NCBI GenBank assembly: GCA_003576915.1
Contig: QEVF01000007.1
Location: forward strand, 1-64,000
Direction of reading: 5' to 3'
Length of the DNA stretch: 64,000 nucleotides
DNA from: Planctomycetota bacterium
GTDB taxonomy: Bacteria; Planctomycetota; UBA8742; UBA2392
The notes under the pieces are model-generated. The model was not told the DNA's origin and did no database searches. It was given only the letters and a program-made list of their open reading frames with translations. Positions 1 through 64,000 of the stretch are shown here, one piece after another. Positions within the stretch are counted from its first letter, which is position 1. Each line of letters opens with the position of its first letter. Position numbers and translations under genes: made by a program.

Positions 1-1
1 G

Positions 2-79
2 CGACACAAACTGGAGAACAAGCACCGCTGGGAAACGCTGCACCGAACCTTCTTCAACCACGCCGGACTGCCATTGTGA
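2..79 (+). CDS. C-terminal fragment of a gene truncated by the window edge
   Basis: The frame is open from the left edge to a TGA at 77-79 and encodes 25 residues ending in NHAGLPL. The residues are charged and aromatic (HRWETLHRTFF), as at the end of a real protein rather than random sequence, but the fragment is too short for a family call. The two small AT-rich genes that follow would suit a polymorphic-toxin tip with its immunity genes. That is inference from position only; it could equally be a transposase end. Confidence 0.4.
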   Translation, partial: RHKLENKHRWETLHRTFFNHAGLPL

Positions 80-139
80 GAAACATTTTCAATTCAGGGA
101 TCAATAATTACGGGGGCTATTTTTGCGGGCGTGTACTCG

Positions 140-412
140 ATGACGAACTCAATAAACTTGACCGAATATGAACGACGCGCAAAGAAGGTTATTGGAGATG
201 CACTGCGATTGGACTGGGCGCGGAGGCTGCGTGGACACTGCAACCTCTATTTTAGCCCATGTGTCGATCATTATATAATGTACAAGAACTTCACTGCCGC
301 CAACGCCGGGTTACTTTGCGGAGTCTGCCATACCATTTGTTTGGCTGAAGGCCAATGGCCTGAAACAGAAATGTGTAGTCCATGGAGAGTGGAGTGGGTT
401 GACTCGGAGTGA
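140..412 (+). CDS. Hypothetical protein in AT-rich cassette
   Basis: A 90-residue protein (ATG at 140; an in-frame GTG at 131 is an alternative) with no family I recognise. It contains several Cys residues (C-N-L-Y, S-P-C-V, C-G-V-C, E-M-C-S), including one CGVC pair in the second half, and no signal peptide or membrane segment. Base composition is clearly more AT-rich than the rest of the window, and no good Shine-Dalgarno is visible. It lies between the C-terminal fragment and the MORN-like gene, inside a segment bounded by direct repeats at 88-108 and 851-870. It may be an immunity or orphan accessory gene; function unknown. Confidence 0.5.
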   Translation: MTNSINLTEYERRAKKVIGDALRLDWARRLRGHCNLYFSPCVDHYIMYKNFTAANAGLLCGVCHTICLAEGQWPETEMCSPWRVEWVDSE

Positions 413-455
413 TTGTCTTTCGGAAGTAACGTGCTGATATTGCACCGGAGGTCAC

Positions 456-776
456 ATGAGCCTTCAACGCATAGAGGAGCACCTTGTTGAGCGAACGACA
501 CTGTATGCAAGTGGCGCACCTAAGAGACGGGTGCAGTACAAGGTTAGGCCTGGCGGGGCCTTGGTCAGGGAAGGAATGTCTTGGTTTTGGAGTGAGAGTG
601 GACAGCTACTAGAGCTAACTGAATACCGGAACGGGGTGCAGGTCGGTCCGGTCATAATGTGGTACGCGAATGGAAGAATAGGGTATATTGCATTGTTCAA
701 GGACGGCAAGCCACATGGGCCGGCGATAGCATTCGATTGGGATGGGGCCGTTAAGGGAGTTGTCGACGAAGACTAG
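456..776 (+). CDS. MORN-like / YwqK-family repeat protein
   Basis: A 106-residue protein started by ATG with a strong GGAGG at 447-451. The C-terminal two thirds show repeated units of the form W-x-x-G-x-x-x-x-x-x-Y-x-N-G-x-x-x-G-P and F-K-D-G-K-P-H-G-P, the signature of MORN variant repeats. In bacteria these are annotated as YwqK-type 'antitoxin' proteins and often lie beside polymorphic toxin ends. No signal peptide is seen. Composition is AT-richer than the chromosome average here, consistent with acquired DNA. Family membership is well supported; an immunity role is only inferred from context. Confidence 0.7.
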   Translation: MSLQRIEEHLVERTTLYASGAPKRRVQYKVRPGGALVREGMSWFWSESGQLLELTEYRNGVQVGPVIMWYANGRIGYIALFKDGKPHGPAIAFDWDGAVKGVVDED

Positions 777-1204
777 TGAGCCCTGAATTGGCCAATGGAG
801 CCAGTGTACGGCCAACTTCGCTTGCGAGGGGCCCCATGAATTGATGCCTGTTTCAATTCAGGGGTCAATAGGAGCGCATGACTGTTCCTTTCATTGCTTC
901 GTCGCCGGCGGGTGTTTGGCGCACTCATAGCGGACAAGGTTACCTGAAGCAACAGCTTTTATGAGACAGTTATCTGATGTGCACAGAACGCACAAGATAA
1001 TGCACAGATCGCATAGCCTTCGCCTTCGACGTCCCGAGCATTGGCCGCGAGTCGCATCGTGCGTGGCGCGGATTCAGTTTGCTCGCGCTTCTCGGTTTCG
1101 ACGCAGATGGGCATTTGACTGCCGTGGCTTGGCCGGATACACTTGGCTGGCCGGTCGAAGGTCCGGCATCCCCGATGTTTCCTCCCCTTGGAGGAAAGTC
1201 TTCC
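777..1204. other. Intergenic region with repeat copies and promoter
   Basis: About 430 bases without a convincing gene. It holds the inverted repeat core (781-790), the right direct repeat (851-870) and a sigma70-like promoter (1115-1143). Small open frames here have no ribosome binding site or recognisable product. Confidence 0.5.
1115..1143 (+). promoter_or_regulatory. Sigma70-like promoter for the STN-domain gene
   Basis: TTGACT (1115-1120), a 17-base spacer and TACACT (1138-1143) match the housekeeping consensus at 5/6 and 4/6 positions. Transcription would begin near 1150, giving a leader of about 55 bases with GGAGG at 1190-1194 before the ATG at 1205. Confidence 0.5.
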
Positions 1205-1885
1205 ATGAAGAAGATTGCACTGTTGGCCGCGTTCTGCGCGGGACTTATGGGCTCGTCCGGTGGCGTTTTCGCGGACGACGTCAAGAAGGAAGAGGCCACC
1301 TACAAGAAGATTGAAGCCAAGCTGGACAGTACGACGTTGAGCGTCGTCAACTACGACGAGACGGACGTCAACGAGGTCATCAAGGATTTCGCCAAGAAGG
1401 GCCAGATCACCATCGTCCTGGACAAGAAGGCTCTGGAAGGTGTGGCCGAAGCCGACCGCAAGATCACGCTCGAACTGGCAGACATCAAGCTGGGCAACGC
1501 TCTCAACATCGTGCTTGACCAGATCGGACTGGTGAAGAGTTACAAGAACGGCGTCCTTTACATTACGACGCAGGAGAAGGCCCAAGGGGCCATCAGCACC
1601 AAGACCTATGACGTGCGGGACATCACCATGAAGGTCCAGGATTTCCCTGCGCCGGAGATCCGCCTCAAGGCCCAGGACGAGCAGCGCGGGCCTGTGGTTG
1701 ACATCCCCAAGGAAGATCCCCCGACGACTGAAGACATTGTCGAGATGATCGAGAGCACCGTGAAAGCCGACTGGGGCAGCACCGCCAAGATCACCATCGC
1801 GCAGGGCCAGTTGATTGTTTCCGCTCCTCGCGATGTGCAGAAGTCGGTGGCAGACCTCCTCGACCAGCTTCGCGCCTCCAAGTAG
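1205..1885 (+). CDS. Exported STN/secretin N-domain-like protein
   Basis: A 226-residue protein. An upstream in-frame start at 1079 is possible, but the start at 1205 has GGAGG at 1190-1194 and yields a classic signal peptide (MKKIALLAAF..., cleavage likely after VFA at residue 23). Residues about 38-115 resemble the STN (secretin and TonB N-terminus) fold: NYDETDVNEVI followed by alternating strands and ending GVLYITT. Residues about 170-225 look like a second small alpha/beta repeat. It lacks the secretin pore, so it is not a complete PilQ/GspD. It may be a periplasmic accessory of a secretion or pilus system, for example with the PilM/PilO pair at 24.3-26.8 kb, but that link is only inference. 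A strong terminator follows, so it is probably monocistronic. Confidence 0.75.
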   Translation: MKKIALLAAFCAGLMGSSGGVFADDVKKEEATYKKIEAKLDSTTLSVVNYDETDVNEVIKDFAKKGQITIVLDKKALEGVAEADRKITLELADIKLGNALNIVLDQIGLVKSYKNGVLYITTQEKAQGAISTKTYDVRDITMKVQDFPAPEIRLKAQDEQRGPVVDIPKEDPPTTEDIVEMIESTVKADWGSTAKITIAQGQLIVSAPRDVQKSVADLLDQLRASK

Positions 1886-1902
1886 CCTGACACCAATTCT
1901 CG

Positions 1903-1934
1903 AAAGGAGCCGCTTCGGCGGCTCCTTTTCTTTT
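1903..1934 (+). terminator. Rho-independent terminator
   Basis: A perfect GGAGCCGC/GCGGCTCC stem (1906-1913 with 1918-1925) is capped by a TTCG tetraloop. It is extended by AAA/TTT pairs and followed by a T-rich tract, directly downstream of the STN-domain gene. Confidence 0.9.
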
Positions 1935-1967
1935 GCATGTCCGCAAGTTTTCCATATTATCTAGTTT

Positions 1968-2303
1968 ATGGTTATTATGGATATTGCCATGAGCGGTCAC
2001 CCACTCCAGCTTGCCCTCGTTGTGGCGGGGCTCTTTCTCATCCTCGGATCCATGGTGCTGCCGCGCCTCCTGAGGCGGGTGAATCGCCACAAACCAAGGG
2101 TGTCCGGCACGGTGGCCTTTGTGCCGACGGCCGGACAGGAGCGGCAGCTGGCGGCGGCCCGCGAGCTGCTTGAACACCTTGATGAGTTGTCGCGGCGTTC
2201 ATTCTCCCGTCTGGACGCGAAGATGTGCCTGCTCAATCGCCTGATTGAAGACGCCGACGTGCGCCTGCGGGCTCTGGCTCGCAAGGAGTCTCCCCATGGT
2301 TGA
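1968..2303 (+). CDS. Small membrane-anchored coiled-coil protein
   Basis: A 111-residue protein (alternative ATG at 1989 giving MSGHPLQ). One hydrophobic helix near the N-terminus (LALVVAGLFLILGSMV) is followed by a basic stop-transfer stretch and an amphipathic charged helix rich in Arg, Glu and Leu. It overlaps the next gene by 8 bases (ATG at 2296 inside its end), so the two are translationally coupled. The pair share the same plan, an N-terminal anchor and a cytoplasmic helical tail, and may interact. No family is recognised. Confidence 0.6.
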   Translation: MVIMDIAMSGHPLQLALVVAGLFLILGSMVLPRLLRRVNRHKPRVSGTVAFVPTAGQERQLAAARELLEHLDELSRRSFSRLDAKMCLLNRLIEDADVRLRALARKESPHG

Positions 2304-2760
2304 CTACCTCGATGTCCTCACTCACGGACTTGCCGCGGCGGGCGCACTGATGCTGGTGACGACTGGAGTTCGCCACTGGCTGCAGGTGCGCCGGAAGGCC
2401 GCCCTGCTGCGCGAGCAGGCGCAGCGCGAAGAAGCCGCCTATTACAGCCTGGACTCGGTCATGCGGGATCTGGCGGCGGTGGTGGAGGAAGCGGCGCAGC
2501 GTGCCGACGACAAGCTGTTGGCCCTGGAACGGGTGCTCAAACATGCCGCCCAGCGGGAAGAGGATTTGCGCCGTTCCCTCGATGAGTTCGGGGCCCAGGC
2601 GCTGAAAGTCCTGCCCCGAGAGAAAGGCGACTGGAGGCCGCAGGCTGCTGAACTCGCCGCTGCGGGCCACGATGCCAGAGAAATCGCCCGGCGGCTTGGG
2701 CTGGCGGTGGGTGAAGTCGAGCTCTGGCTGGCGCTGCGACCAAGTTCAGCTACGGCGTGA
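2296..2760 (+). CDS. Membrane-anchored coiled-coil protein with C-terminal HTH (DUF6115/DUF2802-like)
   Basis: A 154-residue protein. The start at 2296 is preferred because AAGGAG lies at 2283-2288. Residues about 12-30 form a membrane helix, about 36-105 a charged coiled coil, and about 118-150 a helix-turn-helix of the form AAELAAAGHDAREIARRLG followed by VGEVEL. The arrangement of anchor, coiled coil and HTH resembles the DUF6115/DUF2802 families often found near motility or envelope genes. The HTH may mediate protein contact rather than DNA binding. It is coupled to the preceding gene. Confidence 0.65.
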   Translation: MVDYLDVLTHGLAAAGALMLVTTGVRHWLQVRRKAALLREQAQREEAAYYSLDSVMRDLAAVVEEAAQRADDKLLALERVLKHAAQREEDLRRSLDEFGAQALKVLPREKGDWRPQAAELAAAGHDAREIARRLGLAVGEVELWLALRPSSATA

Positions 2761-2797
2761 GCTTTCGCAGCGTGGGCGCCGGCCCTATGATGCCGCC

Positions 2798-3508
2798 ATG
2801 CAGCAAGAGCCAAAGGCGCAGGAGTCCGAGCCGGCTTCGGCCAACGATGTTGCCTACGCGGAGGCGGCGCGGGATGCTTCCCGCGCACGTTTGATGCTCA
2901 ATTTTCTCGTCATCCTCAGCGCGGCAGCCTCCAGTGTGTTTCTGGTCTACGTGCTGACACGGGTGCTGCCCCGAAACGGTGGCGATGCCGCCAACGTGGA
3001 CGTGCCCACCAGCGTGGCTCAAGCCAAAGTGGGAGTGCTGCGGGGGCAGAGCACGGAGACCGCGCGCGAGGTGGCCTTTGAGCTGCGCGACCTTGACGAG
3101 GCGCCGGGTTATCGCGACAAATACTCCGAGAAGCTGCGCGAGGCCCTGGGCATCGAGCGCCCCGGTCGCCTTTACCAGTTGACGGTGCGCAACCTCAGCA
3201 AAAGCGAGCCCCTGGTGTTCAACGGGGGCACGCTGCGGCTGAGGGACAAAGCCGGCCGGGAGCACACGGCGCTGTGGCTGGCGAGCGTGGCCCAAGCTGA
3301 GCGTGCGACGGCGCTGGGCCGCATGACCCTGGCCCAGTCGGAGAGTGTTTTCACGCTTGCGGTGGGAGAGCGGCGCGATCTGCTGGTGTTCGTGGAGTCC
3401 GGCGGCGAAATGCCGCCGGCCGCCGAAGAAATGGTGAACGGCACGCTGGAGGGTGGCTCGCTGAAGAAAGTGAACCTTGAGCGCGCCGAAGTAACGATCG
3501 GACGCTGA
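2798..3508 (+). CDS. Hypothetical single-pass membrane protein
   Basis: A 236-residue protein starting MQQEPKAQES. Residues about 32-54 form one membrane helix (LNFLVILSAAASSVFLVYVLT), placing the C-terminal 180 residues outside the membrane. The outer part is predominantly beta-like (LYQLTVRNLSKSEPLVF, TLRLRDKAG, SVFTLAVGERRDLLVFVE), reminiscent of DUF4352-like immunoprotective or Ig-like folds, but I cannot assign it. The start at 2798 is favoured over an in-frame upstream start that would overlap the previous gene by 89 bases. It ends 1 base before the Nudix gene and is probably cotranscribed. Confidence 0.6.
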   Translation: MQQEPKAQESEPASANDVAYAEAARDASRARLMLNFLVILSAAASSVFLVYVLTRVLPRNGGDAANVDVPTSVAQAKVGVLRGQSTETAREVAFELRDLDEAPGYRDKYSEKLREALGIERPGRLYQLTVRNLSKSEPLVFNGGTLRLRDKAGREHTALWLASVAQAERATALGRMTLAQSESVFTLAVGERRDLLVFVESGGEMPPAAEEMVNGTLEGGSLKKVNLERAEVTIGR

Positions 3509-3509
3509 C

Positions 3510-4052
3510 ATGCGCATTCTCAACCGGGAAGAACTGCTCCAGGCGCGTAACTTCAAGGTTGCGCGGATTACGCTTCAGAACGATGAGGGACGGGAATTCG
3601 CCCGCGAAGTCATCGAGCATCCAGGCGCGGCGTGTGTGGTGCCCCTGCTGGACAACGACACCGTGCTCATGGTGGAGCAGTGGCGCATCGGAGCCAGGAA
3701 GCCCCTGCTCGAGATTCCCGCGGGTACCCTGGACGAGGGCGAAGATCCCATGGCCTGCGCGGCGCGGGAACTCGAGGAAGAAACCGGCTACCGGGCGGGG
3801 AAGCTCGAACACATGTTCACCATGTTTCCCAGTCCCGGCATCCTCGACGAAAAGATGTTCATTTTCATGGCGCGCGATCTCACGCCCGGCAAGACCCACT
3901 TCGACGACGACGAGCAGATCGGCAACCGCCCCATGTCGTTCCGGGACCTGCGCATTCAGCTCAAGGCCAATAATATCAAGGATGGAAAAACCATTGCCGC
4001 ATTGGGCTACCTCATGGTCTTCAAGCCCTTCCTCGGCGAAACCAGGGCCTGA
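3510..4052 (+). CDS. Nudix hydrolase, ADP-ribose pyrophosphatase-like
   Basis: A 180-residue protein with a complete Nudix box at residues 72-94 (G72, E78, R86-E87, E90-E91, G93), the metal-binding motif that hydrolyses nucleoside diphosphates linked to another moiety. The preceding strands (VVPLLDNDTVLMVEQWR) and the length match the NudF/ADP-ribose pyrophosphatase group, which recycles ADP-ribose in the cytoplasm. The exact substrate cannot be fixed from sequence alone. It is last in a plus-strand run and convergent with the transposase gene at 4064. Confidence 0.88.
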   Translation: MRILNREELLQARNFKVARITLQNDEGREFAREVIEHPGAACVVPLLDNDTVLMVEQWRIGARKPLLEIPAGTLDEGEDPMACAARELEEETGYRAGKLEHMFTMFPSPGILDEKMFIFMARDLTPGKTHFDDDEQIGNRPMSFRDLRIQLKANNIKDGKTIAALGYLMVFKPFLGETRA

Positions 4053-4063
4053 CGGTCCTGCGC

Positions 4064-4489
4064 TCAGATGGCCGGCAGAGGCGAAGGCGACGCCGCCAGG
4101 TCGTAATCGGCCGGTGAGGACGCAAGCTTGCCCCGGACGGGATTGGCGAGAATGTGGTTGCGGGCCGTGGCGAGAGTCTCTTCGTTGACTTCATAAACGA
4201 CGCACCCGTCGCGCCACGACAGATCGCTGCCGCCATGGACACGCAGGCGCTGGTTCACCTGGCGCTTGATGCGGCCCGTGAAGCGGGCGACATCCTTCAG
4301 CGGGCGCGTGCGCGAGAAAAGCAGGTGAACGTGATCGGGCATGACGACCCAGGCATAGACCCGGGCCGCCCTTCTGGAGAAGTGCTCGAGCACTTCGCGC
4401 ACGGCAGGGGCCTGGCGCCCGGAATTCAGGCGGCGCCGCTCGTGCTCGCGGTTGAGCATCAGTGTCACGTTGTAGTAGTGGCGAGCCAT
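4064..4489 (-). CDS. REP-associated (RAYT/Y1) transposase-like protein
   Basis: A 141-residue protein with the HUH motif (MPDHVHLLF, H53-x-H55) of single-strand IS200/REP-associated transposases, and the family's late motif in the form NHILANPVRG. Family members usually have a Tyr at the start of that motif (YI-x-x-NP), and this Tyr is the nucleophile; here the aligned residue is His. The protein may therefore be inactive or domesticated. The start is the ATG at 4489 that overlaps the TGA of the KorA-like gene (TGATG), so its translation is coupled. An upstream in-frame start would lie inside that gene. RAYTs mobilise short palindromic REP elements, and structured repeats occur elsewhere in the window. 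Confidence 0.85.
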   Translation of the reverse strand: MARHYYNVTLMLNREHERRRLNSGRQAPAVREVLEHFSRRAARVYAWVVMPDHVHLLFSRTRPLKDVARFTGRIKRQVNQRLRVHGGSDLSWRDGCVVYEVNEETLATARNHILANPVRGKLASSPADYDLAASPSPLPAI

Positions 4490-5298
4490 CAGCAACACCG
4501 CGGGAAATTCAGCAAAGCGCCCAGCACGGCTTGGGCTTCCACAGGCCGGCTCAGGGCGCTGACCAGCACCACAGCGTGGCCGGGGCACAGCCGCTGGACT
4601 TCACGGTGCACCTGGCCCAGGTTGCGTTCGGCGACCACCACATAACGCCGGCCCATGGCGGCTGCCACAATCAGCCGCTCGGGAAGCGGCGACAGGGTCT
4701 GCAGCACGAGGAGATCGACACCGATGCCCTTTTGCCGCGCAGCCTCGACGGCGTCCTTCGCGGCATGGGCCGTCAGGCCGTAGCTGATGACGAGCCAGTC
4801 CGCCCTGGCCTCGTGGGCCGGCTGCAGGTCCTGACGCGCCAGCGCCAGGGCCTCGGCATTGCCGCGCACGGTGCTCTCCCAGCGCTGCAGCTCGGCGTCC
4901 GGCCCGGGCGTTGACGTGTCAAGCTTGTGAAAGACCGGCACGTGCGCGGGAGTCACGGGGCGGGGTGAGGCCTTGATCGCCGCGGCCAGATCTTCCTCGA
5001 CAGTGAGGGTCGCCGGCAGGCAGGCCCCGGACGAGAAAGCCGAAGCGATGGCGGCCAGTACCCGGGCGTCTTCGGCGCTGGACGGGATCAGGATGACAGG
5101 CGTTCGGCCGTCAGGAAACATCCAGCGCAGGGCTGAAACCTGCGTTCCGCGGGTTCCCTGCTGCACGACGCAAGCCGCGGCGGCGGCGCGGGCCGTAAAC
5201 TGCCGGGCCTGCTCCAATGCCAGGGCGGGCAACTCGTCCATGGTGCGGGCTGCCAGGACCAGCTCGTGAACGGCAGCGGCTTCAAGGGGCGTCGTCAT
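4489..5298 (-). CDS. Stand-alone KorA/PorA-like domain protein
   Basis: A 269-residue protein. Residues about 165-260 (DWLVISYGLTAHAAKDAV, LLVLQTLSPLPE, YVVVAERNLGQVHREVQ) match the C-terminal region of 2-oxoacid:ferredoxin oxidoreductase alpha subunits. There the LxPxP(E/D) and E-x-N-x-G-Q motifs shape the transketolase C-terminal domain. Complete alpha subunits are longer and pair with a TPP-binding beta subunit, which is not seen here. The N-terminal 150 residues are degenerate relative to the pyrimidine-binding domain. It may be a diverged or regulatory subunit. The downstream RAYT start overlaps its stop codon. Confidence 0.65.
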   Translation of the reverse strand: MTTPLEAAAVHELVLAARTMDELPALALEQARQFTARAAAAACVVQQGTRGTQVSALRWMFPDGRTPVILIPSSAEDARVLAAIASAFSSGACLPATLTVEEDLAAAIKASPRPVTPAHVPVFHKLDTSTPGPDAELQRWESTVRGNAEALALARQDLQPAHEARADWLVISYGLTAHAAKDAVEAARQKGIGVDLLVLQTLSPLPERLIVAAAMGRRYVVVAERNLGQVHREVQRLCPGHAVVLVSALSRPVEAQAVLGALLNFPRCC

Positions 5299-5319
5299 GG
5301 GACAAGCCTAGCATCCGCC

Positions 5320-6534
5320 TCAACGCGCGGCAGCTTCGTGTTCAGCGGCCTTCTGATGATTGCCCAGCTTGCGCTCCACCTGGGCAAGCGCCTTGTGAGC
5401 GTCCTTGCTCATGGGGTCGCGCTGGAGTGCGCGTTCAAAGGCGGCCCTGGCGTCTTCCAGGCGGCCTTCGCTGGCGGCCAGGGTTCCCTCCAACAGATGG
5501 GGTTGGGGCCATTCGGGCCTCTGGCGCAGGGCCAGGGCGAGGTCCTGGCGGCCGGCCTCGGTCTCGCCGGCCTCAAACAGCAGGCCCGCGCGCGCCAGCA
5601 GCGCCAGCGTGAAGTTTGGATCAAGGCGGATGGCGGCATTCAGATCGCGCAGGGCGGGCTGGGCGAGATTCAGGTTGCGCTGAATCAGGGCGCGATTGTA
5701 CAGCGCCTCGGGGTTGTTGGGTCCCAACTCGAGGGAGCGGTTGTAGCGTTTCAGGGCGCCGGCGGTGTCACCGCGGAGGTGAGTCAAACCGGCCAGATTG
5801 TTGTACATCACGGCGAGTATCTGGCGGTCGGTCAGGGGTGTAAGGTAACAGCCGGCTTCCACGGACTGGGAAGAGAAACGGTGTCGCGCCCAGACTTCGA
5901 GTTCATCGAGCAGACTTCCCTGGGCGGTGCTTTCGACCAGGGCGGTGAACTTCTCCTGGCCGCTGAAATCCCTGAACTGCACGGCGAAGTGCCCGGGAAT
6001 GCGCACCCCGTAAACTTCAAGCCCCGCCGCCTGCCCAAACACGATGTAGGCAAGGCTCAGCGTCACGCAATAGCCCTGTCGGCGCGCAATCACGCTGTCG
6101 AAGAAGAGGTTCCGGGGGTCGTGGCCCTGCATGTCGGCGCTGTCAAAGCGCAGGCCCAGTTTGCCGTGCACGAACTCGATCAGTGTGAGCAGGCGCGCAC
6201 GGGGCGTGGCGTCGCGCTTGAGGGCGCGCTTGAGTTCATCCGTGTAGCGCGCAAAGCGTTCCTGCCAGGCATCGACGGACTCGGGGGGCTCCACGCCGAA
6301 TTCGGCTGCATGCTCGCGGCTGAACAGCAGCAAAGCCCGGGGCAGGTCAAAGTCGTCCTGAGACAACATCTGCTCGAGAGATTCGGCTTCAGGCGCACCT
6401 GCTCCCGGGGCGGCGGGGGCCGTCGTGCCCCTCGCTGCGCGGGCCTGCGAGGTTGAACAGGCGCCAAGCAGCAACACCGCCCACACAGCCATGAGCGGCA
6501 GCAGGACGCGGCATGTCATGGGGGCCATCGCCAT
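5320..6534 (-). CDS. Lipoprotein with SirB1-type transglutaminase-like and TPR domains
   Basis: A 404-residue protein. The N-terminus has a lipobox (LLLGAC, Cys26); starts at M3 or M6 are also possible. Residues about 85-205 resemble the SirB1/transglutaminase-like domain, with a putative catalytic Cys156 (RRQGYCVTLS) and His182 (IPGHFAVQF). Residues about 235-400 contain at least four TPR-like helical repeats (NNPEALYNRALIQ, DPNFTLALLARAG). SirB1-TPR proteins are widespread but poorly characterised. The lipobox places it in the periplasm, where it may act as a peptidase or scaffold. It is transcribed with, but distinct from, the large gene upstream on the minus strand. Confidence 0.8.
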   Translation of the reverse strand: MAMAPMTCRVLLPLMAVWAVLLLGACSTSQARAARGTTAPAAPGAGAPEAESLEQMLSQDDFDLPRALLLFSREHAAEFGVEPPESVDAWQERFARYTDELKRALKRDATPRARLLTLIEFVHGKLGLRFDSADMQGHDPRNLFFDSVIARRQGYCVTLSLAYIVFGQAAGLEVYGVRIPGHFAVQFRDFSGQEKFTALVESTAQGSLLDELEVWARHRFSSQSVEAGCYLTPLTDRQILAVMYNNLAGLTHLRGDTAGALKRYNRSLELGPNNPEALYNRALIQRNLNLAQPALRDLNAAIRLDPNFTLALLARAGLLFEAGETEAGRQDLALALRQRPEWPQPHLLEGTLAASEGRLEDARAAFERALQRDPMSKDAHKALAQVERKLGNHQKAAEHEAAAR

Positions 6535-6568
6535 GGGCGCATTGTAGCGCGCCCATGGCGGCAGGCGG

Positions 6569-9500
6569 CTACTTCTTCTTGAAGGTCACCGGCACATCGA
6601 CGGTCTGGCCGGTGATGACGACGAAGGAGGCCGTGGCGTCCTCGTAGTCAGGGTGTTTGAAGGTGATGGTGTAGGAGTCCTGGGGGAGGTCCTTGATGAT
6701 GAAGGAGTTCTCGTCAGGATTCTGCGCCATGGAGCCGTCGGGGTTGAAGAAATCCAGAAAGGTGAAGGGCTTCTTGTACAGTGCGCCCGTGCTGTCCTTG
6801 ATCTCGTAGGTCAACTGGTAGGCCTCGTCGAGATTCAGGTCTTTGTTCTGGACGATGATCTTCGCGTTGCCGCTTGCGATGACGTTGAATTCCACCGGCG
6901 TGGTTTCGCCCGCCTTGAAACTGACGCCATGGACGCGGCAGGGCGCGTAGTTGGTGATCGACAGGATCACGTTGTAGGTGCCCGGCGGCAGGTTCTTGAT
7001 CTCGAACTCCTTCTTGTCGAACAGGTTGGCCACGCCGTTTTCACCCAGGGTGATCTGCTTGCCTTTGCTGTCTTCGATGGTCACGACGGCAAGCAGGGTG
7101 TTGGGGAAGGTCGGCTTGGCCCCGTCGATGCCCTTGACGGTGCCCTTGAGCGTCGCGTTCTCGCGCGGCAGCACGAGTTGCAGGCCAGTGATGCTTGCCT
7201 GTGCATTGACGTAGGGCTTGATCAGCATGCCGTACCTGTCGCTGCGAACGGTGATCTTGTAGGCGCCGGGGCTGAGACCCTTGATCTCGAACGCGCCGGT
7301 CTTCTTGTCGCACTCGGCGCGGGTGCCCACAATTTCCTCTATGGGGGATATCTGGCCATCCTTGGGTTCAGTCTCTTCGCCGTCATCGTTCTGGGCGTTG
7401 ACGGGGTTGATCCAAACCCGAACGGTGCCCTCCGGAATGCCGCCGCCGTCGAGCGTCACGGTTCCGCTGATGGTCACCGTGACGAAGTCGATGTTCACCT
7501 CGAGGTCGCCCGCCTTGTCCACGCGGACGGTCCTGCGCACCAGATTCGGGAGCGGGAAGGGAACGCCCTCCGTCTTCTGCGCGATCTGGTAGCTGCCCAG
7601 CGGCACGCTGCGGAACTCGTAGGACCCCTGGTCGTCGGTGGTGGTCTGGTTGACGGCGGTGCCGCGCCGTCCCTGCCCGTAAAGCACGAGCCCTTTCTCC
7701 TTGTACGGCTGGCCGTCAACGCGCACGCGCCCGTAGATGCGCGCGGTGCCGGGGCGCTGGTCGTAGATGTCAAAGCGGGTGCGCTCGCCGCGCTTGATGG
7801 GAACGCTGGTGGCCGGGTTGGGAATGGCAAAAGAGGAGAGGTCGCCGTCGAAGCGCCGCACCGTGTAAGTGCCCTCGGCCAGCCCGCTGATCTCGTAGGC
7901 GCCGTTGCGGTCGGTGTAGGTGGTGCGCACGGCAATGCCGTCTTCGCCGATCTTGGCCACCGTCACTGCGACGCCCGGCACGCCCTTTTCCTGAGCGTCA
8001 AAGACGCGCCCGTAGACCGTGCCGCCGTTGACCAGAACCATGTTGTACTCCACGGTTTCACCGGCCTTGACCTCGATCTCCTTGCTGATGTGCTTCTCGT
8101 GATTGCGGCTGTTGGCAACGACGAAGTATTTCTTGGCCTTCAGTCCTTCAAGCCGGTAGCTGCCGTCTTCGGCGCTGCGCACGGAGGGTGGCACAATGCT
8201 GTTGCTTCCGCGATCCGGCAGCTCCTCGCCGAAGAAGCTGTTCATGATGAAGTTGAGTTCGCGCGGCCCGCCTGCCTCGTAAGCCGCAATGGGCACGCCC
8301 GCCACGGGCTCGCCGAACTCATCCGTTACTTTGCCCGCGATGATGCCGCCCGGGGCCAGCGTGATGACCACTTCGGCCACCTGCCCGGGCACCATCGGCG
8401 CGGCCGTCTCACCGTTGCAGTAGCCAATGGCGGAGGCGCAGATGATGCGCGAAGGCCGGCGGTCGTTGCTGGGCGGAATGTGTTTGAGCAGGAAGCTGCC
8501 GTCGGACTCCGTGGTCGTGGACACTGCCCTGGGCGGCAAGGCGAGTCCCACGACCATTTCGCCGCCCTGGACGAAGTCGTTGTTGTTGTAGTACACGCGC
8601 GCGCCGGCGATGCCCTGGCCCTTGATGTCGATGACGCGTCCCTTGACGGTGCAGCCGTCCTCCAGTTCGATGTCGCGCGCTTTCACGACTTCGCCGGCCA
8701 CCGGCGCGACGCCCACGCTGGCCACTGCGTAGTTTTCAGCCAGGGCCCGCACCTCGATGCCCCCGGGTCCCCCCTGTCCGCCGGGACCTCCTGGCATGCC
8801 CTGGCCGCGACGGCGATTGCCGATGGCGGAGGGGGGCGCGTTTTCAAAGCGGTACTTGCCTTCGGTGTCCGTCACCGTGCTGCCAAAGCTGCCGCCCAAG
8901 GCCGTGGTCAGCTCCACCGAAGCACCCGCCACGGGCTGCTTGTCGCTCTTGCGGATGACGCGACCCTCGACGATGCCCGCCTGAATCAGGATGAAGGGCA
9001 GCAGCTCCACCTGCGCGTATTCAGCCAGTTCCGTGGTCTGGGAATCGCGGGTCAGGGGATTGAACTCATTGCTGATCCAACCCTGCTTTACAGCCTTCAC
9101 CGTGTAGTTGCCGGGAGGAATCAGGGTAACGTCATATCGGCCCTGCTCGTCGCTCTTGACCGGCTTGAGCCGCCCCAGCAGCCTGGCAATGCGGTCTTCC
9201 TGCGGGCTCATGCGCGGAGCGGAAAACTCAATGGCCGCGTCTGCCAGGGGGGTCTGGTCATCGCCCGAGAACACCACCCCATAGACCCGCGCCGGGCGGA
9301 ACAGCTTCAGCTTGATGTTGTCCACTGCGGGCTTTGCCGCACTGAGAGAAAACACGCCTGAGGCGGCGATGGCATAATCTTCGGAGATGCTGGCTACAAA
9401 GTGCTCAACGCCTTCTTCGAGGTTCACCTCAAAAGCGAAGGAGCCCTTTTCGTCGGTGGTTGCGCTGGGTCCGTTGAGCGAAGCATCCTTTTCCGCCAGA

Positions 9501-9832
9501 AGCTGGACGCGACTCGCGGCGATGGGCTCATCCTCCGAGTCCACCACGACGCCCGAAATCCTGCCGGCGATGCTGGCGCGCTTGGGCGCCACGACTTCAG
9601 GTTGCCCGGCAACTTCGGGTCGAGGCGTTTCCGTTTCGGCCTGGTTGCCGCCGCGCGGATTGCCCTGGCCGGATGGACGGCTATCCGCATCTGACACGTC
9701 CACGCTGGTTCCGTTGCTACGGACCTCGCGGCCTTTGCCCGGGTCGCTGCGGAACACGAAATAGAGGCCCACCATGCCCAGCAGCAGGAAGATCAGCATG
9801 CCGGCGAGAATCGGCTGTTTGGAGCGGTTCAT
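6569..9832 (-). CDS. Large membrane-anchored carboxypeptidase-regulatory-like repeat protein
   Basis: A 1087-residue protein. An N-terminal signal anchor (residues 9-27, GMLIFLLLGMVGLYFVF) is followed by a low-complexity linker and then a long series of carboxypeptidase regulatory-like/CnaB-type beta-sandwich repeats. They are recognisable by recurring G-x-V-x-D-x-x-G-x-P-(I/V)-A-G-A-x-V, D-x-x-G-x-(Y/F) and L-P-P-G-x-Y-x-(V/I) motifs, for example GQGIAGARVYY, LPPGTYNV and LPQDSYTITF. No catalytic domain is visible. Such proteins are abundant in planctomycetes and are thought to form extracellular or cell-envelope scaffolds. Around ten repeats can be counted by eye. A smaller relative lies at 18.7 kb. 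Confidence 0.85.
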   Translation of the reverse strand: MNRSKQPILAGMLIFLLLGMVGLYFVFRSDPGKGREVRSNGTSVDVSDADSRPSGQGNPRGGNQAETETPRPEVAGQPEVVAPKRASIAGRISGVVVDSEDEPIAASRVQLLAEKDASLNGPSATTDEKGSFAFEVNLEEGVEHFVASISEDYAIAASGVFSLSAAKPAVDNIKLKLFRPARVYGVVFSGDDQTPLADAAIEFSAPRMSPQEDRIARLLGRLKPVKSDEQGRYDVTLIPPGNYTVKAVKQGWISNEFNPLTRDSQTTELAEYAQVELLPFILIQAGIVEGRVIRKSDKQPVAGASVELTTALGGSFGSTVTDTEGKYRFENAPPSAIGNRRRGQGMPGGPGGQGGPGGIEVRALAENYAVASVGVAPVAGEVVKARDIELEDGCTVKGRVIDIKGQGIAGARVYYNNNDFVQGGEMVVGLALPPRAVSTTTESDGSFLLKHIPPSNDRRPSRIICASAIGYCNGETAAPMVPGQVAEVVITLAPGGIIAGKVTDEFGEPVAGVPIAAYEAGGPRELNFIMNSFFGEELPDRGSNSIVPPSVRSAEDGSYRLEGLKAKKYFVVANSRNHEKHISKEIEVKAGETVEYNMVLVNGGTVYGRVFDAQEKGVPGVAVTVAKIGEDGIAVRTTYTDRNGAYEISGLAEGTYTVRRFDGDLSSFAIPNPATSVPIKRGERTRFDIYDQRPGTARIYGRVRVDGQPYKEKGLVLYGQGRRGTAVNQTTTDDQGSYEFRSVPLGSYQIAQKTEGVPFPLPNLVRRTVRVDKAGDLEVNIDFVTVTISGTVTLDGGGIPEGTVRVWINPVNAQNDDGEETEPKDGQISPIEEIVGTRAECDKKTGAFEIKGLSPGAYKITVRSDRYGMLIKPYVNAQASITGLQLVLPRENATLKGTVKGIDGAKPTFPNTLLAVVTIEDSKGKQITLGENGVANLFDKKEFEIKNLPPGTYNVILSITNYAPCRVHGVSFKAGETTPVEFNVIASGNAKIIVQNKDLNLDEAYQLTYEIKDSTGALYKKPFTFLDFFNPDGSMAQNPDENSFIIKDLPQDSYTITFKHPDYEDATASFVVITGQTVDVPVTFKKK

Positions 9833-10153
9833 GTTGGCGATGTCCCGAAGTCAGCTTTGATCGATGTCTATGAGTCCTTATTGTCCGTCGCCGCGCGGCA
9901 GTCTCACGCCCAAAGTGAGGCGGGCGGCCGAGGATTCAGCCGCCCGCCGCCCGCAATTCAGACACACCGTAGCTCAATTGGCCTGCAAAGCTTGACCCTA
10001 GCAGGCTGCTGAAGAAGTGGCATCCGGCCACTTTTTCAGCCCGGTCGGGCCAAAGTGCATCTGGCCCGACCTTCATTTCAAGCGGCTTTTCAGCCGCTTG
10101 AAATGCACAAGCCATCCATGGCTTGCGTCCGCCGGCCGTATTTCAGCGGCCAG
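9833..10153. other. Intergenic region with hairpins and structured repeat
   Basis: About 320 bases between two minus-strand genes. It contains the GC-rich hairpin at 9919-9948 and the multi-hairpin repeat (10008-10156). No open frame with a ribosome binding site is seen. Positions 9970-9981 match the tRNA D-arm consensus, but no other tRNA parts are present. Confidence 0.6.
9919..9948. terminator. GC-rich hairpin, possible terminator of the NPCBM gene
   Basis: A perfect 10-bp inverted repeat (GGCGGGCGGC at 9919-9928 with GCCGCCCGCC at 9939-9948) with a 10-base loop. It lies downstream, on the minus strand, of the NPCBM gene. No T tract follows, so termination is uncertain. Confidence 0.4.
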
Positions 10154-10156
10154 CTA
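10008..10156 (-). repeat. Interspersed multi-hairpin repeat, copy A
   Basis: Five consecutive inverted repeats: 10008-10020/10028-10040 (13 bp, one wobble), 10043-10051/10063-10071 (9 bp perfect), 10074-10087/10092-10105 (14 bp perfect), 10108-10115/10118-10125 and 10134-10138/10147-10151. The element ends exactly at the TAG stop codon (10154-10156) of the NPCBM gene on the minus strand. A homologous copy lies at 54122-54270 in the same orientation and also abuts a stop codon. This looks like a MITE/REP-type element or a conserved structured RNA 3' end. Confidence 0.75.
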
Positions 10157-11371
10157 GCGCACCACTTTGATGTTGGCCCAGTTGGCGCGGTCCTGGATGT
10201 CGGCGTTGTCGGCCGCAGTCACTTCCAGAACCAGTTCATTGACATTCAGCACGTCAAGGTTCAGCTCGATAGCGGGCGAGCTTCGCCGGACGACGCCGGA
10301 CTCGTAGAGCAGTTTGCCGTCCCCGTAGACCTTGAATTCAACACTGGCAAGGTCGCCCGCGCTGTCGTCGATGCCCAGCGTCGCCACGAGCTTGCTGTAA
10401 CCCTTGCGCAGGTTGTAGCTCAACTTGCTGAGGGCGTGCACGCCCAGGCCCTTGGCGAAAGTCCTGCCCCGCAGGGTCAGTTGACCTCCGCCCTGCGCCC
10501 TGTCCCGGCGCACCTTGAACAGATAGCTTTCGTACTTGAAGTCTGCGGGCAGATAATAGGGGCGTTCCTGGGGCGTGCCGGCGAACTCCAGGTCGCTCAG
10601 ATAGGCGTAGCGGCCATTCTTCATGGTCACGCTCATCAGGTTGCGCTCTTCCATCACAAGGGCGCCCACACGGTGCTCAAGTTCCAGTTTGCCACCGCCC
10701 CAGCTCTTGATGCGGGCGCTCAGCACGCTGCCGTCGCGCAACGTGAAGATTCCGTGCAGAGCCTTCTCCGCTTCTGCGGGTTTGCGCTTGCAGACAATGC
10801 CGCGCACGCGACTCCATGAGAACTTGTCGTCCTGCTTCAGGATCTCGTTGTAGACCAGCAGACCCTCACGCGTCACGCGCATGAGTTGAGCCTTGGGGTC
10901 AGCTCCATCCGGGGCGAAGTGCAGGCAGTCGCGGGAGTCCTTGTCCTTGGGGTCCACATCCGGCAGGGTGCCCGGTTTGACGTTGGCCGTGACCTCAATG
11001 CGCGCCACCAGGTTGATGTCGAGGGTGATTTCTCCCAGGCGCGGCGAGGTCAGCTTGAAGAGGTCTTCGTTGTCTTCGGGCCCGTCGAGGGGCAGCCCGT
11101 AGAGAAGGTCGCCGTTGGTAAGAAGCACGCGCAAGGGAGTCTCGTCCTTCTTGCGCTCGACGGCTGACTGGCCAAAGCTGATCTCTTCAACCTCATCCAG
11201 ACCAACGCGCTCAGGCACGTCGCTGCCGGCAATCTTTATTTCCAGGCGGTTCAGGTTGTCGAGCTTCGTGATGTCGCCTTCAATGGGTGGCTTGAAGATG
11301 GAACTGACTCTGGCACCCGCTTGCAGCGGCGATGCCAAGACCAGGACAACAAGCGCAGCGTACCTCAGCAT
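10154..11371 (-). CDS. Exported protein with C-terminal NPCBM/NEW2 carbohydrate-binding-like domain
   Basis: A 405-residue protein. The start at 11371 (MLRYAALVVLVLASPLQAGA) gives a clean signal peptide and has GGGAGG about 7 bases upstream; longer frames to 11521 lack these. The C-terminal 130 residues contain the NPCBM hallmarks: F-x-x-G-L-G-V-H-A-x-S-x-L-x-Y (AKGLGVHALSKLSY), a beta-rich middle with D-D-S-A-G, V-x-F-K-V-Y-G-D-G, and a closing D-R-A-N-W. NPCBM domains are putative carbohydrate-binding modules. The N-terminal 270 residues are unassigned. It is probably periplasmic or surface-associated and divergent from groEL1. Confidence 0.82.
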   Translation of the reverse strand: MLRYAALVVLVLASPLQAGARVSSIFKPPIEGDITKLDNLNRLEIKIAGSDVPERVGLDEVEEISFGQSAVERKKDETPLRVLLTNGDLLYGLPLDGPEDNEDLFKLTSPRLGEITLDINLVARIEVTANVKPGTLPDVDPKDKDSRDCLHFAPDGADPKAQLMRVTREGLLVYNEILKQDDKFSWSRVRGIVCKRKPAEAEKALHGIFTLRDGSVLSARIKSWGGGKLELEHRVGALVMEERNLMSVTMKNGRYAYLSDLEFAGTPQERPYYLPADFKYESYLFKVRRDRAQGGGQLTLRGRTFAKGLGVHALSKLSYNLRKGYSKLVATLGIDDSAGDLASVEFKVYGDGKLLYESGVVRRSSPAIELNLDVLNVNELVLEVTAADNADIQDRANWANIKVVR

Positions 11372-11683
11372 GGGCAACCTCCCGATGGCCGACGATGATA
11401 TTACGTGCGCGGCGAGGCTCAGGGGCAATTTGCTGGAGAGTTTGAGGGGGCGGGGGAGACCTGCGCAGCCATGTCTGCCATAATTGCAGTGAGCACTATT
11501 GGCGTTGGGCGCCCCTGTCACTTTGGCGGCAGTCCGCCGAGGCGTGTTTGGTCACGCGAGGCGGCCTCCGTAAAGCCATTGAAGCTCATGAGTTAGCGCT
11601 CGGCTTCCGGCGGGTCTGTTGGCACCGACCTTGCTTGGCTTGCCGCGCCAACTTTGATTCCGACTCCGCTGGAGGTCTAGAGC
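11372..11683. other. Divergent intergenic region upstream of groEL1
   Basis: About 310 bases separating the NPCBM gene (minus) from groEL1 (plus). GGAGG at 11671-11675 serves groEL1. A single half-site resembling CIRCE (TTAGCGCTC, 11593-11601) has no matching right half, so HrcA control is not supported. No other gene is visible. Confidence 0.5.
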
Positions 11684-13315
<1,632 letters not shown>

Positions 13316-13333
13316 CCCTCAAGGAAGCAGCCC

Positions 13334-13648
13334 GTGAACAAATCGACCGCCGAATGGCCGTTTGCCGAGGGAACGCGCATTGAAGTGGGCGCCGAAGTCA
13401 AGAACATCGTCGCCGCCGATGCCGCGCTCGCCGAGTCGCTCAAGGACCTCGCCTGGGTAGACGTTGCGCGCCAGTTTGCTTGGTGCGGTTCGCGTGATGC
13501 GGCGGCCCGCAAGCTGCAGGACCTGGCGGCGGGCAGAATCAGCGCCGACAAGGCCAGGGAGCTCGTGGCCTTGGCCCATGAAGCGCGCATGAAGCGGGTG
13601 AAGAACAACAAGAGCGACCAGGACGTCACGGTGCAGCGCGAGAAGTAG
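13334..13648 (+). CDS. Small orphan protein between groEL1 and groES
   Basis: A 104-residue protein with GTG start at 13334 and an AAGGA Shine-Dalgarno at 13321-13325. It begins 18 bases after groEL1 and so probably shares its message. It is soluble, with alternating acidic and basic helices, a tryptophan pair around ARQFAWCGS and a basic C-terminus (ARMKRVKNNKSDQD). I recognise no family. A position inside a chaperonin operon suggests a co-factor or client-specific role, which is inference. Confidence 0.7.
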   Translation: MNKSTAEWPFAEGTRIEVGAEVKNIVAADAALAESLKDLAWVDVARQFAWCGSRDAAARKLQDLAAGRISADKARELVALAHEARMKRVKNNKSDQDVTVQREK

Positions 13649-13654
13649 CCGACA

Positions 13655-13731
13655 GGGCAACTCCAGGGTCCGGGTTCTGCACTCGGAGTTGCCCGCCAGG
13701 GACCAAGCAGCACGGACACTCAGAACCCGGA
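13655..13731 (+). promoter_or_regulatory. Interleaved inverted repeats with pseudoknot topology upstream of groES
   Basis: Two perfect inverted repeats are interlaced in the 113-base gap before groES: GGGCAACTCC (13655-13664) pairs with GGAGTTGCCC (13685-13694), and TCCGGGTTCTG (13669-13679) pairs with CAGAACCCGGA (13721-13731). The order arm1, arm2, arm1', arm2' is that of an H-type pseudoknot or of two overlapping operator-like palindromes. The groES ATG is 30 bases downstream. A cis-regulatory RNA or protein-binding site is inferred. Confidence 0.6.
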
Positions 13732-13761
13732 TGACAGAATACCGCTTTCGTGGAGAGACAC

Positions 13762-14055
13762 ATGCCAAGCAAGTTCCGCCCGCTGGACGACAACATCGTT
13801 CTGAAGCCCGCCGAGGCTGAAGAGAAGACTGCAGGCGGCATCGTGCTGCCCGACGCCGCCAAGGAAAAGCCCATCAAGGGCACCGTGGTGGCCGTGGGCC
13901 CCGGCCGCCTGCTGAAGTCCGGCAAGCGCCTGGAGCCCTCGGTGAAGGTGGGCGATGTTGTCCTGTTCGGCAAGTATTCCGGCAACGACGTCAAGATTGA
14001 CGGCGTCGAGCACAAGATCGTGCGCGAAGCCGAGCTGCTGGCGAAGGTGGAGTAG
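13762..14055 (+). CDS. groES: Co-chaperonin GroES
   Basis: A 97-residue protein with the Hsp10 signatures: FRPLDDNIVLKP near the N-terminus, the mobile-loop region EEKTAGGIVLPDAAKEKP, and GDVVLFGKYSGNDV. It caps the GroEL ring to close the folding chamber. The ATG at 13762 is preferred over the upstream GTG at 13750 because GGAGA lies at 13752-13756. It is flanked by two groEL genes and preceded by a structured intergenic region. Confidence 0.96.
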   Translation: MPSKFRPLDDNIVLKPAEAEEKTAGGIVLPDAAKEKPIKGTVVAVGPGRLLKSGKRLEPSVKVGDVVLFGKYSGNDVKIDGVEHKIVREAELLAKVE

Positions 14056-14166
14056 CCGGCGACGGCGTCTCGGGTCGCGTGGCCCGAGGCGGCACGGATT
14101 CCTGACGCGAGACACGCGGCGCGGCATAAGAGACGTTTCAGCGAGACACGAAACACGAGACCAACC

Positions 14167-15771
14167 ATGGCCAAACAAATCCTGTATGACCTGGACGCGC
14201 GCAAGAAGATCGCCAACGGCGTGCATCAGCTTGCTCGCGCCGTGAAGCAGACGCTGGGCCCCTCGGGCCGTCTTGCGCTCATGAACAAGAGCTTTGGCGG
14301 CCCGGCCGCCGTCAATGACGGCGTGACCGTGGCCAAGGAGATCGAGCTGGCCGATCCCTTCGAGAACATGGGCGCCAAGCTCGTGCAGGAAGTGGCGAGC
14401 AAAACCAACGATGAGGCCGGCGACGGCACCAGCACGGCCACCGTGATTGCCGAGGCCGTGATTGACGAAGGCCTGAAGATGCTCGCCACGGGCATCGGCC
14501 CCCAGGACCTCAAGCGCGGCATTGACAGGGCTGTTGAGGTGGCCGTTGCCTGCATCAAGGAGAATGCGAAGAAGATCAGGAACAACGACGAGCTGAAGGC
14601 TGTGGCCACGATCTCCGCCAACCAGGACAGCGAGATCGGCGGCCTGATGGCCGAGGCCATCGAAAAGGTCGGCGATGAAGGCGTGGTGACCGTGGAGGAG
14701 GGCAAGGGCCTGAAGACGGAGCTTGAGTACGTGGACGGGCTGAGCTTCGACAAGGGCTACATGAGCCCCTACTTCATCACCAACCCCAACGACCTGACCT
14801 GCGAATTCGAGAACCCGCTCATCCTTCTGTACGAGAAGAAGATTTCCAGCGTGCGCGAGTTGATTCCACTTCTGGAGAAGGTGGCACAGAGCGGCAAGCC
14901 GCTGCTGATCGTTTCGGAGGACATCGACGCCGAGGTCCTGGCCACGCTGGTGGTGAACCGCCTGCGCGGCACGCTTCAGGTGTGCGCGGTGAAGGCGCCC
15001 GGCTTTGGCGATCGCCGCAAGGCCATGCTGGATGACCTCGCCATTGTGACCGGCGGACAGCACATCAGTGAGGACATCGGGGTGACGCTCGAGAGCGTGA
15101 CAGTCGAGCAGCTCGGCCGCGCCAAGCGTGTCACCGTGGACAAGGACAACACCACGATTATCGAGGGTGGCGGAAAGAAGCGGGACATCGAGGCCCGTTG
15201 CGGTCAGTTGCGCACGCAGATCGAGCAGAGCCAGAGCCAGTACGACCGCGAGAAGCTCCAGGAGCGCCTGGCGAAGCTGGTCGGCGGCGTGGCCATGATC
15301 CGCGTCGGCGGACACACCGAGGCCGAAATGAAGGAGCGCAAGTTCAGGGTCGATGACGCCCTGCACGCCACGCGCGCGGCCAAGCAGGAGGGAATTGTGC
15401 CCGGCGGTGGCGTGACCTACCTGCGCGCGGCCCAGGCCATCCGCGACGCGAAGTTCTCCGGCGACGAGCGATTCGGCGCCCAGGTGCTGGCCGCGGCGCT
15501 GGAAGCTCCCACGCGCCAGATCGCGGAGAACTCGGGCCAGGACGGCAGGCTGGTCGTGGAGAGCATCAAGGAGAAGAAGGTCTTCAGCTTCGGCTACAAT
15601 GCCTTGAAGGGCGAGTACGGCGACATGCTGAAGATGGGCGTGATCGACCCGGCCAAGGTTGCCCGTTGCGCCATTCAGAACGCGGCTTCGGTGGCGGGCC
15701 TGATCCTGACGACGAACACGCTGGTGACGGATGTGAAGGACAAGAAGTCCGTTGCGGGCGCGGTGGCCTAG
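14167..15771 (+). CDS. groEL2: Chaperonin GroEL, copy 2
   Basis: A 534-residue Hsp60 chaperonin with TLGPSGR, the ATP-site motif [25 protein letters not shown] and [11 protein letters not shown]. It is clearly a paralogue of groEL1, with many local differences (for example E-I-E-L-A-D-P-F versus E-I-E-L-T-D-P-Y). The C-terminus ends SVAGAVA, so it too lacks a Gly-Met tail. Paired, diverged GroELs often specialise in different clients or assembly states. The direct repeat gcgagacacg (14107-14116 and 14141-14150) lies in its upstream gap. Confidence 0.96.
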
Positions 15772-15772
15772 C

Positions 15773-16021
15773 GTGTTGCAGAGCGGCTGGACCATCCGCT
15801 TTCACTCCCGCTACACCGATGCGGCCGGCAACATTCGCGCGCAGTTCTGCCTCGGGCCCGGGCCAGATGCCCGGGCCCGCGTCACAGATGTTCGCGGGGA
15901 AATCTGCCTGGATGTCAGGCGCTCTGTGGTGACTCTGGAGAACGTCAGCCGCAACCTCACGCGTGAGGAGGAAGTGGCCCTCATGCGGGCCTGGCACGAG
16001 CAGGCAGGGCACTCCGGCTGA
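15773..16021 (+). CDS. Small hypothetical protein after groEL2
   Basis: An 82-residue frame starting at GTG 15773, 1 base after the groEL2 stop; an ATG at 15752 inside groEL2 is an alternative. The sequence has plausible beta-strand patterning (WTIRFHSRYTDAAGN, VVTLENVSRNLTREEE) and no membrane segment. No family is recognised and the ribosome binding site is weak. Its tight position behind groEL2 supports translation by coupling. Confidence 0.5.
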   Translation: MLQSGWTIRFHSRYTDAAGNIRAQFCLGPGPDARARVTDVRGEICLDVRRSVVTLENVSRNLTREEEVALMRAWHEQAGHSG

Positions 16022-16084
16022 ACCACCGGCATGCCGATTGCGTCTCAGGTCAAAGGCCATGGGCCTGATCCTTGGAGAACGACG

Positions 16085-16432
16085 ATGACAATGAAGACGT
16101 GGACCGCAGTGGTGGTGTTGAGCGCGGCGCTGGTGCTTTCAGCTCTGGCGGGAATGCACTCGGGCGCGGATGTGCAGGCCCAGGCCGGCAAGAGCTACGA
16201 GTACGGCTACATCGTGCCCGTGCAGCGGCTTGAGAGCTATGAGCTGGAGGTCGGGCGTTGGGCCGGAACCGACGCCGACAAGAAGTACCTGGCATCGCAC
16301 GTGTTTGCCTATGCACAGGGCGAGAACATCCACATCCAGCGCCTCAATGCGCTGCGCCTGATCAACAAGCTCTCGGATGAAGGATGGGAGCTGATGGACG
16401 CGCAGGCCGGCGTCGTGCGGCGTGCGCGGTAG
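16085..16432 (+). CDS. Exported DUF4177-like protein
   Basis: A 115-residue protein. The ATG at 16085 follows GGAG near 16074 and gives a signal peptide ([18 protein letters not shown]..., cleaved about AQA). The mature part ends with [20 protein letters not shown], which matches the N-x-L-x-x-E-G-W-E-L core of small DUF4177 proteins. The function of that family is unknown. It lies between chaperonin and dnaJ genes but is exported, so a direct chaperone role is unlikely. Confidence 0.6.
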
Positions 16433-16473
16433 TCCGGTCGGGTTGGGCTACCGGCTTTGAGGGGCAGCTTGAT

Positions 16474-17616
16474 ATGGCAAAGCGCGACTACTACGAGATT
16501 CTCGGTGTGGAGAAGAATGCTTCTCCTGACGAGATCAAGAAGGCCTATCACAAGCTGGCCCTCAAGTACCACCCGGACCGCAATCAGGGTGACAAGGAAG
16601 CCGAGGCCAAGTTCAAAGAGGCCGCGGAAGCATACGGCGTGCTCTCCGATGAAGGCAAGCGTCGCAACTATGACCAGTTCGGGCATGCCGGCGTGGACGG
16701 CGGCTTTCCCGGCGGCGGCGCGGGCTTCACCAATGTCGAGGACATCTTCTCGGCCTTTGGCGATATCTTCGGCGGCAGTGTGTTTGGAGACTTCTTCGGC
16801 GGCGGTTCCCGCGGCGCATCGCGGGGCCGCCGTCGCGCACGCAAGGGTGCTTCCCTGCGCTGCAGCGTCGAGCTGGATTTCTCCGACCCCATCGAGCCCA
16901 TCGAGAAGACCATCGAGCTGCGCCGCGGAGAGCTGTGCGAGGCCTGCCACGGCAGCGGCGCCAAGCCGGGCACGAAGCCCAGCACCTGCGGCACCTGCGG
17001 CGGCGCCGGAGCCGTCATGAGTTCGGCAGGCTTCTTTCAGATGCGCAGCACCTGCCCCCAGTGTGGAGGCACGGGCGAGACCATCAGTGACCCCTGCGGA
17101 ACCTGCCGCGGAGCGGGGCGCGTGGTCAAGGCCCGCGAGATCAAGATCAAGATTCCTGCCGGCATCGAGGACGGCATCACCCTGCGCGTAGCCGGAGAAG
17201 GCGAAAGCGGAGATCCCGGGGCCGAGGCGGGCGACCTGCTGTGTGACGTGCGCATCCGTCCGCACCCTGTCTTCAAGCGCGCTGAGGCCGACGTGTTTCT
17301 CGTGGTACCCATTTCCTTTGCCCAGGCAGCCTTGGGCGCGAGCATCGAAGTACCCACTCTGCGAGGCAAGGCCGAACTCAAGGTGCCGCGCGGGACCCAG
17401 AGCCAGACCGTGCTCAGGCTCAAGGGGGAAGGATTCCCCAAGCTCGGCGGTTATGGCAAGGGGGACCAGTTGGTGGAGGTCGTGGTGGAAGTGCCGCGCA
17501 AACTGACCAAAGAGCAGGAGAAACTGCTGCGCCAGTTTGCCGAGACGGAAGATCAGAACGTGACGCCCGAGCGTCAGAGCTTCCTGGACATGATGAAGAA
17601 GTTGCTCAAGCGCTGA
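16474..17616 (+). CDS. dnaJ: Chaperone protein DnaJ
   Basis: A 380-residue Hsp40. The start [12 protein letters not shown] opens the J domain, with the essential HPD at residues 33-35 that stimulates DnaK ATPase. Then come a Gly/Phe-rich linker ([23 protein letters not shown]), the four zinc-finger repeats [24 protein letters not shown] and CGTCRGAG, and the C-terminal substrate-binding domains. The full type I architecture is present. A longer frame from 16384 lacks homology and is rejected. It is followed by grpE; dnaK is not in this window. Confidence 0.96.
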
Positions 17617-17664
17617 TAGCGCCGTCAGCGCCCCGGAACGTGAGATTGCAGGAGCTGTGAAGTC

Positions 17665-18312
17665 ATGAGCAAGAACCCGCAGAGCGATCCCGCCAAGGTC
17701 GATAGCGCCCCGCCGCGGGACAACCCGGCCGAGGACGTAGTGCACAACGACGCCGAGGAGAAAATCTCCCGTGAGGCCCTGGCCGGGGAGGCCATCGCCG
17801 AAGCTCAAGCTCCCGAGGAGCGCAAGGCAGCGGCGCTGCGCCAGTTGCCGGACGCCGACCTGCTGGCCCTGGCCAAGCGCGCCGGCGAGGCCGAGCACTG
17901 GCTGGACGTGGCAAGGCGCAATCAGGCGGATTTCGAGAACACCCGCAAACGCCTCGAACGGGAGTCGTCTGAGGTCGCGCGCTATGTGGTCGGCACTTTT
18001 GCCAAGGAACTGCTGGTCACCGTGGACAACCTGGAACGCGCCCTCGCCGCCGCAGAGAAAGCTCCGGACTTCAAGGCGCTGTATGAAGGCATCAAACTGA
18101 CCTACTCGTCCATGCTGACGGCCTTTGACAAGGGCGGACTCAGACCCATCGATGCTCAGGGCAAGCCCTTTGACCCGGCCGAACACGAGGCCCTGATGCT
18201 CACCAAGGACGACAAACTCGAAAACAACACCGTGGCTCAGGTGTTTGAGCGCGGCTGGAAAATCCACGATCGCGTGCTCAGGCCCGCCAAGGTCGTGGTA
18301 AACAAGAAATAG
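17665..18312 (+). CDS. grpE: Nucleotide exchange factor GrpE
   Basis: A 215-residue protein. An acidic disordered N-terminus of about 75 residues precedes the long dimerising helix (EHWLDVARRNQADFENTRKR) and the beta domain with the family motif KPFDPAEHEALM and the closing RPAKVVV. GrpE releases ADP from DnaK. It stands 48 bases after dnaJ, as an operon partner. The ATG at 17665 has GGAGCTG just upstream. Confidence 0.95.
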   Translation: MSKNPQSDPAKVDSAPPRDNPAEDVVHNDAEEKISREALAGEAIAEAQAPEERKAAALRQLPDADLLALAKRAGEAEHWLDVARRNQADFENTRKRLERESSEVARYVVGTFAKELLVTVDNLERALAAAEKAPDFKALYEGIKLTYSSMLTAFDKGGLRPIDAQGKPFDPAEHEALMLTKDDKLENNTVAQVFERGWKIHDRVLRPAKVVVNKK

Positions 18313-18329
18313 CCTGACCGGAGTTGTCC

Positions 18330-18617
18330 ATGCCCACCTACGAGTACGCCTGCCCCGATTGCGGCCACGAGTTTGAGGCCTTTCACGCCATGAGCGCGGC
18401 CCCCGTGAAGCTTTGCCCGAAGTGCGGCAAGAAAAAGGTCAAGCGCCTCATTTCGGCCGGCTCGGGGCTGATCTTCAAGGGCAGCGGTTTCTACCTGACC
18501 GATTATGCGCGCAAGGGCTCAGCCTCCGGTGAGTCCAAGGCGGAGTCAAAGTCTGAAGCGAAGACGGAGAACAAGGCTTCGCACTCCTGCGGGCCCGGTT
18601 GCGGCCACAGCCATTGA
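18330..18617 (+). CDS. FmdB-family zinc-ribbon protein
   Basis: A 95-residue protein. MPTYEYACPDCGHEFE and KLCPKCGKKKVKR form the CxxC...CxxC zinc ribbon of FmdB-type regulators, once described as formamidase regulators but of uncertain role. A Ser/Lys-rich low-complexity stretch leads to a second Cys/His cluster at the end (HSCGPGCGHSH), which may bind another metal. It starts 17 bases after grpE, so it is likely part of the same transcript. Confidence 0.88.
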   Translation: MPTYEYACPDCGHEFEAFHAMSAAPVKLCPKCGKKKVKRLISAGSGLIFKGSGFYLTDYARKGSASGESKAESKSEAKTENKASHSCGPGCGHSH

Positions 18618-18700
18618 CGCTGCCTGCGAGATCGTCCGCAACTTTTCACGCCCTGGTTCGTTCAAACTTCATAGCCCCGCTCCTCAGCCCCGAGGCGGCC

Positions 18701-20506
18701 ATGAAGGCATTTGCCAGATTTGCGGTTATCTTGCTCGTGGTGCTGGTGGGCGTGTTGCTGGGTAGCTGGGCCTACCTCACGATTCGCTACGGCTCCGTGG
18801 AAAACTTCGTCGCCGGAGAAGGCCAGCCGCGCTATTGGCAGCCCGCGCCGGGTCCGCCCGTCGCGGAGTCGCCGGAGTCGAGCGCCGACTCAGCAGAAGA
18901 GAGCGCCGCTGAGCGAGCGGCAAGGGAAGTGAGCTCGGGTCGCGCGCCTGGCGAAGACCAGGCGACAGGAGGTGGTCGGCCGGCGCCCTGTGGCGACGGC
19001 GGCGACAGGCCGGAAGCTCCCGATCCGGCGGATGTGGTGGAAGCTGTGCGCGATGAGCCCTACGAAGGACCGATGGTTACGGTGGACGGCACGACGCTTC
19101 GCGGTTCGGCGCTGGCGGCCCGTGATTTTCTTTTCATGCGCACTCGCTCCGAGGCGCTGTCGGCCCGCCCCGGCTATCTGAGCGCCAGTTCACTTCGTCA
19201 GTTTGAGCAGCTGGGACTGTTCAAGCCGGCGCTGCCGAATGATCTGAAGAAGACCGGCCCCTTCTATCTGCGCGGACAGGTCATCGACCATCTGACGCGC
19301 AAGCCCCTGCCTGGCGCCGTGGTGGCGCTGACGGCAGATGAGCCCGAACTTGCACAGACGCTCCGCGCTGTCACGAACGAGGAGGGGCATTTCGCCCTGC
19401 CGCTCTCGGCCCGGGATCACGCAGCCTATGTGGGCAAGAAATCGCCTGCCCCCCTGTCCGTTCATCTGGACGGCTATGAGCTGCATGAACCCTCGACGAA
19501 GAAGGGCAAAGTCGAGCCGGACTCCAACGCCTTCTTCTCCGTTCGTATGCAGCGCAGCGGCGGCCTGAAGGTCCGCGTCATGGTGGACAACCCCGTCGCT
19601 GCCTCCTTTGACGTGCGCGTCTGGGCGGAGGTCCGCAGCGACCTGCGCGGTCCCCTCTTTGATGACCACATCTTCATGAGTGTTCCCTGCCCCGCCAAGG
19701 GCGCGGTCGAGTTCCACTTTCCCGTGGTACCCGCAGGCGTCCTTCGTTTGGGGGCCGTGGGGTGGGGATGGGCTTGCGAGGCGGTGCAGGAGGCAGACAA
19801 ATTTCCGCTCAAGCACGTCCAGGCCCGCCTGCGATTGATTCCGGAGGCCACCTTCAAGGTGGAGGGCAGAGTTGACTACACTTTCACGGGAGGCCCGCTG
19901 CTTGGAGACGAGCGGAGGGAGGCCCTTTCCGCCACGCGCCTGAGCGTCACGGATGCCCGCTCGCTGACCTACACCAGCGAGCGCGGGGACTTTGAGTTCT
20001 ATGCCGTTATCGCCGCGGGCGGCCAACCCAACTGGCTGAATGTTTGGCATCAGGGCGGCATCGAATGCCGCGTTGACCTTGACGAGCCCGACGCTGAAGC
20101 GAAAAAGTGGGCCGCCCTGGTTTCCGGGGCCACGCCGCGAACCGGCCCATGGCGCTTTCACTTTACGGTTCAGCCGGCGCTCAACGTCAAGCTGCCGCCC
20201 TCCGATGCCGACACCTGGAGCCGCCACGACACCCAGCTTTACCTGACGGATGGTGTCGAAGTCGAAGCGCCAGGGTCGTACAAGCCGGGCGAATGCGAGT
20301 TCCGGCAGGGAATTCGCCGCGCCTCTCACTTTGTGTTGGCCTCAAACCACGAGTGGAGCGACGGCGCCGAACTGATGCGCAAAGCCATAGCCATCTACGC
20401 TGTATCGCGGGAATCCGTACGGGAGTTCCTGCAGCGTCGTGTGAACCCGGCCCAGCCGGGGGTTTTCAACATGCCGCTGACCATCACGCTGGAGCGCCGC
20501 CGGTAG
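18701..20506 (+). CDS. Membrane-anchored protein with carboxypeptidase-regulatory-like domain
   Basis: A 601-residue protein. The start at 18701 (MKAFARFAVILLVVLVGVLLGSW) gives a single signal anchor. After a Glu/Ser/Pro-rich linker, residues about 185-300 carry a carboxypeptidase regulatory-like fold (FYLRGQVIDHLTRKPLPGAVV, TNEEGHFALPL). More beta-sandwich material follows, without recognisable catalysis. It is a smaller relative of the large repeat protein at 6569-9832, and both are probably envelope structural proteins. It is convergent with the DUF218 gene. Confidence 0.68.
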   Translation: MKAFARFAVILLVVLVGVLLGSWAYLTIRYGSVENFVAGEGQPRYWQPAPGPPVAESPESSADSAEESAAERAAREVSSGRAPGEDQATGGGRPAPCGDGGDRPEAPDPADVVEAVRDEPYEGPMVTVDGTTLRGSALAARDFLFMRTRSEALSARPGYLSASSLRQFEQLGLFKPALPNDLKKTGPFYLRGQVIDHLTRKPLPGAVVALTADEPELAQTLRAVTNEEGHFALPLSARDHAAYVGKKSPAPLSVHLDGYELHEPSTKKGKVEPDSNAFFSVRMQRSGGLKVRVMVDNPVAASFDVRVWAEVRSDLRGPLFDDHIFMSVPCPAKGAVEFHFPVVPAGVLRLGAVGWGWACEAVQEADKFPLKHVQARLRLIPEATFKVEGRVDYTFTGGPLLGDERREALSATRLSVTDARSLTYTSERGDFEFYAVIAAGGQPNWLNVWHQGGIECRVDLDEPDAEAKKWAALVSGATPRTGPWRFHFTVQPALNVKLPPSDADTWSRHDTQLYLTDGVEVEAPGSYKPGECEFRQGIRRASHFVLASNHEWSDGAELMRKAIAIYAVSRESVREFLQRRVNPAQPGVFNMPLTITLERRR

Positions 20507-20521
20507 CACGGCCTGCGCCCC

Positions 20522-21121
20522 TCAGCTTCGGAGTTCATCGAGCCGGAAGAAATAGGCGGGCAGGCCCAGGAGTTCACGGGCCACGAAGAAGGGCTCGCGC
20601 CTCAAGGTGTTGCCTCCGCAGGGCGCGGCCAGCGTTTCAACAGTTCCTTCCTGTTCAAGCACCAGACGGCAGCGCGCGACATGGAACCACTGGCTCACGA
20701 CCAGGGCCGACTTCAGCCTGTGGCGCTGCATCAGCTTGGACACGTTCTTGCCGCTCTCGCGCGTTGTCGAGGAATCGCCGTCCACAAGAATGGCAGTCGC
20801 CGGGACGCCGCGCTCCTGGAGCCACTGCCTCATGACAGCGGCCTCGTCATAATTGCCCTCTCCTCCGCCGGTCACCACGATGCGGCGCGCGCGCCCGAGC
20901 CGATAGAGGGTCAATGCGTGGTCCAGGCGATACTCCAGGGCGTCACTGGGAGTGCGGCCTTTGCGTATGGCCGCGCCAAACACCACGATGCAATCGGCCT
21001 TCTGGTCGCTGGCGCGGCCGCCATAGAACCAGAGGGCGCCCGCCAGGCAGGCGCTCACTCCGCCGGCCACAAGAAGCGCGCGGCGGACGAACCTGCCAAG
21101 CCTGTGCAGAGTCTCGCGCAT
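20522..21121 (-). CDS. YdcF/ElyC-type DUF218 membrane protein
   Basis: A 199-residue protein. One N-terminal membrane helix (ALLVAGGVSACLAGALWFYGG) is followed by the DUF218 fold: VVFGAAIRKGRTPSDALEYRL, VVTGGGEGNYDEA, VDGDSSTTRESGKN and VVSQWFHVAR. YdcF-like proteins act in the envelope; the E. coli paralogue ElyC affects peptidoglycan assembly. The start at 21121 is chosen because upstream in-frame sequence is Arg/Pro-rich without homology. It is divergent from the beta-propeller lipoprotein at 21304. Confidence 0.85.
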   Translation of the reverse strand: MRETLHRLGRFVRRALLVAGGVSACLAGALWFYGGRASDQKADCIVVFGAAIRKGRTPSDALEYRLDHALTLYRLGRARRIVVTGGGEGNYDEAAVMRQWLQERGVPATAILVDGDSSTTRESGKNVSKLMQRHRLKSALVVSQWFHVARCRLVLEQEGTVETLAAPCGGNTLRREPFFVARELLGLPAYFFRLDELRS

Positions 21122-21303
21122 GCGGCAATCATCGGTCTCGCCAGCGCGGCGCCTTGAGGGGAAACACTCGGCAGGCCGGTTCGGTGCGCTTTCGAGGCGG
21201 CCTGTGGTGCCGCCGTGACGGACGCGGGAAGTTTTTCCCTCAAGTGGCCTGCCGGGTTTGCCGATGAAGGGGATACGGCTGGTTGTCCACGCGCGAGGCG
21301 AAC

Positions 21304-22404
21304 ATGATTCGCTGGCTGAGCTTGCTTTCACTGTTTCTTGGCGGATGTGCCTCCTACTACGGCCTGCCCGTGGTCCGGCAGCCGGGTCCTGCGCTGGACA
21401 GCGATGAGCTTCCCTACGCCGAGGGAGCACTGCTCCTTCCCGTGACCCGCCACACCCAAGGGCCCTCCCGGGATCTGCACCCCTGCCTTGTTGAGGACCA
21501 AGGGGACTGGCTCTACTTTGCCAGCGACCGGGATGGTCGCGGATTTGACATCTACCGCCAGCGCCTGGGTCACCACGCCGCGCAGCGCCTGACCCACCTG
21601 GAGGGTGACGAACTGTGGCCCCGTGTGTCCGCAGACGGCCGCTGGCTTGCCTTTGGCGGCAACGCTCGAGGCTGGTGGGACATCTACCTGCTGGACCTGC
21701 AAGCGGTGGGCGAGCCCCAACTGGTCACGCCCGATGCCCGGGAGGACTGCGTTCAGCCGGCCTGGTCCCCCGACGGCAACACACTCTGCCATGCGGCGTG
21801 GTCGGCCTCGCTGGATGACTGGGGACTGTGCGGTATCAGCCTCTCCGGCCAGCCGGGGCCGGAGGTCCCCACGTCTCCGGCGCGCGGGCGGCCCACGGAG
21901 TTTGTGGCTCTGGAAGACCGCCGCGAGAAAGAACCCGTGAGGGCCGTCCATGCTCGCCCGCGCGAGCATCTGCGCCAGGTGGTCTCGCGCTGGAGGCTGT
22001 TGAGCGCTGCGGGCACCCCTGTGGCCGGCCTGCACCCCGACTTCGCGCCCGATGGCTCGCGCGTGGCCTACCAGTACGCCCGGGGTGGCTGGTTTACCGT
22101 TCGTGTCTACGAATTCGCCACGGGCCTCACGACGACCCTCAACGCCCCGCGCGGCTACGGCGCCATCCAGCCCCGCTTCATGGCCGACGGGCGGATTCTC
22201 TTTCTGACGGTGAACAAGGCCCAAAGCGGCCTGATGGGCAGCGGTGACGGTTTTGCGATCACAGACCTTTCGGGGCAGGCGTTTTACGACCTGCGAAATC
22301 CTCTGGGGCGGGGGCGGGTGACCGACCCCGTGGAGTACCGGGGCCGCATCTACTTTGGCGGCATCGACGGGGCAGAAAGCCTCTACTCTGTCGCGGTCAG
22401 ATGA
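21304..22404 (+). CDS. TolB-like beta-propeller lipoprotein
   Basis: A 366-residue protein with a lipobox (LSLFLGGCASYYG). The body has PD40/WD40-like repeats: W-L-Y-F-A-S-D-R-D-G, W-P-R-V-S-A-D-G-R-W-L-A-F, Q-P-A-W-S-P-D-G-N, H-P-D-F-A-P-D-G-S-R-V-A-Y and Q-P-R-F-M-A-D-G. This predicts a TolB-type beta-propeller on a periplasmic lipid anchor. Residues about 200-240 are unusually Arg-rich and break the repeat pattern, possibly a local compensated frameshift or a loop insertion. It overlaps the convergent gene at 22397 by 8 bases. Confidence 0.78.
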   Translation: MIRWLSLLSLFLGGCASYYGLPVVRQPGPALDSDELPYAEGALLLPVTRHTQGPSRDLHPCLVEDQGDWLYFASDRDGRGFDIYRQRLGHHAAQRLTHLEGDELWPRVSADGRWLAFGGNARGWWDIYLLDLQAVGEPQLVTPDAREDCVQPAWSPDGNTLCHAAWSASLDDWGLCGISLSGQPGPEVPTSPARGRPTEFVALEDRREKEPVRAVHARPREHLRQVVSRWRLLSAAGTPVAGLHPDFAPDGSRVAYQYARGGWFTVRVYEFATGLTTTLNAPRGYGAIQPRFMADGRILFLTVNKAQSGLMGSGDGFAITDLSGQAFYDLRNPLGRGRVTDPVEYRGRIYFGGIDGAESLYSVAVR

Positions 22405-22765
22405 TCGCGCGATCGGGAATGTCTTCACCGCAGTACATGCAGCGGATGGCGGTGCGCTGATTGGCGCGGCCGCAGGCCACGCAGCGCTTGGGCTCGGCCC
22501 CCGGCTTGTAGCGTCCGTCGCGGATGCCGTCAGAGAGATCCACTTCCTCCATCATCCTGAGGAATTCGGGCTCGTTGAACAAGCCGCGCTTCTCGCAGAA
22601 ATTGAGCAGCGTCTTGAGTACCAGAGCGTGACGGGCAAGCACGTCTTCGAGGCGCTGCACGGCGCGTTCGGCCCGGTTGCTGGCCGCTTCCGCTTCAGCT
22701 CCGGCCTCGACAGCCTGGCGCGCGGCCGCCTGCACGCGATATCCGCTGAGAAATGCGTAGCTCAT
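22397..22765 (-). CDS. Coiled-coil protein with C-terminal zinc ribbon
   Basis: A 122-residue protein. Residues about 10-60 form an Ala/Glu/Arg-rich helix (QAVEAGAEAEAASNRAERAV). The C-terminus carries two CxxC knuckles (KRCVACGRAN and IRCMYCGEDI), a compact zinc ribbon. The family is not recognised. The upstream gene is hflX, 76 bases away on the same strand. Confidence 0.6.
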   Translation of the reverse strand: MSYAFLSGYRVQAAARQAVEAGAEAEAASNRAERAVQRLEDVLARHALVLKTLLNFCEKRGLFNEPEFLRMMEEVDLSDGIRDGRYKPGAEPKRCVACGRANQRTAIRCMYCGEDIPDRAII

Positions 22766-22840
22766 GGCGTTCTCCTTGGCCTCAGGTTAGCGGGGCGGGG
22801 CGTCGCGTCGAATACTGCAGGAGCTGCGATTTGTAAGGGC

Positions 22841-24118
22841 TCAACCCCGGTCGCGCAGCTCGCTGGCGGGGGCCACGAACCGGGGTTCCAGCAGGGCGCG
22901 CACGCGCACTTCGTTTTCGATGTACTCGAGGCCAAGGATCTTGCCGTGCTGCTTGAGGTAGGCCAGCAGCTTTCCGTTGGCGGCACTGAAAGTCCAATCG
23001 ACGCTGGTTTCCCGTTCTTCCACGATCTCCTGCACCCGCGTGGAAAGGGCCGGCAAGCCCTCGCCCGTGGCTGCCGAGATGTCCACGCCGTCGGAGTAGC
23101 GGGCATGGAGTTGCGCCAGCAAGGGCTTGTCGTGGGCGCGGTCAATCTTGTTGAACACCATCAGCGTGCGGTTGCCCTCGGCGCCGATCTCGCGGAGAAC
23201 GGAATTCACCGCTTCAATCATCTCCTGGGCTGCGGGGTGGCTGACATCCACAACGTGCAGGAGCAGATCGGCCTCGCGCACTTCCTCCAGCGTAGCCTGA
23301 AAACTTGCCACCAGCTTGTGGGGCAAGTTGCGGATGAAACCGACCGTGTCGCTGAGCAACACCTTGTGGTCGGGCAGCTTCCAGATGCAGGTGCGGGTGT
23401 CCAGGGTGGCAAACAGCTTGTCCTCGGCCAGCACCCCTTCGCGGGTCAGGGCATTCATCAGCGTGCTCTTGCCCGCGTTGGTGTAGCCCACGATGGCCAC
23501 CTGAAACAGGTCGCTGCGGCGCGCCACTTCAATCTCACGGCGCTTGAGTATCTCCTTCAGCTCGTCCTGCATGCGCTGAATGCGCTTCTTCAGCATGCGG
23601 CGGTCCAGCTCGATCTGGCGCTCGCCCGCTCCGCCAACCGCGCTCAGGGCGCCGCGCTGACGCTCCAGGTGGCTCCACAGGTTTTTAAGGCGCGGCAGGG
23701 CGTACTCGGCGCGCGCGAGTTCAACCTGGACCCTCGCCTGCCGCGTGCGCGCATGCTGGTTGAAAATGGCCAGTATCAGCTCGGTGCGGTCGATCACCGC
23801 GCAACCGCAGACCTCTTCAAGGTTCTTCTGGTGGCCCGGCTTGAGATCATTGTCGAATATCACCAGCTTGGCGCCGGATTCCTTGACCGCTTCAGAGATT
23901 TCCGCCGCCTTGCCTTTGCCGACATAATAGGTGGGGTCAATGTCCTTGCGGTTCTGGTGAATGGCGGCGCGCACGCGGATGCCGGCGGTGCTGCAAAGCG
24001 AGCTGAGTTCCTCCAGGGGTTCGTCGCCAAAGGGCACATCGTCGGGCAGAGTCACACCTACGATGACTCCCGGTACGTTCTGGTAGGACAACTCGTCGAG
24101 AACTGTCTTTTCGTACAT
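22841..24118 (-). CDS. hflX: Ribosome-associated GTPase HflX
   Basis: A 425-residue protein with the HflX N-terminal nucleotide-binding region (DPTYYVGKGKAAEI), a coiled-coil linker and a G domain with G1 GYTNAGKST, G3 DTVGFIRNLP and G4 NKID. HflX binds the ribosome and can split stalled or heat-damaged 70S particles. The start at 24118 (MYEKTVLDEL) is preferred because GGGAG precedes it, and the longer frame is low-complexity. It is divergent from the PilM/GspL-like gene. Confidence 0.94.
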   Translation of the reverse strand: MYEKTVLDELSYQNVPGVIVGVTLPDDVPFGDEPLEELSSLCSTAGIRVRAAIHQNRKDIDPTYYVGKGKAAEISEAVKESGAKLVIFDNDLKPGHQKNLEEVCGCAVIDRTELILAIFNQHARTRQARVQVELARAEYALPRLKNLWSHLERQRGALSAVGGAGERQIELDRRMLKKRIQRMQDELKEILKRREIEVARRSDLFQVAIVGYTNAGKSTLMNALTREGVLAEDKLFATLDTRTCIWKLPDHKVLLSDTVGFIRNLPHKLVASFQATLEEVREADLLLHVVDVSHPAAQEMIEAVNSVLREIGAEGNRTLMVFNKIDRAHDKPLLAQLHARYSDGVDISAATGEGLPALSTRVQEIVEERETSVDWTFSAANGKLLAYLKQHGKILGLEYIENEVRVRALLEPRFVAPASELRDRG

Positions 24119-24272
24119 GGCCTGCCGGCTCCCTTCCTGGCAGGCAGGGTAGCTTGAGGCCGCGCCGGGGGGAGGGGGCGCCTCCGTTCCCGGGCCACAG
24201 ACCCCGGAGATTTTCCCAACGCACAAGGCGGACTGGCGTTACATTGACCAGCCCCGCCCCAAAGGTGTTGCC

Positions 24273-26219
24273 TTGGCTACTGCTCTTTACATCAACCAAA
24301 CGCAGATTCTGGCCGTCACCGTCGGCGGCAATGCCAGGAAACCGCGACTCAAGGGCGTGACGACGGGTGCCCTGGCCGAAGCGCGCACGGAAGACGGCGC
24401 TGTGGTGGTGGACCGTACCAAGCACCTCGCAGACCAGATCACCGCCTTCCTGAAGGCCAACAGGCTGGGCAGCGGCCACAAGATCCTGCTCGTGGGACCC
24501 GATGCCATGCGCTATCGGGAGCTGCGCCTGGCCTTCTCGGACCGGCGCCAGATCGACAAGGTCATTCAGTTCCAGGTCGAAGGTGCCATTCCCAGCGTTC
24601 CCATCGAGGATCTGGCCGTCGGGTACTCCATTCTGTCCAGTGACAGCAGCGGTTCCCGCGTGCTGGTGATGGCGGCCGACAAGGACTACATCAGGAAGCG
24701 CCTCGATGCCCTGGAAATGGCGGGCGTCGGAGTGGACAGCGTAGACTGCAACCTGTCAGGAACGCTCAACCTGGGCCTGCTTCATGAAGAGCTTTCGGCC
24801 GAAAAGCCGGCCACGCTCTGGCTCGACTTCGCCGGAACCACGGCCGCCGTGTCGCTGCTGTCGGAAGGCAAGGTCCTCAGCACACGCGTGTTTGTAAGCC
24901 CCTATGTGGCCGGTGCGGGCGGCGCGGCTCCCACGGCTGAACAGTCCAAGGCCCAGTTGAAGCAGTTGGAGGCCCAGGCCATCGGCAGCGCCCAGCAGGC
25001 TCCGCGTGACGAGTATGTCCTCCTGACCGGGGAGCCGGAGCGCGACGACACGGATTCCGGGAACGAGCCCGCCACGCTGCCGGCCGCCGACACGGCCAAC
25101 GTCGGGCTGCCCAAGAACGAAAGCGTGAACCTGGGCGCCCAGCAGGTGGCTGACCGCATCCGCAAGATGAGCCGTGAGGAACTGCTGAAATTCGTGGGCC
25201 GCGTGGCGGCGGAAGCCCGTCGCAGCCTTTACATGATGCGGCTCGAAGTTCCCGTGCAGCGACTTGTGGTCAGCGGGCTGGGCCCCGAAGGCGAGCATCT
25301 GGCGGCGGCACTGGCCAATGAGCTTCAGCTTGAAAACTACTGCGCCATTGACCTGATGGACACGGTCAACCCGGTGGAGCGGGACGGGGAGAGAAGTGTG
25401 AGGACGCCGGACCTCGGCGAAATCACCTTCCTGACGGGCGTGGCCCTCAAGGGCCTGGGACGGGACTTCACCGGCGTGGATTACCGTACGGGCGACCTTG
25501 CGGCGGGCACGTTGTTTGACTACGCCAAGACCCCCCTGGCGTTTACCGCCACCCTGGTATTCCTGTTCGCCGGCATCATGTTTCTCGTGGCCTACACCCA
25601 GGTCCAGAGCCTGGAGCGGGCCACCACGGACCTGCTGGTCATGCCCAACGATCTTCAGCTCTACTTCGGGCAGGCCTTCAAGAACATGGACAAGAGCAAG
25701 CTCTCCGCCAAAGAGAAGCAGGAACTGGTCTATCCCGTTATCGAAGGCGAGCCCGCGGCGGAGATCCGCGCTGTGGCCAAGCGCCTCGAGGACCACCAGA
25801 AGAAGCTGCGCGGCGACGTTGTAACAGACCACCCGATTCCGCATCGCGCAGACGTCATCGTTTCGGACATCATTGGCGCCCTCAAGGACGGTCAACCCAG
25901 CTACGACTTCGCCCTGGTGAAGATCGACGTGAACCAGGACATGGCCAGCGTCACCTTCTTTGCCTCCACGAGCGAAACAGCAGAGGAGATCTCCAAGCGC
26001 GGAGGCAAGCGCGAGGACCTTCGCATGGTGGACGCGCTCAAGAAGCTGATGGCAGCCAAGCCGGAGGTCTACGATGGCGAACCCCAGCCCGCCTCCGGCA
26101 CAGCCAAGGGTGTGCGCAACGGAGACCGCGTGGCCAACGAGATGCGCCTGAATCTGAAGCTGCAGAAGGTCAAGGAACCCGCCAGAACCCCGGCGGCCCG
26201 TCCTGGGGGGAGCAAGTAA
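24273..26219 (+). CDS. PilM/GspL-like assembly protein with membrane-spanning C-terminal half
   Basis: A 648-residue protein with TTG start at 24273. Residues about 3-210 and 325-400 resemble the actin-like fold of PilM/GspL (LYINQTQILAVTVGG, TLWLDFAGTTAAVSLL, VVSGLGPEGEHLAAAL). A single membrane helix (about 421-441) is followed by a periplasmic coiled-coil and ferredoxin-like region, as in GspL or a PilM-PilN fusion. A long acidic insertion (about 215-300) is unusual. Its stop overlaps the start of the PilO-like gene (TAATG). Such proteins form the inner-membrane platform of type II secretion or type IV pili, but no ATPase, pilin or secretin is present nearby. Confidence 0.78.
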   Translation: MATALYINQTQILAVTVGGNARKPRLKGVTTGALAEARTEDGAVVVDRTKHLADQITAFLKANRLGSGHKILLVGPDAMRYRELRLAFSDRRQIDKVIQFQVEGAIPSVPIEDLAVGYSILSSDSSGSRVLVMAADKDYIRKRLDALEMAGVGVDSVDCNLSGTLNLGLLHEELSAEKPATLWLDFAGTTAAVSLLSEGKVLSTRVFVSPYVAGAGGAAPTAEQSKAQLKQLEAQAIGSAQQAPRDEYVLLTGEPERDDTDSGNEPATLPAADTANVGLPKNESVNLGAQQVADRIRKMSREELLKFVGRVAAEARRSLYMMRLEVPVQRLVVSGLGPEGEHLAAALANELQLENYCAIDLMDTVNPVERDGERSVRTPDLGEITFLTGVALKGLGRDFTGVDYRTGDLAAGTLFDYAKTPLAFTATLVFLFAGIMFLVAYTQVQSLERATTDLLVMPNDLQLYFGQAFKNMDKSKLSAKEKQELVYPVIEGEPAAEIRAVAKRLEDHQKKLRGDVVTDHPIPHRADVIVSDIIGALKDGQPSYDFALVKIDVNQDMASVTFFASTSETAEEISKRGGKREDLRMVDALKKLMAAKPEVYDGEPQPASGTAKGVRNGDRVANEMRLNLKLQKVKEPARTPAARPGGSK

Positions 26220-26830
26220 TGGCCGCCGAGAAAGAGGGCTCCAACGCCATGACGGCTTACATCGTGATCTGCTTCCTGCTCGCGGGAGCAGCCGGTGTGG
26301 GCTACAAACTGAAGATGGACCAGCGCGAGGAGCTGGCACAGGACTACCCCCGGCTTTATGCCCTGACCCAGAAAATCGGCCAGGAGCTCTCCTACAATAT
26401 CAATCGCTACTACCTGCTGGTCCGCGACGACGTCATCAAGCCCATCAATCTTGAAACCAAGGCCCAGACGCCCAGCCAGCTCGTGGAAATTGCCGAGCTT
26501 CAGAAGCTGCGCGACACCCAGGGGCCCGAGGACCAGATTGACATCCAGGTTGCGCCCAAGATGACCGATAAGCGCAACTACATGGAGTATCAAGTTGAGG
26601 TGAAGCTGAAGAATGTGACCCTGGGCCAGTGGGAGGCCTACATCACCGAAGTCGAGAACCGCATGTTCAAGTATGCCTGGATCACCGACCTGCGTATCGA
26701 CCGCACGGACCAGCGCTACGACAAGATCTCCGAAATGGAGCGCGAGAACAGCGACGGCAGCCTTTGGAACGTCACGTTCACTCTGCGCTGGTTCGGTCCG
26801 CCCAAGAGCGTGGCGCGCCCGGCCCAGTAA
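26219..26830 (+). CDS. PilO/GspM-like inner-membrane platform protein
   Basis: A 203-residue protein with a membrane helix at about 11-31 (AYIVICFLLAGAAGVGYKL), a periplasmic helical segment and a C-terminal beta-alpha-beta domain (MEYQVEVKLKNVTLGQWEAYI). This topology is typical of PilO/GspM. It is coupled to the preceding gene by a TAATG overlap, so the two are probably made in fixed ratio and interact through the periplasmic domains. Sequence similarity in this family is low, so the call rests on topology and neighbour. Confidence 0.7.
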   Translation: MAAEKEGSNAMTAYIVICFLLAGAAGVGYKLKMDQREELAQDYPRLYALTQKIGQELSYNINRYYLLVRDDVIKPINLETKAQTPSQLVEIAELQKLRDTQGPEDQIDIQVAPKMTDKRNYMEYQVEVKLKNVTLGQWEAYITEVENRMFKYAWITDLRIDRTDQRYDKISEMERENSDGSLWNVTFTLRWFGPPKSVARPAQ

Positions 26831-26834
26831 TCCA

Positions 26835-28208
26835 TCATTGGCCCAGGTAGTTTATCCTTACATTCTGGCCGTCACGCAGCAGCGTCTGCCCGCGCACCAC
26901 CACAAGGTCGCCTTCCCGCACATCCCCTTCGCCCTTGGCCGCGCGCGGCATCAGAATCTCGAATACGCCCTCGCTGGTAACGCCGCGCCGGCCGCGAATG
27001 TCAAGGCGGCGGGCCACGCCGGTCTTCTCATCGCTGCTCTTGGGTTTGCTGATGACCCAGAGCACCTCGGTGTCTCCCACGAGGCCGGCCCCGGGAGCCA
27101 CGAGCACGCCCTCACGTACCTCCGACGCAATCCGGGCGTCAGCCCACATGCCGGGCTTGATGGTGTAGTTGCCCCGGCCGGACTTCGCGGCGGCTGCCGT
27201 TTCCAGCACGGCCTTCCGGCTGTCAGCGTCAAGCTGGGCCAGGATTGTTTTGTGCGCTTCCGCGTCAACCTGAAGCGGCGGCACGACACGAACCGTGACC
27301 GCGACCATGCCCCGGGCCTGATCCACGGTTGGGGCCACGCGATCGACAAATCCCAGAAAGCGCTCCTCAAACTTCGGGTTTCGGTAAGCGGTCAGCGTGA
27401 AGAAGGCGGCTTGAGCGGTGCTGACATCCGGCTGGGGCGGGCCGCCGTTGACGGTCGTGCGACGGGGCTCGCGCAGGTTGCGCATGCTGGCCTCCGGCAC
27501 CTCGAGCTTCAGTTCCAGCAGCGAAAAGTCCGTAATGCGGTAGAGCTTGGTGGACGCGTTGACCAGTTCGTTGGCCCGCACGTTGCGTTCGACGACTGTG
27601 CCTGAAATCGGGGCGAAGATCTTGCACTGGCTGAGTGAAAGCTCTGCCTTGTCCACGTCGCTCTGGGCCTTGCGCTGCTGGACTTCGGCCGCGTCCAGGG
27701 CGTTCCTGGCCTTGTCCCGTGCCAGCAGGGCGTTGTCGTAGGCGTCCTTGGTGAAGACCTTGGAAGATTCCGGCTTGGCCGGGTCGTAGTATTCCATGAT
27801 GCGTTTGAGGTCGGCCTCGGCTTTGTCCAGATCCAGGCGCAGCTTGGCCAGGGCCAGGCGCGACTCTTCCGCGGCCAGCCGCGCGGAGGTGAGCTGAATC
27901 TGAACGTTGCGTTCATCCAGCTGCACCAGCAACTGGCCGGCCTGCACCTGATCGCCGACCTCCACGTGAACGGCCAGTGCCACTTCCGACACGCGGGCAT
28001 AAACGTCGGCCGCGTCGTGGGCGTCGATGCGTCCCGTGCTTCGTTCGTAGAGCGCAATGTTCGAGCGTCTCAGCGCCAGCACGTCCACGATCGGGTCTTT
28101 CTTCTCGCCCTCCTGAGGCGCCTTCTTCTCGCCCCAGTTGGCAGAACCGCCGCAGGCCGTCAGGAAGGCGACCGCCAGCATTCCAACGCCCAGGATAAGT
28201 CGATTCAC
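26835..28208 (-). CDS. Efflux RND/HlyD-type periplasmic adaptor lipoprotein
   Basis: A 457-residue protein. The lipobox FLTAC at the N-terminus (GTG start overlapping the Pcp stop by GTGA) is followed by a biotinyl-lipoyl-like barrel half (VYARVSEVALAVHVEVGDQV), a long helical hairpin (residues about 100-185) and the second half (KIFAPISGTVVERNVR). A beta-barrel and membrane-proximal domain complete it. This is the adaptor linking an inner-membrane pump to an outer-membrane channel. No pump gene is adjacent, so the partner must be elsewhere. Confidence 0.88.
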   Translation of the reverse strand: MNRLILGVGMLAVAFLTACGGSANWGEKKAPQEGEKKDPIVDVLALRRSNIALYERSTGRIDAHDAADVYARVSEVALAVHVEVGDQVQAGQLLVQLDERNVQIQLTSARLAAEESRLALAKLRLDLDKAEADLKRIMEYYDPAKPESSKVFTKDAYDNALLARDKARNALDAAEVQQRKAQSDVDKAELSLSQCKIFAPISGTVVERNVRANELVNASTKLYRITDFSLLELKLEVPEASMRNLREPRRTTVNGGPPQPDVSTAQAAFFTLTAYRNPKFEERFLGFVDRVAPTVDQARGMVAVTVRVVPPLQVDAEAHKTILAQLDADSRKAVLETAAAAKSGRGNYTIKPGMWADARIASEVREGVLVAPGAGLVGDTEVLWVISKPKSSDEKTGVARRLDIRGRRGVTSEGVFEILMPRAAKGEGDVREGDLVVVRGQTLLRDGQNVRINYLGQ

Positions 28209-28843
28209 GCTTTTCCCTTCGCAGTCGTGGCGCCAACCCGCGCAGCTTCACCGGCGAGCAGGCTTACCGCCGACGCCAGGCGATTCAAGGTCATGGTTCC
28301 GCCTACACCTTCTACGGGCGGAACATGCACAAACAGGATTGGAATCTCGGCGCCGAAGGCATGGGCGGCGCGAAAATAGAGATGGTTGCACAGGTAGCCA
28401 CCCGCGTCATCAGAGACTTCAGCCTCAAACCCGTCGGAGGCCAGGGTCGAAACAAATGGCTCCACCGCAAAGCGGGTTGAAATCTCCAGCGGTGCGTTGG
28501 GGTGAATCGCGCCCTGCGCACGAACCTGGCCCTGATTGTCCGCCTTGGACGCGGCATCGCGGTTGCGCGCCAGCCGCTCGATGTAGATCGTCTCGGCACC
28601 GCGTCTGGAGATGCCGCCATGGACGCCAAAGCACAATGCGACGTCCGGGCAGAATCCCAGCAGGGCACGCTTGAAGACGACAAATGCGCGGTCGAAAGTG
28701 ACCGGGACCTCGACGAGGCCAAAACGCGCGTCGGGAGGCAACAGGCCGCCCTGGCTGGCGCGCACAAGGGCCTGCCAGCTCGGATTGAATTCAAAGGAGC
28801 CAAAGGGCTCAAAGCCGCTCATCAGAACGCGTGGCAGGTCCAT
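28205..28843 (-). CDS. pcp: Pyroglutamyl-peptidase I
   Basis: A 212-residue cysteine peptidase of the C15 family, which removes N-terminal pyroglutamate. It shows the opening motif MSGFEPFGSFEFNPS, the catalytic Cys in DDAGGYLCNHLYF and the His-containing FVHVPPVEG. The catalytic-Glu region is diverged (GAETIYIERLARN instead of the usual PERVAIN form), though a Glu is present. It overlaps the adaptor gene, which is an unusual pairing. Confidence 0.88.
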   Translation of the reverse strand: MDLPRVLMSGFEPFGSFEFNPSWQALVRASQGGLLPPDARFGLVEVPVTFDRAFVVFKRALLGFCPDVALCFGVHGGISRRGAETIYIERLARNRDAASKADNQGQVRAQGAIHPNAPLEISTRFAVEPFVSTLASDGFEAEVSDDAGGYLCNHLYFRAAHAFGAEIPILFVHVPPVEGVGGTMTLNRLASAVSLLAGEAARVGATTAKGKA

Positions 28844-28844
28844 C

Positions 28845-29486
28845 TCAATCCCACTTCTGGCTGCCCGAACCGGATGCCGGCATGTGTTGCTCGCCCAGGG
28901 GCCCTTCAGCGGAGCCGGGCACGTTTTCGAGCCAGAAGCCCTTCACGCGATAGGTGCCGGCGGAGCGGTGGAGCACAAATCGCACTTTCACGCCGCTGTG
29001 CCCGTTGAGGTCGGCCGGGTTGAGCATGACCCAGCCTTCGTTGTTCTGCACGTTGACGGCGCCGCGCACAGAAATGCCCATCAGTTCTTCGGTCTTGTAT
29101 GTGACGCCTTTGTTGGCCTTGAGGTACTTCTCGTTGGCCTGGAAATAGGCGTTCAGGGCCTCCTCCTTGATGGCGGGGTCGCAGAGGCCGTGGGCACCCT
29201 TGATGTCGCCGGCGGCCAGCTTGGACATGAACTGGTCCGAAATCACAATCGCCGCATCGACTTCCTGGCCCAGGGCCTCGGAGGCCTTGGACACGCCGAA
29301 CCACGCCAGCCCGCCGATGCCCGCAATGGCCAGGCTGCCCAGAATGAACATGACGACGAAGGCGATGATGCAGCCTTTGAGGACCCCGCTGCCGCCGGCC
29401 TTGGGCGGCTGATAGCCGGGGGGCGGGGCATACTGTTGCGGAAATCCCTGGGGGTGCTGCCCGGGCATGGGTCGGGGTCCGGCCAT
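28845..29486 (-). CDS. Pro-rich single-TM hypothetical protein
   Basis: A 213-residue protein. A Pro/Gln/Gly-rich cytoplasmic N-terminus (residues 1-35) leads to one membrane helix (CIIAFVVMFILGSLAIAGIG). The external domain of about 150 residues has alternating helices and strands (VQNNEGWVMLNPADLNGH, VRFVLHRSAGTYRVKGF), similar in plan to DUF4878-like lumazine-fold proteins. The start at 29486 has AGGAGA upstream. It lies 1 base from pcp. Function unknown. Confidence 0.62.
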   Translation of the reverse strand: MAGPRPMPGQHPQGFPQQYAPPPGYQPPKAGGSGVLKGCIIAFVVMFILGSLAIAGIGGLAWFGVSKASEALGQEVDAAIVISDQFMSKLAAGDIKGAHGLCDPAIKEEALNAYFQANEKYLKANKGVTYKTEELMGISVRGAVNVQNNEGWVMLNPADLNGHSGVKVRFVLHRSAGTYRVKGFWLENVPGSAEGPLGEQHMPASGSGSQKWD

Positions 29487-29651
29487 TGGCTTCTCCTGAT
29501 CAGGTCGGCGCCATCTTAGAGTTGGCCCCCGAACATGCCATGCGCTGTATGCGAGAAACCGTGCGGCGCCGGCCTCTCGAATCCGCAACGGGATCGCAGC
29601 ACGGCCAGGACTTCGCATTGTCGTGCTCACGCGAGCTTGTAAAAGATTGGC

Positions 29652-30449
29652 ATGACACCCGTGAACGGCAAACCACTTCATGGCCTGCGCATCGCCATAA
29701 CGCGCGAGCGCGGCCGCGCCCAGGAAATGGCGGACGCGCTGGCGGCGCTGGGCGCCCATCCCGTCATATGTCCCATGATCACCTTCCTGCCGCCGCAGGA
29801 TTGGAGCCAGGCCGACGAGGCCCTCGCAAAACTCGCCAGCTTCTCCTGGATCATTTTCACCAGCATCAATGGCGTCATGTACTTCTGCTCCCGGGCCCGG
29901 CAGCGCGGCATTTCGATGAACGACATCAAGTCACACCGCATCGCCTGCGTAGGGGAAGCCACGGCTGCCGAGCTGCACAAGTACGGGGTGACGCCGGATT
30001 ACATTCCCGAACAGCAGTCATCGGAGGAGCTGCTCGCCGCGCTCAGCCGCATGATGAAACTGGCGGGGCAGAGGCTGCTGCTGCCGCGCGGCGACCTGGC
30101 AAGCCCCCTATTGCGTGATGGCTTGCGCAAGCAGGGCGCTACGGTGGTGGACCCCGTGGTGTACCGGAACACCCCAGATGCCGAAGGCGGAGAGATACTG
30201 CGCAAAGCGGTCAGCGAGGGTCGGGTAGACGTAGTCTGTTTTTCGAGTCCCAGCACTGCTGTCAACGCCATCAAGGCGCTTGGGGACAAGGCCCGGGACT
30301 GGCTCAAGGGGTTGCGCACCTACAGTATCGGTCCCATGACGTCGCGTGCGCTGCGTGAACTGGGCATTGAGCCCACGGCTGAAGCGCAGCAGCACGACAT
30401 GCCGGGTCTGATTGCCGCCGTCGTGAAGGGAGAAGGCGCGCGTGACTGA
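29652..30449 (+). CDS. hemD: Uroporphyrinogen-III synthase
   Basis: A 265-residue protein with the two-lobed HemD fold: LRIAITRERGRAQEMADAL at the N-terminus, IIFTSINGVMYF, IACVGEATAAEL, RLLLPRGDLASPLLRDGL, VCFSSPSTAVNAI and YSIGPMTSRAL. The enzyme cyclises hydroxymethylbilane in tetrapyrrole synthesis. Sequence identity is generally low in this family, but the motif order is clear. It overlaps the next gene by 8 bases. Confidence 0.9.
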   Translation: MTPVNGKPLHGLRIAITRERGRAQEMADALAALGAHPVICPMITFLPPQDWSQADEALAKLASFSWIIFTSINGVMYFCSRARQRGISMNDIKSHRIACVGEATAAELHKYGVTPDYIPEQQSSEELLAALSRMMKLAGQRLLLPRGDLASPLLRDGLRKQGATVVDPVVYRNTPDAEGGEILRKAVSEGRVDVVCFSSPSTAVNAIKALGDKARDWLKGLRTYSIGPMTSRALRELGIEPTAEAQQHDMPGLIAAVVKGEGARD

Positions 30450-31224
30450 CTCTGGTCAGCCCGTGCACGAGGGCGCCACGCGTGGCGCCGGGGCTGCCGC
30501 CATCGAGGCCTCGCGGCTTCCCCGGGGGGGCCTGCTCGGAGCGCTGCTGTGGCCCTTCCGGCTGGTCAAAGGTCTCTACGCGTGGGTGTTGAGCTGGGCG
30601 GAGTCCCGCTATGGCGTGGCGGCGCTGGCCGTAATCAGCTTTGCGGAGGCCAGCTTTTTCCCCATTCCCCCCGACCCTTTGTTGCTGGCCCTCTGCTTTG
30701 GCAAGCGGCGCAGGAGCCTCTATTTCGGCGCCGTGTGCACCGCGGCCTCGGTGCTGGGCGGCATCGCGGGCTGGTACATCGGCTATGCGCTGTTCGAAAA
30801 CCTTGCCGTGCCCGTGATCGAGCGCATGGGCTGGGCCGCGAGCTGGTTCGGAACGCCGGGCTCGGGCGTGGGTGCGTCAAGCCCCCTGAGTGCCGGTGGT
30901 GTCGAGTTTTTCCCCGACGGCCTCTTCTACAAGGTCAAGCAGAAATTCGACGAGAACGCCTTCTGGGCCTACTTCTCGGCGGCGCTCACACCAATTCCCT
31001 ACAAGGTGTTCACCATCGCCGGCGGCGTGTTCGAAGTCAGCCTTACGGCCCTGGTCGCGGGAAGCATCGCCGGCCGCGGTGCCCGGATGATGGGCGTGGC
31101 GCTCCTGGCCTACTTTTTTGGTGACCGTATCAAGCCGTTCATCGAACGCTACTTTGAGTGGCTGACCGTGGGATTCTGCCTGCTCGCCCTCGCGGGATTT
31201 CTGGCGGTCAGGTACATGTTCTGA
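30442..31224 (+). CDS. YqaA/DedA-type VTT-domain membrane protein
   Basis: A 260-residue protein with GTG start inside the hemD end. It contains four or more hydrophobic segments and the family motifs FAEASFFPIPPDPLLLA near residue 70 and PIPYKVFTIAGGVF near 185. These are the re-entrant helix motifs of SNARE-associated/VTT proteins, which act in lipid scrambling or transport. The stretch GTPGSGVGASSPLSAGG is an unusual Gly/Ser-rich loop insertion. Confidence 0.87.
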   Translation: MTDSGQPVHEGATRGAGAAAIEASRLPRGGLLGALLWPFRLVKGLYAWVLSWAESRYGVAALAVISFAEASFFPIPPDPLLLALCFGKRRRSLYFGAVCTAASVLGGIAGWYIGYALFENLAVPVIERMGWAASWFGTPGSGVGASSPLSAGGVEFFPDGLFYKVKQKFDENAFWAYFSAALTPIPYKVFTIAGGVFEVSLTALVAGSIAGRGARMMGVALLAYFFGDRIKPFIERYFEWLTVGFCLLALAGFLAVRYMF

Positions 31225-31481
31225 CGCGAGCCGGACGTCGATTGCCCTGTTGCCGGACTGCTCCGGCAGTTCACTGAAAACGCGGCATCCCGCCACTCCT
31301 CAGGTCCACGTCGGTCCACATTGAATCTGTAATGGCCAGCATCCGGCGCGGCTTCACAGCCGGGTGCCCGAGCGTTTTCGGAGTTGGGCCGCATTCTCTC
31401 TCGGGGCGAACATCGCCACGCTTCGTTTGCCCCGCCTGCGGAGCGCTTCGTGTTAGCTCTGCAGGCCGACTGTGAAGAGCC
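31225..31481. other. Convergent intergenic region with degenerate repeat
   Basis: About 257 bases between convergent genes. 31273-31296 matches the first hairpin of the interspersed repeat (20 of 24 bases against copy A). The remainder contains GC-rich partial palindromes but no gene. Confidence 0.4.
31273..31297 (-). repeat. Degenerate copy C of the repeat (first hairpin only)
   Basis: 20 of 24 bases match the first hairpin of copy A (ctgaa...ggcatcc...ccact). It lies downstream of the sppA stop (31482) on the minus strand, the same relative position as copies A and B but farther away. Confidence 0.4.
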
Positions 31482-32639
31482 CTACGGGATCCACAGCGCC
31501 AGGGGCTTGCCGGGGTAGAGCCTCAGGTGCTCTTCCAGTCTTCCCGCCAACGCGTCGGCCACCGCCTCTTCCGCCCGGGCGCCCTTGCTGCCTGAGCTTG
31601 CGCCAAACAGCGCGGCCAGGCCGCTCTGGCGACCATACTCCACAACCGTGGGGTCCGAAGCGCCGCTGAGACGGGTTGCCTCGGCCAGGGCGTCCTCGAA
31701 GTAACCCACTTTGTCGATGAAGCCCTGCTTCAATGCTGTCTGGGCGCCGAAGATCCGGCCGTCGCAATAGCTCTCCCAGTCGGGCTTGAGCTTGCTGCCG
31801 CGCCCGTCCTTGACCACTTGCTTGAACTGCACGTGCATGTCGTCAACGAGTTGCTGCAGGAGGCGTCGGCTCTCTTTGGCCTGTTCGCTTTCAGGGTCGG
31901 AGAACATGGAACCCATGTCCTTGTTATCGCCGGCCTTGATGGTCATGTCGCGGCCTTTGAGAATCTCGGTCAGGGTGCCGTGCAGGTTGAAGCCCTGCAT
32001 GATGACCCCGATGCTGCCGGTCAGCGTGGTGCGGTTGGCGACGATGACATCGGCCGGTGCCGAGATGTAGTAGCCTCCGCTGGCGGCCAGGTCCTTCATG
32101 TAGACCACCACGGGCTTGCTGGAGGACTTCCTGAACTCGACGATCTCGTGGTAGATCAGGTCGCTGGCGGTGATACCGCCGCCGGGGCTGTTCACCTCGA
32201 TGATGACAGCCTTGACGCTCTCGTCGTTGCGGGCGCGCTTGAGGCCGTCCTGCACAAAGGCCACGGGGTTGGCGCTTGGAGAGAAAAGCGAGCCCTCGCT
32301 TTCCATGATGACCCCGCTGACCTCGATGACGGCGATCTTGTCGCTGCCGCCGCCGGTGCGAGTGCGCTCCGTCAGGCCGTGGGGGTCATAACCGCCCCCC
32401 ATGCCGCCGAACATGGCCATGAAGATCAGAAGGTTGAAACCGATCACACCCACCATGACCACGATGCCGGCCACCTTCCAGAAGCTGCTCTGGCCGCGAT
32501 TCATGCGGTACTGGGGCGGCATGCCCATGCCCGGAGGCGGCGGAGCCATACCCGGGGGCGGCGGTGGCGGAAGAGGCCCGCTCCAGGCCCCCGGAGGGGG
32601 ACGGTGAAAGTCAGGCTTGGGCGTGTTGGGATCGGTCAT
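31482..32639 (-). CDS. sppA: Signal peptide peptidase SppA, membrane-bound serine protease
   Basis: A 385-residue protein. A Pro-rich cytoplasmic N-terminus precedes a membrane helix (VAGIVVMVGVIGFNLLIFMAMF). The S49 peptidase domain shows VNSPGGGITAS, the nucleophile Ser in DLAASGGYYISAPAD and the catalytic Lys region (MTIKAGDNKDMGS). The short form acts as a homo-oligomer to degrade signal peptides left in the membrane. Downstream of its stop lies a degenerate copy of the interspersed repeat. Confidence 0.93.
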   Translation of the reverse strand: MTDPNTPKPDFHRPPPGAWSGPLPPPPPPGMAPPPPGMGMPPQYRMNRGQSSFWKVAGIVVMVGVIGFNLLIFMAMFGGMGGGYDPHGLTERTRTGGGSDKIAVIEVSGVIMESEGSLFSPSANPVAFVQDGLKRARNDESVKAVIIEVNSPGGGITASDLIYHEIVEFRKSSSKPVVVYMKDLAASGGYYISAPADVIVANRTTLTGSIGVIMQGFNLHGTLTEILKGRDMTIKAGDNKDMGSMFSDPESEQAKESRRLLQQLVDDMHVQFKQVVKDGRGSKLKPDWESYCDGRIFGAQTALKQGFIDKVGYFEDALAEATRLSGASDPTVVEYGRQSGLAALFGASSGSKGARAEEAVADALAGRLEEHLRLYPGKPLALWIP

Positions 32640-32722
32640 GGTTCACTCCTCTTCGGTCAGCGCGGGAAGCATCGTATGGTTGTGACATGCAGCCGCCAGC
32701 TTGCAGGTCTGGAGCCTCGAAA

Positions 32723-33139
32723 TCAGGCCAGGGCGCGGCGCTGCGCCACTTCAGATTCGATATAGCTCGCGATGTCCCGGGTATCACTGCCGGGACCGAA
32801 CATGCGCCCCATGCCCATGGCTTGAAGGGCCCTGGCATCGGTGTCGGGGATGATGCCTCCACCAAACAGCAGGATGTTTTCGGCACCCTGCTTCCTGAGC
32901 AGTTCCAGCACCCGCGGAAACAGCGTCATGTGGGCGCCGGAGAGTGAGGACAGGCCAATGGCGTCCACGTCCTCCTGGATGGCCGCCGCCACGATCATCT
33001 CCGGGGTCTGGCGCAATCCTGTGTAGATGACCTCCATGCCGCTGTCGCGCAGGCTTGCCGCGACGATCTTCGCGCCGCGGTCATGGCCGTCGAGGCCGGC
33101 CTTGGCCACCAGAACCCTGATTTTGCGCTCCTTGCCCAT
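32723..33139 (-). CDS. Stand-alone B12-binding subunit of a methylmalonyl-CoA mutase-type enzyme
   Basis: A 138-residue protein, start MGKERKIRV at 33139. It is the complete cobalamin-binding domain: the DxHxxG motif in [13 protein letters not shown] (His ligand to cobalt), the later SxL-type motif (LSSLSGAH) and GGGIIPD. In two-subunit mutases this small chain pairs with a catalytic TIM-barrel subunit. No such subunit is in this window. It lies just downstream of lipA on the minus strand. Confidence 0.9.
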
Positions 33140-33169
33140 GTTCTGATTCCTGCGCTGCGGCAACTCCGC

Positions 33170-34045
33170 CTAGGCCTGTCCCAGAAACTGCTCCCTGGCG
33201 TTGTAGCTCGAGCGCACATAGGGGCCGCTGGCCACCATGGGAAAGCCCAGGTCCAGGGCCTCCTGTCTGATTTCAGAGAACTCGGCCGGCGGCACGTAGC
33301 GGACTACATCGGCGCACTGCCCCGCAGGTTTGAGGTATTGGCCCACCGTCAGCATGTCGACGCCCGCCGCACGCAGATCCTTCATTACAGCGCGCAACTC
33401 ATCGCGGGTTTCGCCCAGGCCCAGCATGACGCCGCTTTTGGTAGTCATGCTGCCGTCGCGTTGCTTGACGTGGCGCAGGAGTTCCAGACTGCGCTCGTAG
33501 ATGCTGCCGGGGCGGATGCGCCGATAGAGCGCGGGTACCGTCTCCACGTTATGGTTGAAAACGCGCGGCCTGGCTTCCACCACGCGGTCAATCTGGTCCT
33601 TGCGTCCCTGAAAGTCCGGCGTGAGCACTTCGACGATGACATCCGGAAAGCGCTGCTTTACTTCACAAACGACCGAGGCCCAGTGGGCCGAGCCGCCGTC
33701 GTGGAGGTCGTCGCGGTCCACGCTGGTGATGACCACATGGGTCAGTTTCATGGCGCCCACGGCATCAGCCAGGCGGGTCGGCTCTGTGGGGTCCGGCGGC
33801 AGGGGGCGCCCCTTGCCCACGCTGCAGAACGCGCAGCGCCGGGTGCAGACATCTCCAAGGATCATGAAGGTGGCGGTGCCGTGGCTATAGCATTGGGCCT
33901 TATTGGGACAACGGGCTTCCTCGCAGACGGTCACCAGGCCCTTGTCCTGAAGCAGGTTTTCCAGGGGCTTTTGGCCGCCGGAAGCGGGCAGGGCTCGCTT
34001 GAGCCACTCGGGCTTACGCTGTCTTGGCGCGACCTGGCTGTTCAT
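33170..34045 (-). CDS. lipA: Lipoyl synthase
   Basis: A 291-residue radical-SAM enzyme that inserts sulfur into octanoyl groups. It has the N-terminal auxiliary cluster Cys set (CEEARCPNKAQCY), the radical-SAM CxxxCxxC (CTRRCAFC), VVITSVDRDDLHDGG, KSGVMLGLGE and the C-terminal RSSY motif (VRSSYNA), in which Ser ligates the auxiliary cluster. Starts at 34057 (ATG) or 34063 (TTG) are also possible. No lipB lies nearby. Confidence 0.95.
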   Translation of the reverse strand: MNSQVAPRQRKPEWLKRALPASGGQKPLENLLQDKGLVTVCEEARCPNKAQCYSHGTATFMILGDVCTRRCAFCSVGKGRPLPPDPTEPTRLADAVGAMKLTHVVITSVDRDDLHDGGSAHWASVVCEVKQRFPDVIVEVLTPDFQGRKDQIDRVVEARPRVFNHNVETVPALYRRIRPGSIYERSLELLRHVKQRDGSMTTKSGVMLGLGETRDELRAVMKDLRAAGVDMLTVGQYLKPAGQCADVVRYVPPAEFSEIRQEALDLGFPMVASGPYVRSSYNAREQFLGQA

Positions 34046-34146
34046 GGCGGGAATCATAGCCAATTGAAGCGTCTTGGGTAGGCGCTGCCCGTTGCCAAGT
34101 GCGCCTTCAGGGCTATCCTTTCGCGCCTTGCCGACAAGGAGTCAAC

Positions 34147-35271
34147 ATGGACCTGAAGCGCCGCCTGCAGTCCCTCGCCACCATGGAGTCGCAGTATCCT
34201 CACGTGCTTTCGGTGTACCTGCGCTGCCGTGAGGGCGGCCACGACCGCCGCAAGGAGAACCTGATCTTCGTCAAGAACCGGGCCGCTGAAATCGAACGGG
34301 TGCTGGGCGACGATGCCAAGGGGCGCGACTTTCTTCGAGCGGCCATCGAGAAGGTCAATCTGATCCGCGAGCAGGAAGTCAAACCCAACGTGATCGGCCT
34401 GGCGCTCTTCCTCAAGGGTGGCGAAGTGGTGGAGCGCTTCGAAACGGCTGTGCCCTTTGAAGACCAGGTGGCCTATCGCCGCTTTCCCTGGGTTGCGCAG
34501 CTTGCGTTCGTGGCCGAGGAGTTCGAGCCCTATGCCGTGGTGCAGATTGACAGCCGCAGCGCGCGGATATTTGAAGTAGCTTTGGGCGAGCTGGTGGACA
34601 GCGCCGACGTGCGCAATGAGGTCCATCGCCGCATCCACCGGGGCGGCTGGAGCCAGATGCGCTTCCAGCGCCGCATAGAGGGCGAGAAGCTGGCCCACGT
34701 GCAGGAAGTGGCGGACATGCTGGCCGACCTGGTGGCCAGGCACCGCTACAAACGCATCGTCGTGGCCGGCCCGGACAAGACCCGCTCGACACTGCTCGAG
34801 GCCATGACGTCCGACCTGAGGCGTCGGGTGGTGGGCGGCGAGCGCGTGGACTCCCGCATCGCCGAGCACGAACTTCTGCAGAATGCCGTGGATTACTTCC
34901 ACAAGGCCGAGAACGAGGAAGAGACACACAAGATGGATCGCATCATCCGCGAGATCCACTCGACCACGATGGGAGTCTCAGGCCTTGAAGACGTCCTGAC
35001 CTACCTTTCACGCGGCCAGGCCTATGAAGTCCTGCTGCCCGTGGACCTCAAGCAGTCCGGCGCCCAGTGCGATGACTGCGGCGCCCTTCTCAGCGCTCCC
35101 ACCAAGACCTGCCTCGCCTGCGAGAGCAAGAAGGTCGTGGAGGTGGACCTCAAGGAGGCGGTTACCCGCACCGCGCTCAAGTACGGCACAAAGCTCGAGT
35201 TCGTGAAGAACAACGATTTCCGCAGGAAGCTGGGAGGCGCGGCCGCCCTGCTGCGCAGCCCTCGCCTTTGA
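34147..35271 (+). CDS. Bacterial archaeo-eukaryotic release-factor-like protein (baeRF/Vms1-like)
   Basis: A 374-residue protein. The start at 34147 has AAGGAG at 34136-34141. The middle domain (about 128-255) is an RNase H-like eRF1 domain 2/3 region: YAVVQIDSRSARIFEVALGE, then the loop HRGGWSQMRFQRR. In that loop G166, G167 and Q170 resemble the catalytic GGQ/GxxQ loop of eRF1 and Vms1. The C-terminal part holds CDDC and CLAC, a zinc ribbon. Known relatives (eRF1, Vms1) hydrolyse peptidyl-tRNA on stalled ribosomes, while bacterial members are largely uncharacterised. Confidence 0.78.
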   Translation: MDLKRRLQSLATMESQYPHVLSVYLRCREGGHDRRKENLIFVKNRAAEIERVLGDDAKGRDFLRAAIEKVNLIREQEVKPNVIGLALFLKGGEVVERFETAVPFEDQVAYRRFPWVAQLAFVAEEFEPYAVVQIDSRSARIFEVALGELVDSADVRNEVHRRIHRGGWSQMRFQRRIEGEKLAHVQEVADMLADLVARHRYKRIVVAGPDKTRSTLLEAMTSDLRRRVVGGERVDSRIAEHELLQNAVDYFHKAENEEETHKMDRIIREIHSTTMGVSGLEDVLTYLSRGQAYEVLLPVDLKQSGAQCDDCGALLSAPTKTCLACESKKVVEVDLKEAVTRTALKYGTKLEFVKNNDFRRKLGGAAALLRSPRL

Positions 35272-35291
35272 CACGCCGCCGGTTCGAGGTC

Positions 35292-35316
35292 AGCGGGGCG
35301 ACTTCGTCGCCCCGCT
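35292..35316. terminator. Bidirectional hairpin between convergent genes
   Basis: A perfect 11-bp stem AGCGGGGCGAC/GTCGCCCCGCT (35292-35302 with 35306-35316) with a TTC loop, just between convergent stops. AT-rich bases follow on the plus side but there is no long T run. Confidence 0.6.
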
Positions 35317-35850
35317 TCAATTGAGTGTCTTGAGGGCGAGTTCGGGAAACAGCCAGAGCGCCATCCAGTAGAGTCCGATGGTCAACGCCGCGCAAGCCAG
35401 GTTGACCCGGTCCACCCAGCGCAGGAACAGCACGCGCGCTTCGCGGCAGGCGGGATCGGCAAGGTGTTTGCGGAACAGCAGGCGCTTGGCAAGCACGGCG
35501 CCGAGGCAACTCGTGACCAGTGTGAAGGCAAAGAACGTCAGCAGCTTTTCCGTGCTGTGCAGGGGTTTGCCCTCCACCGCTTCCGTGCCCCAGATTTCCC
35601 CGGTGACCTGATACAGCCCCAGCAGACCGAAGGAAATGGCCATCAGGGGCACGCTGTAGCTGATGATGACGCTCAGGACGAGGTGCCGCTTTGCGAGGTT
35701 GACAGGCTCGGCCACCTGCTCACTGAAGTAAACACTCAGCCGGTTCTCATACACGCTGGCCGCCCACGCGAACAGCAGCGGCAGGAACATCAGGGCCAGC
35801 ACAAACAGCGTTCCGGCCGGCGAGAACTCGGACTGGATATTGGCAAGCAT
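35317..35850 (-). CDS. Four-TM hypothetical membrane protein
   Basis: A 177-residue protein starting at MLANIQSEF. Four hydrophobic helices are visible (LFVLALMFLPLLFAWAAS, LSVIISYSVPLMAISFGLLG, LLTFFAFTLVTSCLGAVLA, ACAALTIGLYWMALWLF). Basic loops suggest a cytoplasmic hairpin. No family is recognised. It follows the phosphomannomutase by 4 bases, so it is cotranscribed. Confidence 0.65.
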   Translation of the reverse strand: MLANIQSEFSPAGTLFVLALMFLPLLFAWAASVYENRLSVYFSEQVAEPVNLAKRHLVLSVIISYSVPLMAISFGLLGLYQVTGEIWGTEAVEGKPLHSTEKLLTFFAFTLVTSCLGAVLAKRLLFRKHLADPACREARVLFLRWVDRVNLACAALTIGLYWMALWLFPELALKTLN

Positions 35851-35854
35851 CGTG

Positions 35855-37261
35855 CTACTCAGCCGGGTCACCCAGGATCTCGCGCAACTCGGCGAACTTC
35901 TCCCCCAGTTGCTCGCGACTGGAGGCCTCGAGGTTCAGGCGGACCAGCGGCTCCGTGTTGCTGCCGCGCAGGTTGAACCACCAGTCGTCATACTGCACCG
36001 TGACGCCGTCGAGTTCGTCGATGCGGCCGTTGGCGTAGCGCTCCTTCACGGCCTTGAAGGCCGCGGCCTTGTCGAGCCTGAAGTTCACCTCGCCGCTCTG
36101 GAAGTAGCGGCGCAGCGGCTTGATCAGGTTGGACAGCGGTTCGTCGCGCAGGCCCATGGCGTTGAGCACCTCGAGCACCGTGATGATGGCGCTGTCGGCG
36201 TAGAAGCTGTCGCGGAAGTAGTAGTGCCCGGCCAGCTCTCCGCCAAACACGCAGCCCACCTTGCGCATGGTAGCCTTCATGAAACTGTGCCCCACGCGCT
36301 CGCGGATGGCGCGGCCTCCGGCTTCCTCGACGATTTCGGCCACCGCGCGCGAGCTGCGCAGGTCGTAGAGCACCAAACCGCCCTTCTCGCGCGAGAGGAA
36401 CTCGCGCGCCAGCAGCGCCGTGATCATGTCCTGACCCACGGGGGCGCCGGCTTCATCGATGAACACTGCACGGTCGCCGTCGCCGTCTATGGCTACGCCC
36501 AGGGCGCACTTCTCGCGCCGGACGAGGTCCACCAACGGCCTCAGGTTGTCCAGCTTGCTGGGGTTGGCCTCATGGTTGGGGAAGGTGCCGTCGCACTCGC
36601 TGTTGATGGCCACCACGTTGAGCCCCAGGCTGCGTAACAGGGGCAGATAGATGCCGCCCATACCGTTGGCCGTGTCCACGGCCACCTTGAGGTGCTCGGG
36701 CATACGCTTGGCAAAGCGCCGTACATGCTGCATGTAGCCCTGGTAGAGCATGGGGTCGAGGCCCAGGGGTGTCACGCTTTCCGGCATTTTCATGCGTGCG
36801 CCGTCAAACAGCGTTACCCGCGGCATGTACGAAGGCTGCGAACCGGGCGCCGGCGCCTGGGGCATGGCGGCCTCGATGTCGCGCATGCCGGTTTCAAGGG
36901 AGACGGGAATGGCTTTTTCGCGGCAGAACTTCACGCCGTTATAGCGGGCGGGATTGTGGCTGGCCGTGATCATGGCGCCGCCCGCAAACTCGCCGCTGCG
37001 TCCCGCCACCGCCCAATAAAGCATGGGCGAGGTGCAGGGCCCGATGAACTCCGGTCGCCCACCCCCGGCCAGAATGCCGTCGCAGAGCCACGCGGCCAGC
37101 CAGGGGCCGGTAGGACGCGCGTCCACGCCCACTACGATCAGCGGGTTTTCCGCATCTTCGGAGAGAAGCCTGGAAAAGCCAAAGCCGATGCGGTAAGCCG
37201 TCTCCGCGTTCAGCTCGGCGGGCACAATGCCCCGCACGTCATAAGCCTTGAAAATCCCCAT
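35855..37261 (-). CDS. Phosphomannomutase/phosphoglucomutase
   Basis: A 468-residue alpha-D-phosphohexomutase. Key motifs are the N-terminal FKAYDVRGIVP, the phosphoserine loop ITASHNPARYNGVKF, the metal-binding DGDGDR and the phosphate-binding RGSNTEPLVRLN. It interconverts mannose or glucose 6- and 1-phosphates for nucleotide-sugar and envelope polysaccharide synthesis. Length and motifs match the AlgC/CpsG group; the substrate preference is not resolved. It is divergent from the transcarbamylase. Confidence 0.93.
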   Translation of the reverse strand: MGIFKAYDVRGIVPAELNAETAYRIGFGFSRLLSEDAENPLIVVGVDARPTGPWLAAWLCDGILAGGGRPEFIGPCTSPMLYWAVAGRSGEFAGGAMITASHNPARYNGVKFCREKAIPVSLETGMRDIEAAMPQAPAPGSQPSYMPRVTLFDGARMKMPESVTPLGLDPMLYQGYMQHVRRFAKRMPEHLKVAVDTANGMGGIYLPLLRSLGLNVVAINSECDGTFPNHEANPSKLDNLRPLVDLVRREKCALGVAIDGDGDRAVFIDEAGAPVGQDMITALLAREFLSREKGGLVLYDLRSSRAVAEIVEEAGGRAIRERVGHSFMKATMRKVGCVFGGELAGHYYFRDSFYADSAIITVLEVLNAMGLRDEPLSNLIKPLRRYFQSGEVNFRLDKAAAFKAVKERYANGRIDELDGVTVQYDDWWFNLRGSNTEPLVRLNLEASSREQLGEKFAELREILGDPAE

Positions 37262-37414
37262 GGCTGCCCCTCAGCGAGGCCACAGTGTAGGAAAGCAGGG
37301 GGCAGGTGCTAGGTTCCAGCGAAGACCGGCCAGACGGCGGCCGGGGACATGGCGCCGCTTTACACGCGGCGGATTAATCGCATGATTCCCGCGCATTCTT
37401 CAGGGGACGCAGCC

Positions 37415-38437
37415 ATGCCGAAAGTGGACATTCGCGGACGCGATTTCCTTCGCCTGTCGGACTTCTCAGCCGAGGAAATCAACTCCATCATCGACCTCGC
37501 TTCCGAAATGAAGAAGGAGCAGCGCTCCTGGTCGCTCGCCGGCAAGACCGTCATCATGCTCTTCTTCAACAGCAGCCTGCGCACACGCACCAGCTTCGAA
37601 ATCGGCACCTATCAGCTCGGCGCACATCCTGTGGTGCTCAATGTCGGCCAGGACTCCTGGGACCTCGAGTGGAAGGAGGGCATCGTCATGAACGGTGATC
37701 GCCCCGAGCACATCAAGGATGCGGCCAAGGTGCTCTCACGCTACGGCGACGTGATTGCCGTGCGCAGCTTCCCCAAGATGCAGAGCTATGAAGAGGACCG
37801 CGCCGATCCCATCCTCTCTGCGTTCTCCCGGTACAGCAGCACGCCCCTGATCAACCTTGAAAGCGCCGTGGAGCACCCCTGTCAGGGCCTGGCCGACCTC
37901 ATGACGCTGCGTGAGGTGTTCAACGGCGTCACGCGCAGAAAGAAGGTGGTGCTGACCTGGGCTCCGCACATCAAGCCCCTGCCGCTGGCCGTGCCGCACT
38001 CCTTCCTGATGGCCGCAGCTATGGGCGGATGCAATGTCGTGGTGGCCCATCCGCCGAAGATGGACCTTGAGCCTGAGCTGGTGGAGCAGGCCAAGCAGGT
38101 GGCCAGGCAGGCGGGGGGCAAGGTCGAAGTCACGCACGATCAGGCGGCGGCCTTTGACGGCGCCGAAGTGATTTACGCCAAGAGCTGGCTGTCCCGGGAG
38201 TTCTACGGCCGGCCCAAGGACGAAATGGCCTACCGCGCCACCCTGCCAAGCTGGACGGTGACAGAGGAAAAGATGGCCGCCACCAGCCGCGCCAAGTTCA
38301 TGCACTGCTTGCCGGTGCGACGCAACGTGGTGGTGGACGACTCCGTGCTGGACGGCGAAGACTGCGTGGTCTATCAGCAGGCGGAAAACCGGCTGCACGC
38401 GCAGAAGGCGCTGCTGGTCAAGCTTCTGTCGGAGTAA
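37415..38437 (+). CDS. argF': N-succinyl/N-acetyl-ornithine carbamoyltransferase
   Basis: A 340-residue transcarbamylase. The carbamoyl-phosphate motif FFNSSLRTRTSFE, HPCQGLADL and the C-terminal MHCLPVRRNVVV are clear. The variant sequence NSSLRT and the loop MNGDRPEHI are features of the acetyl/succinylornithine branch rather than classical OTCase. In that branch a Glu (acetyl) or Pro (succinyl) in this loop is known to set the substrate; here residue 97 is Pro, favouring N-succinylornithine. It serves arginine synthesis. Confidence 0.88.
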   Translation: MPKVDIRGRDFLRLSDFSAEEINSIIDLASEMKKEQRSWSLAGKTVIMLFFNSSLRTRTSFEIGTYQLGAHPVVLNVGQDSWDLEWKEGIVMNGDRPEHIKDAAKVLSRYGDVIAVRSFPKMQSYEEDRADPILSAFSRYSSTPLINLESAVEHPCQGLADLMTLREVFNGVTRRKKVVLTWAPHIKPLPLAVPHSFLMAAAMGGCNVVVAHPPKMDLEPELVEQAKQVARQAGGKVEVTHDQAAAFDGAEVIYAKSWLSREFYGRPKDEMAYRATLPSWTVTEEKMAATSRAKFMHCLPVRRNVVVDDSVLDGEDCVVYQQAENRLHAQKALLVKLLSE

Positions 38438-38558
38438 CGCGAGGGGACTGCTTGCGGGGCCACATCTCGGAAAAACCTGCTCCCAGACCGTTCAGTTTCG
38501 TATGAACAGGGTGTCCGCGGCAGGGGCTGCGGACCAATCACTTCAGAGGAGATGCTGT

Positions 38559-39542
38559 ATGCGCAATGCGGTCATGGCAGGCCTTGTGGCCTTGCTTGTG
38601 GCGCTTTGCTCCGCCCCGCTGCTCGCCGGCGAAAGCGCCGAGGGTGTCAAGTGGGAGACTGACTACAAGAAGGGTCTCGAGGCGGCTGCCAAGTCCAACA
38701 AGCTGATGTTCATCGAGTTCACGGCGGAGTGGTGAGGTCCCTGCAAGAGGCTGGCCAAGAACGTATGGCCGGACAAGGCGCTCGGAGAGCGCATAGCGAA
38801 GGACTTCGTGGCCATTCTGATCGACGTGGACAAGGATGAGGCCACACCCAAGAAGTACGGCGTATCGGCCATGCCGACGCTGGTCATTGCTGACGCCAAG
38901 GAGAAGGCCCTCATCACACAGGTGGGAGCTCCCTTTTCGACGGCCGAAGAGGCCCTGAAGTGGTTCGACGACATCGGCACCGCCCTGAAGGACGTGGAGA
39001 AGCTCGAGGCGGAACTGGCCAAGGATTCCAAGAACGTCGATCTGTCACTCAAGCTGGCAGACACCTACGCCAAACTCTCGCGCCACGCCGACGCCGCCAA
39101 GCTGCTCGACGCCGTGCTGGCCGGCCTGGCCAAGGACGACAAGCGCGTCAACGACGTCAAGCTCAAGCTTGCCGACGCCCTGCTCAAGGGTGAACTCGAC
39201 AACGAGCGAGGCATCGAACTGTGCAAGGAACTGACCAAGACGTTTCTGGAGTCCAAAGACGAGCGCGCCATGGAGTCCGTTCATGGCGTCATGATGGGCC
39301 ATTGGCAGAAGGGAGAGTACAAGGAGGCCCGCGAAGCCCTGCTTGGCTGCGTGGCTGCCTTTCCCAAGCACGCCCGGGTCATTGAGTATCGCGTGTTTGC
39401 CGCCTACCTGCTGTTCCAGGCCGGTGACAAGGCTGGAGCCATCAAGGAGACCAAGGCCGTGATTGAAGCCGGGCCCGCGGACCATGAGTGGGTGAAGCAG
39501 GCCAAACAACTGCTGGAAGAGCTTGAGAAGGAAGGCAAGTAG
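38559..39542 (+). CDS. Exported thioredoxin-fold selenoprotein (UxxC) with TPR-like C-terminus
   Basis: A continuous frame from ATG 38559 (AGAGGAG at 38545-38551) to TAG 39542, interrupted only by TGA at 38733-38735. Read as selenocysteine (residue 59) it gives a signal peptide (MRNAVMAGLVALLVALCSAP), FIEFTAEW-U-GPC-KRLAKN, and later SAMPTLVIAD with the thioredoxin cis-Pro. The frame then continues 150 residues as a TPR-like helical domain. The TGA replaces exactly the first Cys of the W-C-G-P-C motif, and the downstream sequence keeps thioredoxin homology in frame. A SECIS-like hairpin follows at 38751-38772. A broken gene would not be expected to preserve this. It probably acts as a periplasmic thiol oxidoreductase. 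Confidence 0.85.
38751..38772 (+). promoter_or_regulatory. Bacterial SECIS-like stem-loop
   Basis: CTGGCCA (38751-38757) pairs with TGGCCGG (38766-38772), one G-U pair, around the 8-base loop AGAACGTA. The stem starts 15 bases and the loop 22 bases after the TGA, and a G is the second loop base. These match published bacterial SECIS rules (loop 16-37 bases away, G in the first two loop positions). SelB would bind here to recode UGA. Confidence 0.7.
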
Positions 39543-39566
39543 TAATTCGGGCGAAGTGAAACAAAC

Positions 39567-39592
39567 AAGGGACGCGCCCTGCGCGTCCCTTT
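39567..39592 (+). terminator. Rho-independent terminator
   Basis: A perfect 11-bp stem AAGGGACGCGC/GCGCGTCCCTT (39567-39577 with 39581-39591), loop CCT, followed by a short T tract. It ends the selenoprotein transcript. Confidence 0.75.
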
Positions 39593-39611
39593 GGTTTGGC
39601 CGCCCGATGCG

Positions 39612-40673
39612 TCAGGTGCGTGGCCCTGAACGCATGGGCTTGATCGCGTCGTTGCGCCCGGAGCTTCCGGCAGCGCCACTCTTGAGCACGCCCTTGCCTT
39701 TGGCGAGAATCTTTGCGCCGAGTTTCTGCGCCTTCTTTGCCATCTCGCTCTGCATTTCGATGGACTGCTTGGCGCGCTCAATGAACACCGGGCACTTGGC
39801 ATTGCGCACGACCTTGTCGGCCACGCTGCCCAACAGAACGCGTCCAAGGCCGGTGCGGCCGTGGCTGCCCATCACGATCAGGTCGCAGTGGTTGGACTCC
39901 GCATAGGCCGGAATGACCTTGGTGGGGTCGCCGCGCTTGACCACACCGATGGTGTGGAAGTTCTCCACCAGTTCGGCGGGCAGGCCGGCCTTCATTTCAG
40001 CCAGGGCGTGTTCGCGCAGGCCCTTGAGGATGATGTCGCGCTCGCTTTCGACGTGGGTGCTGATGAGGGAGTCGTCCACGATGTGCAGCACGACCAGCTC
40101 GGCGTCGTAGTCTTCGGTCAGGGCGATGGCGCGGCGCAGGGCGAGGTTGGCCGTCGGCGAAAAGTCCGTCGGGAACAGAATCTTGCGGAAGGGCTTCTCG
40201 TCCTTCCTGGCCGCGCTGGCGTGGGCTTTGGCAATACCCTCGGGCTTGCGCAGCACCAGCACGGGACAAGGTGCAATGTGCAGAACCTTGTCGGCTACGC
40301 TGCCGAGGAAGAAACGGCCAATGGCGCCGCGCGCGTGAGTGGACATGCAGATCAGATCGGCGCTGTGGCGCTGGGCGTGATCCGCAATTTCGTGGGCGGC
40401 GTTGCCCGAAAGCACAAAGCGCTTGACCTCGACGCCCTTGGCCTCCTCAGGCAGCTTGAGTTTGTTGAGCTGCTCCTCGGCGCTCTTCATCAGGTCGGCG
40501 GCCAGTGTGGCAAAGGGGTAGCCCGCGTAGGCATAGACCGTGCTGTCCACGACCGAGACGATGTCCAGTTGTGCGCGATAATAGGCGGCCATGGAGCCGG
40601 CTACGCGCAATGCGCTCTGGGCGGTTTCGCCGAAGTCGGTGGGGAAAACGATTCGCTTGAACTTGTTCATCAT
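39612..40673 (-). CDS. Tandem universal stress protein (UspA x2)
   Basis: A 353-residue protein with two UspA domains. Domain 1 begins IVFPTDFGETAQSAL and ends MSTHARGAIGRFFLGSVADKV. Domain 2 begins ILFPTDFSPTANLAL and ends MGSHGRTGLGRVLLGSVADKV. Both keep the G-x(2)-G-x(9)-G-S ATP-binding loop. A basic Lys/Ala/Gly tail of about 50 residues follows. The start may be M1 or M2. Tandem Usp proteins act in stress survival; the ligand is ATP or AMP. Confidence 0.92.
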   Translation of the reverse strand: MMNKFKRIVFPTDFGETAQSALRVAGSMAAYYRAQLDIVSVVDSTVYAYAGYPFATLAADLMKSAEEQLNKLKLPEEAKGVEVKRFVLSGNAAHEIADHAQRHSADLICMSTHARGAIGRFFLGSVADKVLHIAPCPVLVLRKPEGIAKAHASAARKDEKPFRKILFPTDFSPTANLALRRAIALTEDYDAELVVLHIVDDSLISTHVESERDIILKGLREHALAEMKAGLPAELVENFHTIGVVKRGDPTKVIPAYAESNHCDLIVMGSHGRTGLGRVLLGSVADKVVRNAKCPVFIERAKQSIEMQSEMAKKAQKLGAKILAKGKGVLKSGAAGSSGRNDAIKPMRSGPRT

Positions 40674-40819
40674 GTCAGGGTCTCCGTCGCGGCACGGTCA
40701 GGCCGCAAACATAGCAGCGCGCGGGCGGTTCTCAATTGGCAATTGGCGGGGTTTCAGAGCGGGCCTGGCGCCCCCGGGAAATCCGGTGGCAGCGACGGAC
40801 ACCTTGCTAGCATGCCGCC

Positions 40820-41284
40820 ATGCCGCGGCGGTTTGCCAGTCTGCTGTGCCTTTGCCTGCTCCTGTGTGCCGGTTGCGTGGAGCGCCGCATATATGTCCGA
40901 AGTGACCCCCCCGGCGCTGACGTTTACATTGACGGCGAGCTTGTAGGACAGACCCGTCCCGCGCAGCACCCAGACGGCCCATTTTATGTCAATTTCTCCT
41001 ATTACGGCCGGCGCGAATGGACCCTGCGCAAGCCGGGGTATCGCACGGCCAGCGGGGAAATCGAACTGGTGGCGCCCTGGTACGAGTATCCGCCCATCGA
41101 CTTCTTTGCGGAGGTTCTGGCCCCCTGGAAGATTGTTGACAGGCACGAGATCAGCCAGAAGCTCGTGAAGGCGGAGCCCGGCGATGTTGAGGAATTACGC
41201 AGGCGGGCCGCCGACTTCCGCGAGGAAACGACAATGGCCGATCGCTTCGAGTTTGCGGCCAACAAGGGCAGCTGGCGGCGCTGA
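40820..41284 (+). CDS. PEGA-domain lipoprotein
   Basis: A 154-residue protein with a lipobox (LLLCAGC, Cys19). Residues about 23-80 form the PEGA beta-sandwich with the typical SDPPGADVYIDGELVGQT and WTLRKPGYRTASGE. A helical C-terminus follows. PEGA proteins are often envelope or S-layer associated. It is 9 bases from murD and probably cotranscribed, suggesting a cell-wall role. Confidence 0.85.
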   Translation: MPRRFASLLCLCLLLCAGCVERRIYVRSDPPGADVYIDGELVGQTRPAQHPDGPFYVNFSYYGRREWTLRKPGYRTASGEIELVAPWYEYPPIDFFAEVLAPWKIVDRHEISQKLVKAEPGDVEELRRRAADFREETTMADRFEFAANKGSWRR

Positions 41285-41293
41285 GCAAGCACG

Positions 41294-42880
41294 ATGGCAA
41301 ACCCCGAAATCGCAGAGAAGTTCGCACGCTTCAAGGGCAAGCGCGCGCTGGTGATGGGCCTTGGCCTGTGGCAGGGCGGCGTGGAGGCCGTGAAGTTTCT
41401 GCATCGGTGGGGGGCGAGCGAAATTCTTGTGACCGATTTACGCGACGAAACGACGCTCGCGCCCAGCCTCGAAGCCATCAAGCACATTCCCGTGACGCTG
41501 CGCCTGGGCGAACACCGTGAGAGCGACTTTGCCAACGCCCAGGTCGTGATCCACTCCCCCGCCGTGCGCCCTGACAACAAGTATCTCGCAGCAGCGCGTG
41601 AGGCGGGCGCGGAAGTGACGCAGGAGATGTCGCTCTTCATCGAGGCCTGCCCGGCAAGAACGGTCGGCATCACGGGCAGCAACGGCAAGACCACGACGAC
41701 CACTCTGGCCTACGAAATGCTGCGCTGGTCCTACGCGCCGGGACAGGCGACGCTCTGGACGCAGTGGGCTGATCCCATTGCGTCAAGCGAGGTGCGGAAT
41801 TGCGTGGAGCCTCCTGAGCAGCCGCCAAGCGTCTGGCTGGGGGGAAACCTTGGCACCCCGCTGATCAACCGGCTCGACGAGATCAGGCCCCGCGACATTG
41901 TGGTGTTGGAACTGAGCAGCTTCCAACTGATGGACTGGCACCGTATCGGCAAGTCCTGCGACTACTCCCTGATCACAAACATCACCCCCAATCACCTCGA
42001 CTGGCACAGGGACTTTTCAGAGTACTCCTGGGCGAAGCAGGCCATCTTCCGTTATGGGGCAGGGCAGGCGCTGCTCAACGCCGACGATCCCGAGACTGCC
42101 AGAGTCTTTGCCGGCGCGCCGGGGAACGTGAGCCTGTTTTCCCTCAAACTGCCCGCGGGGAGAACTCGTCTGGGTCAGCGCGACGGGCAGGTGGTCGCTT
42201 CTGGAATGGGCGGCCAGTTGACGTGCTTGGTCGAATCGCAGGAATCAGGACTCGCTGCCGCGCTGCTGCCGGTAGCTCGGCGCGCCGATCTGCGCCTGCC
42301 CGGGGATTTCAACTGGGCAAATGCCGTGGCGGCTGCCGCGCTGGTGAGCCGCATTGTGCGCGCTGATTCCCTGGAAAATGTCCCGAGGGCTTTGCGAACC
42401 TTTCGCGGGGTTGAGCACCGGCTGGAGCCCTGCGGCGAAATCCACGGCGCGCGGGTATTCAACGACAGCATCGCGACAGATCCCGCGGCTACGCTGGCCG
42501 CGCTGAGTGCGTTTGACAAAGGCATCCACCTGATTCTCGGCGGCGGCAGCAAGAACATCGACTATACGGAACTGGGCAGGCGTATTGCTGCGCATGGCCA
42601 CATCAGAGCTATCTACCTGCAGGGCGCAACCGCAACCGCGATCAAGGCGGCGATTGATGCCGCCTCCGCAGGGGCGAAACATCTGTCGCCCCTACATCTC
42701 TGCGCCACGTTTGATGAGGCCTGCGAGCTGGCTTTCCAGGCGCTTACCCCCGGCGATGTCCTGCTCATGTCGCCCGCCAGCACCAGCTTCTACGAATACG
42801 CGCCGGGAAAAAAGTTCGCCAACTTTGAGGAGCGCGGCAAGCACTTCAAGGCACTGGTGGCCCGATTCTCAAAGACCTAG
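41294..42880 (+). CDS. murD: UDP-N-acetylmuramoylalanine--D-glutamate ligase MurD
   Basis: A 528-residue Mur ligase. It shows the N-terminal UDP-binding Rossmann part (ALVMGLGLWQGGVEAVKFL), the ATP-binding GITGSNGKTTTT, the central NITPNHLDWH with His, and the C-terminal DSIATDPAATLAAL and LLMSPASTSFYEYAP. It adds D-Glu to UDP-MurNAc-L-Ala. It is longer than E. coli MurD (438), with an insertion around residues 150-180 that is Trp-rich (WTQWADPIASSEV). Peptidoglycan synthesis is thus retained. Confidence 0.93.
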   Translation: MANPEIAEKFARFKGKRALVMGLGLWQGGVEAVKFLHRWGASEILVTDLRDETTLAPSLEAIKHIPVTLRLGEHRESDFANAQVVIHSPAVRPDNKYLAAAREAGAEVTQEMSLFIEACPARTVGITGSNGKTTTTTLAYEMLRWSYAPGQATLWTQWADPIASSEVRNCVEPPEQPPSVWLGGNLGTPLINRLDEIRPRDIVVLELSSFQLMDWHRIGKSCDYSLITNITPNHLDWHRDFSEYSWAKQAIFRYGAGQALLNADDPETARVFAGAPGNVSLFSLKLPAGRTRLGQRDGQVVASGMGGQLTCLVESQESGLAAALLPVARRADLRLPGDFNWANAVAAAALVSRIVRADSLENVPRALRTFRGVEHRLEPCGEIHGARVFNDSIATDPAATLAALSAFDKGIHLILGGGSKNIDYTELGRRIAAHGHIRAIYLQGATATAIKAAIDAASAGAKHLSPLHLCATFDEACELAFQALTPGDVLLMSPASTSFYEYAPGKKFANFEERGKHFKALVARFSKT

Positions 42881-43055
42881 TTTCGCGCAAAGGCCGCCAG
42901 GAGCTACTTTGATCTGGCCGGGCCACTGCCAAGAACATCCGCAGATGACACCGATTCACGCAGTTGGCTTGGCCTACCTGTGCAAGTCTGTGTGTTCCGC
43001 GGATTGAACGCTGTTGTCGTAGGGCAGTGCTCCGCGGCCTTGGCGTGAGAAATGC
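42881..43055. other. Convergent gap between murD and the ESCRT-like operon
   Basis: About 175 bases with no gene and no convincing terminator hairpin seen. Confidence 0.4.
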
Positions 43056-43664
43056 CTACTTCGCCTTTTCTTCATCCGTGCCCATTTCGCCCAGCTCTCG
43101 GGCGATTTCCTTGTCCAGTTCCTCGCGCGTCTTCTTTTTGCGCTCGGTCGAGGAGATGCCGATCATCTGGTCGATTTCTTCGTCACTTACGAGTTGCTCG
43201 CCGCTGGCGGTTTCGCCGCTGAACAACGTGTCCTTGCTCATGTCCAGGAACAAATCCATGCGCTGGCTCATGGTCTCCGCCTGCATCATGGCATGCTCGA
43301 AGTTGCGCTGCGTTTTCTCAAGGTCAGTGTTCTTGTAGACGTCGTTGATGCTCTTGGCCACGACGCCCATGCTCTCGGCGAACGTGGCGTAGCTCTCGGC
43401 CTGATTCTTCATCTGGAATGCCGCTTCGATGGTCAGGAGCTGCCGCTCAATGGCGCGGCGCTGCGTGGCTGTGGCCTTGAGTGACTTGCGTATAAACGCG
43501 AGCTGATCCATGGCGCCCATGCGCTGGGCTCGCCTTGCCTTTTCAAGCCACTCCTCCTCGTTGCGGCCCAAATCGGTGAGTTGGCGCTTGATGCGCTGGA
43601 TGCCCTTCTTGATTTCCATGTCGCGCTGCAGGCGACGTTCTTCTTTGGATTTGAATATCCCCAT
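43056..43664 (-). CDS. ESCRT-III/Snf7-like protein 1 (Vps2/CHMP2-like)
   Basis: A 202-residue all-helical protein beginning MGIFKSKEERR. The basic helical hairpin (about 8-48 and 52-90) is followed by a third helix (92-112, YATFAESMGVVAKSINDVY), a fourth (117-147, EKTQRNFEHAMMQAETMSQR) and an acidic tail (158-202) with VSDEEIDQMIG. This order (basic N-terminal core, ...M-x-x-V-x-K..., ...E-x-x-M-x-x-A-E-x-M..., acidic C-terminal MIM-like tail) is that of ESCRT-III proteins such as Vps2/CHMP2. The same operon encodes an MIT-Vps4-like ATPase. The assignment is by architecture, without alignment statistics. Confidence 0.7.
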   Translation of the reverse strand: MGIFKSKEERRLQRDMEIKKGIQRIKRQLTDLGRNEEEWLEKARRAQRMGAMDQLAFIRKSLKATATQRRAIERQLLTIEAAFQMKNQAESYATFAESMGVVAKSINDVYKNTDLEKTQRNFEHAMMQAETMSQRMDLFLDMSKDTLFSGETASGEQLVSDEEIDQMIGISSTERKKKTREELDKEIARELGEMGTDEEKAK

Positions 43665-43794
43665 GGCGATGCACCTCGGACGCTCATTATTGCAGGAAGC
43701 CGGCCGCTACTGTCATCGGATTCCGGATTTCGGTGGGTGGCCAATGCCGGGCCGCGGCGTCTGCGCGAGCCCATGGCCTGTGGCCACTGTCGGT

Positions 43795-44247
43795 TCAACC
43801 CAAACAGCCCTTGAAAATCAGGCCCTGGAACATCAGCAGCAGGATCAGCACGGCAGCCAGGAGCATGCAGCCGCGCGCGTTGGTGCCGGTTTGGTTGGGG
43901 ATGGGGCCGGTCACAGTGAAATTGGCGTGATGGGCGGCAAAGTCGCGCTCGGTGATGAGGTCCGCCAGGGCGTTTTCCTGGGAGCAGCCGGGACACTTTG
44001 CGGGTGGCAGCAGGTCTTCGGGCCAATGATAGCCGCAGTTCGAGCAAACGTTCTGCGTGTCGCGGTCGAAGACTTCGTCGTCGAGGTCCTCGACCATCAT
44101 CTCGGTGGAAATGAACGCCGAACAGCCCAGACAGCGGAACTGCTTGAGCTTGGGGTGGGGGATCTCGCTGTAGTCCTTGGCGCAGTAGGGGCAGCGCGTG
44201 AGGTGCTTCTTGGCGAGGCGAATCAGTTGGCGCTCATGATCTACCAT
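43795..44247 (-). CDS. Double zinc-ribbon tail-anchored protein of the ESCRT-like operon
   Basis: A 150-residue protein. There are two zinc ribbons, CPYC(19-22)/CLGC(39-42) and CSNC(68-71)/CPGC(85-88), separated by an acidic linker (MVEDLDDEVFDRD). The C-terminus has a hydrophobic segment (127-146, CMLLAAVLILLLMFQGLIFK) suggesting tail anchoring with the ribbons in the cytoplasm. Its start overlaps the end of the two-TM gene by 14 bases. It probably recruits or senses partners at the membrane. Confidence 0.65.
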   Translation of the reverse strand: MVDHERQLIRLAKKHLTRCPYCAKDYSEIPHPKLKQFRCLGCSAFISTEMMVEDLDDEVFDRDTQNVCSNCGYHWPEDLLPPAKCPGCSQENALADLITERDFAAHHANFTVTGPIPNQTGTNARGCMLLAAVLILLLMFQGLIFKGCLG

Positions 44248-44590
44248 GGGGGGATTGTCGATTGTCGATTGACGATTGTCGATTGGGCGGACTCAAGCGC
44301 CGGAGCTTTCTCCTAAGAAAAAACTCGTAAATCCGCGCTGAGGCCCAAGCAACCATCAGTGACCAGAAGGTGATGCCCGCGACAACCATGAACAGTGATA
44401 GCCACCCAGATTGCTCCACGGTGGTGCGGTGAATGAACGCCTTAGGATCAAGCACGAAAACAATGCCGACATATGCCAACTGCAATAGTGCTGCCACCAC
44501 CAGCGAACCGAGCCATACACGGCCTATGCCCCAAGGTTGGTAGCGCGATGCGCCCCGACCAAATGGCTGAAGGGGGTCCAATTTTGGCAT
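44234..44590 (-). CDS. Two-TM membrane protein of the ESCRT-like operon
   Basis: A 118-residue protein with start MPKLDPLQPF at 44590. Two membrane helices (VWLGSLVVAALLQLAYVGIVFVL and WLSLFMVVAGITFWSLMVAW) flank a short loop, and the C-terminus is basic. The last dozen residues (SSIDNRQS) are encoded by a 7-base tandem repeat (44253-44285), so the end of the protein depends on repeat number. No family is recognised. It overlaps the next gene. Confidence 0.6.
   Translation of the reverse strand: MPKLDPLQPFGRGASRYQPWGIGRVWLGSLVVAALLQLAYVGIVFVLDPKAFIHRTTVEQSGWLSLFMVVAGITFWSLMVAWASARIYEFFLRRKLRRLSPPNRQSSIDNRQSPHGRS
44253..44285. repeat. Tandem heptanucleotide repeat (gattgtc)
   Basis: About 4.7 copies of gattgtc (one unit gattgac) lie inside the 3' end of the two-TM gene, directly upstream of the ATG of the zinc-ribbon gene (44247). 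A change of one unit shifts the reading frame. Confidence 0.85.
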
Positions 44591-44618
44591 TGTTCGCGAC
44601 TCAATCAAAAGCCACACA

Positions 44619-45866
44619 TCAATCCTGATCCTGGCGCCAATCGAGGTAGCGCGCGGCTTCTTCGGGCGACGTCACGGGGCGGATGCCTTCGGCAGCGACC
44701 TGGAAATCCTTGAGTGTCAGCGGCCGCACTTTCACCTGATAGTTCTTGGCTTGCGCCAGGCCTTTGTCGATCACGTCGGGCAAGTCGGCATTGAGCTCGC
44801 TGATCATCGTGCTGGTGACTTGCTTTACAAGGCGCTCGATTTCGCGGCCGGAATAACCCTCGGTCAGTTTGACAAGCTCGGGAAGCTCGCACTCCAGAAC
44901 GAAACCTTTTTTCTCGGTCTGGATCTTGAGGATCGCTTCGCGTGTGACCGGGTCCGGCAGCGGAATCAGAATCTGCTTCTCGAAGCGTGAGAGCACGGCA
45001 TTGTCGATTTCCCATGGTCGGTTTGTAGCTGCGATGGTGAGCACGAAGATGTCGGTGCGGCCCTTCTCCGTCAGGCCATCCAGTTCACTCAGGATTGTGC
45101 TCAGGATTCTGCGCTCGGCGCCGCTTTGCTCGTCAGAGCCGCGCGAGGCCGTGAGCGATTCGAACTCGTCCAGAAAGACCACGCTGGGGCTGTTGTCGCG
45201 CGCGGTGCCGTAGATTTCGGAAATGATCTTTGAGCTTTCGCCGAAGTATTTGCTCATCACGCCGCTGACCTTGACGTTGAAAAACAACGCCTGCCCATCG
45301 CTGGTTACCTTCAGGGCGTTGCTGGTGGCTGCGGCGATCAGCGTTTTGCCCGTGCCCGGCGGCCCGTAGAACATGATGTTGCGAAACGTGGCAATCTTGA
45401 CGCCCTTGGGCGGAGTCGCGAGCGAAAGGCCCAACGTGTATTTGATATCGCGCTTGGTTTGCTCCAGGCCGCCAATGTCGTCCCAGGTCACGGGCGAGAC
45501 GTGAATCAGCGAATTGACGGCGTTGGACAACTCGCTCTTGTTGCCTGCCTGCTCGGTCTGCCGGGAGTCGATGTCCTCATCGTTGCTCGGAGGTGCCGGC
45601 AGCTTCGCCGCCTTGGCGCCCGCGGCCTGTTCGTTGTGAAGCTCGCGCAGGCGGCCCGCAAACTCGCGATACTCGATGGCCTTGCGCTTGCGCTGATACT
45701 CCTGGGCGCGGCTGTTGGCGTACTCTGCAAACTTGAGCATCAGCTTGCTGGCCTGATCGAAGTGCTGCGCGGCCTGCTCCGAATCGCCGGCCTTCCAGGC
45801 CATCTTGGCCTTGTGCAGCGAATCGTCGCAGGCGGACTTCAGTTTGGGGCCGAGATCTAGGCTCAT
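44619..45866 (-). CDS. Vps4-like AAA ATPase with N-terminal MIT-like domain
   Basis: A 415-residue protein. Residues about 5-78 form an MIT-like three-helix bundle (SLHKAKMAWKAGDSEQAAQHF...). Then follow a linker and a single AAA domain: WDDIGGLEQTKRDI (127-140), Walker A GPPGTGKT (168-175), pore loop VMSKYFGES, Walker B VVFLDEFESL (229-238), and sensor 1 with arginine finger TIAATNRPWEIDNAVLSRFEK (R294). IPLPDP and the Vps4-type C-terminal helices complete it. The MIT-AAA order, and RFEK followed by IPLPD, are features of Vps4/katanin-type ATPases, which disassemble ESCRT-III polymers. ATG 45866 is used; an upstream TTG (45890) is possible. It sits among three ESCRT-III-like genes. Confidence 0.85.
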   Translation of the reverse strand: MSLDLGPKLKSACDDSLHKAKMAWKAGDSEQAAQHFDQASKLMLKFAEYANSRAQEYQRKRKAIEYREFAGRLRELHNEQAAGAKAAKLPAPPSNDEDIDSRQTEQAGNKSELSNAVNSLIHVSPVTWDDIGGLEQTKRDIKYTLGLSLATPPKGVKIATFRNIMFYGPPGTGKTLIAAATSNALKVTSDGQALFFNVKVSGVMSKYFGESSKIISEIYGTARDNSPSVVFLDEFESLTASRGSDEQSGAERRILSTILSELDGLTEKGRTDIFVLTIAATNRPWEIDNAVLSRFEKQILIPLPDPVTREAILKIQTEKKGFVLECELPELVKLTEGYSGREIERLVKQVTSTMISELNADLPDVIDKGLAQAKNYQVKVRPLTLKDFQVAAEGIRPVTSPEEAARYLDWRQDQD

Positions 45867-45931
45867 AGTGGTCAGCTGCCAATCGCACAAACCGACACGA
45901 AGTCGCAGGCGACGAATCCTGTAGTGGGCGG

Positions 45932-47023
45932 CTAGTTCGCTGTCTTGCCGTCCGAGCTTGTCTTTCTCAACCGGCTGCTGAAGGTCAGCAACCTGCTGGC
46001 CTTGAGCTCGCTGGCCGCGACTTCTTCGTCGCTTCGACCTTCAGCGGCCGTCCCCAGCAGTTCCATGGCCGCCTGTTTGAAATGCTCCGCGGCTCCCTTG
46101 AAGTTGCCCTCGCCGTATGCGCGACGGGCCAGTTCCATGGCTCCCTGGCTGAGGTGTCCGGGGGCCTTTCGCAGCGCCTGCGCGATCTCACGGGCAAAGA
46201 CGCTGCTCAAGAGCCGCTCGATCTCAATGCCCGGGTCGGGTGCGTGGCCCGCCGAGAAATCATCGCTGATGGCCTCAAACGTTTTTGCCATGACCTCGAA
46301 ATCACAGCGACCCAGGGCGCGCGAAAGCTCCACCACCCGCTCAGGCCTCAGGCCAGTCTGGCCTTCAATGATGCGCTGCAGGCTCGGTGCCGTCTTCTGT
46401 TCGCTGGGGTCGGCCAGGGCGGGCGCGCTGCGGCCCGAGTCCTCCGCTTTGGGGGCAACATCCGCAAACTCCAACTCCAGCGCTTCGCGCACATCAGCCC
46501 TGGAGCCGACGAGCCGCAGGCCCGGCTTGCTGTCCGATGGGGGCGCCGCGGGGGCCGGCTTGTCCTCCACTGTTTCCTTGCGGGCGGGCGGCTGCGTCGG
46601 CGCCGAAGTCAGATTTTCGGCTTTGCGGCTGTGCCTGGCGGGGGCGGCTTCCTTGGGCGTGGCTGCCTCCAGGTCGGCGTTGATGACGGCTAGTTCGCTC
46701 TGGCTTTCCGTGCGCAGCTTGAGCGCCTTGCTTTCGTCGGGCTTGCCGTCCTGGGTCAGTTCCCTCAACTGGCGACACAGGTCGAGGAGCTTGGCCGCCT
46801 TGCGCTTGATCACCTGGGCCTGAGCCTGGGCTTGAACGTGGGCCGCGTACTTCTTGAGCGTGCTGGCGGCGCGCTCGAAGTGTGACGCGGCGGTGTCGTA
46901 TTCGCCGTCATTCCAGGCTTCGGTGCCGGCCTGCTCCTCCTGTTCGGCGATGCGCTTGAACTCGCGCGCCGTCTGCTCGCTGATGCCGAGTTGTGTGTTG
47001 GATGAGTGGGGGGCCTTGGCCAT
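45932..47023 (-). CDS. Two-MIT-domain adaptor-like protein
   Basis: A 363-residue protein (start MAKAPHSSNT at 47023). Residues about 19-90 (AEQEEQAGTEAWNDGEYDTA...) form one MIT-like three-helix unit and about 290-355 (LSQGAMELARRAYGEGNFKG...) a second. Both share the A-x-x-x-G-x-(Y/F)-x-x-A-x-x-H-F pattern with the N-terminus of the Vps4-like ATPase next door. The middle is a Pro/Ala/Lys-rich linker with one helical patch (about 212-260). MIT domains bind the acidic tails of ESCRT-III proteins, so this could be an adaptor in the manner of Vta1/LIP5. Confidence 0.65.
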   Translation of the reverse strand: MAKAPHSSNTQLGISEQTAREFKRIAEQEEQAGTEAWNDGEYDTAASHFERAASTLKKYAAHVQAQAQAQVIKRKAAKLLDLCRQLRELTQDGKPDESKALKLRTESQSELAVINADLEAATPKEAAPARHSRKAENLTSAPTQPPARKETVEDKPAPAAPPSDSKPGLRLVGSRADVREALELEFADVAPKAEDSGRSAPALADPSEQKTAPSLQRIIEGQTGLRPERVVELSRALGRCDFEVMAKTFEAISDDFSAGHAPDPGIEIERLLSSVFAREIAQALRKAPGHLSQGAMELARRAYGEGNFKGAAEHFKQAAMELLGTAAEGRSDEEVAASELKASRLLTFSSRLRKTSSDGKTAN

Positions 47024-47146
47024 GGTTCGAGTTTCGCTGGTCGTCGTGCCTGGACTGTAATCCGTAACGTGTCGCTTTCCAGTCCTGAAGACTGAGGCCG
47101 CCTCGCGAGACGGCAACGGCGCGCCACGCGGAAGCCTGAAGCCCCT

Positions 47147-47758
47147 CTAAACCGCTTTCTCGTCGGACTCCAGCTTGCGCTTGAGTTCCTGTTCGCTCTT
47201 CAGCGCTTCGTCGAAGCTGCCGGAACTCTCGGCTTCCACGATGCTGTCGATTTCCTCGAGGAACTTCTTCTTCTCGGGGTCGTCGTCCGTCATGGCCTCT
47301 TCCACCTCGAGCCCCAGAGCATCGAGGGTGGCGTTGAGTTCATCGATGTATCCTTCTTCGTCGATCTGGGCCAGTGCGAGCTTTGCATCAAGTCCGCTGT
47401 TGCGTACGCGCGTGATCAGCTTCTGGATGCTGTTCTTGTCCTTCCGTTTCTCAAGGCGCTCAAGGCCTCGCGTGTACTTCTTCAGCGCGATGCCCTCAAG
47501 GTTGGCGATCTTGGCGGCGCGTTTGTTGAAGGCGAAGTCATGCTTGAGGTCCTTGAGTTCTTCCCAGAGGTAATCGACCTCGATCTGGTTGCCCTCTTTG
47601 CGGGCGTTCTTGATCTGATCGATGATGGAACTCTGGCGCGTGGAGAGCTTGCGCACCTCCATGAAATATTTGCGGCGCTCACGCTCGACCTCGCGCAGCT
47701 TCACCTTCAGCAGGCGCGAGTCGATTTTCTGTCCGAAAAGCAGTTGGAAAAAGCCCAT
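47147..47758 (-). CDS. ESCRT-III/Snf7-like protein 2
   Basis: A 203-residue protein starting MGFFQLLFGQK (ATG 47758; GTG 47764 is alternative), an amphipathic N-terminus like that of CHMP proteins (CHMP2A begins MDLLFG). It then has a basic helical hairpin (about 15-105: LREVERERRKYFMEVRKL, IIDQIKNARKEGNQIEVDYL), further helices to 145 and an acidic C-tail (150-200). Helical pattern and charge distribution (basic first half, acidic second half) match ESCRT-III. It is a paralogue of the other two coiled-coil genes of this operon in plan rather than in close sequence. Confidence 0.65.
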   Translation of the reverse strand: MGFFQLLFGQKIDSRLLKVKLREVERERRKYFMEVRKLSTRQSSIIDQIKNARKEGNQIEVDYLWEELKDLKHDFAFNKRAAKIANLEGIALKKYTRGLERLEKRKDKNSIQKLITRVRNSGLDAKLALAQIDEEGYIDELNATLDALGLEVEEAMTDDDPEKKKFLEEIDSIVEAESSGSFDEALKSEQELKRKLESDEKAV

Positions 47759-47859
47759 GTGCACCGTCCACTTTGCCTGACTTGCCTGAAGGTATCAGAT
47801 GCCGGGTATCAGGTTTCAGGAATCAGGATCGCTTGCCTCACCTGTTACCCGGTACCTAC

Positions 47860-48594
47860 TCACTCCGTTTGCGGCCTTTCCTTGACCTCGGCAGCCTTCA
47901 AATCTTTCTCGCGCTGCGCCATTTCGGATTCGAGCTTGGCCATCTCGGCTTCCACCTCCGCCTCACTCAACTCCCTTTCGCGCGGCTTCTTCGCCGTTTC
48001 AACCCCCTCATTCACGTTGGGGGCCCGCTGGGGCTTCTCTTCAGCGGGCCTGGCGCCGAGAAGTTCACGCTCCAGCTTTTTGAGGTCTTCCTTCTCGGCC
48101 AGCGAAAGGATGCCGGTGTCGGTGCCCTTCATGGCGTTGGCGGTCTCGATGGACTCCATGTACTTGTCTTTGCGTTCGTCAAAATCCATGGCCAGACGTT
48201 CGACCATCTGGTTTTCGATGCCGCGCAGGTTCATGGCCGCGATGGTCTGGTGCTTGTCGACCATGCTCTGCAGCACTTCGATATTCTTGTTGTAGACGTG
48301 GATGCGATGTTTGAGCGATTCAATGCGCGTGCGGTTGCGCTTGACGCTGAGCAGTACGACTTCCTTTTCCTGTTCGCCGATCTTGCCGGCCTTCAGCGCG
48401 TCGGCCTGGGCCTTCTCCTGAAGTTCAAGGCGCTGGAGTTCCTGCATGACCTTGCGCAGCTCGACCTCATTGCGGGTGATCAGTTCATCGTAGCGGTCGA
48501 GTTCTTCACGCATGGCCGCTTTGTCCACGGGCGCTTCTGCGTCAGGGTCACCGCCGCGCCCGAACAACCTGCGAAAGAAGTCGCCGAGTCCCAC
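47860..48594 (-). CDS. ESCRT-III/Snf7-like protein 3
   Basis: A 244-residue protein starting MGLGDFFRRLFGRGGDP, an amphipathic Gly-rich N-terminus resembling that of CHMP4/Snf7 (SVFGKLFGAGG). A long helical hairpin (about 26-115) and further helices (116-180) follow. Then comes a Pro/Glu-rich linker and an acidic C-terminal helix (ELSEAEVEAEMAKLESEMAQRE), where Vps4/MIT-interacting motifs usually lie. The GTG start directly follows the TAA of the upstream gene (TAAGTG), so translation is coupled. Confidence 0.65.
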   Translation of the reverse strand: MGLGDFFRRLFGRGGDPDAEAPVDKAAMREELDRYDELITRNEVELRKVMQELQRLELQEKAQADALKAGKIGEQEKEVVLLSVKRNRTRIESLKHRIHVYNKNIEVLQSMVDKHQTIAAMNLRGIENQMVERLAMDFDERKDKYMESIETANAMKGTDTGILSLAEKEDLKKLERELLGARPAEEKPQRAPNVNEGVETAKKPRERELSEAEVEAEMAKLESEMAQREKDLKAAEVKERPQTE

Positions 48595-49395
48595 TTACGC
48601 TCCCACGCTTGAAAACCTGTTCCGCTGGATAATGAGATTTCCTTCGACGTCCTTCACGTCCAATCCCGGGGTTCGTCCCGCATAAAGCATGGCGCGGTCC
48701 GTCACCAGTTCGCCGCTGACAGCCGCCCGGCGTGCCAGTTCCTCCAGCAGCAGGAACCCGCCGGGCTCTTTCAATTCCTGAGCGGACTGGAGGGCGGCAT
48801 CGACGCGGGCGGCCTTCTGTTCATGGGGTTCGGGGTCAAACAGGTTTTCAAACAGGGCCGGAAGAATCACCCCGTCACGCGGCGCCGATACGCGCCAGCC
48901 CGGGTTGAGGAATTCTACAAACCCGGCGCGCCAGTTTGTGCCTCCCGAAAGTGAGCGCAAAGCCTCATCACTGGGGCCGAGCTGAGGACTGCTCGAAAGC
49001 CCGGCGACGCCAAGGATGAAGTAAATGTCGGGCCTCATCGTGGTCAGAGCCCAGTTCGCCGTCTGCTCCACGGCGCGGGGAGTGAAGCGGCCAGGTTCAG
49101 ATGGCGCCCACGCGAAGTCCAGCACCACACAGACCTTGAGCGTAGTTGCGCCCAGCAGCGGCTTATGCAGGAGGCCCAGGGCCTCTCGACGCGTGAACGC
49201 GCTTTGGCCGCCGGGACTCAAATCCCCCGCAATGTGGCTGCGCCGCGAAACGCGGTTGGCATCGAAGTCGTAGAGCGAGCCATCCAGCGGGTGCGGAAGC
49301 ATGCGTTGCCGGATCAGGCGCGACTCCAGGCCCGAGAACAGGCCCTGCATCGCTGTGAGGGCGGAAGCCCTCGTCGCTGTCGCCTCGTCCGCCAT
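48595..49395 (-). CDS. Orphan first gene of the ESCRT-like operon
   Basis: A 266-residue soluble protein starting MADEATATRA at 49395. The much longer frame upstream is antisense to the ABC transporter and is rejected. It has an alpha/beta central part (TTLKVCVVLDFAWAPSEP, IYFILGVAGLSSSPQ) and a C-terminal part (FLLLEELARRAAVSGELV, then LDVKDVEGNLIIQRN) that has the helix-helix-strand look of a winged helix. ESCRT-II subunits have winged helices, but I have no sequence evidence linking the two. It heads the operon, so it may be the recruiting or nucleating factor. Confidence 0.6.
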   Translation of the reverse strand: MADEATATRASALTAMQGLFSGLESRLIRQRMLPHPLDGSLYDFDANRVSRRSHIAGDLSPGGQSAFTRREALGLLHKPLLGATTLKVCVVLDFAWAPSEPGRFTPRAVEQTANWALTTMRPDIYFILGVAGLSSSPQLGPSDEALRSLSGGTNWRAGFVEFLNPGWRVSAPRDGVILPALFENLFDPEPHEQKAARVDAALQSAQELKEPGGFLLLEELARRAAVSGELVTDRAMLYAGRTPGLDVKDVEGNLIIQRNRFSSVGA

Positions 49396-49419
49396 GGCTT
49401 TCTCGCAACCCCTGCCACG

Positions 49420-49425
49420 AGTATA
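49420..49425 (-). promoter_or_regulatory. Possible -10 box for the ESCRT-like operon
   Basis: TATACT on the minus strand lies 25 bases upstream of the ATG at 49395 in the divergent 159-base gap. No good -35 box is visible at the usual distance. Confidence 0.3.
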
Positions 49426-49554
49426 GCTTGAAGAAGCGACACGGTAGCGGGCGCAGTCCTGCGTTTTCCCGCAGACCTCCGGCCCGGCCTGCGCGGTTGC
49501 GGAGGGCGCAGCCTGGTCTATGCTGGGCCGTTCGGTGTCGAATGAGGCGGATGT

Positions 49555-51384
49555 TTGAGCAACAACATTCATGAAGAAGAAGTCCTGGGAAAAGCCTACG
49601 ACGCCCGCTTGATCAAGCGCCTGCTGCCCTATGCGAGGCGCCACATGGGGCTGGTGACCGGCGGCGCGGCCTGCATGCTGCTGGCCGGCGGCGTCGCCCT
49701 CCTGCTGCCCCTGATTATTCGTGAAATCATCAATGGGCCTTTCACGGTGCTGTCCCTCGAAGGTCCAGACGATGCGGCCCTCGACGCACTTGGCTGGCTG
49801 GCGCTGGGCTATTTTGTGCTTGTCGCGGTCCAGTTCGTGGCGCAGTTCGGCAACGGCTACTGGTTTCAGGCCTTGGGCGCCCGCGCCGTCTTCGACCTCC
49901 GCAAGGATGTTTACACCCACATCCAGCGCCAGCCCCTGAAGTTCTTCGACCACAATCCGGTGGGACGCCTCGTGACGCGCGTGACGAGCGACGTCGAGGC
50001 GGTGGGTGAAGTGTTTGCCTCGGGTCTGGTGCAGCTTGTGGGCGATCTGCTCGTCGTGCTGGGCGCGCTGGCCATGATGTTCTTCATCTCGCCGGGTCTG
50101 ACCAGCATCGTGCTGGGGGCCATGGTGGCCGTGGGGGTGATTTCCTGGGTGTTCAAGGGCCGCGCCCGCAACGCTTTTCGCGATATGCGCCTCAAGCTCG
50201 CCAGCGTGAACTCGTTTCTCAACGAGACCATCCAGGGTTGGCGCGTGACCCGCATTTTCAGCACGGAAAAGCGGCAGGCGCGGCGCTTTGACGAGCGTTC
50301 CAGCGACTACCGCGAGGCCACCTATCGCACGGTTTTCAATTTCGCGATGTTCTTTCCCGCGGTCGAAATCGCTACGACGCTGGCCCTGGCCGCGCTGGTC
50401 TGGTACGGCTCGCGCCAGATCCTCGCGCACGAACTCGACTTCGGCAGCTTCTTCGCGTTTTTCAGCTACACGCAGATGATGTTCAACCCGATTCGCGAAA
50501 TGAGCGAGAAGTACAATGTGCTGCAAAGCGCCATGGCCAGCGCCGAAAGGCTGTTTGGCATTCTCGACACACCCAACTCCATCACCAGCCCGGCCGCGCC
50601 CCGCAACCCGGTCATCGCGGGCGAGATCGAGTTCAGAAATGTCTGGTTTGCCTATGAGGGCGAAAACTGGGTGCTCAAGGACGTCAGTTTCAAGGTTCAG
50701 GCTGGCACTTCGCTTGCACTGGTGGGGGCCACAGGCAGCGGCAAGAGCACCATCATCTCGCTGGTGATGCGCTTCTATGACGTGCAGAAAGGCCAGGTGC
50801 TGCTGGATGGCATCGACGTGCGCGAGATGTCGCTTGAGCACCTGCGCCGCGCCTTTGCGCTGGTCCTGCAGGACGTGTTCCTGTTCGCCGGCAACGTGCT
50901 GGACAACATTCGCCTGGGCGAGGCGAGCATCTCCCGCGAGCGGGTGCAGAAGGCCGCCGAAGTGGTGCACGCGGACAGCTTTATTCGCTCCCTGGACAAG
51001 GGCCTCGACGCCGAAGTGGCCGAGCGCGGCGTGACCTTCAGCGCGGGGCAGAGGCAGCTTCTGGCATTTGCGCGGGCGCTTGCTTTTGACCCCCGCATCC
51101 TGCTGCTGGATGAAGCCACAAGCAACATTGACAGCGAAACCGAAGCCCTGATTCAGGACGCCCTGGCGCGCCTGATGAAGGGGCGCACGGCCATTGCCGT
51201 GGCCCATCGCCTCAGCACCATAACGGCCAGCGATCAGATTCTCGTGCTGCACCACGGCGAAATCGTGGAGCGAGGCAGCCACGGCGAGCTGCTGGCACTG
51301 GGTGGTCGCTACAGCAAGCTCTACCGGCTGCAGTTCGGTGCGGAGGAAGCTGCATCGGCCTCCGCGCCCCGGGAGGCCGTATGA
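49555..51384 (+). CDS. ABC transporter, MsbA-type exporter
   Basis: A 609-residue half-transporter (TTG start). Six membrane helices in the first 320 residues are followed by a nucleotide-binding domain with Walker A GATGSGKST, a Q-loop region (LQDVFLF), the signature FSAGQRQLLAFARAL, Walker B ILLLDEATSNID and the H-loop AHRLST. It resembles MsbA-like lipid or drug exporters acting as homodimers. It is divergent from the ESCRT-like operon. A functional link through membrane remodelling is speculative. Confidence 0.93.
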   Translation: MSNNIHEEEVLGKAYDARLIKRLLPYARRHMGLVTGGAACMLLAGGVALLLPLIIREIINGPFTVLSLEGPDDAALDALGWLALGYFVLVAVQFVAQFGNGYWFQALGARAVFDLRKDVYTHIQRQPLKFFDHNPVGRLVTRVTSDVEAVGEVFASGLVQLVGDLLVVLGALAMMFFISPGLTSIVLGAMVAVGVISWVFKGRARNAFRDMRLKLASVNSFLNETIQGWRVTRIFSTEKRQARRFDERSSDYREATYRTVFNFAMFFPAVEIATTLALAALVWYGSRQILAHELDFGSFFAFFSYTQMMFNPIREMSEKYNVLQSAMASAERLFGILDTPNSITSPAAPRNPVIAGEIEFRNVWFAYEGENWVLKDVSFKVQAGTSLALVGATGSGKSTIISLVMRFYDVQKGQVLLDGIDVREMSLEHLRRAFALVLQDVFLFAGNVLDNIRLGEASISRERVQKAAEVVHADSFIRSLDKGLDAEVAERGVTFSAGQRQLLAFARALAFDPRILLLDEATSNIDSETEALIQDALARLMKGRTAIAVAHRLSTITASDQILVLHHGEIVERGSHGELLALGGRYSKLYRLQFGAEEAASASAPREAV

Positions 51385-51992
51385 AGCGCCACGGCGAAGC
51401 AGAGACTCACCTTCGCCGCGTGGACCGGCGCCTGGCCCGTATTATCGACGAAATTGGCCCCTGCCGGTTGCTGCCGCGTCCCCCGCTGGGCAGCACCTTT
51501 GCGGCGTTGGCGGAATCCATCGCCTATCAGCAGCTCACGGGCAAGGCAGCCGCGACGATCTTCGGGCGGTTCAAGAAGCGTGTGGGCCGCCTGACGCCGC
51601 GCAAAGTTCTGGCGCTTCCCTTACCTGAGTTGCGCGCCTGCGGCCTGAGCCAGGCCAAGGCGATGGCCATGCAGGACCTGGCGGCCAAGGCGCTGGAGGG
51701 CGTGGTGCCTCCACCGCGCAAGCTGGCAAGCCTCGATGACGAAGAAATCGTATCGCGCCTGACGCAGGTGCGGGGCATCGGGCGCTGGACGGTAGAGATG
51801 CTGCTGATCTTCGGGTTGGGCAGGCCGGATGTGTTGCCGCTTTCGGACTACGGCGTGCGCAAGGGCTTTACGCGCCTGTGGGGCCGGCGCGAACTCGTCA
51901 AGCCCGGGGACCTGGCGGAGGCCGGGCAGGTCTGGGCGCCGTGGCGCAGCGTGGCCAGCTGGTATCTCTGGCGCGCGTGCGAGATGGATTGA
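51381..51992 (+). CDS. DNA-3-methyladenine glycosylase II (AlkA-like)
   Basis: A 203-residue HhH-GPD base-excision glycosylase. It has FAALAESIAYQQLTGKAA, the helix-hairpin-helix LTQVRGIGRWTVEMLL and the region LPLSDYGVRKG, whose Asp is the catalytic residue of the family. It overlaps the ABC gene by 4 bases (ATGA). It lacks the N-terminal TBP-like domain of E. coli AlkA, as in the short forms. Confidence 0.92.
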   Translation: MKRHGEAETHLRRVDRRLARIIDEIGPCRLLPRPPLGSTFAALAESIAYQQLTGKAAATIFGRFKKRVGRLTPRKVLALPLPELRACGLSQAKAMAMQDLAAKALEGVVPPPRKLASLDDEEIVSRLTQVRGIGRWTVEMLLIFGLGRPDVLPLSDYGVRKGFTRLWGRRELVKPGDLAEAGQVWAPWRSVASWYLWRACEMD

Positions 51993-52019
51993 TCCACCGG
52001 ACCGCAGCCGAGAGCGGAT

Positions 52020-53951
52020 CTAAAACACGGCTTCCTTGAGGATGTGGACCTTGTACATGAGCCAGAGGAAGGCCACGGCGCCTGCCGCGCAAACGGTGTA
52101 GAGCCCGTAGATCAAGGCCCGGGTCCAGAACTCCTCGGCGTCAAATCGGCGAACGGGGCGATAGCGCACGGCTTCGGCGGGCGGCTCCAAGCGGGCTGTC
52201 GGCGCTTTGGGGGTCCTGGCCGGGGCGGGTTTCGGGGCTGCGGGGGCTGCCTTCTGTGGGGCTGGAAGGGGCTTGGCGGGCGGGCCCGGCACGAAGCCAC
52301 CATCATCCAGATCTTCCTGCATTTCGTCGTCGCCGTCAGGCGGGTTCAAACTCGGGTTTGTCTCGGCTTCGCCGGAGGGGTCGTCGTCGAGCCCCATGTC
52401 AGGGATTTCTACTTTTCCGATGCCGGAGGCCGGCCCTTCTTCGGCCCAGCCCTCATCAATGGAGGCTTGAGACACGGCCGCCGCCGGGGCGTCCTCCGCG
52501 TCATCGACGACCTCGAAATCCGCCTCCTGCGGCGGGGCCGGGGCCACTCGTGTGTCTGTTTTGGGCGGCGGGGGCGCCTTCATGGCAATGCGGGTGCCTG
52601 GCTTGGGGCCCGGGGGGGGCAAGGCCGCGGGTGCTTCTTCGCTGGCTTCGCTCGCTGCGGTAAAGGGCATCGGGCTGGGGGGCGGCAAGTCGAAATGTGA
52701 GACGTCGCTGCCCGGCATGGTGTAGCCCAGTTTGGTCAGGCCGGGGTCAAACTTTTTGGTACCGAAGTTCTCAGGTTTGGGTGGGCCCGGCAAGCGCGGA
52801 GCTTCACCCAACCCGACCACAGTCAGCGTCCGCGTGGGTCCCGGCTGGCCGGGCACGCCCGGGGCCCGGATGGGCGGGTAGGAGCGGCCGCCCGCGTCGG
52901 AGATAGGCTCGCTTTTGGGCAGCGCCGATGTCGGGCGCTTGGCGGTTGTTGCGCGCGAGGCGGGTGCCGGCGCCTGGGCCGGTGGCGGCGTCAGCAGAGA
53001 GAGTTCTTCTACAGGTCCCAGCTCATCTCGCGGAGGCAAGGACTGCGTAGGGCGGCGAGCCGGCGCGGGCAAGGTGGCCGTGGGCTTGCGAGCGGGCGCG
53101 GGCGCTGCGGGTGCTGCGGCAGCAGCCAGGGAAGCGGTGGGGCGCCGCATCATGGGTTTGGGCAGGGTGGCCGTGGCGGGCTTTGCAACGGCGCCCGTGG
53201 GCCGTTTCGTGGGCAGCGCAATGGGCGCCGTCGGCCTTCGCGTCGGCACCGCTACGGGTGCCGTGGGGCGCTTTGTGGCCACCGGTGCTGTAGGGCGGCG
53301 AGGCTCCCCCAGATTGACCAAGGGCAGGGTAGGCCGTGTGGCCTTTTCAGGCTCGGACTTCGCGGCAGCCCCCAGAGAGCCGGTGGGGCGCCGCGTTGGC
53401 TTGGGAGCGGGAATCTCGCTGAGGACGGCGGTCTCCGGCAGGTCTTCCACCGCAAACTGGCGAAGCCTCGGGGGCGGGGGCGTGAGAAGGTTTCCCGCCG
53501 TGTTCATGGAGGGGGCGCTGTTGGAGGGCTCGAGTGTTGGGGCGCTGTTGCTCGGCATGAGCGACGGCGCGCTGCTGGAAGGCGCCAGCATGGGCGCGCT
53601 TTCCAGGGGCATCAGGGAGGGTCCGCTGAGCGAAGGGCTCAGGTCCGGGGCATTGTCCGCCGGCATGGGTACTTCACCCGTGGGACTGCCGAAATCGGCG
53701 CCACTGAGTTCGAGGGGGGCCGTGCCGCGCCTTTCGGGCGCGGGGCCCGAGGCGATGATGGTGGCCGACGAGTCACTGAAGGTCGTGTCGCCCAGCATGG
53801 TGCCGATGCCGGAGCCGCCCTTGCTGGAGTACTGAAAGACGTCTGCAATCTCTGTGCCGCACTCAGGGCAGGAGCCCGTGCCCGTTTGCCGCACGAACGT
53901 GACGTAGGTTCGGGCAGAGCAGTGGGGGCAAGTGATCTCGACGACAGCCAT
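52020..53951 (-). CDS. Zinc-ribbon, Pro-rich repeat, tail-anchored membrane protein
   Basis: A 643-residue protein. The N-terminal zinc ribbon (ITCPHCSARTYV ... GSCPECGTEI) is followed by a long low-complexity region with Ser-Ala-Pro repeats (residues about 110-150), R-P-T-(A/G)-x-(V/L) repeats (about 190-300) and Pro/Ala-rich acidic stretches. The C-terminus has one membrane helix (LIYGLYTVCAAGAVAFLWLMY). This plan (ribbon, disordered, C-terminal anchor) recalls MJ0042-type zinc-finger proteins. Function unknown. GC-rich coding throughout. Confidence 0.72.
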   Translation of the reverse strand: MAVVEITCPHCSARTYVTFVRQTGTGSCPECGTEIADVFQYSSKGGSGIGTMLGDTTFSDSSATIIASGPAPERRGTAPLELSGADFGSPTGEVPMPADNAPDLSPSLSGPSLMPLESAPMLAPSSSAPSLMPSNSAPTLEPSNSAPSMNTAGNLLTPPPPRLRQFAVEDLPETAVLSEIPAPKPTRRPTGSLGAAAKSEPEKATRPTLPLVNLGEPRRPTAPVATKRPTAPVAVPTRRPTAPIALPTKRPTGAVAKPATATLPKPMMRRPTASLAAAAAPAAPAPARKPTATLPAPARRPTQSLPPRDELGPVEELSLLTPPPAQAPAPASRATTAKRPTSALPKSEPISDAGGRSYPPIRAPGVPGQPGPTRTLTVVGLGEAPRLPGPPKPENFGTKKFDPGLTKLGYTMPGSDVSHFDLPPPSPMPFTAASEASEEAPAALPPPGPKPGTRIAMKAPPPPKTDTRVAPAPPQEADFEVVDDAEDAPAAAVSQASIDEGWAEEGPASGIGKVEIPDMGLDDDPSGEAETNPSLNPPDGDDEMQEDLDDGGFVPGPPAKPLPAPQKAAPAAPKPAPARTPKAPTARLEPPAEAVRYRPVRRFDAEEFWTRALIYGLYTVCAAGAVAFLWLMYKVHILKEAVF

Positions 53952-54056
53952 GACGAGCACCGGCAGGGGCGGCTAAAGCGTGGGAAGTCCCGAAAACAAG
54001 AATCTAACGCGGAGTCGGGTTTTTCGCCATATTGGGCATGGAATTCGTCTCAAAGT

Positions 54057-54086
54057 GAACCGACCGGCGCCTGGGCCGGTCGGTTC
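54057..54086. terminator. Perfect 12-bp hairpin, possible terminator
   Basis: GAACCGACCGGC (54057-54068) pairs perfectly with GCCGGTCGGTTC (54075-54086) around a 6-base loop. It lies beyond the repeat downstream of the COG3014 gene (minus strand). No long T tract follows. Confidence 0.45.
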
Positions 54087-54121
54087 AAATCAACAAAGAT
54101 CCCAACTGCACTGACAGTTTT

Positions 54122-54270
54122 CTGAAAGAGTGGCATCCGCCCACATCGTTCAAGCCGGTCGGGCCGCAATGAATCCGGCCCAACCTCCATTTCAGGCAGC
54201 CATTCAGCCTCTTGAAACGGGCAGGCCACCCCTGGCTTGCGCGGGCAGGCCCTGCTTCAAGGGCCTGCTA
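54122..54270 (-). repeat. Interspersed multi-hairpin repeat, copy B
   Basis: Homologous along its length to 10008-10156 and in the same orientation. Hairpins recur at 54157-54165/54177-54185 (one mismatch) and 54245-54253/54260-54268 (perfect, but with different bases from copy A). As in copy A, the element ends at the TAG stop (54268-54270) of a minus-strand gene. Retained pairing despite changed sequence points to selection on structure. Confidence 0.72.
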
Positions 54271-55518
54271 GCGCAGCGCGGGAGCCTTGGCGTAGGGGTC
54301 GGCGGCCCGCTCCTTCTCGTTGCGCGGCACCACATAGTGCGGATCGCTGCGCACAATCATGACGGCGTCGCCGCGTTCAGGAACGTTGAGGGGAAGGGCG
54401 CGCTGGCGCTGGCGGCCCAGCTCGCGGCCGCTGCCATCGTAGTAGCGCACTTCGACTTCGTGCTTGCCCGGTGGAACCTTGGCCATCATCAGGTGAATCT
54501 GGCCGGGCAGGAGCACGTTGCAGCGGGTGTCGGCCTCGGCGCTGGACAGCGCACCCCAGAGCAACAGGCCCAGGCCCACGCCGGCCGTAATGGCCCCGGC
54601 TGCGCCGTGACCCTCGCGCGCCAGCTCGGCGCCGACGCCGATGGCGACGGCCCCGGCCACCGTGGTGACGTCCTTGGCAATGCCCTTGGCTTTGAGGTAC
54701 TCCTCCATGGGGCGGCCGCCGCGCGTGGTGGCCTGGTAATAGGTGTCGCCCATCTTGTAGGTCTTGCCCAGGCTTTGGCCGTTGATGAAAACCTCGGCGT
54801 AGCGCTCAGGGTACTCGGGCTCGCGAATGACGCGGACTTCGCCATGGCGGCCCTCAGCCGTCATATAGGGGCCCCATCCCAGCTCAACCCAGATCAGGGT
54901 GTTGGCCTCTTTCTGGGCCTCCGGCGTGAACCAGGGGCAATTCGGGTCAAAGTTGCGGGCATCCTTCGGCAGACGGTTGAGCTCATCAAGCTGGGCCTTC
55001 AGGCCGTTATCGTCGCGGCGGTCAATGTAGACCCGTGAGCGCATGATCATGTTTGGCACGAAGTCCGCGGCGTATTCATTGGCCTCGAGATCGCCCGTGT
55101 CCACGTAGAGCGCGTTCTTGAAACAGGCCATGGCGTCCTCGGGCTTGCCGTGCATATAGAAGAGCAGGCCGAGGTAATAGCTGTTCATCATGCGCTCGTA
55201 GGGCTCGCCGAGGTAGTACTTGGACTTCTCGTTCCACATGTACGCTGCGGCAACGTTGCCACCCTGGCTGTTGTTCATCATGTTCCAGGAACGCATGAAG
55301 TCGTTGCGGGCGCTTTCCTGGTATCCCAGGCCCAGTTTGGCCTGGGCCCGCCAGTTCAGGATCAGCGTCTGGTCGCGCTCCGGAAACTCTTCGATGTTGC
55401 GCGTATCCTCAAGCACCTTGCGGTAGCCGCCCTTCTGCATGGACTCGGCCACGTTGTATGTCGCGCCCACGCAGCCGGTCAGCAGCAGCGGCAGCACAAG
55501 CAGGCTGTACCACTTCAT
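54268..55518 (-). CDS. COG3014-family TPR-containing lipoprotein
   Basis: A 416-residue protein with a lipobox (LLLTGC, Cys16). The N-terminal half is TPR-like (RAQAKLGLGYQESARNDF, YYLGLLFYMHGKPEDAMACF). The C-terminal half has a Gly-rich hydrophobic segment (AGAITAGVGLGLLLWGAL) and beta strands (HEVEVRYYDGSGRELG). COG3014 members commonly pair with an LpoB-like gene, as here (55607-56230). Both are probably outer-membrane lipoproteins linked to the cell wall. Confidence 0.82.
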   Translation of the reverse strand: MKWYSLLVLPLLLTGCVGATYNVAESMQKGGYRKVLEDTRNIEEFPERDQTLILNWRAQAKLGLGYQESARNDFMRSWNMMNNSQGGNVAAAYMWNEKSKYYLGEPYERMMNSYYLGLLFYMHGKPEDAMACFKNALYVDTGDLEANEYAADFVPNMIMRSRVYIDRRDDNGLKAQLDELNRLPKDARNFDPNCPWFTPEAQKEANTLIWVELGWGPYMTAEGRHGEVRVIREPEYPERYAEVFINGQSLGKTYKMGDTYYQATTRGGRPMEEYLKAKGIAKDVTTVAGAVAIGVGAELAREGHGAAGAITAGVGLGLLLWGALSSAEADTRCNVLLPGQIHLMMAKVPPGKHEVEVRYYDGSGRELGRQRQRALPLNVPERGDAVMIVRSDPHYVVPRNEKERAADPYAKAPALR

Positions 55519-55606
55519 TGGAGTCTCCCTCGCCGTCGGTCCCCGTCATGCGAAAAGGGCGTGGAGTGCGCAGCCGCGCGCCCCACGCCCCGGATTCGTC
55601 AGGCGC

Positions 55607-56230
55607 CTAGCGATAAACCGCGCTCTTCTCGGAGACGCGCTTGATCAGGTGCTTGCCCTTGAAAATCAACTCGTCCGTTTCCGTGTCGATCAGTTCGAAG
55701 GTGTACAGGATGCTGTCCGACTCGTATTCGCCGTCGGTCATGCTCAGGGAGCTGAACTTGGCCTTGAGGAAGTAGTCAGCGCCCAGCTTGGTGCGGCGGC
55801 CCGTGCGGTCCGTGCGGTCGCCGCTTTCCTTGGCTTCCTTTTCCTTGCTGATTTCCGCCTGCACATCACTGTCGCGCTGCGAGAAGCGCACTTCCTGGCG
55901 AGTCGTGCGACCCAGCAGTTCGGCCACGAGGTTTTCCTGGAAAATCTGGGTCACTTCGGGGAAGCGCGTATCGTTCTGCGGGCGGATCACAGCGATGATC
56001 GGCGCGTCGTTGTAACGCGCCCGGAAGTTGTCGGAAATCTTCTGCTTCTTGAACTGCTCAATGACCTTGTTGGTCACTTCGATCAGGTCGCTCGAGTAGG
56101 GGCCCGAGGACTGGATCGGGTCTTCTTCGTCGTCTTCAGGGTCTACGCGGGTGCTCTCGTTGCCGCACGCCGTCACGCTCAAACCCATGAAAAGAAGAAT
56201 CAAAAGGCTCAAAAGGCTGGTTTTGCTCAT
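55607..56230 (-). CDS. LpoB-like penicillin-binding-protein activator lipoprotein
   Basis: A 207-residue protein with a lipobox (SVTAC). The core matches LpoB: IIAVIRPQNDTRFPEVTQIFQENLVAEL, then FSQRDSDVQAEI, the GADYFLKAKFSSL strand and TFELIDTETDELIFKGKHLIKR. LpoB-type lipoproteins reach from the outer membrane to stimulate a bifunctional PBP. The start at 56230 is chosen for the signal peptide. It is upstream of the COG3014 gene on the same strand. Confidence 0.84.
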   Translation of the reverse strand: MSKTSLLSLLILLFMGLSVTACGNESTRVDPEDDEEDPIQSSGPYSSDLIEVTNKVIEQFKKQKISDNFRARYNDAPIIAVIRPQNDTRFPEVTQIFQENLVAELLGRTTRQEVRFSQRDSDVQAEISKEKEAKESGDRTDRTGRRTKLGADYFLKAKFSSLSMTDGEYESDSILYTFELIDTETDELIFKGKHLIKRVSEKSAVYR

Positions 56231-56396
56231 GTTCTGTCGTCCTGGAAGGTGGTCAAAGGCCCCGCTGTTCGGGACAGAGAAGATATGCATTCTCGGCCCC
56301 CGTGGCAAGGGGCCCCACGACTCCCATTCAGCCGGCCCGCCGCGATGGCTGCGACAGGCAATCGACAAGGGGGCCTGCAGTTACCACAATCCGCGG

Positions 56397-57452
56397 GTGC
56401 TCGCGCCCAACTTCAAACACCTGACAAAGTTTGAACTTCTGGTTCCGCCCCAGTCGGCGGGTCTGCGCCTGGACAAGTTTCTGGCGCAGCAGTTCTCCAA
56501 TTACTCCCGGACCCTGCTCGCGGCGCTAGTCAAAGACGGCTGCGTACGCGTGGGTCAGCTCAAGCCCAACAAGGTCAAGCCTGCGTTGAAGCTCGAAGGC
56601 GGAGAGGCCATTTCCCTTGAGTTGCCCGCCATCGAGGAACTGGACCTGGAACCCCAGGAGATTCCGCTTCACATCCTGTTTGAAGATGACGCCATCGTCG
56701 TCGTCAACAAGCAGGCGGCACTGGCCTGCCACCCGCCCCGCGCCGGCCAGGGTGGCACCCTGGCCAACGCCCTGCTTTTCCACTTTGAGGCCCTTTCGGG
56801 CAAGGGCAGCGCCCGTCCCGGCATCGTTCATCGCCTCGACGCCGACACGACGGGCGTCATGGTTTGCGCCAAGGACGACAGCGCCCACTTCAAACTGGCG
56901 CGGCAATTTGAACAGCGCAGCGTCACCAAGGAGTACCTGACGATCGTGCGCGGCGTGGTCAAGGCTGACCGGGACGTTATTGACAAGCCCATTGAGCGCG
57001 ACCCCAACCACCGTGAGATGATGCGCGTGGGGGCCGGCTCCGGCCGCAACGCCGTCACCGAATACGAAGTGCTGGAACGATTTGCGGGCTTCACCTTCCT
57101 GCGTTGCCGCCCTCGCACCGGACGCACGCACCAGATACGCGTCCACCTCAATTGTGTCGGCCACCCCGTCGTCAGTGACCGGCTCTATTCCCGTCGCCCC
57201 TTTCTCACCCTCAGCGAGATTCAGGGTCGGACACCCGACGCCGGAGAGCCGCCGCTTATCGCCCGCCAGGCCCTCCATGCGGCGCGGCTGGGCTTTGAGC
57301 ACCCGGTCACCGGTCTGCGGGTTCAGTTCGAGGCGCCGTTGGCGGAAGACATGGAGCGCTGTCTGGCCGCGTTGCGTGGCCACAACGTGGAAGTGCCATC
57401 GCCCCATGCGGTGCCTGACGGATCGGAGCTGGTAGAGGGGGAGGACGAGTAG
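56397..57452 (+). CDS. RluA-family pseudouridine synthase
   Basis: A 351-residue protein with GTG start at 56397. The N-terminal S4 domain (GLRLDKFLAQQFSNYSRTL) precedes the catalytic domain with the catalytic Asp in HRLDADTTGVMV and the late RTGRTHQIRVH. It modifies uridines in rRNA (RluD-type 23S positions are likely, but the target cannot be fixed). Longer upstream frames lack homology. Family members usually have 300-330 residues. Confidence 0.9.
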   Translation: MLAPNFKHLTKFELLVPPQSAGLRLDKFLAQQFSNYSRTLLAALVKDGCVRVGQLKPNKVKPALKLEGGEAISLELPAIEELDLEPQEIPLHILFEDDAIVVVNKQAALACHPPRAGQGGTLANALLFHFEALSGKGSARPGIVHRLDADTTGVMVCAKDDSAHFKLARQFEQRSVTKEYLTIVRGVVKADRDVIDKPIERDPNHREMMRVGAGSGRNAVTEYEVLERFAGFTFLRCRPRTGRTHQIRVHLNCVGHPVVSDRLYSRRPFLTLSEIQGRTPDAGEPPLIARQALHAARLGFEHPVTGLRVQFEAPLAEDMERCLAALRGHNVEVPSPHAVPDGSELVEGEDE

Positions 57453-57662
57453 CCGTAAAGAAACGTTACTCGCGCAAAGGTTTGCAACGTTGTGTTATGT
57501 GGCCTAGCGAAGCAGCGCCATGGCTTGCAATCATAAACTATTGTATAAGAAATGGTTACAGCAATGGTCCTTGTTCACGCGCTGATTGGCATGACAAACG
57601 CTCTGCTCGGCGCAGGAAGTACGGGATCCCACCAATCGTTTCTTAAACTCTGGAGTCAAGAC
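57453..57662. other. AT-rich intergenic region before a small lipoprotein
   Basis: About 210 bases, distinctly AT-richer than its surroundings. TATAAG-like sequence is present near 57543 but no well-spaced -35 box was found. No gene with a ribosome binding site is seen. Confidence 0.4.
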
Positions 57663-57800
57663 ATGAAGAAGTTCGCTCTCCTCGCTGTCCTGGTTGCTTT
57701 CGGCGCCACCTTCGTCCTCGGCTGCCCGGCCAAGAACACTGCGTCCAACACCCCCAGCAACACGGCCCCGGCGACGAACGAAGCTCCGACCAACAAGTAG
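57663..57800 (+). CDS. Small lipoprotein
   Basis: A 45-residue protein (ATG 57663 after GGAG). The lipobox LGC ends the signal peptide (MKKFALLAVLVAFGATFVLGC), leaving a 25-residue mature part of Asn/Thr/Ser/Pro/Ala repeats (NTASNTPSNTAPATNEAP). Such tiny Asn/Thr-rich lipoproteins occur often in PVC genomes. A strong terminator follows. Confidence 0.75.
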   Translation: MKKFALLAVLVAFGATFVLGCPAKNTASNTPSNTAPATNEAPTNK

Positions 57801-57820
57801 TTCTGAGCTGAAGCGTTCAG

Positions 57821-57855
57821 GCGGGAGGGCGACGGCCCTCCCGCTTCGCTTTTTT
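57821..57855 (+). terminator. Rho-independent terminator
   Basis: A perfect 10-bp GCGGGAGGGC/GCCCTCCCGC stem (57821-57830 with 57835-57844), loop GACG, and a T6 tract. Confidence 0.9.
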
Positions 57856-57947
57856 GCGTGAGACTTTCCTCCGGCTGCGCACTACACCCGTCCCCTTTGC
57901 TGGAAGTGCACGACGGGCCTGCGGGCCGCATACTACGGAGAAAGCGA

Positions 57948-58985
57948 ATGAAGCTGGTGACCTTTGCAAGCGCGCTGATGGCCCTGATGCTGGTGGGCGC
58001 GGTCAGTGTTGTCGCCCAGGAGAAGCCCAAGGGCGAGGAGAAGCCCGCCGCCGAGAAGTTTGACCGCGGCGATGAGAAGGCCGAGAAGGAGCTCAAGAAG
58101 GCTTACACGCGCATCATCAGCGCGGAAAGCAAGGGCCTCGAGCGGTTCAAGGGCGACGGCAAGATCGTGATCGACACTTCCAGCACGGGCCTTCCCATCC
58201 AGATCCCACCGCAGACCGGCAAGGTGCTGTGGAAGGCGGGCAAACCCGTTCACTTCGAGGCCGACAAGGCCAGCGGCGGCGCGGGCCCCGGCGGCATGGA
58301 CCCTTCGCAGATCGCGCAGCAGGCTTTTGCGCCCTTCATGAGCTTCGTGTTCGGCGTCGAAGCCTGGGACAGCCGCTTCAAGGAGGCCAACTTCAAGTAT
58401 GGCGAAGTGCCCGCCGCGGAGAAGGACGCCAAGAAAAAGAAAACCTACGTTATCGTGAAGTACAAGGATGAGAGCCAGCCTTCCGAGACCTACAGCATCG
58501 AGGAAAACAAGGTCGTCGGCATGGCCGCCGAGCGCACGCTGCAGGGCCAGAAGCAACTGGTTCAGTACACCTTCGTGTATGAGGACAAGGGTAAGGAACT
58601 GAAGATCAAGGAAGTCAATCTCTCCTCGAAGATGACCATTCCGGCCGGCGCCATGCCCGGCGGCGACGGCGCCCCCGATCCCAAGAAGCCCGAAAGCGAA
58701 GAACAGCCGGAAGGCGAGGGCGAGGGTGAAGGCCAGGGCGACCAGGAAGGCGGCATCGACATGAGCGTGAAGCTCACGGAGTTCGCTACCATCGGCAAGG
58801 CTGAAATCTGCAGCAAGATGGAGGTCACCATCGACGTCAAGATGGGCCCCATGCAGTTGAGCATTCCTGCCAGCCTCGTCATCACCAACCCCAAGGGCAA
58901 CAAAGACGTCAGCGATGACGACCTCAAGCCCCTGGAAGGCAAGAGCGAAGGCGGCAACGGCGGCGGCGAGAACGAAGGCTTCTAG
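57948..58985 (+). CDS. Exported protein of unknown function
   Basis: A 345-residue protein starting at ATG 57948 (GGAG 57937-57940). The signal peptide MKLVTFASALMALMLVGAVSVVAQ is followed by a Lys/Glu-rich stretch and an alpha/beta domain (GDGKIVIDTSSTGLPIQIPPQ, KKTYVIVKYKDESQ, QYTFVYEDKGKELKI). Later come a Gly/Glu-rich linker (EGEGEGEGQGDQEGG) and a beta domain ending in a Gly/Asn-rich tail. No family is recognised. It is monocistronic between two terminators. Confidence 0.7.
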   Translation: MKLVTFASALMALMLVGAVSVVAQEKPKGEEKPAAEKFDRGDEKAEKELKKAYTRIISAESKGLERFKGDGKIVIDTSSTGLPIQIPPQTGKVLWKAGKPVHFEADKASGGAGPGGMDPSQIAQQAFAPFMSFVFGVEAWDSRFKEANFKYGEVPAAEKDAKKKKTYVIVKYKDESQPSETYSIEENKVVGMAAERTLQGQKQLVQYTFVYEDKGKELKIKEVNLSSKMTIPAGAMPGGDGAPDPKKPESEEQPEGEGEGEGQGDQEGGIDMSVKLTEFATIGKAEICSKMEVTIDVKMGPMQLSIPASLVITNPKGNKDVSDDDLKPLEGKSEGGNGGGENEGF

Positions 58986-59009
58986 GCGTCAGCCTGCTTC
59001 AGACCAAAC

Positions 59010-59038
59010 ACCCTCGCGCGAGCGAGGGTGTTTTTTTG
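59010..59038 (+). terminator. Rho-independent terminator
   Basis: CACCCTCGC/GCGAGGGTG stem (59010-59018 with 59023-59031), loop GCGA, followed by T7. Confidence 0.92.
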
Positions 59039-59044
59039 GTGGCG

Positions 59045-62000
59045 TCAGCGCTTGGGCAGGGCCTCATACAACAGCCTTAAGGGGTGCATTACGTCGGGCG
59101 AGTCGGGGCTGACTTTGCTGCCATCGTAATTCTCCACGCCCTGGCGGATCTGCGTCTGGCACACGCCGCAACTCGAACTTACGACTTCAGGCTTCAGACG
59201 GTTGATGCGGTTGTAGAGCGGCATGGCGATCTTCATGCTCATGTCGAAGTTGTCCGTCTTCAGGCCGAAAGTGCCCGAGAGGCCGCAGCATCCGGCATCC
59301 AAGTTCACCGTCTTGCCCCCATCGACGAGATCCAGCAGTTTCATGGCGGGCTGAGCGACGCCCAGCACGCGGCTGTGGCACGGCACGTGATAGGCCACGC
59401 CCCGCTTCAGCGGCGCCAGTTGCGCGCCCATGGCTTCGTGGGAGAAAACCTTGAGCAGGAACTCATGGGCGTCTGTGCAGGCATCGGCGACCTTCTGCGC
59501 CGCGGCTGAGCCCACGATGCGCGGCCACTCGCGCTTGGCGGCCAGCATGCAGCTCGGCGCGGAGAACATGACCTTGGCGCCGCGCTGCACGAAGTCGATG
59601 AGCCGCTGTACGTTCTCCGTCAGGTCGGGTCGTGCGCCCTTGACGTCGCCCTGGGTGATCTTGGAAATGCCGCAGCAGTTCAGCTCCGGCGCGTGAACGA
59701 CGATGCCCAGTGCTGAAAGAATCTCGATGAGTGTGTTGCGCTCGCCGTCGGGGTCGTAGTACTCGGCAAAGCAGCCGGGAAACACGACGGCTTCCTTGGG
59801 CAGCTTGGCGCGCAGCTCCGCAGGCACCTGCAGGGGCGCCAGGGGTCTGAGCCCCCTGCCTTTGGCCAGCCTCGGCAGCTTGCGCCGTTCATCCAGACCC
59901 GTGATCTGCTGGGCGAGGCCGCGCAGGAAGCGGTTCTTGAGCAGGGTGTTCGTCACTCCGGCCAGGGCGGCGCCGGTCTTGCCGATGCGGTCCGGCTTGC
60001 TCATGAGGTCGGCCACGACACCGCCCTTGCCCTTGCGCTCGACGTACTGCTCGCGAAACGCCATGGCGATGCCGGGAATGTCCACCTGGGTGGGGCAGTC
60101 CACGAGGCACTGGCCGCAGGCGATGCAGAGGTCCATGTTGGCCTTGAACTCGGCGTCCAGCAGGAATGATGCGTCCAGCCGGCCGCCCACCACGGCGCGC
60201 AGCAGGTTGGCCTTGGCACGGGCCGTGTACTTCTCGTCCTTGCCCACGCGCATGAGGGGGCAGTAAGTGCGGCACTTGCCGCAGCCGTGGCACTTCTCGA
60301 TTTCCTCGAGGACCTCCGGCCGGTCCAGCGCCGTGCCCGTGGGCACGCGGGCGTAGTCCTCGCCGCAGCGCAGGTAGTCCGTGATCTCGCGGGGCGTATG
60401 GACGATCTTGGTCAGGGGATTGAGCAGATAGCGCGGGTCGAACAGCTCCTTGACGCGCACCATCACGCCGAAGGCTTCGCCGTACTGTCGCGCCAGATAG
60501 GGGCTGCGCATGATGCCGTCGCCGTGCTCTCCGCTCACGGTGCCCTTGAGCTCCTGGATCAGGGCGAGCAATTCGTCGGCAGCCTCGCGCATGCGCCGCC
60601 GATGTTCGGCATCCTTGACGTTGACGAAGGGATTGACGTGTAGGTTGCCCTCTCCGCCGTGGCCGAATAGGGCCGCAGAGAATCCGTGGCGGTCGCAGAT
60701 GGCCTTGAAGCCGTCGATGAACTGGGGCAGTCGCCACGGCGGCACGGCGCAATCCTCGATCCAGCGCGTCGGCTTCAGGTCGCCTTTGACGCGCGAAAGA
60801 ATGGGCGAGGCCACCTTGCGTACCGTCCAGGCGCGCTCAAGATCGGCCGGGTTGTAGGCGGGCTTGGCCGCAAAGGCCGGCCCCTGCCCCGCGGCCACGG
60901 CAGCCAGAGCGGCGTCCACGCTCGCGCGGGCCTCTGCTTCGCTGTTGGCCCAGTACTCGACGATGAGCATCGACTTGAGACGTTCGGGAATGCCGGCCGC
61001 CAGCTTGGGGTCGCTGCGCGCCGCGACGTCAATGAAGCTTCGGTCCAGGACTTCGAGTTTGGTGGGCTGAGTCGCATTCAGCTTCAGAATGCCCTCGGCC
61101 ATCTTCTCGTTGCTCTCAAAGTAAAGCTCGGCGCCGGCCTGGAAACGCGGCTGGTTCACAACGCGCAGGCGCGCTTCCAGCAGAAGCCCCAGGGTGCCCT
61201 CGCTGCCGCAGAAGAGCTTGGGCATGTCCAGCACGCCGCCCCACTCTCCTCCGCCGATGTCTTCGTCGCTCCAGTAATGGCGGGGGGGCTCGCCGCCGGG
61301 CGCGGGCGACAGAGGCCGGTGCAGGGCGTCAAAGATGTTGTAGCCGGCGGCGTTGCGCGAAGACTCGGGCCGGTGGGCCTTGATCACCGCCCGGCGCGAG
61401 CGCAGCAGCTCCAGCACGCTTTCGGCCAGGCGGCGCTCGCCCGGGCTGGCATCAGGCGGGAACTGGATTCTTCCCTCAGGCAGCACCTCCAGCTCACGCA
61501 GCTTGACGCGTTCGCCGCTCATGAGCAGGACGTCCAGCTCCAGCAGGTAATCCTTGGTGGTGCCATAGCGGATGGACTTGGCGCCCCCGGAATTGTTGGC
61601 AATCATCGCGCCCAGGGTGCACCAGGGCGAACTCGAAGGGTCCGGCGGAAAGAACATGCCGTAGGTGCCCAGTTCTGCGTCGAAGTCGTCCTTGACCAGC
61701 CCGGGCTGCACGCGCGCATAACCCTGCTGCGGGTTGACCTCCAGCAGGCCGTTCATGTGCACGCTGAAGTCGATGATGATGCCCTGGCCCAGGCTCTGGC
61801 CCGCCACGCCGCTGCCCGCGCCGCGCGCGGTGACAGGAATGCCGCGCTCGCGCGCGAAATTTACGGTGGCGAGCACGTCGTCGGCGTCTTTGGGCTCCAC
61901 AATGCACGAGGGCCACACCTCGACGATGCTGGCGCTGGAAGCGTAGAGCGCGCGGGTCAGTTCGTCGTCCCGCACGCGGCCTTTGACGGCCCGGCGCAGG

Positions 62001-62062
62001 GGTGCGTAGTCAAGGTTGAAGCGCTTGGCGGAATAGGCGCGTGGGTCTTTCGTCGCGGTCAT
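59045..62062 (-). CDS. FAD-linked oxidase with Fe-S domains (GlcD/D-lactate dehydrogenase-type)
   Basis: A 1005-residue fusion. An N-terminal PCMH FAD-binding domain (GAGSGVAGQSLGQG, TLGAMIANNSGG) and cap domain (HGGEGNLH, SGEHGDG) are followed by two [4Fe-4S] ferredoxin motifs (CHGCGKCRTYCP, CIACGQCLVDCP). Two CCG domains follow (LNCCGIS ... PCHSR ... AGCCGLSG). Such one-chain GlcD-GlcF proteins oxidise 2-hydroxy acids such as D-lactate or glycolate and pass electrons to the quinone pool. It is divergent from a MarR regulator whose operator lies between them. Confidence 0.92.
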   Translation of the reverse strand: MTATKDPRAYSAKRFNLDYAPLRRAVKGRVRDDELTRALYASSASIVEVWPSCIVEPKDADDVLATVNFARERGIPVTARGAGSGVAGQSLGQGIIIDFSVHMNGLLEVNPQQGYARVQPGLVKDDFDAELGTYGMFFPPDPSSSPWCTLGAMIANNSGGAKSIRYGTTKDYLLELDVLLMSGERVKLRELEVLPEGRIQFPPDASPGERRLAESVLELLRSRRAVIKAHRPESSRNAAGYNIFDALHRPLSPAPGGEPPRHYWSDEDIGGGEWGGVLDMPKLFCGSEGTLGLLLEARLRVVNQPRFQAGAELYFESNEKMAEGILKLNATQPTKLEVLDRSFIDVAARSDPKLAAGIPERLKSMLIVEYWANSEAEARASVDAALAAVAAGQGPAFAAKPAYNPADLERAWTVRKVASPILSRVKGDLKPTRWIEDCAVPPWRLPQFIDGFKAICDRHGFSAALFGHGGEGNLHVNPFVNVKDAEHRRRMREAADELLALIQELKGTVSGEHGDGIMRSPYLARQYGEAFGVMVRVKELFDPRYLLNPLTKIVHTPREITDYLRCGEDYARVPTGTALDRPEVLEEIEKCHGCGKCRTYCPLMRVGKDEKYTARAKANLLRAVVGGRLDASFLLDAEFKANMDLCIACGQCLVDCPTQVDIPGIAMAFREQYVERKGKGGVVADLMSKPDRIGKTGAALAGVTNTLLKNRFLRGLAQQITGLDERRKLPRLAKGRGLRPLAPLQVPAELRAKLPKEAVVFPGCFAEYYDPDGERNTLIEILSALGIVVHAPELNCCGISKITQGDVKGARPDLTENVQRLIDFVQRGAKVMFSAPSCMLAAKREWPRIVGSAAAQKVADACTDAHEFLLKVFSHEAMGAQLAPLKRGVAYHVPCHSRVLGVAQPAMKLLDLVDGGKTVNLDAGCCGLSGTFGLKTDNFDMSMKIAMPLYNRINRLKPEVVSSSCGVCQTQIRQGVENYDGSKVSPDSPDVMHPLRLLYEALPKR

Positions 62063-62134
62063 GGATGTCTTATCGGAAACGGAGCCTGCCCGGCCCAGAG
62101 GATTTTAGCAGGCCCGTCGTGGTGGTTCCCGGCC

Positions 62135-62184
62135 CAATCGTTCCATGTTCGTTCAATGTGAGCTAACATTGTCCCGAACGATTG
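62135..62184. promoter_or_regulatory. Nested palindromic operator between the oxidoreductase and marR
   Basis: Perfect outer arms CAATCGTTC (62135-62143) and GAACGATTG (62176-62184) enclose inner arms CAATGT (62154-62159) and ACATTG (62166-62171), plus GTTCG (62147-62151)/CGAAC (62175-62179). A palindrome of this size 10 bases before marR is a typical MarR self-operator and could also repress the divergent gene. Confidence 0.75.
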
Positions 62185-62194
62185 AGGAACCTCC

Positions 62195-62635
62195 GTGGAA
62201 ACCCGCACTGAACCTGTCACTCGCAGCCAGGCCCTTGGCAAGATCATCGTCACCGGCCAGCAGGTGTTTCGCCTTGTTACGCGGCTGGTACGCCGCTACG
62301 AACTCACCGAAAGCCAGTACAACGCCCTGCGCATCCTTCGCGGCGCAGAGCGCCGCGAAGAGCATCTGACCCAGGCCGAACTCGCCGAGCGGCTGATTGC
62401 CAGCCGCGCCAACACCACCTGGATTCTGGACAAGCTGCAGGAGCGAAAGCTGATCCAGCGCAAGGAGCACAGGGATCGCCGCAAGAACATCGTGGAGATC
62501 ACCGTGGCGGGCCAGAAGCTGTTGTCGCGCATCGATCCTGAATGGGAGGCGATGCTGGACACGTTCATGCGCGAGGTCAGCAGCGACGACCTTGAGCACC
62601 TGGCCGCCATTCTCGGCAAGTTCCGTTTCAACTGA
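62195..62635 (+). CDS. MarR-family transcriptional regulator
   Basis: A 146-residue protein with GTG start at 62195 (GAGG at 62184-62187). The winged helix-turn-helix is at about residues 35-110 (LTESQYNALRILRG, LTQAELAERLIASRANTTWILDKL, KEHRDRRKNIVEIT), flanked by dimerising helices. It probably binds the palindrome just upstream and responds to a small ligand. LOG and a peptidase gene follow in the same direction. Confidence 0.9.
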   Translation: METRTEPVTRSQALGKIIVTGQQVFRLVTRLVRRYELTESQYNALRILRGAERREEHLTQAELAERLIASRANTTWILDKLQERKLIQRKEHRDRRKNIVEITVAGQKLLSRIDPEWEAMLDTFMREVSSDDLEHLAAILGKFRFN

Positions 62636-62642
62636 TGTCGCC

Positions 62643-63434
62643 ATGTCCAACGACGAACAGGACACGGACATGCCGCTGGAGGGCCCGCCGCAGGCCCAGT
62701 GGGGGCATGTGGCGCGCCAGGGCGACGACACCGAGCTGCTCAAGGGCCCGCAATCACGCCTGAGCGAGCTGGCTCGCATGTACCGCATCATGCGCGACGT
62801 CTTTCGCGGGTTGCGCGCGTTGCACTTCGTCGGGCCCTGCGTGACCATTTTCGGCTCGGCGCGCTTTGGCGAGGGCAACCGCTATTACTCCCTGGCGCGC
62901 GACGCCGCGGCGCGCATCGCTTCCACAGGTTTCACCATCATGACCGGGGGCGGCCCGGGCATTATGGAGGCCGCCAACCGCGGGGCGCGCGACGTGAAGG
63001 CGCCCAGCGTGGGCTGCAACATTGAATTGCCCTTTGAGCAGAAGCCCAACGCCTATCTCGACCGCTTTGTGGAGTTCCGCTACTTCTTTGTGCGCAAGAT
63101 GATGCTGGTGAAGTACAGCTATGCCTTTGTGGCTTTGCCCGGCGGCTTTGGCACCATGGACGAGATTTTTGAAACGGCCACGCTGGTGCAGACCGGCAAG
63201 ATCAGTGATTTTCCCATTGTGCTGATGGGCCGGGATTACTGGAGCCCGCTGATGGACTTCCTACGCGACAAAATGCTGGCCGCCGGTGCCATCAGCTCCG
63301 AGGATGTGGAACGCATCCATCTGACCGATTCAGCGGATGAAGCCGCGCGCATCATTGCCGAGCGCACGGCGGGCCAGTTCGGCTTGAGCAGGGGCCGGCG
63401 CGCTCGGCGACGCTGGTTCTTCTTTGAGCGCTAA
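62643..63434 (+). CDS. LOG-family protein (TIGR00730-type)
   Basis: A 263-residue Rossmann-fold protein with the family motifs GGGPGIMEA and PGGFGTMDE and the nucleotide-binding start (VTIFGSARFGEGN). Characterised LOG proteins hydrolyse cytokinin riboside 5'-monophosphates or purine nucleotides. Bacterial roles vary. It begins 7 bases after marR. An N-terminal extension of about 55 acidic residues and a basic tail (SRGRRARRRWFFFER) are additional. Confidence 0.88.
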   Translation: MSNDEQDTDMPLEGPPQAQWGHVARQGDDTELLKGPQSRLSELARMYRIMRDVFRGLRALHFVGPCVTIFGSARFGEGNRYYSLARDAAARIASTGFTIMTGGGPGIMEAANRGARDVKAPSVGCNIELPFEQKPNAYLDRFVEFRYFFVRKMMLVKYSYAFVALPGGFGTMDEIFETATLVQTGKISDFPIVLMGRDYWSPLMDFLRDKMLAAGAISSEDVERIHLTDSADEAARIIAERTAGQFGLSRGRRARRRWFFFER

Positions 63435-63448
63435 AACCAGGAGCAGGC

Positions 63449-64000
63449 ATGAAGCTTTCACTTCTTTGCGCCATGGCAGGACTTCTCGCCGCATGCACGG
63501 GCCCGGCCCGCACACCGGCGCCCGATGCCGCCCCCCACACGGCCTCTGAGGCGCGGCCGGCCCGGCCGCAGAATCGGCCCGCCGAGAAACCTGAAGCCGC
63601 GCAGCCTGCCGAGACACCCAGGGCGGCGCAGCCCGATGACAAGCCGGCGGACGTCAAGCGCGGCAAGCTCGAGGATGCCGACGAACCGGAGCAGAAGCGC
63701 GCCCTGGAGATCATTGAGCGCGTGACGGGGCTCAAGTTCAAGAAGGCCATTTCTGTCTACGTTTACACGCCTGAAGACCTCGCGGCCGAGATGAAGGAGT
63801 GGGGAGGCGACTTCGTGCCCGAGAACATCCTGGGCTTTTACAAGCCCTCGACCAAGGCCTTCTATCTGGTGCCCAAGGCGGCCGGCAACAAGCGGAGTTT
63901 CGGCCTGCGGGTGCATGAGGCGACTCATGCGCTGCAGGATCAGCACTTCGATCTGACTCTGCTGCACCAGAGCGTGAAGACGACGGATCAGGACCACGCC
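63449..64000 (+). CDS. Zinc-metallopeptidase-like lipoprotein (truncated by window end)
   Basis: An open frame from ATG 63449 (AGGAG at 63439-63443) to the window edge. The lipobox LLAAC (Cys16) is followed by a Pro/Ala-rich linker of about 55 residues. A helical domain then leads to RVHEATHALQDQHFDL, which contains HExxH, the zinc-binding motif of gluzincin-type peptidases. The C-terminal half is missing. It follows the LOG gene and is probably in the marR operon. Confidence 0.78.
   Translation, partial: MKLSLLCAMAGLLAACTGPARTPAPDAAPHTASEARPARPQNRPAEKPEAAQPAETPRAAQPDDKPADVKRGKLEDADEPEQKRALEIIERVTGLKFKKAISVYVYTPEDLAAEMKEWGGDFVPENILGFYKPSTKAFYLVPKAAGNKRSFGLRVHEATHALQDQHFDLTLLHQSVKTTDQDHA

Follow-up and report, generated by a model that had tools for sequence, protein, structure and literature searches.

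A planctomycete operon encoding a Snf7-family protein and a Vps4-like ATPase resembles archaeal ESCRT systems

Paired ESCRT-III/Vps4 systems were placed only in archaea and eukaryotes by the survey of Makarova et al. 2024 (PMC10936438). In the archaeal 'Main' clade described there, Vps4 and ESCRT-III are accompanied by a winged-helix protein (arCOG09748) and by arCOG08177, often together with a Ser/Thr kinase and a phosphatase. PspA and Vipp1 are members of the same ESCRT-III superfamily (PMC8281802).

The window, i.e. the whole 64,000-nt stretch of contig QEVF01000007.1 (Planctomycetota, GCA_003576915.1) that was analysed, contains an operon of eight genes, A to H (Table 1). Sequence comparison makes it very probable that it combines an ESCRT-III protein (A), a Vps4-like ATPase (D) and two helical proteins (F and G), as a predicted filament/ATPase system for bending, cutting or repairing membranes. 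The original prediction had proposed an ESCRT-III/Vps4 operon: the observation is real, and the comparisons below support its interpretation in large part. All eight reading frames exist on the minus strand, and the intervals given by their coordinates (H-G 0 bases, G-F 101, F-E 123, E-D 65, D-C 1, a C/B overlap of 14, and B-A 130) fit the predicted tight packing, with overlaps or gaps under about 130 bases. The start of D was corrected to position 45866 (protein beginning MSLDLG) and that of E, from the reading frame and its relatives, to 47023 (MAKAPH).

Table 1. Genes of the operon, with the reading adopted for each product and the evidence behind it
Gene	Product	Length (aa)	Position	Strand	Evidence
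A	Snf7/ESCRT-III protein (by sequence similarity)	202	43056..43664	-	Pfam Snf7 and CHMP profile matches
B	Zinc-ribbon protein with C-terminal hydrophobic segment (possible anchor)	150	43795..44247	-	Weak Pfam matches and sequence reading
C	ORF with two hydrophobic segments; doubtful part, not conserved	127	44234..44617	-	tblastn
D	Vps4-like AAA ATPase with MIT-like N-terminal three-helix domain	415	44619..45866	-	Pfam, PDB profile, tree
E	Two copies of the N-terminal domain of D, long linker between	363	45932..47023	-	hhalign
F	ESCRT-III-like helical protein	203	47147..47758	-	AlphaFold2 and Foldseek
G	Charged helical protein, putative third ESCRT-III-like subunit	244	47860..48594	-	Profile match and gene order
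H	Protein with C-terminal winged-helix-like segment (inferred by eye)	266	48595..49395	-	Profile match between H families

Among the ESCRT layouts compared, that of the archaeal 'Main' clade is the nearest. Like it, the operon has a Vps4-like ATPase, a Snf7 protein and further coiled-coil proteins; moreover, a homologue of A (61.5 bits; hhalign 98.25%, E 2.7e-14) is encoded with a Vps4-like ATPase, a kinase and a PP2C on a Thermococcus peptonophilus plasmid, at a locus whose layout suggests that it belongs to this clade. Unlike it, the operon is bacterial, E and B are additional, the winged-helix partner (H) is putative, and no Ser/Thr kinase or PP2C was noticed at near planctomycete loci. The crenarchaeal Cdv system (CdvA/CdvB/CdvC) likewise combines ESCRT-III and Vps4, and the four best Foldseek matches of F are CdvB and CdvB2 chains, but D scores only 160 of 650 bits on the NCBIfam CdvC model. 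As to the eukaryotic system, the A profile matches CHMP3 and CHMP2A and D aligns to VPS4B in one stretch, whereas D is without a real Pfam MIT match and the A of the window without a consensus MIM1 tail. The nearness of the 'Main' layout is what leads us to read the operon as a probable ESCRT system of archaeal type that is native to Planctomycetota; Chloroflexota have related ATPases. Related loci with kinase and PP2C genes also occur on Thermococcus and Halarchaeum plasmids, and at least 23 loci were matched on viral contigs, the best match listed having 30% identity over residues 125-348. A single weak ParB match (E 2e-3) in the plasmid search with A was taken as noise.

The family comparisons were based on alignments of the window's protein with those of 19 of 23 loci for A (L020, where the A gene has an internal stop, being left out), 20 of 28 for D (without L028, a distant Geobacter-labelled AAA match), 16 of 19 for F, 13 of 17 for G and 10 of 14 for H, and of 19 loci for the N-terminal domain of D. 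Near-copies, partial sequences and reading frames wrongly joined or started by automatic extension were generally left out.

Protein A matched Pfam Snf7 with E 1.3e-5 and 25.3 bits, just under the Pfam cut-off of 27.3; its relatives P0080 and P0087 reach that cut-off (27.4 and 28.2), and 17 of the 20 family members match at E up to 0.1. When the whole window genome was searched, the Snf7 matches fell at A only, and among 14 control genomes Sulfolobus alone gave a match, under the cut-off. Precomputed PF03357 assignments are carried by 44 of the 120 listed relatives, and one relative is named Snf7 family protein by NCBI. In the PDB, the A profile retrieved human CHMP3 (E 2.3e-4) and CHMP2A (E 0.03), but not PspA, and CHMP chains made up five of its six matches. 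By its Snf7 similarity, A is thus an ESCRT-III family protein. The A and F profiles show a modest similarity (E 1.2e-4, 55%); none was found between A and G or between F and G. As to a C-terminal MIT-interacting motif, the MIM1 consensus was found in 4 of 23 A proteins at the loci, in none of the 120 listed homologues and not in the A of the window.

For D, the AAA domain was found in all 21 family members, with invariant Walker A, Walker B, sensor-1 and arginine-finger positions. Vps4_C matched 19 of the 21 at E up to 0.1 (best 1e-7; the D of the window E 0.014, below cut-off), which indicates that the family carries the C-terminal oligomerisation domain of Vps4. VPS4B aligned to D in a single PDB stretch, residues 8-355, that takes in both the MIT domain and the AAA core (224.8 bits). 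The AAA tree comprised the window, 11 of 26 planctomycete loci, L026, L072, four archaeal plasmid proteins, two second-AAA proteins, four Cdc48 domains and six of the 120 listed proteins (three named Anaerolineae by NCBI and three labelled Chloroflexi by similarity). In this tree, which holds no eukaryotic or crenarchaeal Vps4, the planctomycete, Chloroflexota-type and archaeal proteins are split from Cdc48 D1/D2 by a branch with support 100/99; among the sequences included, the AAA domain of D would therefore belong to the Vps4 group rather than to Cdc48. The phylogeny proposed as a check thus sets D with archaeal Vps4-like ATPases. The deep loci L017 and L025 have a second AAA gene; its products fell on the Cdc48 side of the tree, with long branches.

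The other half of the claim of an MIT-AAA ATPase, the MIT domain, held less well. The structure model of D has a three-helix element at its N-terminus (residues 5-24, 28-46 and 52-80). Among 20 N-terminal domains of the family, Pfam MIT matched one (E 0.0041) and TPR_2 seven; the PDB search placed a designed TPR protein (E 0.004) ahead of Vps4 MIT (E 0.007-0.033). The family profile did match the corresponding region of archaeal Vps4-like ATPases (88%, E 2.8e-6), and the domain weakly resembles the MIT of Vps4. The Pfam MIT search found no match anywhere in the window genome, which leaves the MIT reading on weaker ground. The AAA core of the model was poor (mean pLDDT 70). Its Foldseek superpositions were also poor (rmsd 15.7-23.5 among the 50 matches listed) and VIA-align, covering residues 229-414, gave a tie between archaeal Vps4 and several other AAA families, so that the model supports no family conclusion. 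On NCBIfam, where none of the ten proteins tried was above cut-off, D scored slightly higher on CDC48 (176.6 bits) than on CdvC (160.2, cut-off 650), both far below cut-off, as were its scores on PAN and the anti-phage IteA model.

The original prediction counted three small ESCRT-III proteins. A is one by sequence; for F the argument comes from the predicted fold, and for G from gene order and profile similarity only. Pfam Snf7 matched none of 17 F members or 14 G members, and PDB profile searches with F, G and H gave nothing convincing. The AlphaFold2 model of F (pLDDT 86) contains helices at 3-7, 14-54, 58-104, 108-120, 123-128, 134-146, 161-178 and 182-197, a predicted layout that fits ESCRT-III, where a short helix comes first, followed by the long alpha1-alpha2 hairpin and then by further short helices. 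In the Foldseek check the best 13 matches are all of the ESCRT-III superfamily, with Vipp1 at rank 9, but with weak E-values (0.1-0.65; TM-scores by query 0.25-0.42), and VIA-align mixed ESCRT-III with unrelated hairpins without singling it out. G was compared with four proteins whose genes lie close to Vps4-like genes at Anaerolineales, Chlorohelix and Thermococcus loci, two of them from Chloroflexota and two from Thermococcus. Its profile matched this set with 85.6% (E 5.6e-6, 171 columns) and that of F with 52%, against at most 2.3% for reversed controls; with subsets of the set the links weakened to 46% and 3% for G and to under 1% for F. The protein pairs upstream of the ATPase in haloarchaea matched none of the A, F and G profiles. 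F and G are likely ESCRT-III-like subunits; what links G with F is chiefly gene order, together with the profile similarity to this mixed set.

These data also bear on the idea that D is a generic AAA unfoldase working with coiled-coil adaptors, e.g. in protein quality control or as an anti-phage device, and ESCRT-like by convergence. The weak, TPR-like character of the N-terminal domain, the scores on CDC48, PAN and IteA, and the ease with which coiled coils yield generic structural matches would suit it. We nevertheless judge it improbable, given the Snf7 match of A with its clean control, the predominance of CHMP chains, Vps4_C in D, the Foldseek ranking of F and the archaeal locus where an A homologue sits beside a Vps4-like ATPase.

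The remaining genes are less widely conserved or less easily assigned. E, predicted as a double-MIT protein, does appear to contain two copies of the D N-terminal domain: against the D-family N-terminus, hhalign gave E 2.3e-9 for its N-terminal part and 7.7e-7 for its C-terminal part, versus 0.48 for the middle, with reversed controls at a probability of at most 0.7%. Neither domain matched the N-termini of the archaeal ATPases, and, besides the window, E was found at just two of the loci examined, L001 and L002. B had been described as a tail-anchored zinc-ribbon protein: a hydrophobic segment can be read off its sequence, but the Pfam zinc-ribbon matches are weak and below cut-off, and it has near relatives only (L001-L003, L030 and L037). 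The two hydrophobic segments of C stand as predicted, but the gene is not conserved: tblastn (E 1e-3) detected no more than a short C-terminal stretch in L001 and L002 and gave no match at any of the other 26 loci. C therefore probably lies outside the system. In L001, 142 bases separate D and B. H is not the orphan it was taken for: its near family matches homologues at the deeper loci L017, L022 and L025 (95.5%, E 1.5e-8, no row common to both sides), and the homologue in L025 carries an N-terminal MerR domain. With regard to a winged-helix partner like arCOG09748, the distant H family matched part of a 607-aa protein at the archaeal locus (62%, E 7.5e-5; 12.7% and E 0.0023 without one row), which the near family did not.

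The distribution of the genes was determined in 294 genomes of the phylum. A was found in 53 and D in 44, with 42 in common, whereas 11 had A alone, 2 had D alone and 239 had neither (Fisher p 4e-38), so that the proposed co-occurrence check came out clearly. In 39 of the 42, the two genes lie on one contig and the same strand, A downstream, 5-4837 bases apart; in the other three they are on different contigs. F (40 genomes) and G (36) never occurred without A or D. All four genes were present in 28 genomes, and in 27 of these in the order G-F-D-A on one contig. Neighbouring ESCRT genes are an alternative criterion for Vps4 (PMC10936438), and the D family has them. At some loci a WaaP/Kdo-family kinase gene lies between D and A, and an SPFH-like gene was seen near two deeper loci.

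The host of the operon is bacterial: a Mur-ligase gene adjoins it on the other strand, also in near relatives, and the operon occurs on contigs up to 2.45 Mb long. We give next to no credence to a misassembly or an archaeal contaminant of the metagenome bin. The window genome is indeed in 59 contigs and 87% complete, but the operon recurs in independent assemblies (contigs of 2.45 Mb and 0.88 Mb) and its four genes in those 28 genomes.

Nor does an envelope-stress operon of the PspA/Vipp1 type with an added ATPase seem at all probable. It could draw on the common superfamily, on the rank of Vipp1 with F and on the SPFH-like genes, such as also lie near some PspA genes (PMC10936438). The window genome, however, has no PspA_IM30 match, nor does this family appear in the family listings of A, F and G or of their relatives. 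PspA was found in 88 of the 294 genomes; 27 of the 53 with A have it too, always on another contig, and A profiles match CHMP, not PspA. In line with the original prediction, PspA and Vipp1 are not known to have a dedicated Vps4.

A further possibility, unlikely in our view though less so than the two just discussed and than the unfoldase, is that the operon is the division machine of FtsZ-less bacteria, in which Cdv-like filaments constrict and cut the division neck. Archaeal Cdv has the same kinds of proteins (PMC10936438), the window genome, 87% complete, gave no tubulin/FtsZ match, and FtsZ was above the curated cut-off in 0 of the 294 genomes (10 weak matches) versus 13 of 14 controls. 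Yet most FtsZ-less genomes sampled do without A, the Thermococcus and Halarchaeum plasmid loci look accessory, and the Mur ligase is on the opposite strand and was found next to the operon at none but near loci. FtsZ is missing throughout the sample whereas A has a limited spread, so that a general role in place of FtsZ is unlikely. As far as it can be predicted from sequence, the most likely job is to cut or repair membranes locally, rather than general division.

For such a filament/ATPase system the following mechanism can be proposed. Through their long helical hairpins, A, F and G would assemble into polymers at the cytoplasmic membrane, on its inner face; a hexamer of D, recruited by its MIT-like domain to their C-terminal tails, would thread subunits through its pore and so pull the filaments apart. 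In this genus E may bridge filament and ATPase through its two MIT-like domains on a linker, H may act in regulation or recruitment, and B may serve as the anchor in the membrane. Neither of the two outcomes named beforehand as fatal came about: a small protein matches Snf7, and the AAA domain groups with Vps4-like ATPases behind an N-terminus that weakly resembles MIT. The strongest version, a genuine bacterial scission machine of three filament kinds and a dedicated ATPase, descended in common with euryarchaeal ESCRT and cutting membranes (vesicles or division) in FtsZ-less Planctomycetota, we hold only tentatively, at somewhat less than even chances.

If it is true, ESCRT extends beyond archaea and eukaryotes. 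A conserved bacterial counterpart would reopen the question of how ESCRT arose, by transfer or by a deeper origin. A bacterial system could also be experimentally accessible. Planctomycetes have unusual internal membranes, and the operon may bear on how those without FtsZ shape and cut their membranes.

As the original prediction had it, eight tightly spaced open reading frames lie on the minus strand (genes A to H in the table below); all are present, with the spacing claimed. A related locus (L001), from a Planctomycetota bacterium, encodes a D protein 98% identical to that of the window. Genes on the plus strand flank the group on both sides; the lipoprotein-like PEGA-domain gene adjoins the Mur ligase gene, and its relatives flank the operon in several near loci. 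In near relatives a WaaP/Kdo-family kinase gene lies between D and A (L005, 11246-12064, with Pfam support, and 12 further loci by clustering), the position held by B and C in the window, and in one relative (L003, 13323-15401) a trypsin-like protease gene separates D from B/A.

Coordinates of genes A to H, of their flanks and of two plasmid loci
Feature	Position	Strand	Remark
H	48595-49395	minus	most upstream ORF
G	47860-48594	minus	ORF
F	47147-47758	minus	ORF
E	45932-47023	minus	ORF
D	44619-45866	minus	ORF
C	44234-44617	minus	ORF
B	43795-44247	minus	ORF
A	43056-43664	minus	most downstream ORF
PEGA-domain gene	40820-41284	plus	flank
Mur-ligase (MurD-like) gene	41294-42880	plus	flank
ABC transporter	49555-51384	plus	flank
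HhH-GPD DNA glycosylase	51381-51992	plus	flank
Thermococcus peptonophilus plasmid locus (L073)	3112-10487		kinase, Vps4-like ATPase, PP2C, A homologue
Candidatus Chlorohelix allophototropha plasmid locus (L072)	1-2455		Vps4-like ATPase, 43% to D

Judged by its sequence, gene A is a member of the ESCRT-III family. With hmmscan it matches Snf7 at E 1.3e-5 and 25.3 bits, slightly below the curated cut-off of 27.3 bits, which two of its relatives reach (P0080, 27.4 bits; P0087, 28.2 bits); 17 of 20 family members match at E up to 0.1. A has 1501 relatives at E 1e-3; among the best 120 of them, a precomputed PF03357 label is attached to 44, and NCBI calls one a Snf7 family protein. The family profile gave six matches to PDB sequences at E up to 1: four to CHMP3 (2.3e-4 to 0.007), one to CHMP2A (0.03) and one to FtsA (0.86). 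Gene A is the sole Snf7 match in the whole genome of the organism, and among 14 control genomes only Sulfolobus gave a match, below the cut-off.

Gene D encodes a Vps4-like ATPase. Each of the 21 members of its family matches AAA, and Vps4_C is matched by 19 (best 1e-7); for window D itself the latter match is weak (0.014). No variation occurs at the Walker A, Walker B, sensor-1 and arginine-finger positions, and almost none at a pore-loop aromatic. Against PDB sequences the D profile aligned VPS4B in a single stretch (8-355, 224.8 bits) that covers the MIT region, versus 196.5 bits for the highest-scoring single Cdc48/p97 domain in the five alignments shown; by summed score, two-domain Cdc48/p97 chains come out on top. 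Of the NCBIfam models, CDC48 (176.6 bits) scores slightly above CdvC (160.2 bits), both far below cut-off. In a tree built from 30 AAA domains, a set without eukaryotic and crenarchaeal Vps4, the planctomycete, Chloroflexota-type and archaeal proteins were split from Cdc48 D1 and D2 by a branch with 100/99 support, the planctomycete and Chloroflexota-type groups being joined at 93/94. A second AAA ATPase gene directly follows A in two deeper loci (L017, 11916-13031; L025, 6445-7593), that of L025 matching Vps4_C at 1.1e-4; in the tree this pair was placed on the Cdc48 side on a long branch, with a long-branch warning at its junction with the remaining sequences.

Three helices are predicted at the N-terminus of D (5-24, 28-46 and 52-80). 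The profile of this domain retrieved a designed TPR protein first (E 0.004) and Vps4 MIT chains, near full length, at 0.007 to 0.033; Pfam assigned MIT to one of 20 members and TPR_2 to seven. In profile comparisons it resembled the N-terminal part of Vps4-like ATPases, both archaeal (88%, E 2.8e-6) and Chloroflexota-type (99%, E 7e-21), reversed controls staying below 1%. In view of these mixed matches and of the likeness to Vps4-like ATPases, we call the domain MIT-like. Gene E, found in the closest relatives only, was thought to encode a double-MIT protein, and it does contain two copies of this domain (E 2.3e-9 and 7.7e-7). Its middle region showed no match to the D domain by profile comparison, and its two copies gave no direct match to the archaeal ATPase N-termini.

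When 72,556 plasmid records were searched with D by tblastn, four passed at a query coverage of 80% or more: Candidatus Chlorohelix allophototropha (43%), Thermococcus peptonophilus (35%), Halomicrobium urmianum (35%) and Halarchaeum (33%). Directly ahead of the Chlorohelix ATPase lie two hypothetical proteins (210 and 194 aa), and a kinase with WD40 repeats comes after it; this locus is a plasmid-borne Chloroflexota relative of the system, in an organism kept in non-axenic culture. Levilinea saccharolytica also has a relative of the ATPase. In Anaerolineales (L026) a coiled-coil gene directly precedes the ATPase, a kinase gene lies upstream, and a second kinase-like gene, read by eye, downstream. 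The Thermococcus locus encodes, in order, a 607-aa protein, two proteins of about 200 aa, a Ser/Thr kinase, the Vps4-like ATPase, PP2C and a 188-aa protein. The last is an A homologue (61.5 bits; profile comparison 98.25%, E 2.7e-14) and matches Snf7 at 4.2e-4. This layout is similar to that of the Main-clade archaeal ESCRT systems described by Makarova et al. (2024, PMC10936438).

No Snf7 sequence match was found in 17 members of the F family. In the AlphaFold2 model of F, confident at a pLDDT of 86, a short first helix is followed by a long hairpin (14-54/58-104) and then by short helices. In a Foldseek search of 350,542 chains its first 13 matches all belonged to the ESCRT-III superfamily (among them S. 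islandicus CdvB, CdvB2 filaments, CHMP3, CHMP2A and Vipp1), with probabilities between 0.44 and 0.99; no E-value was better than 0.1, however, and the TM-scores (by query) were 0.25-0.42. VIA-align did not discriminate ESCRT-III on this model. For G, neither a Snf7 match nor comparable ESCRT-III evidence of its own was found. Both profiles were compared with a set of four proteins: that directly before the Anaerolineales ATPase, that two genes before the Chlorohelix ATPase, and the two ahead of the kinase-ATPase pair in Thermococcus. G matched at 85.6% (E 5.6e-6, 171 columns) and F, less firmly, at 52% (E 1.4e-4, 197 columns), with reversed controls at 2.3% at most; subsets of the four weakened the links (G, 46% and 3%; F, under 1%). 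Haloarchaeal protein pairs matched neither profile. An F homologue of 71% identity (P0170) occurs in a possibly misbinned MAG labelled Nitrospira.

Deeper loci (L017, L022 and L025) carry homologues of the near H family (95.5%, E 1.5e-8). The deeper family matched part of the Thermococcus 607-aa protein (62%, E 7.5e-5), falling to 12.7% once one row was dropped, and the near family did not match it; kinship of H to the archaeal protein is therefore tentative. The H-like protein of L025 (1004-2599) bears an N-terminal MerR DNA-binding domain, which suggests a regulatory link. SPFH (Band_7) genes lie downstream of the operon in L017 (15323-17281, E 5.8e-4) and L024 (7299-9206, E 1.8e-5), as does, by clustering only, a Band_7-like one in L025 (7682-8173); in L022 the member of this cluster, which lies upstream of D, gave no Band_7 match. 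Archaeal Meth_adaptin loci also have SPFH genes, according to PMC10936438.

Among 294 genomes of the phylum, A was found in 53, D (E up to 1e-60) in 44, F in 40 and G in 36; A and D occur together in 42. All four are present in 28; in 27 of these they run G-F-D-A along a single contig and strand, and in the remaining genome they are spread over several contigs. In six genomes (G001, G008, G039, G071, G177 and G264) A and F share a contig and D was not matched at this threshold, possibly an ESCRT-III-like pair without Vps4. PspA was matched in 88 of the 294 (75 over cut-off), including 27 of the 53 with A, always on a different contig, and not in the organism's own genome. Judged by titles and abstract openings, no description of a bacterial Vps4 and ESCRT-III locus was found among the open-access papers, outside bioRxiv, that were listed.

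If these assignments hold, A, likely joined by F and G, would build filaments on a membrane, to be remodelled or disassembled by D. Such a gene set could be general division machinery: FtsZ was above its curated cut-off in none of the 294 genomes (10 gave weak FtsZ-like matches), the same search being positive in 13 of 14 controls. This role is weakened because the set is missing from most of the sampled FtsZ-less genomes and because related loci, some beside kinases, are carried by plasmids. Vesicle formation, sorting or repair would fit better than a general role in division.
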